This document shows, one piece after another, positions 1 to 36,873 of a stretch of 36,873 bases of DNA. The notes beneath the pieces are model-generated. The model saw only the letters and a list, made by a program, of their open reading frames with translations. It was not told where the DNA came from and made no database searches. A program made the position numbers and the translations under genes. This DNA is from Pseudomonadota bacterium (GTDB taxonomy: Bacteria; Pseudomonadota; Gammaproteobacteria; Burkholderiales; Thiobacillaceae). Numbering within the stretch: the first letter of the stretch is position 1; the number at the start of each line of letters is the position of its first letter. The stretch is from the NCBI GenBank assembly GCA_030690985.1, contig JAUYFG010000207.1:1-36873 (forward strand), given 5' to 3'.

Positions 1-75
1 GGATGTGGTGAGCGCTGCGAACCGCATCGGCCCCGCGTGCGCCGCATGATGCGGTTCGCGGCGCTCACCACATCC
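1..75. repeat. Family A intergenic palindrome, at the window edge
   Basis: The left arm GGATGTGGTGAGCGC-TGCGAACCGCATC is mirrored by GATGCGGTTCGCGGCGCTCACCACATCC on the right, giving a long hairpin of about 28 bp per arm with a short loop. A second copy lies at 7756-7851. It resembles REP-type intergenic repeats; no transposase is seen next to it. The left end may extend beyond the window. Confidence 0.8.
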
Positions 76-91
76 TGCTTCCTACACCTCG

Positions 92-532
92 ATGTCCTAC
101 CGTCCCTCTTCCATGCAGCGCGTGCGCGGCATTCTGCGCAACGACCCGACCCTGGCAGTGGCCCTGCCGGAAGCCGAGCGCCTGCGCGAACTGAACCGGC
201 GCTTCGCCGGGGTGGTGCCGCCGGCGGTGGCGCGCGCCTGCCGGGTAGCGGCGATTCAGGGGGAAACGGCACTGATCTATTGTGCCAACGGCGCCGCCGC
301 CAGCCGCGTGCGCAGCCAGGCGACCGGCGTCGGCCGGGTGCTGACACGGCCCGATGCGCCAGTAATGACGGTGAAGGTCAAAGTGCGCGCCGACTGGACT
401 CTGCCGGAAAAACGCGAAAAAACGGATCTCGGGCCGGCCGCCCTCAACGCCTTCCGCGACCTCGACAACGCCTTGCCGGACGGTGACCTGAAAACCGCCG
501 TGGACGCCCTGTTGGCGCGGCGACGCGGCTAG
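92..532 (+). CDS. DciA/DUF721 family protein (putative replicative helicase loader)
   Basis: This 146-residue protein has the DUF721 pattern: an N-terminal helix containing LRELNRRFAGVVPP (about residues 31-44), then hydrophobic strands (about 51-64) and a Val/Lys-rich strand (MTVKVKVRADW, about 91-101). DciA proteins of this fold help load the DnaB helicase in bacteria that lack DnaC. The length fits the family, which is usually about 150 residues. The start at 92 has no clear ribosome-binding site, and an in-frame ATG at 113 is an alternative. The gene stands alone between two palindromes, so context gives no help. Function is inferred from the family pattern only. Confidence 0.65.
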   Translation: MSYRPSSMQRVRGILRNDPTLAVALPEAERLRELNRRFAGVVPPAVARACRVAAIQGETALIYCANGAAASRVRSQATGVGRVLTRPDAPVMTVKVKVRADWTLPEKREKTDLGPAALNAFRDLDNALPDGDLKTAVDALLARRRG

Positions 533-552
533 CGTGAAACAAGCAGGCCCTT

Positions 553-611
553 GTAGCGCAGGCGTCCTCGCCTGCTTTGGGCGCTGAATGCAGGCGGGAC
601 GCCTGCGCTAC
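553..611. repeat. Family B intergenic palindrome
   Basis: Arms GTAGCGCAGGCGTCCTCGCC and, on the right, GCAGGCGGGACGCCTGCGCTAC pair almost fully around a short loop. Related copies lie at 9021-9084 and 22782-22852. It sits between the DUF721 gene and shikimate kinase and could act as a transcriptional or mRNA-stability hairpin. Confidence 0.8.
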
Positions 612-685
612 GGGGACGCCCGGTTTCAGCATTCGGGGCGGCATCAATCCATGACCGTTAGCGGCGCCCGTTACAATCGCGCCCC

Positions 686-1246
686 ATGATTCCCAGTTCA
701 AACATTTTCCTGGTCGGCCTGATGGGCTCCGGCAAGACCACCATCGCCCGCCTGCTGGCCAAGCATCGCGGCCTGTCTTTCGTCGATTCCGACCACGAAA
801 TCGTCTCCCGCTGTGGTGTTTCCATTGCCACCATTTTCGAGATCGAAGGCGAGGAAGGCTTTCGCAAGCGCGAAGCCTGCGTGATCGACGAACTCAGCCG
901 GCGCCGGCGCATCGTCCTGGCCACCGGCGGCGGCGCCGTGCTCCGCCCGGAGAATCGCGCCAACCTGAAGGGACGCGGCGCCGTGGTGTATCTCAGATGC
1001 CAGCCGCGCGAGCTGTATCTGCGCACCCGCCACGACAAGAACCGGCCCCTGCTGCAAACCGACGATCCGTTGCAGAAACTCCAGGAGCTGTATGCCGCGC
1101 GCCATGCCTTGTATATGGAAGCCGCCGACATCGTCCTCGATTCCGGGCGGCAAAGCGCTCATTGCCTGGTACGCCGCCTGGAGAACAGCCTCGACCTGGC
1201 GGGGGTGGCGCGTCGCGAAAAATGTACGCCCTCTCCAGTCTGCTGA
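686..1246 (+). CDS. aroK: Shikimate kinase
   Basis: The enzyme phosphorylates shikimate to shikimate 3-phosphate with ATP in aromatic amino acid synthesis, in the cytoplasm. The Walker A loop GLMGSGKT is at residues 11-18, the shikimate/Mg-binding DSD at 34-36, the GFRKRE arginine motif near 58-63, the GGG shikimate-binding loop near 80-82 and the lid arginine in NRPLL near 118. At 186 residues it is slightly longer than E. coli AroK (173); the extra residues are at the C-terminus, where the gene overlaps the next one by 25 bases. In many betaproteobacteria aroK is followed by aroB, but here it is followed by a beta-helix-like remnant, so this aroK is out of its usual context. Confidence 0.93.
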   Translation: MIPSSNIFLVGLMGSGKTTIARLLAKHRGLSFVDSDHEIVSRCGVSIATIFEIEGEEGFRKREACVIDELSRRRRIVLATGGGAVLRPENRANLKGRGAVVYLRCQPRELYLRTRHDKNRPLLQTDDPLQKLQELYAARHALYMEAADIVLDSGRQSAHCLVRRLENSLDLAGVARREKCTPSPVC

Positions 1247-1608
1247 TTGGCCAGATGCTTGCGGCATGGGCCGGCTCGCCGGCCTGGGCGGTCGACTATC
1301 TCTCCGGCCCCGAGGATTACCGCCCGCTACTGTCCCGCCTGCGTGCCGGAGACCATCTCTTGTTGCGCGCGGGTGACAATCTGACGGGCGGGGTAGATAC
1401 CGCCGCGCGCTTCCTGAAGAAGCCGTTCGCGGAACTGGGGCAACTCGACCTCGCGCCACGCATGACCCTGGCCGGCGAGGTCTGGCCGGAGCGCCTGGGG
1501 CTGAACGCCTACCCGGACAGCGACCAGGACTTCGACGGGCGCTTGAGGCGCGCGCCCGTGCTGGGCGCCTGTTACGCCGAGGCGGAAATGCCATGCCCCA
1601 AGCGATGA
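1222..1608 (+). pseudogene. Short exported protein, probably an internally deleted right-handed beta-helix protein
   Basis: The 128-residue reading frame starts inside the end of aroK. Residues 1-23 look like a signal peptide ending in a probable AWA cleavage site. The next stretch (DYLSGPEDYRPLLSRLRAGD, then HLLLRAGDNLTGG) matches the usual opening of surface beta-helix proteins, where one expects SGP.DY..LL..L.PGD.LLL..G. The C-terminal part (LDLAPR, then DQDFDGRLRRAPVLGACYAE) looks like the usual end of the same proteins, with the DFDG and GAY-like motifs. The roughly 300 residues of helix coils expected between are absent, and the join at GDNLTGG is in frame. I infer an internal deletion; it could also be a genuine small secreted protein. 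No other close family is recognised. Confidence 0.5.
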
Positions 1609-1632
1609 TGCCCGGGTCGGGCCGTAGTAATC

Positions 1633-1705
1633 GTAGGTTGGGCAAAGCGCAGCGTGCCCAACAACCCACCACGATGTTGGGCACGCTGCGCTTTGCCCAG
1701 CCTAC
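1633..1705. repeat. Family C intergenic palindrome
   Basis: GTAGGTTGGGCAAAGCGCAG and CGTGCCCAAC are mirrored by GTTGGGCACG and CTGCGCTTTGCCCAGCCTAC. Two more copies lie at 19041-19116 and 19800-19872. It lies just before the start of the triple-VanZ gene, so an upstream in-frame ATG inside the palindrome (1654) is an unlikely start. Confidence 0.85.
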
Positions 1706-1710
1706 CGGGA

Positions 1711-3126
1711 ATGCCCATGCCCGTTGATCGACATTCCACCTCAAGCCACCGCCGCGTCCTGGCGCAACATCGCGGCCTGCTGCTCTGGCTGGGCCTGCTC
1801 TATCTGGTCTTCGTGGTCTACGGCAGCCTGGTGCCGCTGGATTACCACGCCCTGCCTTGGGATGAGGCGGTCGCGAAGTTCCGCGATGTCCCGTTCCTGA
1901 ACCTCGGCATCGGCTCCCGCGCCGACTGGATGGCCAACCTGCTGTTGTTCATCCCGCTGACCTTTCTCTGGAGCGGCGCCCTCGCGCATGGCCGCCATTC
2001 CGCTCTCGCCGTGGCGTTGACCTTGTTCGTCTGGCTGGCGGCCGCAGCCCTGAGTGTCACTATCGAATTCACCCAGTTGTTCTTCCCGCAGCGCACGGTG
2101 TCGCAGAACGACATCGCGGCGGAAGCTTTGGGCGCCGTGATCGGCGCCGCTTGCTGGTGGGGCTTCGGCGCCCGCCTGCTGGCCGGGTACGAAGGCTGGC
2201 ATCACGAACGCGAGCCGGCCGCCTTGGCGGAACGCGCGGCCTGGGCTTATCTGGTCGTGCTGGTCGGCTACAACATCCTGCCGCTGGATCTGACCCTCAG
2301 CGTGGTCGAGGTCTATCACAAGTGGCAGGAAGGCAAACTCAACTTCCTCCCCTTCGCCGGCCTGCCGGCCGATCCCGCCCATGTCCTGTTCGAACTCGCC
2401 ACCGATGCCCTGCTCTGGGTGCCCCTGGCCTGGCTCTGGCACGCGCGGCCGGGGCGCGACAGCATCAAGGTCTGGCGCATGGCCTTCCTGGCGGTGTTCG
2501 GCCTGGAGTTCATGCAATTGTTCGTCTACTCGCGGGTGAGCGATGTGACCGATCTGTTTACCGGGGCGCTGGGCGCGGGCATCGGCGCCTGGCTGGGCCA
2601 GCGCCAGTTCGGTACGCGCCGGAAAGCGGCGCCGCGCCGCGCTGCCATTGCTTCACCCGCCTGGCAACGCCTGGCGCTTGCCCTGGCCTGGGTGCTGATC
2701 TTGATGGGGGTGTTCTGGTACCCGTTCGATTTCCGGGGCGACGGCGATTTCGTGCGCAGCCGCATGGCCTTCCTGGAGCGGGTGCCGTTCCAGGTCTATT
2801 ACTTCGGCACGGAATTCCGCGCCATCACCGAGGTGTTCCACAAGACCCTGTTTTTCGCCCCGCTCGGCATCCTGCTCGCCTGGTGGGTAAGCGGCCTGTC
2901 CTGGCGCTGGCGCGGCTACGCGGCTGCGGCCTCGCTGCTCGCCGTCGTCACCACTGCTTTGGGAATCGAACTCGGCCAGGTACTGCTGCCCGGCAAGTTC
3001 CCGGATACCACCGACTGGTTCCTGGAAAGCGTGGGCGGGCTGTTCGGTTACCTGGGGTTCCGCATGTTCCGAAAACAGGTGCGGCGAGTCCCTCGTTCCG
3101 CCACCCACAGGGGCGAACATGCGTGA
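1711..3126 (+). CDS. Membrane protein with three tandem VanZ-like modules
   Basis: This 471-residue integral membrane protein appears to hold three successive VanZ-like modules. Module 1 (about residues 25-150) has SLVPLDY at 39-45, NLLLFIPL, and IEFTQLFFPQRTVSQND. Module 2 (about 178-300) has YNILPLDL, ATDALLWVPL, and LEFMQLFVYSRVSDVTD. Module 3 (about 335-455) has VFWYPFDF, HKTLFFAPLG, and IELGQVLLPGKFPDTTD. Each repeats the order aromatic-P-[LF]-D, a PLG-type membrane helix, E..Q and a late D. VanZ-family proteins are linked to envelope glycans and glycopeptide resistance, but their biochemistry is unsettled. The start at 1711 (or 1717) avoids the upstream palindrome. The end overlaps the O-antigen ligase by 8 bases, so the two are probably translationally coupled. 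Confidence 0.85.
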   Translation: MPMPVDRHSTSSHRRVLAQHRGLLLWLGLLYLVFVVYGSLVPLDYHALPWDEAVAKFRDVPFLNLGIGSRADWMANLLLFIPLTFLWSGALAHGRHSALAVALTLFVWLAAAALSVTIEFTQLFFPQRTVSQNDIAAEALGAVIGAACWWGFGARLLAGYEGWHHEREPAALAERAAWAYLVVLVGYNILPLDLTLSVVEVYHKWQEGKLNFLPFAGLPADPAHVLFELATDALLWVPLAWLWHARPGRDSIKVWRMAFLAVFGLEFMQLFVYSRVSDVTDLFTGALGAGIGAWLGQRQFGTRRKAAPRRAAIASPAWQRLALALAWVLILMGVFWYPFDFRGDGDFVRSRMAFLERVPFQVYYFGTEFRAITEVFHKTLFFAPLGILLAWWVSGLSWRWRGYAAAASLLAVVTTALGIELGQVLLPGKFPDTTDWFLESVGGLFGYLGFRMFRKQVRRVPRSATHRGEHA

Positions 3127-4375
3127 TCTGGCGCTGCTGACCATCCTGTTGAGCTTTTCCGCATTCGCGCTGTATCGCCCCTGGCTGGGCGTGCTGGGGC
3201 TCGCGTTCGTCGGCTTCATGCATCCTCAGGGCTATGCGCTGGGGTTCATGCGGCATTTTCCGATCTACCTCGTCTTGTTCGGCGCGGTGAGCGCGGGTCT
3301 GGTGTTTCAGGTCTGGCGGGACCGATCCTGGTCCAGTTTGCCGTGGCGGCACCTGCTCGACTGGCGGGTGCTCGGCCTGGCCACGCTGTGGCTCTGGTTC
3401 GCCGTGACCAGCCACTTTGCCTTGTTGCCCTGGGAGGCCTGGGACAAGTATGTCCAGGTGCTCAAGATCCTGCCGCCCCTGGTTCTTACCCTGCTGCTCA
3501 TCGACACCCGCGAAAAGCTGTTCTACCTCCTCGCCACCCTGGCGCTGGCCATCCTGCTGGTGGCGCTCAAGGGCGGCTACTGGAGCCTCATGACGGGTTT
3601 CCATGATCGCGTCTATGGTCCGCCCGGCAGCGCCTACGGCGACAACAACAGCTTTGCCGTGGTCGTGTCCATGACCCTACCGCTGCTGGTCCTGTGGCTG
3701 CGTGAAGCGCGCGACCAGGTTCTCCGCGCGGTCCTCCTGGGCGGCATCGCCCTGTGCTATGGAGCGGTGTTGTCCTCCTGGTCGCGCGGCGGCATGCTCG
3801 CCCTCGGCCTGGTCACCCTGCTGCTGATCTGGCACAGCAAGCACAAGCTCCTGGTCATCCCTGCCTTCGCCGTACTGGCCGGCGGCCTCTTCGTGCAGTT
3901 GCCGCAAGCGTGGTTCGGCCGCATGGAAACCACCGCCACCTATCAAGCCGACGAGTCCGCCCAAAGCCGCATCAACGTCTGGAAAATCGGCCTGGACCTG
4001 GCCGAGAAACACCCGCTCACCGGCGGTGGCTTCAATGCCTGGCCGGTCGTGAACGAAGCCACGGGCGGCGGCCTCGACTGGCACAGCGCCTATGTGGAAA
4101 TGCTCGCCGAGCATGGTTATGTCGGCCTGGTTCTGTGGCTGGGCCTCCTCCTCCTGACCGTGCTGCACCTTTACTGGACCGGGCGGCGCGGCGGCTGGGT
4201 GGGCGATTACGCGGCGATGCTCCAGGCCTCGCTGCTGGCCTATCTGGTGGGGGGCATCACCCTGGGAATCGCTTACTGGGAATTGCCCTATCACCTCGTG
4301 GCGATCTCCGTCCTGCTCAGCGGCTTCGCCCGCCCGGCCGGTGGCGCGGGGCAAAGGAATCAGGATTTTGCGTAG
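3119..4375 (+). CDS. O-antigen ligase-like protein, exosortase A-associated type (putative O-glycosylation ligase)
   Basis: The 418-residue polytopic membrane protein begins MRDLALLTIL and carries FVGFMHPQGYALG near residues 34-46, features typical of the exosortase-A-associated O-glycosylation ligase family (TIGR03097, from memory). Around ten to eleven hydrophobic helices can be counted. The conserved periplasmic region includes SWSRGG near 221-226 and a long loop with SRINVWKIGLDLAEKHPLTG, then WHSAYVEMLAEHGYVGL, the usual ligase signature. It would transfer lipid-linked glycan to an acceptor in the periplasm, perhaps PEP-CTERM proteins. It overlaps the triple-VanZ gene upstream and precedes a PEP-CTERM gene, which supports that role. 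Confidence 0.88.
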   Translation: MRDLALLTILLSFSAFALYRPWLGVLGLAFVGFMHPQGYALGFMRHFPIYLVLFGAVSAGLVFQVWRDRSWSSLPWRHLLDWRVLGLATLWLWFAVTSHFALLPWEAWDKYVQVLKILPPLVLTLLLIDTREKLFYLLATLALAILLVALKGGYWSLMTGFHDRVYGPPGSAYGDNNSFAVVVSMTLPLLVLWLREARDQVLRAVLLGGIALCYGAVLSSWSRGGMLALGLVTLLLIWHSKHKLLVIPAFAVLAGGLFVQLPQAWFGRMETTATYQADESAQSRINVWKIGLDLAEKHPLTGGGFNAWPVVNEATGGGLDWHSAYVEMLAEHGYVGLVLWLGLLLLTVLHLYWTGRRGGWVGDYAAMLQASLLAYLVGGITLGIAYWELPYHLVAISVLLSGFARPAGGAGQRNQDFA

Positions 4376-4379
4376 CGCT

Positions 4380-4396
4380 TGTCGGTTTTTTTTACA
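4380..4396 (+). promoter_or_regulatory. Putative enhancer-binding-protein site upstream of a PEP-CTERM gene
   Basis: TGTCGGTTTTTTTTACA matches TGTCGATATTTCTTACA, the element upstream of the other PEP-CTERM genes in this window, at 14 of 17 positions and in the same orientation relative to the gene. It ends 52 bases before the sigma-54 promoter. Response regulators of the PrsR type are associated with PEP-CTERM systems; assigning this site to PrsR is inference. Confidence 0.6.
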
Positions 4397-4448
4397 GTCG
4401 CACTCCCCTGACGCGGGAGAAATGCCTAAGTCCATGATTGTTATGAAT

Positions 4449-4464
4449 GGGCATAAATATTGCT
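4449..4464 (+). promoter_or_regulatory. Sigma-54 (-24/-12) promoter for PEP-CTERM gene
   Basis: GGGCATAAATATTGCT matches the -24/-12 consensus TGGCAC-N5-TTGC[AT] with correct GG to GC spacing; the first T and the C before the spacer differ. Transcription would start near 4475, leaving about 55 bases of leader before the ATG at 4529. Confidence 0.65.
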
Positions 4465-4528
4465 TTGATTCGCATATGCAACCCTGGCCGATCTCCGGCC
4501 GGGGCGATGAGGCTTCTGGAGGTCGATC

Positions 4529-5209
4529 ATGAATTCCATTCGGTTACTGGCCCTGTTCTGCCTGGCCGCACTTGCCCAGGGCGCTTTGGGTTCCACCATC
4601 TATCTGAAGGATGCGGACGGCAACGTCTGTTACAACTCGCTGAGCAACAATGTGGGCGGCTATGTCGGCCTCGGGTCGATCGACAGCGGTGGCAATTTCA
4701 CCATGACCATCAGCAACCCCCTCGCCGGGGTCATGACACCGGCCACCGGCAAATGCCTGACCATCCCGAAGACCTCCACGGCAACGATCCCCAACGCGAA
4801 CGTCACTTTCACCGGCGGCAGCGTGGCACCCAGCATCGAGACCATCAGCACTGCCGGGACGGGGCCGTATGATGCCGGTGACTGCCTCGATCAGGGCACC
4901 AACCTGGTAGGCGTGACGGGATCGAGAACCGGATTGGTGGTGGGTGCGTCCACCTGGTCGATCACCTTCAGTTTCATCGCCAGCGAAGGGTGCGCTGGAC
5001 TCCCCACGAAGGATCAACCCTTCCTCCGGAGCGTGAGTGTGAAGAAGAAGACCGGTGCGACCACCGCCTCTTCGAATGGTGTGGTCTACCACGTCTTCAA
5101 CGTGAATTCGGTACCGGAACCCGCCACCACCCTGCTGCTCCTGGCCGGCGGCCTGGGCTTCGCGGCGCTCGGCCTGCGGCGCCGTCGCGCCGCGCTGGCC
5201 GCTGCTTGA
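4529..5209 (+). CDS. PEP-CTERM sorting domain-containing exported protein
   Basis: The 226-residue protein has an N-terminal signal peptide (about residues 1-21, ending near ALGS) and a C-terminal sorting signal made of VPEPATTLLLLAGG, a hydrophobic helix and an arginine cluster, so it should be cleaved and anchored by an exosortase. The mature part is rich in Gly, Ser, Thr and Asn, with four or so cysteines, and does not match a domain I recognise. The start at 4529 is set by GGAGGT at 4518-4523. It lies between two O-antigen-ligase-like genes, and PEP-CTERM proteins are commonly glycosylated surface or matrix components. Its own sigma-54 promoter and upstream activator site suggest expression independent of the upstream ligase. 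Confidence 0.9.
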   Translation: MNSIRLLALFCLAALAQGALGSTIYLKDADGNVCYNSLSNNVGGYVGLGSIDSGGNFTMTISNPLAGVMTPATGKCLTIPKTSTATIPNANVTFTGGSVAPSIETISTAGTGPYDAGDCLDQGTNLVGVTGSRTGLVVGASTWSITFSFIASEGCAGLPTKDQPFLRSVSVKKKTGATTASSNGVVYHVFNVNSVPEPATTLLLLAGGLGFAALGLRRRRAALAAA

Positions 5210-5213
5210 GCGG

Positions 5214-5235
5214 CCGCCCCGGTGCCTCGGGGCGG
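5214..5235 (+). terminator. Strong GC hairpin after PEP-CTERM gene (possible terminator)
   Basis: CCGCCCCG-GTGCCT-CGGGGCGG forms an 8-bp perfect stem five bases after the PEP-CTERM stop codon. There is no T run after it, so it may be an mRNA-stabilising or attenuating hairpin rather than a classic terminator. Confidence 0.4.
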
Positions 5236-5266
5236 GTCTGAACCGGCCCCGCATCGGGCCTGACCG

Positions 5267-7759
5267 ATGTCTGTCGAGCACTCCCAGCGGCGCCACGCCG
5301 GCCCCACCACACGGCTATCCGCCTGGCAGGCGCTGATCCTGGTCGCCCTGCTCCTCGGCCTGGTTCCGCTCGACCCGAACAGCCCCTTGTTTGCGCCGGC
5401 CCTGTCCAGGCACGCGGCCGGTCTGCTTCTGGGGGTGCCTGAGCAGTTCTATCTGTTTATCAAGGCGGTGATCCTGTGGGTGCCCGTGGGCATGCTGGCG
5501 GGCCTCCTGGAATGGAGGGCGGTCTGGTTGCAGAGGCTGGCCCTGCTCGTGCTGGCCGGCATGGCGTTCATCGCGCTGCCGCTGCTGCCGGCCCCCCGGA
5601 TACGCGACGTCCTGGAAATTCTCGTGCTGTTGCCCGGCCTGACCACCGGCTACTGGCTGGGAGGGCGAATCCGCCGGAGTGGGGCGGCAAACTCCGCCTC
5701 CCGGCCGCAGCCTGCGGAGGACGCCATCAGTGTGGCGCCTCCGCCACTTGCCCCGGCGGCCGAGGCGGCGCCCGTTGCGGCCGCGCCGGCGTCGGAACGG
5801 CAACCGGCGAAGCGGCGTGAATCACACCGTTCCCACCGTTCCGGCACGCGGGCCGAACACGCTCACCACCATTCCAGTTGGTCGGCCGGGCTGCTCGGCG
5901 TCGCGCTCCTGGCCCTGGTGGGCTTCGCGCTGTTCGACTTCCCGTATGAGCGGGCGCTCCTGGCCATCGGCCTGGCCGTCTACGCCGGGGTATTGCTGAA
6001 ATGGCCGAACGTCTGGCTGGTCGCCGTGCCGGTCGCCCTGCCGCTGCTCGACCTGGCGCCGTGGAGCGGGCGCTTCTTCCTGGACGAATTCGATCTGCTC
6101 ATGCTGGTGACCGCCGCCGCCCTGTTTCTCCGCCGGCAACCACCGCGCGCGGCGCTGCCGGCGGCCTGGCCCCTGCCGGCGATGTGGCTCGCGGCGTTGG
6201 CAATCAGCGGCCTCCTCGGACTCGGCGTGCCCCCGCCGGTCGATGCCAATGCCTTTTCCAGCTACTGGAGCCCCTACAACAGCCTGCGCGTGGCCAAGGG
6301 TTTCCTCTGGGGTGGTCTGATCTTCCTCTGGTTGCGCCAGGGGCAGCTTGACCCCGAGACGCTGGGCCGCCGCCTCGCCCTCGGCATGGGCCTGGGCCTG
6401 CTCGGGGTGGGACTGGTGGGGTTATGGGAACGCTGGCTGTTCGCCGGTTTCGCCGACGCCAACCATACCTACCGCATCGTCAGCACCTTCTCCAGCATGC
6501 ACACCGGCGGCGGCCATATCGAGGCCTACCTGGCGGCGGCGCTGCCGTTTCTCTGGCTGGGCATGGCGCGCTTGCGCACTCTCCCTCTGACGCTGCCGGT
6601 CATGGCTCTGACCGTGTACGTCACGATCTTCACCGTCGCGCGCGGCGGAGTGCTGGCCCTGGGCGTGGTGCTGCTCACCCTGGCCGTGGCCAGCCTGCGC
6701 CTGGCCTGGCGCACCAGCCAGCGCAGCCAGGCCGCCATTCCCATAGTCGTGCTGACGCTCCTGGCTGCGGGGCTGTCAGTCGGTATCGGCGGCGGCTACT
6801 TCCAGCAGCGTCTGGCGCAGACCGGGCAGGACTGGCAAACCCGTGTCGACCACTGGGGCCAGGCCATTGCCATGATGGACGGCACGCCGATGGCGCAGTT
6901 GTTCGGCATGGGCCTGGGCAGCTTCCCCCGGGTCTACCTGGAACGCGGGCCGGCGGACAAACAGCCCGCGACCTTCGGCTTCGTCACGGAAAAGGACAAC
7001 ACCTTCCTGCGCCTGGGCACCGGCGACACCCTGTATTACGCCCAGCGCGTCGCGGTGCGGGCAGGGGAAAACTACCACCTGGAACTGGACGCGCGCAGCC
7101 GCCAGGCGGGGGCGCGGATCGAGGCGCCGGTCTGCGAAAAGCAACTGCTCAATTCGCGCCGCTGCGTCTGGATCGCCCTCGATGTCCCCGGCGACGGCCA
7201 GTGGCACCGCCTGACCCACGATTTTTCCAGCGCCGAGGTGGGCATCGAGGAGGGCCTGCGCCGTCCGCCGGTGGAACTGTTCCTCTATTACCCCGGCAAG
7301 TCCGGCCTGATCGACGTCGACAATGTCCGCCTTCTCACCGCGAACGGTGCCGACCTGATCGGCAACGGCGGCTACACCTGGGGCGGCGATTATTGGTTCT
7401 TCAAGACCCACAGCCACTTGCCCTGGCACATCAAGAACGTCTGGGTGCATGTCCTGTTCGAACAGGGCTGGCTGGGCCTGTTGCTGTTCGTCGGCCTGGT
7501 CGGCTTCGCCCTGAGTCGGCTGAGCAGGGCCGCCTGGCGCGGGCAGCGCCTGGCCTGGGCCTGGCTGGCCTCGCTGCTCGGCCTGCTGACCGTGGGCCTG
7601 TTCGACAGCCTCCTCGATACCCCGCGCCTCGCCACCCTGCTGGTCGCACTCAGCCTGCTCGGGGTGGGATATGAGTGGAACGCCTCCGGCCCGGCGCCGC
7701 GCCGCCGCAGACGTCGCGGACGTGCCCCGGTGGCGCCGGCTGGGAAAACAACAACGTAG
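5267..7759 (+). CDS. Large O-antigen-ligase-like membrane protein with an inserted jelly-roll-like domain
   Basis: The 830-residue protein starts with about four hydrophobic helices (1-130) in a VanZ-like arrangement (LVPLDPNSP, then ILWVPVGMLAG). A Pro/Ala-rich and His-rich linker follows (about 131-205), then a Wzy/WaaL-type polytopic core. The ligase loop contains TVARGGVLALG and, near 547-557, GMGLGSFPRVY. Instead of continuing into the next helix it has about 145 residues (roughly 560-705) that look like a carbohydrate-binding beta-sandwich: alternating strands, AGENYHLELDARSR, then VELFLYYPGKSGLIDVDNVR. The ligase pattern resumes with LPWHIKNVWVHVLFEQGWLG. It probably polymerises or transfers a glycan in the periplasm, with the insert binding substrate; that role is inference. 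The C-terminus is basic (PRRRRRRGR) and would be cytoplasmic. Confidence 0.8.
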   Translation: MSVEHSQRRHAGPTTRLSAWQALILVALLLGLVPLDPNSPLFAPALSRHAAGLLLGVPEQFYLFIKAVILWVPVGMLAGLLEWRAVWLQRLALLVLAGMAFIALPLLPAPRIRDVLEILVLLPGLTTGYWLGGRIRRSGAANSASRPQPAEDAISVAPPPLAPAAEAAPVAAAPASERQPAKRRESHRSHRSGTRAEHAHHHSSWSAGLLGVALLALVGFALFDFPYERALLAIGLAVYAGVLLKWPNVWLVAVPVALPLLDLAPWSGRFFLDEFDLLMLVTAAALFLRRQPPRAALPAAWPLPAMWLAALAISGLLGLGVPPPVDANAFSSYWSPYNSLRVAKGFLWGGLIFLWLRQGQLDPETLGRRLALGMGLGLLGVGLVGLWERWLFAGFADANHTYRIVSTFSSMHTGGGHIEAYLAAALPFLWLGMARLRTLPLTLPVMALTVYVTIFTVARGGVLALGVVLLTLAVASLRLAWRTSQRSQAAIPIVVLTLLAAGLSVGIGGGYFQQRLAQTGQDWQTRVDHWGQAIAMMDGTPMAQLFGMGLGSFPRVYLERGPADKQPATFGFVTEKDNTFLRLGTGDTLYYAQRVAVRAGENYHLELDARSRQAGARIEAPVCEKQLLNSRRCVWIALDVPGDGQWHRLTHDFSSAEVGIEEGLRRPPVELFLYYPGKSGLIDVDNVRLLTANGADLIGNGGYTWGGDYWFFKTHSHLPWHIKNVWVHVLFEQGWLGLLLFVGLVGFALSRLSRAAWRGQRLAWAWLASLLGLLTVGLFDSLLDTPRLATLLVALSLLGVGYEWNASGPAPRRRRRRGRAPVAPAGKTTT

Positions 7760-7851
7760 GATGTGGTGAGCGCAGCGAACCGCATCGGCCCGGCGTGATG
7801 CGGTTCGCTGCGCTCTGATGAAGCCCCTACCCTTCGGTAACCACATCCTAC
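7756..7851. repeat. Family A palindrome, with an interrupted right arm
   Basis: The left arm GTAGGATGTGGTGAGCGC and AGCGAACCGCATC matches the copy at 1-75. The right arm starts correctly (GATGCGGTTCGCTGCGCT) but is interrupted by about 24 bases (CTGATGAAGCCCCTACCCTT and a few more) before CCACATCCTAC completes it. It overlaps the stop codon region of the upstream ligase gene and lies between convergent genes. Confidence 0.75.
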
Positions 7852-7874
7852 GTGGGGCCCGGGATGCCGGCGGT

Positions 7875-8933
7875 CTACGGTAAGGATTCGCCCGCCCAAC
7901 GGCGCCGCCGTTCGCTCAGGGTCATCGCCAGCAGCACGCCCAGAGCCAGCCAGGGCCACAGCGAGGCGGCCGCCTTGGCCAGGCCGACCAGGTTGAATGG
8001 GCTGGCGATCGGCCAGACCAGGTAGCTGGCCAGCGCCAGCCGCACCCCCAGGATGATCGCCAGCAGCAGGAGTGCGGCGGCATGGCGGCGGCGGGAGACC
8101 TGGGGGATGAGCAGGAACCAGAAGGCCAGGAGAAAGGCCGCCAGGGTCTCCAGCGACAGTACTCCGCCCACCACCCGCAGTTTCAGCAGGAGGATGGCGG
8201 CCAGCAGCTTGAGGGTGAAGACGGCGCCGAACAGCAGCAGGCTGGCACCCACATAGCGGCCCGGCTTCAACAGGCAGGCGGCGAAACTGCCCAGCGCGGC
8301 CATCTCCAGGAAGATCGCGGCAAACCAGGCCAGATTGAGCTGGTCGATGCCGCCCGGGGGGGTATCGAAAGGGCGCAGATGCAGATCCAGCCAGCCGGCG
8401 CCGGGAACAGGCAGCAGCGCGAACTGGGCCAGGCCGGCCAGCGCCAGCAGCCACAAGCCCGTATTGCTGGCCGGCCCCGGCCGGAACCAGGCGCGCCGCC
8501 AGCGCCGCACCGCCTGGCTGGTGCGCTGCCAGCGCTGGTGGTGCAGGGAAAGCAGGGCGCCGGCCAGACCGCCAAGGCTGTTGAGCAGCACATCCAGGTT
8601 GGAGGCGACGCGGCCGGGAACCAGTTGCTGCACGCCTTCCAGAACCAGGCTGAAGGCCAGGCCGGCCAGGCTGGCGAAGAACACGGAACGGCCTTTCTGG
8701 CGCGGCCGCGCGAGGTTGACGGCAAGCAGGTAACCCAGGGGGGCGTAGACGAAGAAGTTGGTGGTCAGGTCGGTGCGCGTGATATAGCGCGGCAGCGGGG
8801 CCGTGATGAAATCGGGCGACCAGTGCGTCCAGGCATCCCAGCCGCCGTAGGGATGCAGGCTGGCGAGCGCGATCAGGGCGGCATAGGCCGCCAGCAGCCA
8901 GGGCGAGAGGCGAGCGGCGGAAACGAGGTTCAT
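7875..8933 (-). CDS. VanZ family membrane protein
   Basis: The 352-residue polytopic protein carries one clear VanZ-like module in its N-terminal half: SLHPYGGWD near the start, TTNFFVYAPLGYLLA near 70-85, and LEGVQQLVPGRVASNLDVL near 112-130. The C-terminal half is additional hydrophobic helices, ending in a basic tail. The Met at 8933 (MNLVSAARLSPW) is preferred; the longer frame from 8996 adds a poorly hydrophobic leader. It is convergent with the upstream glycan block but shares the module type with the protein at 1711-3126, so it probably belongs to the same envelope-polymer programme. Substrate unknown. Confidence 0.82.
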   Translation of the reverse strand: MNLVSAARLSPWLLAAYAALIALASLHPYGGWDAWTHWSPDFITAPLPRYITRTDLTTNFFVYAPLGYLLAVNLARPRQKGRSVFFASLAGLAFSLVLEGVQQLVPGRVASNLDVLLNSLGGLAGALLSLHHQRWQRTSQAVRRWRRAWFRPGPASNTGLWLLALAGLAQFALLPVPGAGWLDLHLRPFDTPPGGIDQLNLAWFAAIFLEMAALGSFAACLLKPGRYVGASLLLFGAVFTLKLLAAILLLKLRVVGGVLSLETLAAFLLAFWFLLIPQVSRRRHAAALLLLAIILGVRLALASYLVWPIASPFNLVGLAKAAASLWPWLALGVLLAMTLSERRRRWAGESLP

Positions 8934-9020
8934 CGGGCATCCGGCGAGGTATCGAGAGCAACGGCGTGAGTCTAACGGCCACGGCGGCCCTGCCACCCTG
9001 GATGATGAAACACGGGCGCA

Positions 9021-9084
9021 CCTGTAGCGCAGGCGTCCCGCCTGCTCTTGGCTCTGAATGCAGGCGGGACGCCTGCGCTACAGG
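9021..9084. repeat. Family B palindrome
   Basis: CCTGTAGCGCAGGCGTCCCG and GCAGGCGGGACGCCTGCGCT with ACAGG form a near-perfect hairpin. The symmetry extends outward (GATGAAACACGGGCG versus GGGGCGAGCTTGTTTCA), so the whole unit is about 100 bases. It lies in the 8934-9345 gap, which otherwise holds only another palindrome and a terminator. Confidence 0.85.
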
Positions 9085-9153
9085 GGCGAGCTTGTTTCAC
9101 GCCAACCACTCGACATGGCTCTTTCCGAGCCGCCCCGCATGATGAAACCCGTC

Positions 9154-9230
9154 GTAGGAGCGGGCTTGCCCGCGATTTTCGGCCTTGGTGCGGGTACGAA
9201 CGCCCCAATCGCGGGCAAGCCCGCTCCTAC
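9154..9230. repeat. Family D palindrome (GTAGGAGCGGGCTTGCCCGCG type)
   Basis: GTAGGAGCGGGCTTGCCCGC on the left is mirrored by GCGGGCAAGCCCGCTCCTAC on the right around a variable loop. Other copies lie at 15317-15394 and 16574-16641. This arm sequence is a common REP-like intergenic repeat of proteobacteria. Confidence 0.88.
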
Positions 9231-9295
9231 GGCGTGGTTGTTTCACATTGAGGCCGCCGGCGTCTTCCTGGTGCGCCGAGCGTCGGTGTGCGGAA

Positions 9296-9324
9296 TGCAA
9301 AACGGCGACCCGAAGGTCGCCGTT
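9296..9324 (-). terminator. Intrinsic terminator for the first tandem PEP-CTERM gene
   Basis: AACGGCGACC-CGAA-GGTCGCCGTT is a perfect 10-bp stem. Read on the minus strand it is followed by TTTTGC, as expected for a terminator 20-50 bases after the stop codon at 9346. An almost identical terminator follows the duplicate gene at 10312-10338. Confidence 0.8.
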
Positions 9325-9345
9325 TGCCGAGGCTTCCGCCCGCGC

Positions 9346-9939
9346 TTAAGGCTTGCGGCGCGTCAGGCCGAGGCCGACCAGGCCCAGTCCCAGCAGGGCC
9401 AGGGTGGCGGGCTCGGGCAGCGGGCCGGCGGTGGGTGTGAAGGTGACGTTCAGGATCAGGGACGAATCGTCGTAGGCGGTCAGATCCATGAAGTTGACCC
9501 AGATGTGGTTGGCATCGAAGGTGATCACGGGGTTGGCCGGGTTGGTACCCGCGAAATCATTCCAATGAAAGATCGAGGCGATGCTCACGGCCGAGATCGT
9601 GTCGATCGTGCTGTTGATGTCGAACAGACGCAGGCCGTTGAAGGTCACCCCCGGTGTCGACCCAGGCCCATCCCAGAGGCTGCCGGCGGGATCGGCGCCG
9701 GTGGTCAGGATGGTAACGACGGTGTCGGTCAGGTCGACGGTATAGAAGCCGGTGTAGAAGCTGAACTCCGGCCCTGCCGCAGTGACGGTAGCCGACTGCA
9801 GGGGGCCATCGTCGCTGGTGGTGATGTTGGGGGCCATCTGCGCCCCTTGCACGACGTTGCCCATGAAACCGGCCTGGGCCAGGGAAGCGAAACCGAGGCC
9901 GAGGGCCAGGGCGAGTATGGACTTGAGCTTGTAAGACAT
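9346..9939 (-). CDS. PEP-CTERM sorting domain-containing protein, tandem copy 1
   Basis: The 197-residue product has a signal peptide (MSYKLKSILALALGLGFASL, then AQAG) and a C-terminal PEP-CTERM signal (GPLPEPATLALLGLGLVGLG, then TRRKP). The mature domain (SLWDGPGSTPGVTFNGLRLF and SIFHWNDFAG are landmarks) is not one I can name; it looks like a beta-rich surface domain. The start at 9939 is preferred because GGAGAAA lies 6 bases upstream and the in-frame Met at 9978 would lie upstream of the expected transcription start of the sigma-54 promoter. It is paralogous to the gene at 10360-10950, with duplicated flanks. Confidence 0.9.
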   Translation of the reverse strand: MSYKLKSILALALGLGFASLAQAGFMGNVVQGAQMAPNITTSDDGPLQSATVTAAGPEFSFYTGFYTVDLTDTVVTILTTGADPAGSLWDGPGSTPGVTFNGLRLFDINSTIDTISAVSIASIFHWNDFAGTNPANPVITFDANHIWVNFMDLTAYDDSSLILNVTFTPTAGPLPEPATLALLGLGLVGLGLTRRKP

Positions 9940-9980
9940 GGCTTTCTCCGTGAGGGTCGTTTTAAATACGCAGCACACTC

Positions 9981-9996
9981 AGCAATTATCGCGCCA
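9981..9996 (-). promoter_or_regulatory. Sigma-54 promoter for tandem PEP-CTERM copy 1
   Basis: On the minus strand TGGCGCGATAATTGCT matches TGGC[AG]CG-N4-TTGC[AT] with exact spacing. The start site would fall near 9970, about 30 bases before the ATG at 9939. Confidence 0.82.
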
Positions 9997-10058
9997 TAAA
10001 AATATTAAATGAAAAAACAATGGCTTGCGTGCATGTCTCGGGATAGCCCGGGGGTAGC

Positions 10059-10075
10059 TGTAAGAAATATCGACA
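10059..10075 (-). promoter_or_regulatory. Putative activator site for tandem PEP-CTERM copy 1
   Basis: The minus strand reads TGTCGATATTTCTTACA, identical to the element at 11071-11087 and 24774-24790. It is 62 bases upstream of the -24 box, a usual distance for a sigma-54 enhancer-binding protein. Between it and the terminator at 10312 I see no gene. Confidence 0.7.
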
Positions 10076-10311
10076 CTCCCGACCCCATGCGCGTCCCGGC
10101 AGAAAAGTCTGGCTGGCAGCCTGTCGGACTTTGGTCGTCGAAAAGCGAAAACGAGCCTGCGATGTTTCGGCGCAGCAAAAACCCGACGAGCCCGGTTTTT
10201 CCGGATTTGCAGCCGCATAGTCCGGCTATGGGGCAGCGGAATCGTTGCCGCGACGTTCACGTCAAGGGCGCCGACGTCTTCCTGGTGCGCCGGGCGCCGG
10301 CGCAGGGAATG

Positions 10312-10338
10312 AAAAACGGCGACCCGAAGGTCGCCGTT
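10312..10338 (-). terminator. Intrinsic terminator for the second tandem PEP-CTERM gene
   Basis: The same 10-bp stem as at 9296-9324 (AACGGCGACC-CGAA-GGTCGCCGTT), followed on the minus strand by a five-T run. Confidence 0.85.
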
Positions 10339-10359
10339 TGCCGAGGCTTCCACCCGCGC

Positions 10360-10950
10360 TTAAGGCTTGCGGCGGATCAGGCCGAGGCCGACCAGGCCCA
10401 GGCCGAGCAGAGCCAGGGTGGCGGGTTCGGGCAGCGGGCCGGCGGCGGGAGTGAAGGTGACATTCAGGGTCAGGGTCGAATCGTCGTAGGCGGTCAGATC
10501 CATGAAGTTGACCCAGATGGTGTCGGCATCGAAGGTGATCACGGGAATGGCGGGGTTGATACCCGCGAAATCATTCCAATGAAAGATCGAGTCGATGCTC
10601 ACGGCCGAGATCGTGTCGATCGTGCCGTTGATGTCGAACAGACGCAGGCCGTTGAAGGTCACCCCCGCTGTCGTCAAGGGCCCATCCCAAAGGCTGCCGC
10701 CGGGATCGGCGCCGGGGGTCAGGATGGTAACGGTGGTGTCGGCCAGGTCGACGGTATAGAAGCCGCCGTAGAAGCTGAACTCCGGCCCCGCCACGGGGAC
10801 GCTGGCCGAAAGCGGTCCATCGTCGCTGGTGACGATACTGGGGTACATCTGCGCCCCTTGCGTGACCTTGCCTAGGAAACCGGCCTGAGCCAGGGAGGCG
10901 GAGCCGAGGGCAAGAACCAGGGCGAGAATCGACTTGAGATCAAAAGACAC
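10360..10950 (-). CDS. PEP-CTERM sorting domain-containing protein, tandem copy 2
   Basis: The 196-residue product is closely similar to copy 1 across its full length (for example SLWDGPLTTAGVTFNGLRLF and SIFHWNDFAG) and ends in the same GPLPEPATLALLGLGLVGLG sorting signal with an arginine-lysine tail. I place the start at a GTG (10950) because GAGGT lies five bases upstream and the encoded VSFDLKSILAL aligns with MSYKLKSILAL of copy 1. In-frame ATGs at 10962 and 10974 are alternatives. The copies differ most after the signal peptide and in the loop before TFNGLRLF. Export, exosortase cleavage and a surface location are inferred from the signals. Confidence 0.9.
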   Translation of the reverse strand: MSFDLKSILALVLALGSASLAQAGFLGKVTQGAQMYPSIVTSDDGPLSASVPVAGPEFSFYGGFYTVDLADTTVTILTPGADPGGSLWDGPLTTAGVTFNGLRLFDINGTIDTISAVSIDSIFHWNDFAGINPAIPVITFDADTIWVNFMDLTAYDDSTLTLNVTFTPAAGPLPEPATLALLGLGLVGLGLIRRKP

Positions 10951-10992
10951 GGCATACCTCATAACGTTTGGCATAGTACATAAAGATCATAA

Positions 10993-11008
10993 AGCAATTA
11001 CCGTGCCA
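10993..11008 (-). promoter_or_regulatory. Sigma-54 promoter for tandem PEP-CTERM copy 2
   Basis: The minus strand TGGCACGGTAATTGCT is a perfect match to the TGGCACG-N4-TTGC[AT] consensus. Confidence 0.88.
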
Positions 11009-11070
11009 CACGCATATTCAACGAAAATAACAATGGCTTGCCTGCACGTCGCGGGCTTGCCTGGGGTAAC

Positions 11071-11087
11071 TGTAAGAAATATCGACA
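11071..11087 (-). promoter_or_regulatory. Putative activator site for tandem PEP-CTERM copy 2
   Basis: The minus strand reads TGTCGATATTTCTTACA, 62 bases upstream of the promoter, the same spacing as in copy 1. The conserved block continues outward (CTCCCGACCCCATGCGC on the plus strand), which marks the limit of the tandem duplication. Confidence 0.7.
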
Positions 11088-11230
11088 CTCCCGACCCCAT
11101 GCGCTTCGAGCGGGAAAATCTGGCGAAGCCCCAGTCGGTCGTGGCGTGGGCGGGCGGTGATAAACTGCGCCGCCGCTCCGACAGGCATCTCATCGCAACG
11201 GGATGCCGGCGGCCCAGCCTGAGGGAGACC

Positions 11231-12187
11231 ATGTTTTTCGATGCTTTCAACGGGGATGCCGACGGCATCTGCGCCCTCCACCAGATGCGTCTGGCCGAGC
11301 CGGCCGCGTCCACCCTGATTACCGGGGTCAAGCGCGACATCGGCCTGTTGCGGAAGATCGACGCCCGAGCCGGCGATGTCGTCCTGGCCCTGGACATCGC
11401 GGTGGAGAAGAACGCCGTACCCCTGGCCGCGCTGCTGGAGAAAGGCGTCAAGGTGCGTTGGTTCGATCACCACAACCCCGGCGAACTGCCTGTGCACCCG
11501 AATTTTCAGGCCAGCATCGACACCGCCGCCGATGTCTGCACCAGCCTGCTGGTGGATCGCTTTCTCGGCGGCAAACAGCGCATTTGGGCGGTGGTGGCCG
11601 CCTTCGGCGACAACCTGCATGAGGCCGCCCGGCGCGCCGCCGAGCCCCTGGGCCTTGCCACCGGGCAACTCGATCAGTTGCGCGCCTTGGGCGAGTGCCT
11701 CAATTACAACGGTTACGGCGAGCGTCTGGAGGACCTTCACTTTCATCCGGCCCTGCTCTATCGCAGCCTGTCCGCCTACACCGACCCCTTTGCCTTCATC
11801 CAGGAAGCGCCCGAATTCCGCACCCTGAGCCAGGGCTATGCCGCCGACATGGCGCTGGCCGCCGTTTTGCAAGCGGACGAAGCGCGCGCATCCGGCGCCG
11901 TGTTCATCCTCCCGGATGCCGCCTGGGCGCGACGCGTCTCCGGTGTCTATGCCAACGATCTGGCGACGGCGAACCCCAACCGCGCGCATGCCCTGCTGAC
12001 CCGCTCGCCCAAGGGACACTTTGTGGTCAGCGTGCGCGCGCCGTTATCCAACCAACGCGGCGCCGACGAGTTGTGCCGGCGCTTTGCAACCGGGGGGGGG
12101 CGCCGCGCGGCGGCCGGTATCAACGTGCTGCCGGAAGCGCACATCCCCGACTTCATCGCCGCCTTCTTCGCAACCTACCCCTCCTGA
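11231..12187 (+). CDS. DHH family phosphoesterase
   Basis: The 318-residue protein has the DHH superfamily layout: NGDADG at residues 7-12 (metal-binding aspartates), an LALDIAVEK strand near 55-63, the DHH motif in WFDHHNPG at 77-84, and a C-terminal DHHA1-like glycine-rich GGGRRAAAGI. DHH/DHHA1 enzymes hydrolyse phosphodiesters or phosphomonoesters such as nanoRNA, cyclic dinucleotides or pAp in the cytoplasm. GAGGGAG just before ATG 11231 fixes the start. The gene ends 11 bases before a PAPS-synthesis-like gene, so it may be in the same operon; a role in removing pAp is an attractive but unproven idea. Confidence 0.85.
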   Translation: MFFDAFNGDADGICALHQMRLAEPAASTLITGVKRDIGLLRKIDARAGDVVLALDIAVEKNAVPLAALLEKGVKVRWFDHHNPGELPVHPNFQASIDTAADVCTSLLVDRFLGGKQRIWAVVAAFGDNLHEAARRAAEPLGLATGQLDQLRALGECLNYNGYGERLEDLHFHPALLYRSLSAYTDPFAFIQEAPEFRTLSQGYAADMALAAVLQADEARASGAVFILPDAAWARRVSGVYANDLATANPNRAHALLTRSPKGHFVVSVRAPLSNQRGADELCRRFATGGGRRAAAGINVLPEAHIPDFIAAFFATYPS

Positions 12188-12198
12188 AAGAGCTTCGT

Positions 12199-13896
12199 AT
12201 GGATACCCTGATCTCCCCTTATGGCGGCAGCCTGGTCAACCTGGTCGCCGATCCGGAGCGCGCCCAGGCAATCAAGCAGGAAGCCCTCGGCCTGGATTCC
12301 ATCGACCTCTCCTGGAAGCAGATTTGCGAGCTGGAGTTGCTCTTGAACGGTGCGCTGTCGCCGCTCACCGGCTACATGGGCAAGGCCGAACTGGAGTCCG
12401 TGCTGTCCACCATGAAACTGCCGGATGGGCGCTTCTGGCCGCGTCCGGTGCTGCTGGTTTTGCCGGCCAAGGTGGCGGAAAAACTGTCCCCCGGCCAAAG
12501 CGTGGCCCTGCGCGACGGCGAGGGATTCATGCCCGCCGTCCTGCGCATTTCCGAGGTCTGGGCCGCCGATCCGGAAGCCGAGATGCGCCTGGCCGAGGCC
12601 TCCGGTGTGCCGCTGGCGCGGTCACAGGCTGAGGCCGGCCAGTATTACGTCGCGGGTCGCCTGGACGGCGTTGCCCTGCCAGCCCGGCATGATTTCCTTG
12701 CCCTGCGCCTGACCCCGGCCGAGATGCGCGAGCAGTTCGCGCGCCAGGGCTGGCGCCGGGTCATGACCTATCAGGCGGGGCAACCGCTGCATCGGCCGCA
12801 GCATGAATTTCTCCTGCGCGAGGCGATGAAGAGCGAGGCGAACCTGCTGATCCATGCCGTAGCCGGCTCCGACCCGGTCATGGAATCCGGCCATTTCGCC
12901 CTGGTACGCGCCTGCCAGGCCCTGATGCCGCGCTTGCCGGCGGCCATCTCCATGTTGGCGCTGAGCCCGATGACGCCGTGGGCGGCGGGGCCGCGCAAGA
13001 CCCTGCTGAAAGCCATCATGGCGCGCAACTATGGTTGCTCCCTGCTGGTCACCGGCGGCGAGACCCCGATCGAGGGACGTCGGCGGCGCGGCGCGGACAC
13101 GCCCAATCTGGACAAGGATGCCGCCTTCGCCCTGGCGCGCGAGAGTCTGGGCGTGACCCTGGTGCCGTTCCCGCGCCTGGTCTATGTGGAAGATCGCGAC
13201 GAGTGGCTGGCCGAGGCGGAGATGCCGGCCGGCGCGCGCGGCCAGAGCATGAGCGGGCCGGAACTGGCGCGCCGCCTGATGCGGAACCTCAAGGTGCCGG
13301 AATGGTTCTCCTACCCGGAAGTCGTCGAGGAATTGCGCAAAGCCTTCCCGCCGCGCGGCCGCCAAGGCTTCAGCGTGTTCTTCACCGGCCTCTCCGGCTC
13401 CGGCAAGTCCACCGTGGCGCGCGCGCTGACCGTCCGCCTGATGGAAATGGGCGGGCGCCGCGTCTCCCTGCTCGATGGCGACATCGTGCGCCGCCACTTG
13501 TCCTCGGAACTGGGATTTACCAAAGCGCACCGCGACATCAACATCCGCCGCATCGGTTTCGTCGCCAGTGAAATTGCCAAGCATGGCGGCATCGCCATTT
13601 GCGCGCCCATCGCGCCCTATACCCAGACCCGCCGCGCCGTGCGCGCCATGATCGAAGAATGGGGCGGCTTCATCGAGGTACACATTTCCACCTCCGTCGA
13701 AGTGTGTGAACAGCGCGACCGCAAAGGCCTCTACGCCAAGGCGCGCGCCGGCCTGATTCCCGAATTCACCGGCGTCTCCGACCCTTATGAGATCCCGGAG
13801 AACCCGGAACTGGCCATCGACACCGCAAAATACAGTGCCGACGAAGCCGTGCAGATGATCATCCTGAAGCTGGAACACGAAGGCTATCTGCGCTAA
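12199..13896 (+). CDS. ATP-sulfurylase-like / adenylylsulfate kinase fusion, sulfurylase site altered
   Basis: The 565-residue protein has an N-terminal ATP-sulfurylase fold (about 1-380; PYGGSLVNL at 7-15, GALSPLTGYMG at 51-61) and a C-terminal APS kinase (about 390-565). The kinase looks intact: P-loop GLSGSGKST at 397-405, LDGDIVRRHL, GFTKAHRDINIRRIGF, and the KGLYAKARAG segment. In the sulfurylase part the catalytic QxRNPxHxxH motif is instead QAGQPLHRPQHE (192-203), so Arg and Asn are replaced and the second His is displaced. The later VGRDHAGPG motif reads GGETPIEG (286-293). The kinase makes PAPS from APS; the first domain may be inactive, regulatory or re-purposed. It follows the DHH gene by 11 bases. 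Confidence 0.85.
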   Translation: MDTLISPYGGSLVNLVADPERAQAIKQEALGLDSIDLSWKQICELELLLNGALSPLTGYMGKAELESVLSTMKLPDGRFWPRPVLLVLPAKVAEKLSPGQSVALRDGEGFMPAVLRISEVWAADPEAEMRLAEASGVPLARSQAEAGQYYVAGRLDGVALPARHDFLALRLTPAEMREQFARQGWRRVMTYQAGQPLHRPQHEFLLREAMKSEANLLIHAVAGSDPVMESGHFALVRACQALMPRLPAAISMLALSPMTPWAAGPRKTLLKAIMARNYGCSLLVTGGETPIEGRRRRGADTPNLDKDAAFALARESLGVTLVPFPRLVYVEDRDEWLAEAEMPAGARGQSMSGPELARRLMRNLKVPEWFSYPEVVEELRKAFPPRGRQGFSVFFTGLSGSGKSTVARALTVRLMEMGGRRVSLLDGDIVRRHLSSELGFTKAHRDINIRRIGFVASEIAKHGGIAICAPIAPYTQTRRAVRAMIEEWGGFIEVHISTSVEVCEQRDRKGLYAKARAGLIPEFTGVSDPYEIPENPELAIDTAKYSADEAVQMIILKLEHEGYLR

Positions 13897-13930
13897 CGCA
13901 AAAATCCGAAATCCGAAATCGCAAATCCAA

Positions 13931-15292
13931 ATGCACCTCCACATCCTCGGCATCTGCGGCACCTTCATGGGCGGCATCGCGGTCATCGCCCGCCAGGCCG
14001 GCCACACCGTCACCGGCTGCGACACCAACGTCTATCCGCCCATGAGCACGCAACTGGAAGCCCAGGGCATCCGCCTGATAGAAGGCTTCGGCGTCGAGCA
14101 ACTGGCGCTGGAACCGGACATCTGGGTGATCGGCAACGTGGTCACACGCGGCAAGCAGCCGCTCATGGAAGAAATCCTCAATCGCGGCCTGCCCACTGTT
14201 TCCGGCCCGCAATGGCTGGCGGAAAACGTGCTGCAAAACAAATGGGTGCTGGCCGCCGCCGGCACCCACGGCAAGACCACCACCGCCGCGATGCTGGCCT
14301 GGATACTGGAGGACTGCGGCCTCTCGCCCGGCTATCTGATCGGCGGCGTGCCGATGAACTTCGGCGTCTCCGCGCGCCTGGCGGGTACCTCCGTCCCCGA
14401 CTCGCCGTTCTTCGTGATCGAGGCCGACGAATACGACACCGCCTTCTTCGACAAGCGTTCCAAGTTCGTCCATTACCACCCGCGCACGGTCATCCTGAAC
14501 AACCTGGAATACGACCACGCCGACATTTTTCCCGACCTCGCCGCGATCGAAACCCAGTTCCACCATCTGGTCCGCACCGTGCCCGGCAACGGCCTGATCG
14601 TCGCCAACGGCCGGGAAGAAAGCCTGGAGCGCGTCTTGCGTCGCGGCTGCTGGACGCCGGTGGAACGGTTTGGCGTGAACTCGGGTTGGCATGGCGAAAA
14701 CGTCACGGAATCCAGCTTCGACGTTCACCTCGGCGACGCCCTCCAGGGCCGCGTTGAATGGTCGCTGCAGGGCGAGCACAACCGTATGAACGCGCTCGCC
14801 GCCATCGCCGCCGCGCGCCATGCCGGGGTGCCGAGCCGGGACGCCTGCGCCGCCCTCGGCCGTTTCGAAAATGTGAAACGGCGCATGGAGTTTCGCGGCG
14901 AAATCAAGGGTGTAAAAATTTTCGACGACTTCGCCCACCACCCCACCGCCATCGCCACCACCCTGGCCGGCCTGCGCGCGAACGTCGGCGGCGCGCGCAT
15001 CCTGGCGGTGCTGGAACCGCGCTCCAACACCATGAAGCTGGGCGTGATGAAGGCCGCGCTCGCCGCCAGCCTGAAACAGGCCGACCACGTCTTTTGCTAC
15101 AGCGGCGGCATCGACTGGGACGTGGCCGGCGCCCTCGCGCCCCTGGGCAAGCAGGCCAGCATTCATGCCGATCTTGGTGAACTGGTGGCAGCCATCGCCG
15201 GCGCGGCGCGGTCTGGCGACCAGGTGCTGGTCATGAGCAATGGCGGTTTCGGCGGCATCCACGAACGCCTGTTGCGGCGGCTGGCGGAATGA
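13931..15292 (+). CDS. mpl: UDP-N-acetylmuramate:L-alanyl-gamma-D-glutamyl-meso-diaminopimelate ligase
   Basis: This murein-recycling ligase joins the salvaged tripeptide L-Ala-gamma-D-Glu-meso-DAP to UDP-MurNAc in the cytoplasm. The 453-residue length matches Mpl. The N-terminus MHLHILGICGTFMGG is a typical Rossmann start for this family, the ATP loop GTHGKTTT is at residues 111-118, EADEYDTAFFDKRSKF follows near 165-180, and DDFAHHPTAI in the C-terminal domain near 335-344 is characteristic of Mpl. It begins 34 bases after the sulfurylase/kinase gene, across a short AAATCCG-repeated spacer. Gram-negative peptidoglycan recycling is implied. Confidence 0.95.
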   Translation: MHLHILGICGTFMGGIAVIARQAGHTVTGCDTNVYPPMSTQLEAQGIRLIEGFGVEQLALEPDIWVIGNVVTRGKQPLMEEILNRGLPTVSGPQWLAENVLQNKWVLAAAGTHGKTTTAAMLAWILEDCGLSPGYLIGGVPMNFGVSARLAGTSVPDSPFFVIEADEYDTAFFDKRSKFVHYHPRTVILNNLEYDHADIFPDLAAIETQFHHLVRTVPGNGLIVANGREESLERVLRRGCWTPVERFGVNSGWHGENVTESSFDVHLGDALQGRVEWSLQGEHNRMNALAAIAAARHAGVPSRDACAALGRFENVKRRMEFRGEIKGVKIFDDFAHHPTAIATTLAGLRANVGGARILAVLEPRSNTMKLGVMKAALAASLKQADHVFCYSGGIDWDVAGALAPLGKQASIHADLGELVAAIAGAARSGDQVLVMSNGGFGGIHERLLRRLAE

Positions 15293-15316
15293 TTTCCGTG
15301 AAACACCTCCCACACC

Positions 15317-15394
15317 GTAGGAGCGAGCTTGCTCGCGATAACCACGTGTGCCCGGAGAGTACACGCCAAAAATCGCGGGCAAGCCCGCTCCTAC
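15317..15394. repeat. Family D palindrome, with an asymmetric arm pair
   Basis: The left arm GTAGGAGCGAGCTTGCTCGCG is the A/T variant (GAGC), whereas the right arm CGCGGGCAAGCCCGCTCCTAC is the G/C variant. The arms therefore pair with two mismatches, which suggests this copy joined halves from two subfamilies. Confidence 0.85.
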
Positions 15395-15427
15395 GGGGTG
15401 GCGCGCAAGCCATGAATGGTTAGGTCC

Positions 15428-16564
15428 ATGTCACCCACTCTGCCCGAACCCTGTTGCCACCTGGAAGCCGATACGGAGGGGCAGGTTCTGCACCTGCGCG
15501 GTGACTGGACCCTGGCGCGGCTGGCGGAACTGCAAGCCGGCCTGGCCACCCTGAATATCGACCCGTTGCAGCCACTGCGGCTCGACGGCAGCGGCCTGGG
15601 TGCGCTGGACAGCGCTGCGGCGAACCATCTGATCAACCACCTCGACCGCCTCGGCATCCCCTTCCCGCATCTGCATCTGGCGGGTATTACCACACAGGGG
15701 CTCGCCCTCCTCAAGCTGGTGGCGGGGCGGCGGGGCGTGGCCATACCCGCTTCGCGACGGCACGGTCGCCGTGGCCTGAACCAGGCGGTCGGCTGGCATG
15801 CCTTGGCCATTGCCCGTGGCACCCGCGCCGGCCTCGCCTTCATCGGCCAGACCGGCCAGGCGATCGGGCACCTGCTGCGGCATCCCGGCCTGATGCGCTG
15901 GCGCGAGCTGTTCGTGCAACTGGAAATGGTCGGCCTGCGCGCCATCCCCATCGTCATGCTGATGAGCTACCTGATCGGCGTGGTGTTCGCCTACCTGCTC
16001 GGCATCCAGATGCAGAAATTCAGCGCCAATCATCTGGTGGTGGATGGGGTCGGCATCGGTATCGCCCGCGAAATGGCGCCGCTGATTACCGCCGTGTTGA
16101 TGGCCGGCCGATCCGGCGCCGCTTTCACCGCTCACCTGGGCGCCATGAAGGTGAGTCAGGAAATCGACGCCATCGTCACCCTGGGCCTGTCGCCGTTCCA
16201 GGTGCTGGTGCTGCCGCGCCTGTTCGCCATCGTCCTGATGCTGCCCCTGCTCACCTTCGTCGCCGATGTCGCCGGCATCATCGGCGCCGCCCATGTCGCC
16301 GCCTGGAGCCTGGGCATACCCGCCGTCAACTTCTACGACCGCCTGCAGGATGTGCTGCCCCTGAATACGGTGTTGTTCGGCCTGAGTAAAACCCCGGTAT
16401 TCGCCGCCGCCATCGCCCTCATCGCCTGCCATAGCGGTTTCACGGTGCGGCGCGACGCGCGCAGCGTCGGCCTGCACACCACGTCGACCGTGGTGCGCAG
16501 CATCGTCGCGGTGATCCTGATCAATGCCGCCTTCGCCGTGGCTTTTCCGGAAATCGGGCCATGA
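15428..16564 (+). CDS. Lipid ABC transporter permease, MlaE type, with N-terminal STAS domain
   Basis: The 378-residue protein combines a STAS-like domain (about 1-95: LHLRGDWTLARLAELQ, then LDGSGLGALDSAAANHL) with a MlaE/YrbE permease (about 125-378). Permease landmarks are LFVQLEMVGLRAIPIVMLMS, the amphipathic region GIGIAREMAPLITAVLMAGR, and GAMKVSQEIDAIVTLGLSP. In E. coli the STAS subunit MlaB is a separate protein; here the two are fused. It sits in the inner membrane and moves lipid between membranes with the ATPase and MCE protein encoded next. The start at 15428 is chosen over 15416 because AGG lies at suitable spacing. Confidence 0.88.
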   Translation: MSPTLPEPCCHLEADTEGQVLHLRGDWTLARLAELQAGLATLNIDPLQPLRLDGSGLGALDSAAANHLINHLDRLGIPFPHLHLAGITTQGLALLKLVAGRRGVAIPASRRHGRRGLNQAVGWHALAIARGTRAGLAFIGQTGQAIGHLLRHPGLMRWRELFVQLEMVGLRAIPIVMLMSYLIGVVFAYLLGIQMQKFSANHLVVDGVGIGIAREMAPLITAVLMAGRSGAAFTAHLGAMKVSQEIDAIVTLGLSPFQVLVLPRLFAIVLMLPLLTFVADVAGIIGAAHVAAWSLGIPAVNFYDRLQDVLPLNTVLFGLSKTPVFAAAIALIACHSGFTVRRDARSVGLHTTSTVVRSIVAVILINAAFAVAFPEIGP

Positions 16565-16573
16565 ACCGGGATG

Positions 16574-16641
16574 CCCCCGTAGGAGCGGGCTTGCCCGCGT
16601 TAGCCACCGTGGTATCGCGGGCAAGCCCGCTCCTACGGGGG
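16574..16641. repeat. Family D palindrome inside the lipid-transporter operon
   Basis: CCCCCGTAGGAGCGGGCTTG pairs with CAAGCCCGCTCCTACGGGGG, a near-perfect hairpin with a short loop between the permease and ATPase genes. It could lower expression of the downstream genes or mark a processing site. Confidence 0.88.
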
Positions 16642-16715
16642 CCGCGCAGGGTGGGCGGCAACGGCGGCCATGCGGCCTCCCAAGGCGTTGAGCGCATTCA
16701 ACCGGGGAATCCAGG

Positions 16716-17471
16716 ATGAACGACACGACGGCGGTCATCGAAGTCGTCGGCCTGCGTACCCGGCTGGGCGGACATTGGATACACGATGGGGTTTCCTTCG
16801 CGCTGCGGCCGGGCGAAATCGTCGCCCTGATCGGCGGCAGCGGTACCGGCAAGACCGTGCTGCTGAATCAACTGGTCGGGCTGCTCAGCCCCAGTGGCGG
16901 CCAGGTGAAGTTGTTCGGCCAGGATCTGGCGACGTTGAGCGGCGACGCGTTGCGGGCACTGCGCCGCCGCTTCGGCCTGCTGTTCCAGGATGGCGCCCTG
17001 TTTTCGGCCATGCATGTGGCGGACAACGTGGCCACGCCACTGCGTGAACACATGCCCTGGCTGCCCGAGTCCCTGCGCGACGAAGTGGTCCACCTCAAGC
17101 TCGCGCTCGCCGGCCTGCCGCCGAATGCCGCCAACAAGATGCCCAGCGAGCTATCCGGCGGCATGCGCAAACGCGCTGCCCTGGCGCGCGCCCTGGCGCT
17201 GGAACCGGAGTTGCTGCTGCTCGACGAGCCCACTTCCGGCCTCGACCCGATCAGCGCGCGCGAATTCGACAGCACCTTGCGCGTGCTGGTGGACAGTCTG
17301 GGGTTGACGGTGCTGCTCACCACGCATGATCTGGACAGCTTGTGGGGCCTGGCCGATCGCGTCATTGTGCTGTTCGAGGGCAAGGTCATCGCCGACGGCC
17401 CGGTGCGGGAAGTGGCACAGGTTCAGCACGAGTGGATACGATCTTATTTCGATACACGGGCGGTGGAGTAA
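16716..17471 (+). CDS. Lipid ABC transporter ATP-binding protein, MlaF type
   Basis: This 251-residue ABC ATPase has Walker A GGSGTGKT at 40-47, Q-loop LLFQDGALFSAM near 88-99, signature LSGGMRKR at 146-153, Walker B LLLLDEPTSGLDP at 167-179, and the switch His in LLTTHDLDSLW near 202-212. The GALFS region and the SAREFD segment are usual for MlaF-type ATPases. It powers the adjacent STAS-permease. It ends just 5 bases before the MCE gene, so the two are co-transcribed. Confidence 0.92.
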   Translation: MNDTTAVIEVVGLRTRLGGHWIHDGVSFALRPGEIVALIGGSGTGKTVLLNQLVGLLSPSGGQVKLFGQDLATLSGDALRALRRRFGLLFQDGALFSAMHVADNVATPLREHMPWLPESLRDEVVHLKLALAGLPPNAANKMPSELSGGMRKRAALARALALEPELLLLDEPTSGLDPISAREFDSTLRVLVDSLGLTVLLTTHDLDSLWGLADRVIVLFEGKVIADGPVREVAQVQHEWIRSYFDTRAVE

Positions 17472-17476
17472 CCGAC

Positions 17477-18445
17477 ATGGAATCCGAAGCACGTTATGCC
17501 TGGATCGGCGGCACCCTGATCGCCCTGTTTCTAGCCCTGGCCGGCGGTCTTTACTGGCTGTCCGGCGCCAAAAACAGTCTGCCCAGCACCCGCTACACCG
17601 TGTATTTCCAGAAGCAGTCGCTGGAAGGCCTGCAAATCGGTAGCGAGGTGCGCATGCGCGGCATCAAGGTCGGCCGCGTGGCGGACTACCGCATCCTGCC
17701 CGACACCGCGCGCGGCGTGCGCGTATTGCTGGAAGTGGATGCGCGCATCCCGGTGCTGGAAGGCGCCCTGGCCATGGTCAACCGCAAGCTGGTCACCGGC
17801 ATCGCCGGTGTCGATCTGACCAACACCACGGTTAACGGCCACCCGCTCACCCGCTTGCCAGCCGATGAGCGCTACCCCGTCATCGCGGAAGGCGTGCCGG
17901 AAATGACCCGCATGACCGGTGTGCTGGAAGACCTGGGCAACAACGGCAGCGAGGCGCTACAGCGCATCAACCAGTTGTTGTCGGAGAAAAATCAGCGCGC
18001 CATCGCCGGCACCCTGGCGAATACCCAGGTACTGACCGGGCACCTGGCAGCAACCGCCCCGGCCCTGCGCGAAACGCTGGAGCAATCGCGGCGCGCGGCC
18101 GAGCGACTGGAGCAGGTCGGTGTGGCCGCAGAGGCGACCCTGGCCGCCACCGGCCGCCATATCGACAGCTTGGCCGTGCAGTCGCGCGACACGCTGAACG
18201 CGGCACGCACCACCCTGAATACCGCCAGTGCCACCCTGGAACAGACCCGGATGGAAATCGGCACGCTCAGCCTGAGCCTGCGCCTCACCGCCGACCTGGC
18301 CAGCCAGGAATTGCAGGCCACCAGCCAGGTGCTACGCGACAGCGGCCGTGCCATGCAGCAATCCGCGCAGGCCCTGGGCGAGCCGGAACGCATTCTGTTC
18401 GGCCCGTCGCAAGGGAACCTGGGCCCGGGGGAGGAACGTCAATGA
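17477..18445 (+). CDS. MCE domain-containing periplasmic lipid-transport protein, MlaD/PqiB-like
   Basis: The 322-residue protein has an N-terminal membrane anchor (about residues 9-29) and one MCE domain (about 38-115: YTVYFQKQSLEGLQIGSEVR, then GIKVGRVADYRIL, then LVTGIAGVDLT). A long helical C-terminal region (about 145-300) rich in Ala, Leu, Thr and Gln follows; in related proteins such helices form a channel or dimer shaft. It would bind lipid in the periplasm and connect the permease to the outer membrane side. The start is 5 bases after the ATPase stop, and the end overlaps the lipoprotein gene by four bases. Confidence 0.9.
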   Translation: MESEARYAWIGGTLIALFLALAGGLYWLSGAKNSLPSTRYTVYFQKQSLEGLQIGSEVRMRGIKVGRVADYRILPDTARGVRVLLEVDARIPVLEGALAMVNRKLVTGIAGVDLTNTTVNGHPLTRLPADERYPVIAEGVPEMTRMTGVLEDLGNNGSEALQRINQLLSEKNQRAIAGTLANTQVLTGHLAATAPALRETLEQSRRAAERLEQVGVAAEATLAATGRHIDSLAVQSRDTLNAARTTLNTASATLEQTRMEIGTLSLSLRLTADLASQELQATSQVLRDSGRAMQQSAQALGEPERILFGPSQGNLGPGEERQ

Positions 18446-19035
18446 AAGCTCGCCTCATCATCTTCAGTCTGTTGTTGCTCGGTGCATGCGGAATGTCCGG
18501 GCCACGCCAGGCCGCCACCTGGTATGTGCTGGAAGACCAGAGCACGGCCGCCACCGGCACAAAACCCAGTTGGCCGGGCACGTTGCTGATACGGGAAACC
18601 GACGCGCCGACCTTCTATCAGAGCAGCGCCATGGCCTATAGCCGCGCGCCGGGCAGCCGCGGGCATTACCAATATGCGCGCCAGACGGAATTGCCGGCGC
18701 CGCGCATCGCACAACTGATTCGCCAGCGCCTGGGGCAATCCGCCCTGTTCTCGGCGGTCGCGCCGCTGGGCTCCGGCGTCGAAGGCGGCTATCAGCTCAA
18801 TACCCGTTTGCTCGACTTCTACCACGATGCCGCGCAGGCACCGGGCGAGGTGAAGTTGCTGCTGGAAGTCGAACTGGTGCGCCGCAGCGACGCCAAACTG
18901 CTCGCCCGCACCCGCATCGAAACCCGCGCTCCAGCGCCCAGCCACGACGCGAAAGGCGCCGCACAAGGGGCGAATGCCGCACTGACCCAGGCGCTGGATC
19001 GACTCACGGCGTGGCTGGCGGGGTTGCCCAGGTAG
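18442..19035 (+). CDS. ABC-type transport auxiliary lipoprotein (PqiC/DUF330-like)
   Basis: The 197-residue lipoprotein has a lipobox LLLGAC with the acylated cysteine at residue 16. The mature part contains TWYVLEDQ near 26-33 and IAQLIRQRLGQSALFSAV near 87-104, both typical of the outer-membrane partner of MCE transporters, and ends with a helical ALTQALDRLTAWLAGL. Its ATG lies in the ATGA overlap with the MCE gene stop, so translation is coupled. With no MlaA or MlaC gene here, the set looks more like a Pqi-type or hybrid Mce system than E. coli Mla. Confidence 0.88.
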   Translation: MKARLIIFSLLLLGACGMSGPRQAATWYVLEDQSTAATGTKPSWPGTLLIRETDAPTFYQSSAMAYSRAPGSRGHYQYARQTELPAPRIAQLIRQRLGQSALFSAVAPLGSGVEGGYQLNTRLLDFYHDAAQAPGEVKLLLEVELVRRSDAKLLARTRIETRAPAPSHDAKGAAQGANAALTQALDRLTAWLAGLPR

Positions 19036-19040
19036 TCCAG

Positions 19041-19116
19041 GTAGGTTGGGCAAAGCGTAGCGTGCCCAACATCACCGGGCGAATGTTGGGCACGCCTGCG
19101 GCTTTGCCCAACCTAC
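19041..19116. repeat. Family C palindrome
   Basis: GTAGGTTGGGCAAAGCGTAG with CGTGCCCAAC is mirrored by GTTGGGCACG and GGCTTTGCCCAACCTAC, with small mismatches (an extra CT near the right arm). It begins 6 bases after the lipoprotein stop, a position where it could serve as a terminator-like hairpin. Confidence 0.85.
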
Positions 19117-19169
19117 GAATCACCCGGATTGTTCGCTGGCCACGCCAGGCTTCCCGCTAAAATGCGCGG

Positions 19170-19724
19170 ATGCTGATCTACATCCACGGTTTCAACAGTT
19201 CCTCCCAGTCCGGCAAGGCGCGCGACCTCATTTCCTGGATGGTGGAACAGGGCCTCGGCGAGGCCTGTGTCTGCCCCGACCTGCCGGATCGTCCCGCCGC
19301 CGCCATTGCCCTGCTCGAAGGCCTGATCGCGCAAAGCGTCGGCCCGGCCAAACTGATCGGCAGCTCCCTGGGCGGTTTCTACGCCACTTACCTGGCGGAA
19401 AAGCATGGCCTGAAAGCCGTGCTGGTCAATCCCTGCATCGGCTGCCACGAGAAGCTGGCCGATCATGTCGGCAGCGTGCAGAAGAACTGGCACAGCGGCA
19501 GCGAATACGTGTTTTCGCCTGAACACCTGGCCGAATTGCGGGCACTGGCGCGCCGACCCGAGCACATGGAGCGCACCCTGCTGCTCCTGGAAACCGGCGA
19601 CGAAGTGCTCGATTACCGCGAAGCGGTGGCAGCCTTCCCCGGCGCCCGCCAAGTAGTGCTGGAAGGCGGCGACCACGGCTTTACCCGCTTCACCGAATAT
19701 CTCCCTGACATCCTGGCGTTTTAG
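19170..19724 (+). CDS. YqiA-like alpha/beta-hydrolase (esterase family)
   Basis: The 184-residue protein starts MLIYIHGFNSSSQSGKA, as in YqiA esterases. The nucleophile elbow is IGSSLGG with Ser near residue 66. The acid is probably an Asp in LETGDEVLDY near 147-156 and the catalytic His is in GGDHGFTRF near 170-178. E. coli YqiA hydrolyses acyl-CoA/ester substrates; the substrate here is unknown. The last 23 bases of the gene (19701-19723) occur again at 19881-19903, just before the next gene. I read that as a duplication caused by insertion of the family C palindrome, so this gene and the RNase gene were probably adjacent before. Confidence 0.88.
   Translation: MLIYIHGFNSSSQSGKARDLISWMVEQGLGEACVCPDLPDRPAAAIALLEGLIAQSVGPAKLIGSSLGGFYATYLAEKHGLKAVLVNPCIGCHEKLADHVGSVQKNWHSGSEYVFSPEHLAELRALARRPEHMERTLLLLETGDEVLDYREAVAAFPGARQVVLEGGDHGFTRFTEYLPDILAF
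19701..19723 (+). repeat. Direct repeat, left copy (end of the YqiA-like gene)
   Basis: CTCCCTGACATCCTGGCGTT followed by TTA at 19701-19723 is repeated exactly at 19881-19903. The two copies flank about 157 bases that include a family C palindrome. Confidence 0.92.
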
Positions 19725-19799
19725 CCACGTATGACTTCAATCGTTACCAATAGCGAGCACCCCCGCCGCTCATCGCCCGCAACCACAAACGAGATACTC

Positions 19800-19872
19800 G
19801 TAGGTTGGGCAAAGCGCAGCGTGCCCAACAAATCGCCGCAGTGTTGGGCACGCTGCGCTTTGCCCAACCTAC
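19800..19872. repeat. Family C palindrome between direct repeats
   Basis: GTAGGTTGGGCAAAGCGCAG with CGTGCCCAAC is mirrored by GTTGGGCACG with CTGCGCTTTGCCCAACCTAC, an almost perfect hairpin, and the cleanest copy of the family here. Confidence 0.9.
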
Positions 19873-19880
19873 GCCCTTAC

Positions 19881-19903
19881 CTCCCTGACATCCTGGCGTT
19901 TTA
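19881..19903 (+). repeat. Direct repeat, right copy
   Basis: A second exact copy of the 23 bases at 19701-19723. Here it no longer codes for the YqiA-like C-terminus and ends four bases before the ATG of the RNase gene (19908). It is probably the original junction sequence, with TTTTAATTC just before the ATG. Confidence 0.92.
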
Positions 19904-19907
19904 ATTC

Positions 19908-21830
19908 ATGTATCTGCTTTACGAAGAAGACGGCGACATCAAGGCCGGAACCCTCCTGGCCGACAACGACAGTTCACTCCAGATCGAATCCCAGCATGGC
20001 AAACGCGGCAAGCTGAAAGCCAACCACGTTTTGCTGCGCTTCGGCTCGCCACTGCCGGCGGAAGTCATGGAAAGTGCCCGCGCGCTCAAGGAGGATCTGG
20101 ACCTGGACTTCCTCTGGGAAGTCGCGGGCGGCGAGGAATTCGGCTTCGAGACGCTGGCGGCCGACTATTTCGGCCATGCCGCCACGCCGACTGAAGCCAG
20201 CGCCATCGTCCTGGCCCTGCATAACGCGCCGATCTACTTCCAGAAAAAGGGCAAGGGCCGTTACAAGGCCGCCGCCGCCGATATTCTGGCCGCCGCCAAA
20301 GCCGGCCTGGAGCGGCGCGCGCGCGAGACGGCGTTGCGCGCCGAGTGGGTGTCCATGCTGGTCGCCGGCAAACTGCCGGAACCCTTCCACGGCCATGTCT
20401 TCGAGCTGGCACACAAACCGGACAAGAACGGCCTGGAGTACAAGGCGCTGAACGAGGCCTGTGCCGCGACCAATCTTTCCCCGGTGCGCCTGCTGGACAA
20501 GTGCGGGGCGATTCCCTCCAGCCACGACTTCCACCGCCAGGCATTTCGTCTTGAGCAATTCCCCAAGGGCTTCGGCTTTCCCGAACTGGCCGCCCCCCTG
20601 CCGCCGCCCACCCTGCCGGCAGGCGACACGCCCGCGTTCAGCATCGACGACGCCGCCACCACCGAGATCGACGATGCCTTCTCGGTGATTTTCCGGCCCG
20701 ATGGCGGCGCCCGCGTCGGCATCCACATCGCCGCGCCCGCGCTCGGCATCCTGCCCGGCTCCGACCTGGACCGGCTGGCGGCGAGCCGGCTGTCCACGGT
20801 CTATTCCCCGGCGGAAAAATTCACCATGCTGCCGGAGGGCCTGATCGCCCAGTACACCCTGGCGGAAAACAGCGAATGCCCGGCGCTCTCCCTGTATCTG
20901 GAGGTCGGTCCCGACTACACCATCGAGACCGTCGCCACCGTGGCGGATCGCATCAGCATTGCCGCCAACCTGCGCCACGAGACCCTGGAACCGTTGTTCA
21001 ACGAGAACAGCATCGGCCAGCCCGGCCCCGATTACCCGTTCCGCCGCGAACTGGAATGGCTGTTCGCCTTTGCCCGCAGCCTGGAAATCGGGCGCGGCAA
21101 GGCCGAGCAGGTGCAGCGCCATGATTTCGTGTTTCGGGTTACAAGTGCCCCTGGCTCGGAAAAACCATCCGAGCCGCCCCCCGAGGGGGCCAAGTCGTTC
21201 TTGGGGCGGCCCGGCGAACGACTTGAGGACGAACAGGTGGAAATCAAACCGCGTCCGCGCGGCAATCCCATCGACAAGCTGGTCTCGGAACTGATGATCC
21301 TGGCCAACAACCGCTGGGGCGAATTCCTGGCCGAGAAGAACGTGGCCGGCATCTACCGCGCGCAGACCGGGGGCAAGGTCCGCATGACCCTGAGTCCGGC
21401 ACCGCACGAAGGCCTTGGGGTGTCCTGCTACACCTGGAGCACCTCGCCGTTGCGGCGTTATGTCGACCTGGTCAACCAGCGCCAGATCCTCGCCGCCGCC
21501 GCCGGTGAAATCCCGCCGCACACCGCCTCCGACCCGCTGCTGTTCGCCGCCGTGCGCGATTTCGAACTGGCCTACGACGTCTACAACGATTACCAGCGCC
21601 GCATGGAACGCTACTGGTGCCTGCGCTGGATACAGCAGGAAGCGGTTACGGAACTCGACGCCACCGCCTGGCGCGAGAATCTGGTGCGCCTCGATGGCCT
21701 TCCCTTCGTCGCCCGCATTACCGGCGCGCCCACCCTGAACCCGGGGGAGCGCATCCGCGTGGGGTTGTCCGACATCGACCTGCTCGACATCGACCTGACC
21801 TGTCGCTACCTCGCGCACCTGGACACCTGA
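19908..21830 (+). CDS. RNase II family (RNB domain) exoribonuclease-like protein
   Basis: The 640-residue protein has a short N-terminal OB-like segment, then an RNB catalytic domain with the acidic motif SIDDAATTEIDDAF (Asp/Glu at residues 247 onward) and ELMILANNRWGEFLAE, TSPLRRYVDLVNQRQIL toward its end, and a C-terminal S1-like strand region (FVARITGAPTL, then GERIRVGLSDIDL). It would degrade RNA 3' to 5' in the cytoplasm. Most unusual is an insertion at about residues 414-440, between HDFVFRV and QVEIKPRPRGNP. Its DNA (21153-21225) consists of three abutting perfect hairpins, so a palindromic element appears to have entered in frame. The gene is shorter than RNase R, closer to RNase II. 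Confidence 0.88.
   Translation: MYLLYEEDGDIKAGTLLADNDSSLQIESQHGKRGKLKANHVLLRFGSPLPAEVMESARALKEDLDLDFLWEVAGGEEFGFETLAADYFGHAATPTEASAIVLALHNAPIYFQKKGKGRYKAAAADILAAAKAGLERRARETALRAEWVSMLVAGKLPEPFHGHVFELAHKPDKNGLEYKALNEACAATNLSPVRLLDKCGAIPSSHDFHRQAFRLEQFPKGFGFPELAAPLPPPTLPAGDTPAFSIDDAATTEIDDAFSVIFRPDGGARVGIHIAAPALGILPGSDLDRLAASRLSTVYSPAEKFTMLPEGLIAQYTLAENSECPALSLYLEVGPDYTIETVATVADRISIAANLRHETLEPLFNENSIGQPGPDYPFRRELEWLFAFARSLEIGRGKAEQVQRHDFVFRVTSAPGSEKPSEPPPEGAKSFLGRPGERLEDEQVEIKPRPRGNPIDKLVSELMILANNRWGEFLAEKNVAGIYRAQTGGKVRMTLSPAPHEGLGVSCYTWSTSPLRRYVDLVNQRQILAAAAGEIPPHTASDPLLFAAVRDFELAYDVYNDYQRRMERYWCLRWIQQEAVTELDATAWRENLVRLDGLPFVARITGAPTLNPGERIRVGLSDIDLLDIDLTCRYLAHLDT
21153..21225. repeat. In-frame palindromic insertion in the RNase gene
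   Basis: Three hairpins abut: GGCTCGGA/TCCGAGCC (21153-21175), GCCCCCCGAGGGGGC (21176-21190), and CAAGTCGTTC/GAACGACTTG (21191-21225), each with perfect arms. They code in frame for a Ser/Pro/Gly/Glu-rich stretch that interrupts an otherwise conserved RNB segment. Confidence 0.75.
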
Positions 21831-21843
21831 GCGAACGCGTGGA

Positions 21844-22779
21844 ATGTCGCACCCGAACCCGCCCAGGCACCTGAGCGAATTCCTTGAGCCGCTCCCGTAT
21901 GCGCCGCTGACCTCGGCGGACTGGGACGACCGCTTCACCAAGGCGATCCTGATTTCGGCCATCGTCCATGTCCTGTTCATCTTCGGCATGCAGTTCAAGG
22001 CGGCCAACCCCAAGCTGTTCGAGAACCCGAACCCGCCTCTGGACGTGGTGCTGGTCAACGCCAAGACCAAAGACAAGCCGCTGAAAGCGGATGTGCTGGC
22101 GCAGGCCAATCTGGACGGCGGCGGCAATGTTGACGAGGACCGCCAGGCGAAAACGCCCTTGCCCGCTTCCGACCGGGAACAGGCAATGAGCGCCGAGGCC
22201 GAGTTCAACGCCCGGGTGAAGGCGCTGGAAGCCCAGACGCAGGCACTGATGACCCAGATCAAGTCCGACCACAAAGTGCCGGAGCAGAAGCCGGTGCCGC
22301 CCGCCGAACAACGCCCGGCCGCAGCCAACCCGGCGCCGCTCGATCTGGCCGCGCGCAGCCTGGAAATGGCGCGCCTGCAGGCGCGCATCGACACCCAGAT
22401 GGACGAGTACCAGAAGCGCCCGCGCCGCAAGTTCCCGGGTGCTCGCTCCCAGGAACATGGCTTCGCACAGTACATGGACGACTGGCGCATCAAGGTGGAA
22501 CGGGTGGGTAACCTGAACTACCCGGAAGCCGCGCGGCGCAATCGCCTGTACGGCTCGCTCATCCTGATGGCTTGTATCAAGGACGACGGCAGCCTGGAGT
22601 CAGTCACGGTAGATCGTTCCTCGGGGCAAAAGATACTAGACGCAGCGGCAGTGAAGATCGTCGAGATGGCCGCACCCTATACGCCCTTCTCGGAGTCGAT
22701 GCGGAAGACGGCAGACATCTTCTGTTTCCCTCGCACCTGGAGCTTCACCCGCTCGGACCAAGTCACTAGCAGCCAATGA
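21844..22779 (+). CDS. Energy transducer TonB-like protein
   Basis: The 311-residue protein has a cytoplasmic N-terminus, one transmembrane helix (about residues 34-50: AILISAIVHVLFIFGM), a long Pro/Ala/Glu/Lys-rich periplasmic region (about 60-190), and a C-terminal TonB fold (about 210-300) marked by YPEAARRNRLYGSLILMACI, then DGSLESVTVDRSSGQKILDAAA. It would pass energy from the ExbB/ExbD complex to outer-membrane receptors. It starts 13 bases after the RNase stop and may be in one operon with it. The proline stretch is shorter than in classic TonB, and an ExbBD pair is not in the window. Confidence 0.85.
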   Translation: MSHPNPPRHLSEFLEPLPYAPLTSADWDDRFTKAILISAIVHVLFIFGMQFKAANPKLFENPNPPLDVVLVNAKTKDKPLKADVLAQANLDGGGNVDEDRQAKTPLPASDREQAMSAEAEFNARVKALEAQTQALMTQIKSDHKVPEQKPVPPAEQRPAAANPAPLDLAARSLEMARLQARIDTQMDEYQKRPRRKFPGARSQEHGFAQYMDDWRIKVERVGNLNYPEAARRNRLYGSLILMACIKDDGSLESVTVDRSSGQKILDAAAVKIVEMAAPYTPFSESMRKTADIFCFPRTWSFTRSDQVTSSQ

Positions 22780-22781
22780 AC

Positions 22782-22852
22782 TGTAGCGCTGGCGTCCCGC
22801 CGGCTCGTGGGGCTAATTAGCCGAACGAGCCGGCAAGGATGCCGGCGCTACA
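22782..22852. repeat. Family B-like palindrome, compound form
   Basis: The outer arms TGTAGCGCTGGCGTCC and GGATGCCGGCGCTACA enclose a second hairpin, CCGGCTCG with CGAGCCGG around GGCTAATTAGCC. It sits between tonB-like and fbp, just upstream of the fbp ribosome-binding site. Confidence 0.8.
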
Positions 22853-22887
22853 ATTGGCGACCCCAATACCAGCCACAGGAGCAGCCC

Positions 22888-23892
22888 ATGCACACCGGAA
22901 CCACGCTTACCCAGTTCATCATCGAAGAACAACGCCATATCGCCGGCGCCACCGGCGAGTTCACCGCCCTGCTGAACGACATCGTCACCGCCATCAAAAC
23001 CATTTCCAACGCGGTGAACAAGGGCGCCCTGATCGGCGTGATGGGCGCGCTGGAAAGCGAGAATGTGCAGGGCGAAACCCAGAAGAAGCTGGACGTCATC
23101 ACCAACGAAATGATGATCCGCAGCAACGAATGGGCCGGCCACCTGGCCGGTATGGCCTCCGAGGAAATGGACGATGTCTACCCCATTCCCACCCAATACC
23201 CACTCGGCAAATACCTGATGGTGTTCGACCCGCTCGACGGCTCTTCCAACGTCGACATCAATATTTCGGTGGGCACCATCTTCTCCATCCTGCGCGCGCC
23301 GGTGCCCAATCGCGCCGCCGTCGCAGCCGATTTCCTGCAACCCGGCGTCAAGCAGGTGTGCGCCGGCTATGCCCTGTACGGCTCCTCCACCATGCTGGTG
23401 CTGACCACCGGCCACGGTGTCAACGGCTTCACCCTGGATCGCGACATCGGTGAGTTCGTCCTGACCCACCCGGGCATGAAGATTCCCGCCGACACCAGGG
23501 AATTCGCCATCAACGCCTCCAATCAGCGTTTCTGGGAAGCGCCGGTGCAGCGCTATGTGTCGGAATGCCTGGAAGGCGAAACCGGCCCGCGCGGCAAGGA
23601 CTTCAACATGCGCTGGGTGGCCTCGATGGTCGCCGAAGTACACCGCATCCTCACCCGTGGCGGCGTCTTCATGTATCCGCGCGATGCCAAAGACCCGGCC
23701 AAGCCCGGCAAGCTGCGCCTGCTCTACGAAGCCAACCCGATGAGCTTCATCGTGGAACAGGCCGGCGGCGTCTCTTCCACAGGCCGCGAACGCATCCTCG
23801 ACCTGCAACCGGAAAATCTGCACCAGCGGGTGCCGGTGATTCTGGGATCGAAGAACGAGGTGGAGGTGGTGGTGGGCTACCACCGGGTCTGA
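22888..23892 (+). CDS. fbp: Fructose-1,6-bisphosphatase class I
   Basis: The enzyme hydrolyses fructose 1,6-bisphosphate to fructose 6-phosphate in gluconeogenesis or the Calvin cycle. The 334-residue length fits the class I family. The metal/substrate motif [17 protein letters not shown] is at 114-130, [20 protein letters not shown] near 259-278 and [19 protein letters not shown] near 285-303, all matching class I signatures. CAGGAG before ATG 22888 sets the start; the upstream in-frame ATG at 22807 lies inside the palindrome. Other Calvin-cycle genes are not seen nearby, so a gluconeogenic role is the default reading. Confidence 0.96.
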
Positions 23893-23904
23893 AGGTTCGG
23901 AAAA

Positions 23905-23932
23905 TGAAAAACGCCCCGTTCGGGGCGTTTTT
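23905..23932. terminator. Bidirectional intrinsic terminator
   Basis: GAAAAACGCCCC-GTTC-GGGGCGTTTTTC is a perfect stem with an A run before and a T run after. It ends fbp on the plus strand and the exported-protein gene on the minus strand. Confidence 0.93.
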
Positions 23933-23951
23933 CATGCCTGGGGCGGCAGGC

Positions 23952-24668
23952 TCAGGGGTGCAGGCTCGCGAAATAGTCCCTGACCTGGGTGGCATTCCAG
24001 TTGACCCCGGGGGCGACGTTGTAGGTGCCGCCGAACACGATCACGGCATTGAACATGGCCACGACCTGAGCGAGGCTGAGCGGAAAATTCGGGGCGAAGG
24101 CGATGGCGTTGAAGCAGGCGGTCAATGTCTCCCGACCGAGAGACAGCGCCAGAACCTCGTCGGTCAAAAAGCCGCCGCCAACCTTCACCCGCAGTATCCA
24201 GCCCGGATTGCATTCCGTAAGCACCTGCAACTTCGTCACACAGCCCACCAGGACATCTCGTACTGTCGCTTTTGTCACGGCATTTGGCGGTGCCGGGTTC
24301 ACCTTCTCGAAGGCGTTTTTGAATTTCGCGGCCAGGGCGAAGCTGCGCGGCGCATCCGGGAAGTCGACCGAAAACTTCCTGAATTGGGTAGTCCAGTCGT
24401 TGAAACCGACGGTGCTGGGCCAGGTGGTGGGGGCAAGCGCGGCGTAGTAAGCGGGGGTCTGGCCCAGCGTGGAGCAAACCCCCTGCTCATGCGTCGAAAG
24501 ATTGCCGGAAATCTGACCGGAAATAGTGCAGTTATGCGGCGCCGCCCCCAGCACAGGTTTGCTGAGCAGGGTGGCAAGCACCACCGGCGCGGCCAGGCCG
24601 CCCTGGGTCAATCTTCTTCTGAGTGCGTCAGGCTGGTCAGTCTTAGGCTTGGATGTCGGATCGGACAT
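23952..24668 (-). CDS. Exported protein, candidate substrate of the adjacent HprK/PqqD-like system, paralogue B
   Basis: This 238-residue protein has a twin-arginine-like signal: RRRL at 17-20 followed by a hydrophobic stretch and KPVLGAAP at 37-44. Directly after is CTISGQISGNLSTH (47-60), which is almost the same in its neighbour. The centre is divergent, with four further cysteines. The C-terminus resembles its paralogue: LGRETLTACFNA, PLSLAQVVAMFNAV, then WNATQVRDYFASL. No domain is recognised and there is no PEP-CTERM tail. A sigma-54 promoter and an upstream activator site resembling those of the PEP-CTERM genes precede it. Being next to the kinase/PqqD-like operon suggests it may be modified by it; this is inference. 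Confidence 0.75.
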   Translation of the reverse strand: MSDPTSKPKTDQPDALRRRLTQGGLAAPVVLATLLSKPVLGAAPHNCTISGQISGNLSTHEQGVCSTLGQTPAYYAALAPTTWPSTVGFNDWTTQFRKFSVDFPDAPRSFALAAKFKNAFEKVNPAPPNAVTKATVRDVLVGCVTKLQVLTECNPGWILRVKVGGGFLTDEVLALSLGRETLTACFNAIAFAPNFPLSLAQVVAMFNAVIVFGGTYNVAPGVNWNATQVRDYFASLHP

Positions 24669-24706
24669 GATGCGTGGTACCCCATGGAATCGTTGTGCTC
24701 ATTCTA

Positions 24707-24722
24707 TGCAACAATCATGCCC
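24707..24722 (-). promoter_or_regulatory. Sigma-54 promoter for exported paralogue B
   Basis: The minus strand reads GGGCATGATTGTTGCA. GG and GC are correctly spaced; the first T and the C of the -24 box differ from consensus, so this is the weakest match of the five along with 4449-4464. Confidence 0.6.
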
Positions 24723-24773
24723 GCACGTATCCAATTGATTATTAACGATGTCTGGCTCGACAAACGGTTGATA

Positions 24774-24790
24774 TGTAAGAAATATCGACA
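24774..24790 (-). promoter_or_regulatory. Putative activator site for exported paralogue B
   Basis: The minus strand reads TGTCGATATTTCTTACA, identical to the two PEP-CTERM sites. It lies 51 bases upstream of the -24 box, about one helical turn nearer than in the tandem PEP-CTERM genes. It overlaps the intergenic region just after paralogue A. Confidence 0.72.
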
Positions 24791-24797
24791 GAGCCGG

Positions 24798-25442
24798 TCA
24801 GCCATAGAGTGACTCGAAGTAATTCTTCACCGACTCCGCATTCCAGAAGACGCCGGGCTTCACCTCATAAACGCCACCTTGATAGACGCTGTTGAACATC
24901 ACGATGACTTCCTGAGGCCGCAGCGGGTAATCGGTGCCGAAGCGGAGGGCGTTGAACAGAGATGCGACGGTGGCCCGCCCCAGTGCAGGATAGGGCGGAT
25001 CGCTCGTGCCGCCGTTGAGATTGAGCACCTGCAGCAGGCTCATGGGCGTGCCATTGTAGAAATCCGTGCCGGCGGGATGGGCCAGGAGCCCCCCCTTGCA
25101 GCGGTAGGCGTCCGCCAGCGTCTGGCCGTTGCAGGTGGTCAGGCGGAACAGGGTGCCGGGCGAGGCGGGCGTGCAGGAGCCTTTGCTTGGCAGTTTGCCG
25201 GCGACATATCCCGATGGCCAGGACGCGGGATGGTTTTTCCAGTAGCCGGGGGAGAGCCCCAGCGCCGTGCAAGGGGGTTCGTTCCCATGGCTGGAAGTGT
25301 TTCCGGACAGTTGGCCGGAGATCGTGCACCTATAGGGAGCGGCACCCAGTACCGGTTTCGCCAGCAGCGAGGAGAGCACCACCAAGCCGCCGGCAGCCAG
25401 GCGTCGGCGGCTCAGATCGGGTGTGTTGTGCTTGGTTTGCAT
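24798..25442 (-). CDS. Exported protein, candidate substrate of the adjacent HprK/PqqD-like system, paralogue A
   Basis: This 214-residue protein has a twin-arginine-like signal: SRRRLAAGG at 11-19, then a hydrophobic stretch and KPVLGAAP at 29-36. CTISGQLSGNTSSH (39-52) follows, shared with paralogue B. SPGYWKNHPASWP at 64-76 contains a G-Y-W-K-N-H motif that I recall from several secreted bacterial proteins. The C-terminus LGRATVASLFNALRFG, PLRPQEVIVMFNSV, WNAESVKNYFESL aligns with paralogue B. The start at 25442 is used because the in-frame ATG at 25481 would lie inside the sigma-54 promoter. Function unknown; co-location with the HprK-like operon and shared regulation with PEP-CTERM genes are the main clues. 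Confidence 0.78.
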   Translation of the reverse strand: MQTKHNTPDLSRRRLAAGGLVVLSSLLAKPVLGAAPYRCTISGQLSGNTSSHGNEPPCTALGLSPGYWKNHPASWPSGYVAGKLPSKGSCTPASPGTLFRLTTCNGQTLADAYRCKGGLLAHPAGTDFYNGTPMSLLQVLNLNGGTSDPPYPALGRATVASLFNALRFGTDYPLRPQEVIVMFNSVYQGGVYEVKPGVFWNAESVKNYFESLYG

Positions 25443-25476
25443 GGCAAGGCTCAAAAAAGAACTTCGCCATCTCTGT

Positions 25477-25492
25477 TGCAATTAACGCGCCA
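25477..25492 (-). promoter_or_regulatory. Sigma-54 promoter for exported paralogue A
   Basis: The minus strand TGGCGCGTTAATTGCA matches TGGC[AG]CG-N4-TTGC[AT] exactly. The start site would fall near 25466, about 24 bases before the ATG. Confidence 0.82.
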
Positions 25493-25572
25493 CGAAAAAC
25501 CAACAAATAATCATAAGGTTGCAAAATCCAACAAAAACGAATCGGCCGCATGTCGCGCCAATTTCCACAACA

Positions 25573-25589
25573 TCGTAGAAATCTCGACT
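25573..25589 (-). promoter_or_regulatory. Degenerate activator site for exported paralogue A
   Basis: The minus strand reads AGTCGAGATTTCTACGA, matching TGTCGATATTTCTTACA at 12 of 17 positions, with the core GTCGA.ATTTCT intact. It lies 80 bases from the promoter and overlaps the stop codon of the nucleotidyltransferase-like gene. Confidence 0.45.
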
Positions 25590-26655
25590 ATGGCTCGTCT
25601 GTATTGAAGGCCTTGCGCAGCAGGTGGGGAATCAGCAGATGCACCGGCATACGTAGCCAGTGGCTGCGTACGTAGAGTACGAAGGCGGCCGGGCCGGAGA
25701 GCGGTGTTCTGCATTCCGCATGGGCACTCGCGAAGGCGGGCAGGAACAAGGCATCGAGCAGGGCGGCGGCGAAGCGGCCCGGCCGTTCCGGGCACGCCGC
25801 CTCCAGGTGTTCCGGCATGGGCGTGTGCAACAGACGACGCGCATAACGCAGCGCGTAATAGAGCGGCCGCCCGAGATTGAGGGTTTCCGCGCGTGCGAAC
25901 AGATGTGGCCAGAACGCGGCATCGCCGCCGTATGCGCGCAACAGGGCATCAAGATCGACCAGGTCGCGCAGGCCATGTTGCCACTCGCCCTCGTGGAACA
26001 AATGGGTGGCGGAATGCAATACCTGATCGGCCGGTTCCGGAATGGAGAAGCGGGGAAAGCCCGGCAGCGGAAGTGATGCCGCGAGGAACAGGGCTGGCCG
26101 GGTCTTGCGTCGAGCGGTTTCCGGCAGGATGTTGTGATGCACATCGAGCCAGGTCTGGCGGCGGATGTGCTGCATCGGCGGCAATTCGTGCATCCATTCA
26201 CGGTAGTAACGCAGGTCGTAGGCGTCATGCGGACTGGTGATCCAGCCATCGAGCATCAGTGCGGATTCGGTTTCACTCAGTTGCGCGCGCGGCACCAGCA
26301 AGTCGATGTCGGTGAAGATGCGCCCCGCCGCCGGCGGCAGATCCGCCGCCGCGTAGGCGGCACCCTTGAGCAGCAGCACGGGGCCTGCGGTGTTTTCCAA
26401 CGATCGCCCCAGATGCCGCAATTCACAATGGACGGCGCGGCGTTGCTGTTCCGCCAGCGTCAACGCGGCTTCCAGGTGCCGCCATACTGCCGCCGGCAGG
26501 CGCTCGGAAAACCCCGAAGCCAGCGCGCCCAGTCGTCCGAGCAGGCCGGCGGCGCGCGCCTGGCGCACGACACGATCCCAGGTTTCAGCAGCGAACCCGG
26601 CCATGACAGCGGGTTCGCGCAGGGCATGCAGGAAATCGTCGCAAATTGGCTTCAC
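25588..26655 (-). CDS. Nucleotidyltransferase family protein of the HprK-like system
   Basis: The 355-residue protein has a nucleotidyltransferase-like core: LLLKGAAYAAADLPPAAGRI near 95-115 followed by FTDIDLLVPR with a D-x-D metal site, and DVHHNILPE further on. This is the pattern of the uncharacterised NTP_transf_5 (PF14907, from memory) family, which is often found near surface or secretion genes. Near 210-235, DQVLHSATHLFHEGEWQHGLR resembles the second conserved block. The start is a GTG at 26655 that overlaps the stop of the HprK-like gene (GTGA), so it is translated from the same message. It may transfer a nucleotidyl group to a protein, sugar or small molecule; the substrate is unknown. 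Confidence 0.82.
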   Translation of the reverse strand: MKPICDDFLHALREPAVMAGFAAETWDRVVRQARAAGLLGRLGALASGFSERLPAAVWRHLEAALTLAEQQRRAVHCELRHLGRSLENTAGPVLLLKGAAYAAADLPPAAGRIFTDIDLLVPRAQLSETESALMLDGWITSPHDAYDLRYYREWMHELPPMQHIRRQTWLDVHHNILPETARRKTRPALFLAASLPLPGFPRFSIPEPADQVLHSATHLFHEGEWQHGLRDLVDLDALLRAYGGDAAFWPHLFARAETLNLGRPLYYALRYARRLLHTPMPEHLEAACPERPGRFAAALLDALFLPAFASAHAECRTPLSGPAAFVLYVRSHWLRMPVHLLIPHLLRKAFNTDEP

Positions 26656-27557
26656 GCGGCCAATCTCTCGAATGCCGCCAGGGCCTCGTCCAGGCGCGAA
26701 TATTCGAAGTCCCAGCATTCGCAGGCGTCGATCAGGGCGGCGTTGAGTTCGAATCCAAGGCGCCCGAGCAGGCTGTAGTTGAAGCCATGCGTGGCGGCAT
26801 GGATGAAGGCATCCGCTTTCGAGTGCGGACTGAGTTTGACTGCGGCGTCGGCGCGCCAGCGCGGGAACACGATGTGGGCGGCGCGCGCTTTTTCGTCCAT
26901 GCGCTGCACGCTCGCGCGCGGCGGCTTCAGGTGCGCCACCGTGCCCTTGTGGGTATCCAGTGCGATGTCGCCGATCACGGCTTCCGGGAATGCCGCGCGG
27001 ATGATCTCGATCGACTGGTTCTTCAGGCTGACCGGGCGCGCCAGCGGGACGATCAGGCCATCGTCCCGATCGATCAGGGTGAGTTCATCCGAGAGCAGGC
27101 GCCAGCCGGAGAGGATGAGCGCGGCGGTCAGCGTGCTTTTGCCGGCGCCTGGATCACCCGGCAGGATCACCGCGCGACCGTTTCGCTCCAGCACGGCGGC
27201 ATGCAACATTAGGTAATGCTGGGCATGGCTGGCGATGCACCAGTTCATACCCCATTCCAGCAGTGGGAAAGCATGATTGGCGGGCAAGGGCTTGAATGGC
27301 GCCTGGTGATCGAGCCGGAAATTGCATTGCGGCCGATACCAGCGGCGCGCCCCGGTCACCTTGTCGACCTGGATATGGAAATCGCGGAACCCGCCGTCGC
27401 GCAAGGGGAAGTCGGCATAGAGCAGGGCCAGTCCCCTCGCCACCTCCGGGCTATGGCTGCGGATCAGGAAACGAAACGGCCCGGTGCGCAGATCCAGCCC
27501 ACCCGCCAGATGCCGGCGTAGTTCAGCCGGGGAAAGGTCGCCAAGGTTCACCGCCAT
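26652..27557 (-). CDS. HprK-related kinase A (HPr kinase-like protein)
   Basis: The 301-residue protein has the HPr-kinase C-terminal fold: LHAAVLERNGRAVILPGD near 118-135, P-loop GDPGAGKST at 134-142, then LSDELTLIDRDD near 156-167. HprK phosphorylates a serine of HPr in other bacteria, but in this family (the NCBI-named HprK-rel-A, next to a PqqD-like gene) the target is not known to me. The N-terminal 110 residues, including YRPQCNFRLDHQAPFKPLP, are family-specific. It starts 10 bases inside the end of the PqqD-like gene and ends overlapping the nucleotidyltransferase, so the three are a tight operon with hslV. Confidence 0.87.
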   Translation of the reverse strand: MAVNLGDLSPAELRRHLAGGLDLRTGPFRFLIRSHSPEVARGLALLYADFPLRDGGFRDFHIQVDKVTGARRWYRPQCNFRLDHQAPFKPLPANHAFPLLEWGMNWCIASHAQHYLMLHAAVLERNGRAVILPGDPGAGKSTLTAALILSGWRLLSDELTLIDRDDGLIVPLARPVSLKNQSIEIIRAAFPEAVIGDIALDTHKGTVAHLKPPRASVQRMDEKARAAHIVFPRWRADAAVKLSPHSKADAFIHAATHGFNYSLLGRLGFELNAALIDACECWDFEYSRLDEALAAFERLAA

Positions 27558-27811
27558 GCCACGAAGTCGATTTTCGCCAGCGCGGAAAGAATGACATCCA
27601 GGTCTTCTTCATGCAGATCGCAGACGTTCGCCAGTGCGGTTTGCTCCCTCTCGCCGTGCTCAAGCAGTTGCAGCAACACCAGGCCGGCGGCTTCAGAAAG
27701 GCGATGGGTGTCGTTGGCAAGCGCGTGGTGGAACACATATTCGCCCTCCCAGTGACGCCAGATGAGGCAGGCCTGATCGGCGATGCGCCAGAGACGAAGC
27801 GGCGCGCCCAT
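27548..27811 (-). CDS. PqqD-like peptide chaperone of the HprK-related system
   Basis: The 87-residue protein resembles PqqD-type proteins: a strand-rich N-terminus (LRLWRIADQACLIWRHWEG), a hydrophobic LSEAAGLVLLQLLEHG near 36-52 and a helical ALANVCDLHEEDLDVILSAL near 57-77. PqqD-type proteins hold peptide precursors for modifying enzymes. This one sits between hslV and the HprK-like kinase, matching the arrangement named HPr-rel-A. Its ATG at 27811 is 8 bases after the hslV stop; an upstream in-frame ATG (27865) would overlap hslV and is less likely. The peptide it would hold is not known; the shared N-termini of the two exported paralogues are candidates. Confidence 0.78.
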   Translation of the reverse strand: MGAPLRLWRIADQACLIWRHWEGEYVFHHALANDTHRLSEAAGLVLLQLLEHGEREQTALANVCDLHEEDLDVILSALAKIDFVAWR

Positions 27812-27819
27812 GTGAGCGA

Positions 27820-28356
27820 TTACGCCAGTGTTTCGATGAGGATGTTGCGATTGGTGTAGATGCACAGGTCGGCGGCGATGCCCAGCGATTCACGCACGAT
27901 GGCTTCGGGGGCGAGGTCGGTGTGTTCCAGCAGCGCGCGTGCCGCCGACTGGGCGTAGGCGCCGCCGCTGCCGATGGCGGCGATGCCGAATTCCGGCTCC
28001 AGCACGTCGCCGGACCCGGTGATGATCAGCGAACTGCCGCGATCCGCCACCACCAGCATGGCTTCCAGACGGCGCAACATGCGGTCGGTGCGCCAGTCCT
28101 TGGCCAGTTCCACGGCGCTACGCACCAGATGGCCCTGGTGCTTTTCCAGTTTGGCTTCGAACCGCTCGAACAAGGTGAAGGCGTCGGCGGTGCCGCCGGC
28201 GAACCCGGCCAGGATGCGGTCCTGGTAGAGCTTGCGCACCTTGCGGGCGCTGGACTTGATGACGATGCTGCCGAGGGTGACCTGGCCATCGCCGCCGATG
28301 ACCACCTCCTCGCCGCGACGCACGGAAATGATGGTGGTGCCGTGAAACTGTTCCAT
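27820..28356 (-). CDS. hslV: HslV (ClpQ) ATP-dependent protease peptidase subunit
   Basis: HslV is the threonine peptidase of the HslVU protease. The 178-residue sequence is typical: MEQFHG is a short propeptide, with the catalytic Thr at residue 7 in [20 protein letters not shown], then [38 protein letters not shown] and [20 protein letters not shown]. The start at 28356 is set by the propeptide; the reading frame extends further upstream into an inverted repeat. The hslU ATPase gene, normally adjacent, is not in the window; the PqqD-like gene follows instead. HslU may be encoded elsewhere, or the peptidase may work with other partners here. Confidence 0.95.
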
Positions 28357-28377
28357 GTTTGGTGCCTGTTCCTGCTT

Positions 28378-28537
28378 AGGGTCTGTCCATGAATAACTTG
28401 GACAATTATGGGTGTGCTGGCGGGATGCGATGCAAGACGCCGGGCGCGCGCATGGCCATTCCCTGCAAGCGACCGGCAACGCCGCAGCGCGCCCGCCAGT
28501 GCAGCCAGAATGTTCGAGTTATTCATGGACAGCCCCT
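28378..28537. repeat. 160-bp inverted repeat upstream of hslV
   Basis: AGGGTCTGTCCATGAATAAC with TT on the left (28378-28399) pairs with GAGTTATTCATGGACAGCCC and CT on the right (28516-28537). Inner segments also pair (TGCTGGCGGGATGCG with CGCGCCCGCCAGTGCA). It lies between the STAS gene and hslV, and its right end overlaps the STAS stop codon. It is long enough to be a small MITE-like element. Confidence 0.75.
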
Positions 28538-29667
28538 TAGATTCGGGTGCGGCTGCGAATGGCCGCGAACTGGCCGGCACCGACGAGTTTCAGCAGCGTA
28601 TTCACCATCTCGTTGCCCTCGATGAACTGGATGCTGCGCTCACCCTGCGCCAGTTTGATCACGGTTTCCAGCAACAGGCCGACGGCGGCGAAATCGATGC
28701 GGGTAACCTGGGCGAGGTCGATATCGATCTGCCCGCGCTCCTCGGCGAAGCGCGCCAGCTCGCGCAACTGGATCTCGGAGCCGGGTCCGATGATCCCGGA
28801 TAGATTGAAAGCCTGCCCCGATCCGTCCGGCTGCTCCGTGCTCGCCGGCTCGCCACCCCGTCCGGGCAAAGCAAGGGGCGGTACATAAGAGGGCGGAGAG
28901 AGTTCGAAAGCAACCGCGTAGCCCACGGCAGCATCCTCGAAGTCCGTCTCTTTTCCCAGCAGATGCAAGGTGGACAACCACAACAGCCAGCCGGCTTCGC
29001 CAAGACGATCACCCTGCCGCGCCGCACCCAGGCGCACCGCGAAGCCGGGGCCGCCGATCAACTCCACCGGCTTTCGCATCCGGTCGAGTTGATCGAAGCA
29101 ATCGAGCATGACTTTGGCCGTTTCTTCATCCGGAGCCGGACACTTGGTGACTTCCAGGCGGGCAAACGGCGCACCCCGCGCTTCCTGCATGAAGCGTTGC
29201 AGTTTCACCCGCTCGATGTTGCCGAATTTTTCGCTGAAACTCATCAGCGGCACCGGCATCGCGGCAACTTTCAACTGGCCACGCGGCGCCCATGTCGGCG
29301 GCGAATGTTCGAACTTCACCGCGAAATCGACCGCCGCGTCTTCAAACGGCCCCGGCTGATTACTCGACTCGTAAAGGTCGAGCAACATGTACCAGGGCAT
29401 GGGGTCGCGGTTTTCCGGATGATCGAGCAGGTAATGATTGAGCAGGGCGGCGGCTTCGCCCACCTTGCCATTGGCATAGAGCACCGCCGCCTCCTCGAAT
29501 TCCGGCACCAGGCCGCCTCCCGCCTCCTCAACTTCGATGCCCCACTCCTCGGACTCGCCCGCAGCATTGGCCAGCGTATAGGAAGGCCCCGGCGCGAACT
29601 CGGGCTGCCCTTCCTTCAGAAAGGCCATCAGTTCTTCGGGTTTGTCCTTGCGAAAAAAAGAGAACAC
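28537..29667 (-). CDS. STAS domain-containing protein with an internal duplication
   Basis: The 376-residue protein has a C-terminal STAS-like domain (about 280-370: GSEIQLRELARFAEERGQID, then TRIDFAAVGLLLETVIKL, then IEGNEMVNTLLKLVG). The first 270 residues hold two similar segments, FEDAAVDFAVKFEHSPPTWA and FEDAAVGYAVAFELSPPSYV, spaced about 140 residues apart, so that region is probably a duplicated domain preceded by an HPENRDPMPWYMLLDLYESS helical stretch. STAS domains often bind partner proteins or nucleotides in signalling. The start is a GTG at 29667 without a strong ribosome-binding site. It follows yidD on the same strand; the function is unknown. Confidence 0.72.
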   Translation of the reverse strand: MFSFFRKDKPEELMAFLKEGQPEFAPGPSYTLANAAGESEEWGIEVEEAGGGLVPEFEEAAVLYANGKVGEAAALLNHYLLDHPENRDPMPWYMLLDLYESSNQPGPFEDAAVDFAVKFEHSPPTWAPRGQLKVAAMPVPLMSFSEKFGNIERVKLQRFMQEARGAPFARLEVTKCPAPDEETAKVMLDCFDQLDRMRKPVELIGGPGFAVRLGAARQGDRLGEAGWLLWLSTLHLLGKETDFEDAAVGYAVAFELSPPSYVPPLALPGRGGEPASTEQPDGSGQAFNLSGIIGPGSEIQLRELARFAEERGQIDIDLAQVTRIDFAAVGLLLETVIKLAQGERSIQFIEGNEMVNTLLKLVGAGQFAAIRSRTRI

Positions 29668-29765
29668 GGTGGAGGGTTACCAAGTGGAGCGGAGAGCCGC
29701 GATAGTAGAACCAGCCAGAGGGGGCGGCAAGCCGCGAATCTGACAGCCGCGAATCAGGCGCGCGG

Positions 29766-29984
29766 TCAGGGCACCGGGTCGTGCCCGCCGTGGTGCCAGG
29801 GGTGGCAACGCGAAACCCGCCGCATGGCCATCCAACTCCCCTTGATCGCGCCATGCCTTGCCACCGCCTCACGCGCGTAATGCGAGCAAGTGGGCGTGAA
29901 GCGGCACTGGTTGCCGATGAATGGAGAAAGCAGCAGTTGATAGCCGCGAATCAGGCCAATGAGCAGACGTTGCGCCAGATTCAT
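29766..29984 (-). CDS. yidD: Membrane protein insertion efficiency factor YidD
   Basis: The 72-residue protein has the hallmark [14 protein letters not shown] at residues 24-37 and ends [18 protein letters not shown]. YidD assists YidC-mediated insertion of inner membrane proteins. In most proteobacteria it lies between rnpA and yidC; here it is 24 bases after mobA and precedes the STAS gene, so it is out of its usual neighbourhood. Confidence 0.93.
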
Positions 29985-30008
29985 GAGCGTGCTCCGCAGT
30001 GGTTCGGA

Positions 30009-30620
30009 TCAACGTACATAACGGCACGCCAGCCGTTCCGCTGTGCGCAGATCATCGGGCGTGTTCACATTGAGGAAGGAATAGGGGTCGCCTCTGAATT
30101 TCACGGTTTCCACCGGATGCCGCTCCTGCCAGGCACGCACCTGGCGCCCGCCCTCCCGCACGAAACAATCGAGGTCCGGGAGCAAGGAACGATGCATCAA
30201 CATGACGGCATAGTGAATGCCGGTTTCATCGGCCGCCCGCACCATCGGCACCTCATTGGCGATTGCTTGCGCATGCAGATGGATGGCGAGATCCAGGGGC
30301 AGGAAGGGCGCATCGCAGGGCACCGTGAGCAGCCATTCCTGCCGCGCGGTCCGCGCCGCCGCCAGAAGGCCGGCCAGCGGCCCCAGGTTGCCGGGCAGAT
30401 GGTCGGCCACCACCGTGTAGCCCAGCGCCGCGTAGCTGCCCAGATTGCGGTTGGCATTCAGCAATACCTCGGCCACAGTGCCCTGCAACCGCTCCGCCAC
30501 CCAGGCCGCCAGAGGCCGGCGGGCAAGCTCGATCAGCCCCTTGTCCTCGCCCTTGAAACGGCGCGCCAGCCCCCCCGCGAGGATGACGGCGGTAACGGGC
30601 ACGGTAGTCGTTTGCTTCAT
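30009..30620 (-). CDS. mobA: Molybdenum cofactor guanylyltransferase
   Basis: MobA joins GMP to molybdopterin to give the bis-MGD cofactor. The 203-residue protein has the nucleotide-binding loop LAGGLARRFKGEDKGL at 14-29, GPLAGLLAAARTARQEWLLT and VPCDAPFLP with the metal Asp, and SFLNVNTPDDLR near the end. Its ATG overlaps the stop of the glycosyltransferase gene by ATGA, so they are co-translated, an odd pairing. The Met at 30620 is used because the longer frame adds an unrelated leader. Confidence 0.93.
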   Translation of the reverse strand: MKQTTTVPVTAVILAGGLARRFKGEDKGLIELARRPLAAWVAERLQGTVAEVLLNANRNLGSYAALGYTVVADHLPGNLGPLAGLLAAARTARQEWLLTVPCDAPFLPLDLAIHLHAQAIANEVPMVRAADETGIHYAVMLMHRSLLPDLDCFVREGGRQVRAWQERHPVETVKFRGDPYSFLNVNTPDDLRTAERLACRYVR

Positions 30621-32155
30621 GGCGCCAGGTAGTAGAGGCGATAGCGAAGCCGTTTCACGCGCGGGCGAGCCCCTTCCCACACCGGCTCGCTGTTCGTGGC
30701 CACCTTGCGGCCGGCCGATACCAGCAGCCAGGGACAATCAGCGGCGCGCCGGGGGTGCAGGTGATAACGCAGCATGGTACGCATGGCCGGATCGGTTTCG
30801 ATATTCAGGCAGGAATTCGCCGGCAGTTGCCGTTTCAGGTCGGCGATCAGCGGCTGATAGCCCCAGCCGGCTTCCATCCAGGGGCGAAACAGCGCGATCA
30901 GCAAAGTCCAGACCAGCACCATTCCACTTGCCCAGACCAGCACGGGGCGAATCTTCGCGCGCGGGAACAGGGGAATGGCCAGCAACCACAGCGCGGTGGC
31001 CGTCACCGCGAGCGGCACGCCCAGCCCCGCTACCGATCCCGTCCGATAAGTGGGCGTGAGGCGCGCCACATGCGCCGCCAACCGGGTCGGCATCCCCCAT
31101 TCCAACGCGGCGAAATAGACCCAGAAGGCGAAGATGAAAAACACGAAGCAGACCACGCCAAACCAGTAGAAAGCCTGCGCCGCGCCACGCTTCATGCTGT
31201 CGACGCCATAAGCGGCCAGCAGCGCCAGTGGCGGCAACAGCGGCAGCAAACCGCCATCGCGCGACCAGGACGGCCCCAGGCTGGCAAGGGTGGCCGCCAG
31301 TAGTGCGATCAAGGGCACATGCAATTCCCGGGCACGACCGAGACGGCGATGCTCATGCCAAAGCGCGGCCAGCGCCAACGGCCAGATTGGCCAGGCCAGC
31401 CAGGGCAGTTCGGAAAATGCGCGCAAGGAAGGCGCGCCGGAAACCAGCCGCTGCCAGCCATGCCAACGCTGCCAGTCCGCGAGTTGTCCGCTGTCATGCA
31501 GATAGAGCAGGGACGCGATGCTCAACACGGTGGCCAGCCCCAGCCCCAGCGCCAAGGCACGGCGATAGGCCGAACGCCGCCAATCCGGCAACAGCAAGGG
31601 CAGCAGCAGCAACACCAGGCCGGCGGCGAGATCCGGCAAGCCGCGCAGGCCCAGAAACAGCGCGCTCAGGGACAGCCCGATCAGGACGCCGCCCAGGCGA
31701 ACCGAATCACGCCCGCACGCGACCCCGGCCAACAGCGCGGACCAGGCCGCAAGCAACGTGGTCTCCGGGGCGAGCGCATGCATGCGCAGCATCAGGCCGA
31801 GACAGCCGATCAAGGCCAGTACCGCCGTCGGCCCGAAGCCTGGCCCGAACAGTCGGCGCGCGGCCAAAGCGGTAAACAACAGGGAAGCCAGCGTAAACAA
31901 GCCGCTCGCCAGGCGCGCGCCATCCTGCAACGGCAACCAGGGCGAACCGAGTCTCGCCGTCAGGGCCGCCGTCCAGACATGCAGGGGGGCCGGCGCCTGC
32001 CAGGCGCGGGCAAGATCGACGCTCGCCTCCAGGGTCGGCGCCAGCGCCAGCGCTTCATCCGCCTTCCAGGCATCACGACCGGCCAGGCCATAGAACGCCC
32101 AGAAAACGGCGAGCAGGAGCAGCCAGAACAGCTTGTCAGGCTGCGCAGGGTTCAT
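30617..32155 (-). CDS. ArnT-like (GT83/PMT-type) membrane glycosyltransferase
   Basis: The 512-residue polytopic protein has the ArnT/PMT topology: about a dozen hydrophobic helices, an Asp-Glu pair at D33-E34 in the first periplasmic loop (KADEALALAP), and a soluble C-terminal periplasmic part (about 410-512). Such enzymes transfer a sugar from a polyprenyl-phosphate carrier to lipid A or a protein. The acceptor cannot be read from the sequence. It shares a message with mobA downstream. The gene begins just after the rpmE terminator on the same strand. Confidence 0.78.
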   Translation of the reverse strand: MNPAQPDKLFWLLLLAVFWAFYGLAGRDAWKADEALALAPTLEASVDLARAWQAPAPLHVWTAALTARLGSPWLPLQDGARLASGLFTLASLLFTALAARRLFGPGFGPTAVLALIGCLGLMLRMHALAPETTLLAAWSALLAGVACGRDSVRLGGVLIGLSLSALFLGLRGLPDLAAGLVLLLLPLLLPDWRRSAYRRALALGLGLATVLSIASLLYLHDSGQLADWQRWHGWQRLVSGAPSLRAFSELPWLAWPIWPLALAALWHEHRRLGRARELHVPLIALLAATLASLGPSWSRDGGLLPLLPPLALLAAYGVDSMKRGAAQAFYWFGVVCFVFFIFAFWVYFAALEWGMPTRLAAHVARLTPTYRTGSVAGLGVPLAVTATALWLLAIPLFPRAKIRPVLVWASGMVLVWTLLIALFRPWMEAGWGYQPLIADLKRQLPANSCLNIETDPAMRTMLRYHLHPRRAADCPWLLVSAGRKVATNSEPVWEGARPRVKRLRYRLYYLAP

Positions 32156-32174
32156 TGACGGGGCAATGTCCGAA

Positions 32175-32200
32175 ACAAAAAAGGCAGCCTAAGCTGCCTT
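32175..32200 (-). terminator. Intrinsic terminator for rpmE
   Basis: On the minus strand AAGGCAGC-TTAG-GCTGCCTT is followed by TTTTGT. It lies 23 bases after the rpmE stop. Confidence 0.9.
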
Positions 32201-32222
32201 CGTCCAACCAGACTGCCTTCGA

Positions 32223-32429
32223 TCACTTCTTGAGACCGTACTTCTGGCGGAATTTTTCGACCCGGCCGGCGGTGTCCACAATTTTCTGCTTGCCGGTATA
32301 GAACGGGTGGCAGGCGGAACAGACTTCCACATGCAACGCCTTCTTCATGGTGGAACGGGTGTTGAAAATGTTACCGCAACTGCAAGTCACGGAAATTTCG
32401 TTGTATTCGGGATGTACGCCGGCTTTCAT
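32223..32429 (-). CDS. rpmE: Ribosomal protein L31, zinc-binding (C+) form
   Basis: The 68-residue protein starts [12 protein letters not shown] and has four zinc-ligand cysteines at 16, 18, 37 and 40 (CSCGN and [12 protein letters not shown]). It is part of the large ribosomal subunit. A consensus AGG lies upstream of ATG 32429; the frame extends farther upstream but the 68-residue size is typical. Confidence 0.97.
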
Positions 32430-32528
32430 GATGAGTACCTGGGCTGGAAACCTGGAAAGCGCGCGATTATCCACAAAAACCTGTTGTCAGGCAAATACTT
32501 GCTCAACCACGCGGCGCGAATGCCGAGA

Positions 32529-33413
32529 CTATTTCGTTTCGGCCAACAGATGCCCGAGCATCCGCTCTGCCTGGGACGCGTAGCCACCGCCGAACAGATT
32601 GAAGTGGTTGAGCACGTGATAAAGGTTGTAGAGATGTTTGCGCACGCGGTAGCCGGAATCGAGCGGCCAGGCCTCCCGATAAGCCGCATGGAACGCCTCC
32701 GGATAACCGCCGAACAACTCGGTCATGGCCAGATCCGCTTCGCGGTCGCCGTAGTAGAGCGCCGGGTCGAACAGAACCGGCGCGCCGTCGACATAACCGT
32801 GGTTGCCGCCCCAGAGGTCGCCATGCAACAGCGAGGGAATCGGGCTGTAACCGGGGAAAAACGCCTCCAGTCCATCCAGCAGTTGCTCACCCTGTTGCAA
32901 CAGGCCGCGCGGTGCATGGTTGAGCCGCGCGAGTTCAAGCTGGGTGCGCAGGCGGCGCGCGCGAAAAAACTCGACCCAGCCCGGCATCGGGGCATTGTGC
33001 TGTGGAGTGCTGCCGATGCAGTTGTCGCGCCACCAGCCAAAGCCGGTCTGGCTATGGCGATGCAACTGCGCGAGTTGCCGGCCGAGATCGGCAGGCCGCT
33101 CCCGTTCGCCAAGATTCAGCCATTCCAGAACCAGAAACGCCGCCTTGCCGCTGCGGCCGCCGGCAATCGGACGCGGCACCCGAATCGCCCCGGCGGCTTC
33201 GAGTTCACGCAAACCATCGGCCTCGGCCTCGAACATGTCGAGTTTGTCGGCATCGTTCAATTTTGCGAAGTAACGTCGGCCATCGGCACCGGTCAGGGCG
33301 AATCCACGATTGATGCACCCGCCGCCCTGCGTCGACTGGCGCTCACAAGAAAACGATCGACCGCTGGCCGCGCTGATGGCGGCCGCAAGATCGGCGAGCA
33401 GCGTGGGATTCAC
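32529..33413 (-). CDS. Fructosamine/ketosamine-3-kinase family protein
   Basis: The 294-residue protein has the aminoglycoside-kinase-like fold: GGGCINRGFAL near 30-40, FLVLEWLNLG near 93-102, catalytic HGDLWGGN at 197-204 and LFDPALYYGDREADLAM with the metal Asp just after. The family phosphorylates fructosamines or ribulosamines on glycated proteins, possibly to repair them. The start is a GTG at 33413 overlapping the stop of the DUF971 gene (GTGA), so the two are translationally coupled. Confidence 0.88.
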   Translation of the reverse strand: MNPTLLADLAAAISAASGRSFSCERQSTQGGGCINRGFALTGADGRRYFAKLNDADKLDMFEAEADGLRELEAAGAIRVPRPIAGGRSGKAAFLVLEWLNLGERERPADLGRQLAQLHRHSQTGFGWWRDNCIGSTPQHNAPMPGWVEFFRARRLRTQLELARLNHAPRGLLQQGEQLLDGLEAFFPGYSPIPSLLHGDLWGGNHGYVDGAPVLFDPALYYGDREADLAMTELFGGYPEAFHAAYREAWPLDSGYRVRKHLYNLYHVLNHFNLFGGGYASQAERMLGHLLAETK

Positions 33414-33796
33414 ACCATTGTTTTCGGCTCGCGCGAAGCGCCGGCCTGTTCCATGCGCAGCAGATAGGCCTTCCAGTACGCTTCCTGATAGCGCCCCAGG
33501 TCATACAGGTAATCCCAGGAATAGATGCCGGAATCATGGCCGTCGGAGAACGTCAGGCAGACCGCATAGTGGCCTACCGGCTCGACATTCTTGATATCGA
33601 TATTTTTCTTGCCGACCTGCAACGTCTCCTGGCCGGGGCCATGACCGCGCACCTCGGCGGAGGGGGAATAGACGCGCAGGTACTCGTAGGAAAACTCGTA
33701 GCGGTCACCGTTGTTGAAGGCCACTTCCATGAGACGCGACTGCTGATGCAACTTGATCTCGGTGGGGATAGGGGTTTCGGCGGAAAGGCCACCCAT
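33410..33796 (-). CDS. DUF971 (gamma-butyrobetaine hydroxylase-like N-terminal domain) protein
   Basis: The 128-residue protein carries the DUF971 pattern: EVAFNNGDRYEFSYEYLRVY at 24-43, SPSAEVRGHG, KNIDIKNVEPVGHYAVCLTF, DGHDSGIYSWDYLYDLG. Proteins of this kind are common in proteobacteria and the role is uncharacterised (an Fe-S or ubiquinone-related role is suggested for relatives). Its stop overlaps the kinase start. In many genomes it precedes ubiE; here it does not. Confidence 0.88.
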   Translation of the reverse strand: MGGLSAETPIPTEIKLHQQSRLMEVAFNNGDRYEFSYEYLRVYSPSAEVRGHGPGQETLQVGKKNIDIKNVEPVGHYAVCLTFSDGHDSGIYSWDYLYDLGRYQEAYWKAYLLRMEQAGASREPKTMV

Positions 33797-33988
33797 GATG
33801 CATCCTTTATATAAGTGATTGGTAATGGAGCCGTAGTGTGCCAGTCGGCATGGGGGGGCGACAAGCCCGAGTTTATTTGTCGGGTATTTGTGCCCCCAAT
33901 AAACGCGACGCGCGCCAGCCTTGACGCTGGCGGGGCGATACGGTTAAATGCGCGCCTCTTTTGGCCGGGGTTCCCCGGTTGAAGCTGC

Positions 33989-34064
33989 GGCCAGGTAGCT
34001 CAGTTGGTAGAGCAGCGGATTGAAAATCCGCGTGTCGACGGTTCGATTCCGCCCCTGGCCACCA
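33989..34064 (+). tRNA. tRNA-Phe (anticodon GAA)
   Basis: A full cloverleaf is visible: acceptor GGCCAGG pairs with CCTGGCC, the D-arm is GCTCAGTTGGTAGAGC, the anticodon stem GCGGA/TCCGC encloses TTGAAAA with GAA at 34022-34024, the T-arm is CGACGGTTCGATTCCGCC and the 3' CCA is encoded. It is followed by a terminator hairpin. Confidence 0.97.
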
Positions 34065-34073
34065 AATAAAATC

Positions 34074-34110
34074 AAAGGCTTGCATGGTTACGACACCAGC
34101 AAGCCTTTTT
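34074..34110 (+). terminator. Intrinsic terminator after tRNA-Phe
   Basis: AAAGGCTTGC and GCAAGCCTTT form the stem around a 15-base loop, with a T run after it. It ends the tRNA transcript 9 bases downstream. Confidence 0.8.
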
Positions 34111-34499
34111 GCTTTGTGTCATTCCTGTGTAATCGCGTCAGAAAAACCGGGAAATCGGCCGGTCATTCTGCGGGCTTGAGGCGGCTTTCCAGTTTGTCCC
34201 GTGCTTATCCGGTTGTCACACCCGCCCGCTAGATGTAGTGGGTCGTGATTTCGCGGCATGGCTCGGGCTGCCACTCGCCCCTGTCCTGGTGGCCCTATCC
34301 GATCTGATGTCATGGAATCGGCAACCATCACAAGGTGGCACTTTCACGAAACGGATTCAGCCATCTTCGGCTTGTGGCCGTGCCGATAGGGCGCAGAGCC
34401 ACGCGCCGCCCGCTTACCGAACGCGGAAATTCAGTGATCGCACACCAAGCAAACCGGCCCCTTCGATACACTCCCACGTCTTTTATAAGGAAGGTATCC
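34111..34499. other. Gene-free stretch between tRNA terminator and FKBP gene
   Basis: I see no gene, tRNA or clear repeat here. Short frames crossing it are upstream extensions of the FKBP frame. A promoter for the FKBP gene is expected in its right half but I cannot place it. Confidence 0.5.
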
Positions 34500-34904
34500 A
34501 TGCGCGCACTTCGTTTTCTCCTTGCCATCGCGGCGGTCAGTCTCAACACCCAGGTTTTGGCCGCCGATACGGAAACCTTGTCATCCGGTGTGGTGGTGAC
34601 GCATATCAAACAGGGGCAGGGCGCTTCCCCTGGCGCCGACAGCACGGTTCGCGTGCAGTACCGCGGAACGCTGCCGAACGGTGCCGAGTTCGATAGCTCG
34701 TACAAGCGCAACGAGCCGATCAGCTTTCCCTTGCGGGGGGTCATTCCCTGCTGGACCCAAGGGGTGCAGAAGCTGAAAGTCGGCGGAAAAGGCAGGCTGA
34801 CCTGTCCGGCGGCTACGGGCTATGGTGCGCGTGGTGTCCCCGGCGTGATTCCGCCGAACACCGTGCTGACGTTCGAGGTGGAACTGCTCGGCATCGAGCG
34901 TTGA
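34500..34904 (+). CDS. Secreted FKBP-type peptidyl-prolyl cis-trans isomerase
   Basis: The 134-residue protein has a signal peptide (about 1-22, MRALRFLLAIAAVSLNTQVL) and a compact FKBP domain: VRVQYRGTLPNGAEFDSSY near 49-67, then FPLRGVIPCWTQGVQKLKVG, GYGARGVPGVIPPNTVLTFE with the conserved V-I-P-P-N. It should fold periplasmic proteins. AAGGAAGG before ATG 34500 fixes the start; upstream in-frame ATGs are extensions. Confidence 0.95.
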   Translation: MRALRFLLAIAAVSLNTQVLAADTETLSSGVVVTHIKQGQGASPGADSTVRVQYRGTLPNGAEFDSSYKRNEPISFPLRGVIPCWTQGVQKLKVGGKGRLTCPAATGYGARGVPGVIPPNTVLTFEVELLGIER

Positions 34905-34923
34905 TCTGCGCCGGCACCGCGTC

Positions 34924-36873
34924 TCAGGCGCCGGCGCCAGGAGATTCGGCCGGCTCTCCGAATACCGCGCTCCAGAGCGCTTGCACCGTCCTGATTTCCT
35001 GGGCAAGGCCGCCGTGTTCGGCACGGGCATGGTCGGCGCCTTGCAGTTTGACGGCGTGTTGCCGGCGGCGTAGTTCGCGGTAGGCGTCGCCGGCGCCCTG
35101 GGCGAGGTCTTCCGGAATCAGGCCCAGGGCGCCGGCGCGTTTCAGCAGGGCGATGTTGCCGACATTCGGAAGCAGTTCCGGATGCCGGGCGGCGTGCGCG
35201 AGCACCAGGTATTGCACCGCGAATTCCACATCCACCAGGCCGCCCCGGTCATGCTTGAGGTCGAACAGGCCGCTGGGGTTGGGATGGCCGTCGAGCATTT
35301 TCCGGCGCATTGCCAGCACGTCGGCGCGCAATTTTTCGACATCGCGCGCACCGCTCAGCACGCTTTCGCGGATTTCCGCGAAACGCTCGCCCACCTGACG
35401 GTCGCCGCAGCAGTAGCGGGCGCGGGTCAGCGCCTGATGTTCCCAGGTCCAGGCCTTGTTCTCCTGGTAATCGGCGAAGGCTTCCAGGCTGCTCACCAGC
35501 AAGCCGGAAGCGCCATCGGGGCGCAGTCTGAGATCGGTGTCATAAAGGATGCCGGCGGGCGTGAGGGTGGACATCCAGGTGATCAGGCGCTTGCCCAGGC
35601 GGGCGTAGATTTCCTGTGCATCGGGATGGGGGTCGTCATAGAGGAAGACGATGTCCAGGTCGGAGGCGTAGCCGAGTTCCTTGCCGCCGAGCTTGCCGTA
35701 GGCGATGACGGCGAAGGCGGGCTGCTCGCGGTGGCGCCCTTTGAGATCGGTCCAGACCCGCTTGAGGGTGGCGTCGAGCAGCAGGTCGGCAAGATCGGCG
35801 AGATGGTCGGAGAGCTTTTCCACGGTCCACAGGCCGGCCAGGTCCTGCGCCAAGAGGCGGAAAGTTTCGCTTTGCTTGAAATGGCGCAAGGCGTCCATCT
35901 GCCGTTCCACGTCGCCCGCATCACTTTCCAGTTGCAATCGCAGTTGCTCGCGCGCGGCCTGCCAGTCGGGCGCGGCCATCAAGGTGCGGCGGTCGAGCAG
36001 TTCGTCGAGTAGTTGCGGCTGTCGGGCGAGATAGCTCGCGGCCCAGGGGCTGGAACTGAGGATGCGCGCGAGCTGCATCAGGGTTTGTGGGTATTCCTTG
36101 AGCAGCGCCAGATAGGGGGCGCGCCGGCAGATGGCTTCGAGCAGGTCGAGAATGCGCGCCAGGGTATCCAGCGCGTTGGGAAAGCGCCCGGCGACTTCCA
36201 CCAGGGGCGGCAGCAAGCCGTCGAGCGCGGTCTTGTTCTGCGCCGGCAGGCTGGCATAACGGCTGCCGTGCTTGAGCGCGCGCAGGCGATCCAGGGCGCT
36301 TCGACCATCCTCGCGGAAGCCGGCGACGCTGAGCCGCTCCAGCGCGTCTTCCTCGGGGAGTTCGCAGAGGCCGGCCAGCGCGTGGCTGGACTGATCCTCC
36401 TGCGGCGCGCCGAACACTTGCTCGAACTGGCCGGAGACTTTCCGCCGCATTGGATCGAGCCGCCCAAGCAGGGCCGCCCAGTCGGTGAAGCCCATCGCCG
36501 TCGCCACGCGTTGCCGGTCTTCTTCCGCAGTGGGCAGCGTCTGGGTCTGGGCATCGTCCAGATATTGCAAACGGTGCTCCAGGTTGCGCAGGAAAACGTA
36601 AGCCTCTTCCAGTTCCCGCGTCTGGGTTTCCGGAATCAGCTCGTAGGCGGCAAGCTGGTGCAGCAGGGTGCGGGTCGGCCGCATCTGCAAAGAGGCGTGC
36701 TGGCCGCCTCGGATGAGCTGAAACACCTGGGCGATGAATTCGATTTCGCGGATGCCGCCGGGGCCGAGCTTGATGTTGTCGACCTTGTCCTTGCGGGCAA
36801 CTTCGCGGCGAATCTGGGCGTGCAACTCGCGCATGGAGCCGAACGAGCCGAAATCGAGGTATTTGCGGAACAC
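34924..36873 (-). CDS. glnE: GlnE, bifunctional glutamine-synthetase adenylyltransferase/deadenylase (C-terminal part)
   Basis: Only the 3' 649 codons are in the window; the 5' part with the first nucleotidyltransferase site lies beyond 36873. The visible start, GTG FRKYLDFGSFG, is internal in the full protein, not a real start. Landmarks are VARKDKVDNIKLGPGGIREI near the edge, the linker domain, and the second active site GYASDLDIVFLYDD at about 35630-35670. The enzyme adenylylates glutamine synthetase to slow nitrogen assimilation and removes the AMP when nitrogen is scarce, under PII control. The 3' end lies 19 bases from the convergent FKBP gene. Confidence 0.96.
   Translation of the reverse strand: MFRKYLDFGSFGSMRELHAQIRREVARKDKVDNIKLGPGGIREIEFIAQVFQLIRGGQHASLQMRPTRTLLHQLAAYELIPETQTRELEEAYVFLRNLEHRLQYLDDAQTQTLPTAEEDRQRVATAMGFTDWAALLGRLDPMRRKVSGQFEQVFGAPQEDQSSHALAGLCELPEEDALERLSVAGFREDGRSALDRLRALKHGSRYASLPAQNKTALDGLLPPLVEVAGRFPNALDTLARILDLLEAICRRAPYLALLKEYPQTLMQLARILSSSPWAASYLARQPQLLDELLDRRTLMAAPDWQAAREQLRLQLESDAGDVERQMDALRHFKQSETFRLLAQDLAGLWTVEKLSDHLADLADLLLDATLKRVWTDLKGRHREQPAFAVIAYGKLGGKELGYASDLDIVFLYDDPHPDAQEIYARLGKRLITWMSTLTPAGILYDTDLRLRPDGASGLLVSSLEAFADYQENKAWTWEHQALTRARYCCGDRQVGERFAEIRESVLSGARDVEKLRADVLAMRRKMLDGHPNPSGLFDLKHDRGGLVDVEFAVQYLVLAHAARHPELLPNVGNIALLKRAGALGLIPEDLAQGAGDAYRELRRRQHAVKLQGADHARAEHGGLAQEIRTVQALWSAVFGEPAESPGAGA

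Follow-up and report, generated by a model that had tools for sequence, protein, structure and literature searches.

An exported protein with a twin-arginine leader is the genetic partner of the HprK-related kinase A, PqqD-like protein and nucleotidyltransferase-like protein in Pseudomonadota and a candidate target of their action

Results

The main finding of this study is that the genes for an HprK-related kinase A, a PqqD-like protein and a nucleotidyltransferase-like protein are linked to genes for exported proteins, and that this association, suggested by the original prediction from a single operon, recurs across Pseudomonadota. We regard the genetic partnership of the exported protein and the kinase set as practically certain. 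The operon lies in a window of 36,873 nucleotides, the whole stretch of DNA analysed here (contig JAUYFG010000207.1 of a Thiobacillaceae genome, GCA_030690985.1). Its six minus-strand genes were found exactly where they had been predicted, and the features used below are as follows.

27820-28356, minus strand: hslV, 178 aa; HslV equivalog, 298.5 bits
27548-27811, minus strand: PqqD-like RiPP recognition element (RRE), 87 aa; 8-base gap to hslV
26652-27557, minus strand: HprK-related kinase A, 301 aa; 10-base overlap with the PqqD-like gene
25588-26655, minus strand: nucleotidyltransferase-like protein (PF14907), 355 aa; GTG start, 4-base GTGA overlap
24798-25442, minus strand: exported partner 1, P0005, 214 aa; Tat-type leader, Ser/Cys segment and folded GYW domain
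25338-25442, minus strand: P0005 leader, residues 1-35, RRR...KPVLGAA; more conserved than the cargo (alignment A1), with a helix at residues 11-27 in the model
25269-25337, minus strand: P0005 Ser/Cys segment, residues 36-58 (C39, S42, S46, S50, C58); candidate modification site
23952-24668, minus strand: exported partner 2, P0006, 238 aa; leader and Ser/Cys segment as in P0005, GYW motif degenerate
24540-24668, minus strand: P0006 leader, residues 1-43 (alignment A1)
24474-24539, minus strand: P0006 Ser/Cys segment, residues 44-65 (alignment A1)
23907-23932, no strand: palindrome aaaaacgccccgaacggggcgttttt between P0006 and the convergent fbp gene; terminator-like, read directly in the sequence

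The two exported genes are preceded by gaps of 145 and 129 bases. A promoter scan found two candidates against 1.4 expected, and an automatic terminator scan listed none, the palindrome included. Four alignments were used: A1, 24 of 32 exported matches; A2, 33 PqqD-like proteins; A3, 25 of 79 kinases; and A4, 30 of 76 exported proteins.

The kinase matches TIGR04352 (HprK_rel_A) at 400.7 bits, with a cut-off of 200, and its profile aligns with solved HPr kinases; H119, K140 of the Walker A motif, D157 and E158 are kept in 79 of 79 aligned kinases. The transferase matches PF14907 (NTP_transf_5) at 175.4 bits, with a cut-off of 31.2, and both aspartates of its GR...D116-x-D118 element are kept in 65 of 66 aligned proteins. 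The likely catalytic residues of both enzymes are retained. The window PqqD-like protein has a single match, to TIGR04353, at 17.6 bits and under the cut-off of 35; all 33 members of A2 match this model at E<=0.01, the best at 4e-17. A profile comparison matched the family to the lasso RREs TbiB1 and TfuB1. The AF2 model (mean pLDDT 93.9) has lasso RRE-leader complexes as its six best PDB folds, and a lasso-type RRE fold is predicted for the protein. The kinase and PqqD-like genes, adjacent to one another, resemble the set already named HPr-rel-A (TIGR04352/TIGR04353). The difference lies in the exported partners: neither P0005 nor P0006, which share 43% identity in A1, reached the cut-off of any family model, and no NCBIfam model matched the 24 exported partners of A1 or four of other types. 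No credible solved-structure relative was found either, the best being a ribosomal protein at E 0.079.

The linkage between the kinase set and the exported proteins holds from several directions. When we asked whether the exported paralogues occur without the kinase set among 61 relatives, a relative of P0005 was present in 24 of 31 kinase-positive genomes and in none of the 30 others. Of 61 loci chosen solely for their kinase, 52 have an adjacent protein that bears one conserved twin-arginine leader (43 of 50 across the phylum and nine of 11 from the relatives), and 18 further loci chosen through the exported protein all carry the kinase of the trio. Overall, such a protein is adjacent in 70 of 79 loci, being upstream in 50, downstream in 19 and divergent in one; this list was curated by eye, the automatic pattern alone recovering 61 of 79 and, among the named loci, 62 of 80. 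A contig end upstream does not explain five (L057, L063, L071, L079 and L087) of the nine loci without an adjacent precursor. Five of the 80 named loci duplicate loci of the first set, and at the 75 further ones a profile of the window-type exported protein matches 69, 68 of them near the kinase, with several of these matches weak (18-28 bits). Both gene orders occur within the window's own genus. The survey covered 50 of the 51 kinase-A genomes, all but G173.

In a held-out test, a profile of the 52-residue leader found a neighbour 0.5-1.1 kb upstream of the kinase in 29 of 31 kinase-positive genomes that it had not seen, from 22 families (this family count, like the 24 of 31 above and the 22 of 51 below, was tallied by reading listings). 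All 25 best matches outside the window at E<=1e-7 are kinase neighbours. In the background the leader pattern is about 8-fold less dense, and it was seen at none of 11 non-A HprK loci. Matches to the leader profile are not confined to kinase loci: G527 and G624 have leader-profile matches (E 4e-7 and 1e-6) with kinase A absent, G625 has a second match (4e-7) distant from its kinase, and weaker matches down to E 0.01, many of them in kinase-negative genomes, raise the total to 66 of 321 genomes. Nor is the exported profile, with matches in 13 of 299 genomes, wholly private to the kinase system. Individual cases differ. The G284 match covers a GYW-like cargo domain without such a leader, the G198 match is interrupted by stops and is probably due to chance, and in G081 the leader protein is encoded on a separate contig, close to a chain-length-type gene.

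A twin-arginine leader that includes a TLxS-like element and closes in an A-x-A-like site is common to the precursors, and by motif the exported proteins appear to be Tat substrates. The arginine pair is invariant in 24 of 24 sequences of A1 and 30 of 30 of A4, partly since the search selected for it. The TLxS element is loose, its strict form [TS]-[LIVM]-x-S occurring in 97 of 142 leaders. A script recognised an A-x-A-like site in 71 of 75 proteins, P0006 among them; P0005 fails, its ...VLGAAP being a form other than the coded one. Leader conservation exceeds that of the cargo, 57% versus 27% in the 24 proteins of A1 and 62% versus 28% for 19 XrtA-locus-type proteins, and in other lineages the cargo differs and a similar leader persists. 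The region KPVLGAAP..CTISGQ, proposed earlier as one recognition segment, is indeed part of a constant N-terminal feature, and its leader end stays a candidate for recognition; it is not one unit, however, since it joins the end of the leader to a Ser/Cys segment that is a candidate acceptor. S42, S46 and C58 are invariant in the 24 rows of A1, and S50 is kept in at least 90%. In the P0005 model this segment has low confidence and is probably flexible, and the cargo is predicted to be folded. Serine makes up 14.5% of positions +1 to +20 against 8.1% further on (70 of 76 proteins; L141, four without a cleavage call and one short protein were dropped). The motif C-x(1-4)-S-xxx-S, devised after viewing such proteins, occurs in 65 of 75 named proteins versus 8.7 after shuffling. 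Relative to the first cysteine, serines lie after it in 96 of 142 proteins, before it in 42 and at neither place in four; given this variation by subfamily, no single acceptor site exists.

Discussion

The usual adjacency of the exported protein and the sharing of one leader make this protein the likely target of modification before export. We propose that an exported precursor, a PqqD-like RRE, the HprK-related kinase A and the NTP_transf_5 protein probably constitute a four-part system for modification of secreted proteins, although the modification itself is inferred from homology. According to this proposal, the RRE would bind a leader that doubles as a Tat-type signal peptide, thereby delaying export, the kinase would phosphorylate serines directly behind the leader (S42, S46 and S50 in the window), the transferase would place a further group, sugar or nucleotide, on the phosphoserine, and Tat would export the folded, modified protein, from which signal peptidase would cleave the leader. 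With slightly less assurance, we expect the exported protein to be phosphorylated on serine. That the transferase acts on the phosphate added by the kinase is a more tentative suggestion, and a role of the product at the surface or in the matrix may be entertained with similar caution.

A different explanation is that the RRE-like protein and the kinase form a dedicated Tat chaperone and proofreading set, which holds the leader until the cargo folds and uses ATP for release, leaving no stable modification. Redox-enzyme maturation proteins offer a likeness for such a role. What stays constant in the precursors is the Tat-type leader and not one acceptor serine, which agrees with this explanation, as do the variable cargo and the predicted fold of the P0005 cargo. 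It leaves unexplained, however, an NTP_transf_5 protein with a retained D-x-D, and it ignores the analogy with similar trios that phosphorylate and glycosylate serine, so that we consider it rather unlikely. Less likely still, and in our view improbable, is that the trio and the exported protein act on separate substrates and are merely inherited together in exopolysaccharide/XrtA regions. A gene of an XrtA/EPS cluster does lie within 5 kb in 53 of 154 distinct loci, or 67 with the regulator cluster (these are similarity clusters, each identified from one representative), and exosortase genes co-occur with kinase A in 22 of 51 versus 31 of 248 genomes. Fisher tests throughout this study take no account of shared ancestry. 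Nevertheless, the pairing holds in the remaining loci, in both gene orders and with variable cargo behind a similar leader, and the leader profile by itself locates the neighbour in 29 of the 31 unseen genomes. Finally, the fuller original model, in which trimming or recycling of the modified precursor falls to HslV, is extremely improbable and we reject HslV as a member of the system: in the window hslV precedes the set by 8 bases, and seven other genomes of the genus have it nearby, but these are all of its occurrences beside the set in 92 stretches scanned (eight, a single genus), hslU is on another contig of the window's genome, and HslV is cytoplasmic, whereas the partners are apparently exported.

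The modification system that we favour resembles several known ones. No paper on the HPr-rel-A system, an HprK-related kinase or TIGR04352 was found in the open-licence library searched. One likeness is to the linear polyphosphorylated peptides (LPP) of Bacillota, published in 2026, in which a kinase, LppK, is described as phosphorylating core Ser3, together with an RRE and an NTP transferase (PMC13381572). Both systems have a discrete RRE, an HprK-like kinase and an NTP transferase, their precursors are conserved in the N-terminal region and variable in the C-terminal part, and both lie partly in polysaccharide loci, LPP systems being found in capsule loci (PMC13381572). LPP are described there as restricted to Bacillota; their leaders are of the YxxPxVL form, and they rely on a dedicated SpI-like peptidase and on an MsbA-like exporter (PMC13381572), whereas the loci here are nearly all from Pseudomonadota and have Tat-type leaders. 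The Y/WxxP motif of lasso and LPP leaders was not seen: none of 89 leaders with a Pro element has Tyr or Trp at P-3, and the Pro element is absent in 53 of 142. Among the 28 largest neighbour clusters, six with model-identified representatives, no SpI-like peptidase or MsbA-like exporter was recognised by eye. Of the 154 distinct loci, 28 have a trypsin-like protease, this too being a similarity cluster identified from one representative. By analogy, the best reading is that the present system may work like LPP peptides without their leader motif.

The paeninodin and pseudomycoidin lasso peptides likewise use an HprK-like kinase on serine, a phosphoserine-acting NTP transferase and a B1-type RRE; PadeK, and PsmK with PsmN, are described as phosphorylating and then glycosylating serine (PMC9266682). 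The precursors here differ, being exported-type proteins of 214-238 aa with a folded domain (compare PMC9266682), and neither a macrolactam cyclase nor a B2 peptidase was found in the operon or, by eye, at window positions 20000-36873. An Asn-synthase-like gene of one XrtA locus was considered as a lasso cyclase and rejected, matching TIGR03108 at 870.6 bits and falling under the lasso cyclase cut-off. Bufferins and other MNIO-modified RiPPs also have precursors, some of them long, in which a signal peptide replaces the usual leader, and masking of the signal until modification has been proposed for them (PMC12452194). They differ in using Sec instead of Tat and MNIO/DUF2063 enzymes, and the main text of that paper contains no 'Tat', 'PqqD' or 'HprK' (PMC12452194).

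It is also conceivable, although we consider it unlikely, that the trio assembles a phosphate-linked sugar on serines of Tat-exported carrier proteins, which would serve as anchor or primer for exopolysaccharide in a bacterial proteoglycan-like surface system. The S-G-x-x-S-G serines directly behind the leader, the presence of XrtA/EPS genes close to 53 to 67 of the 154 loci and the occurrence of LPP in capsule loci may point in this direction, and in a related system PsmN adds a hexose to phosphoserine (PMC9266682). A further hint is that the window's genome encodes, adjoining an NTP_transf_5 gene, a protein in which a GlcNAc transferase domain is combined with a PqqD domain and a stretch resembling HprK.

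In summary, the HPr-rel-A set had been named already and no substrate for it was found, and the held-out test now ties it to a class of exported-type proteins that can be recognised by their leader. If our proposal is true, RRE-guided phosphorylation would extend from peptides of Bacillota to larger Tat-exported proteins of Pseudomonadota, an export signal would double as a modification leader, and the unexplained link of such systems to polysaccharide loci would have a protein candidate.

Results

All six genes placed in the window by the original prediction were found at the positions it gave. HMM searches identified HslV and the NTP_transf_5 transferase and placed the HprK-related kinase A far over its cut-off, while the PqqD-like protein barely touches the HPr-rel-A PqqD model. 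Neither of the two exported proteins had a family match over cut-off in these searches:

24798-25442, minus strand, exported partner protein P0005
23952-24668, minus strand, exported partner protein P0006

Residues H119, K140, D157 and E158 of the kinase are kept in 79/79 aligned homologues, and the D-x-D of the transferase in 65/66. Two solved lasso RiPP recognition elements (RREs) are matched by the profile of the PqqD-like protein, TbiB1 at E 0.0015 and TfuB1 at E 0.0035. Of the six best PDB matches to the predicted model of the protein (mean pLDDT 93.9), five are chains of TbiB1 and the sixth is a lasso B1; every one is a leader-peptide complex. Given these matches, the PqqD-like protein is an RRE by predicted fold.

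In a phylum sample of 299 genomes, 51 have a kinase A over cut-off. For 50 of them, the window among these and G173 left out, the DNA around the kinase was used; added to this were 20 stretches chosen for a relative of the exported protein and 11 chosen for additional kinases in relatives. A gene for a twin-arginine-leader protein adjoins the kinase in 43/50 (phylum) and 9/11 (relatives) kinase-picked loci, and kinase A is present in 18 of the 20 chosen by way of the exported protein, the two without it being L116, on a short contig, and L120. When all sets are joined, the partner occurs at 70 of the 79 kinase loci; it lies upstream of the trio of kinase, PqqD-like protein and transferase in 50, downstream in 19 and divergently in one. 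This bears out the predicted company of the kinase/PqqD set and exported leader proteins. The nine partner-less kinase loci are L056, L057, L063, L071, L077, L079, L087, L138 and L142; for L057, L138 and L142, a partner-type protein is encoded on a different contig of the genome. An automatic leader pattern matched in 61/79 kinase loci and in none of the 11 with other HprK-like proteins; its density is 0.168 per kb close to the kinase and 0.021 per kb farther off. Since both gene orders are seen within the window's own genus and family, the pairing of trio and partner is more than one frozen operon. At L054:8327-9159 (minus strand), precursor and PqqD-like gene lie together on the strand opposite the kinase, and thus the RRE travels with the precursor. 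Genome G317 has two exported paralogues well within contig C18 (L120:8579-10260), with the trio absent from that 19.5 kb stretch and located on another contig; these paralogues are possibly unlinked extra substrates.

A scan of named genomes gave at least 80 loci, five of them repeats of the first set and 75 new. Carriers among the matches listed include Thiobacillaceae/Hydrogenophilales relatives of the window, Massilia, Duganella, Herbaspirillum, Sulfuricella, Gallionella, Methylomonas, Rubrivivax, Zooshikella, one Phycisphaeraceae and others. Among the same listed matches, the window-type exported profile matches 74/80 loci, or 69/75 new ones, with the match near the kinase in 68 of these 69; most matches stop no more than about 60 bases from the start of the PqqD-like gene or overlap its longest reading. 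The listed loci lacking a profile match are L194, where a leader was detected by pattern, L219 and L222, where the contig starts less than 0.4 kb ahead of the PqqD-like gene, and L227, L231 and L238.

A 52-residue profile restricted to the leader plus the opening part of the Ser/Cys segment, built from an alignment of 30 exported proteins, was searched in 321 genomes of the class, as was kinase A. The kinase was over cut-off in 33 genomes, 31 of them previously unused and from 22 families, and in 29 of these 31 the kinase domain match is preceded on its own strand by a leader match, 499-1068 bases upstream (counts ignore kinship). The profile misses kinase-positive G566, G600 (kinase 640 bases from the contig start) and the previously seen G019. 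With the window's genome excluded, the best match per genome is an upstream kinase neighbour in 25/25 cases at E<=1e-7 and in 28/30 at E<=1e-6, again ignoring kinship.

The partner consensus consists of RR(R)xLxKG, a hydrophobic stretch, a TLxS-like and an A-x-A-like element, then serines and a cysteine, and then the cargo. Among 142 unique partner proteins, all carry a loose TLxS pattern, 97 the strict [TS]-[LIVM]-x-S and 89 a Pro element ahead of TLxS; C-x(1-4)-S-xxx-S is found in 96, a serine ahead of the cysteine in 42 and neither in four. From a scripted cleavage site, a Ser lies within 12 residues in 69/70 proteins and a Cys within 14 in 65/70. The window-type segment reads C-x-x-S-G-x-x-S-G-N-x-S, and S42, S46 and C58 are invariant in 24/24 aligned window-type proteins, whose identity is 57% in the leader versus 27% in the cargo (62% versus 28% in 19 XrtA-locus-type proteins). 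In the predicted P0005 model (mean pLDDT 76.1), a leader helix is followed by a stretch of low confidence that runs to about residue 60, and then by a domain whose pLDDT is about 75-92 over most of its length and 65 in a single block of ten. The cargo domain mark, [ST]PGYW-like residues, is present in 46/75 named proteins among the matches listed, and no Pfam or NCBIfam model matched the CTxGYWK..H..W..LLNA-type domain among the exported proteins tested.

An XrtA/PEP-CTERM exopolysaccharide cluster gene (glycosyltransferases, amidotransferase, export, chain length; representatives TIGR03088, TIGR03108, TIGR03027 and TIGR03007) lies within 5 kb in 53 of 154 distinct loci, a number that rises to 67 once the response-regulator cluster (representative TIGR02915) is included, the named-genome loci being the matches listed. 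An exosortase occurs in 22/51 genomes with kinase A versus 31/248 without, and also in the window's genome. In the same 154 loci, with the same scope, a trypsin-like (PF13365) serine protease is near the trio in 28, for example L172:2380-3192, and is a possible maturation protease.

The window's genome also has, on contig C270, a single 738-aa frame (L088:9536-11752, minus strand) that combines a PF11397 GlcNAc glycosyltransferase domain with a PF05402 PqqD domain and, in the TIGR04352 search, with an HprK-like stretch; a divergent NTP_transf_5 gene (L088:12952-14163, plus strand) adjoins it. By its domain content, this is a second putative set of the kind, with the glycosyltransferase built in.

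Discussion

The kinase and PqqD-like protein of the trio are already known by name; neither the partner class nor its link to the trio was found in the open-licence papers searched. HslV, proposed earlier as a member of the system, drops out, as it stands beside the set in 8 of the 92 stretches scanned, all from the window's genus. Because hslV (window 27820-28356) and hslU (contig C239:4652-5980) are on separate contigs and the 4.3 kb around hslU contains no hslV, the two genes, usually paired as hslVU, look separated in this genome.

The linear polyphosphorylated peptides (LPP) of Bacillota have a conserved N-terminus and a variable C-terminus and are reported to come with an RRE, an HprK-like kinase and an NTP transferase; LppK phosphorylates core Ser3, and the first loci were situated in capsule regions (PMC13381572). 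In lasso systems, PadeK is described as phosphorylating Ser, and PsmN as needed for hexoses on phosphoserine (PMC9266682). The window system would work like LPP. However, the YxxP leader motif of LPP was looked for in the window-system leaders and was absent, and for this reason we do not file the system as LPP.

One protein with a signal-like N-terminus (L148:1444-2310, minus strand) has a CTxGYWK..H..W..LLNA cargo-like domain with the HPr-rel-A leader absent. Since the GYW-like domain thus also occurs in a leader-less protein, the cargo may be borrowed and the leader is the mark of the system. By homology, the RRE would hold a ribosomal substrate for the trio to modify, and the serines directly behind the leader would be the matching place of modification. 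That the leader doubles as a Tat-type signal suggests that RRE binding would delay export of the partner until its modification is complete, a kind of delay on which the authors speculate in the case of MNIO precursors with a Sec signal (PMC12452194).
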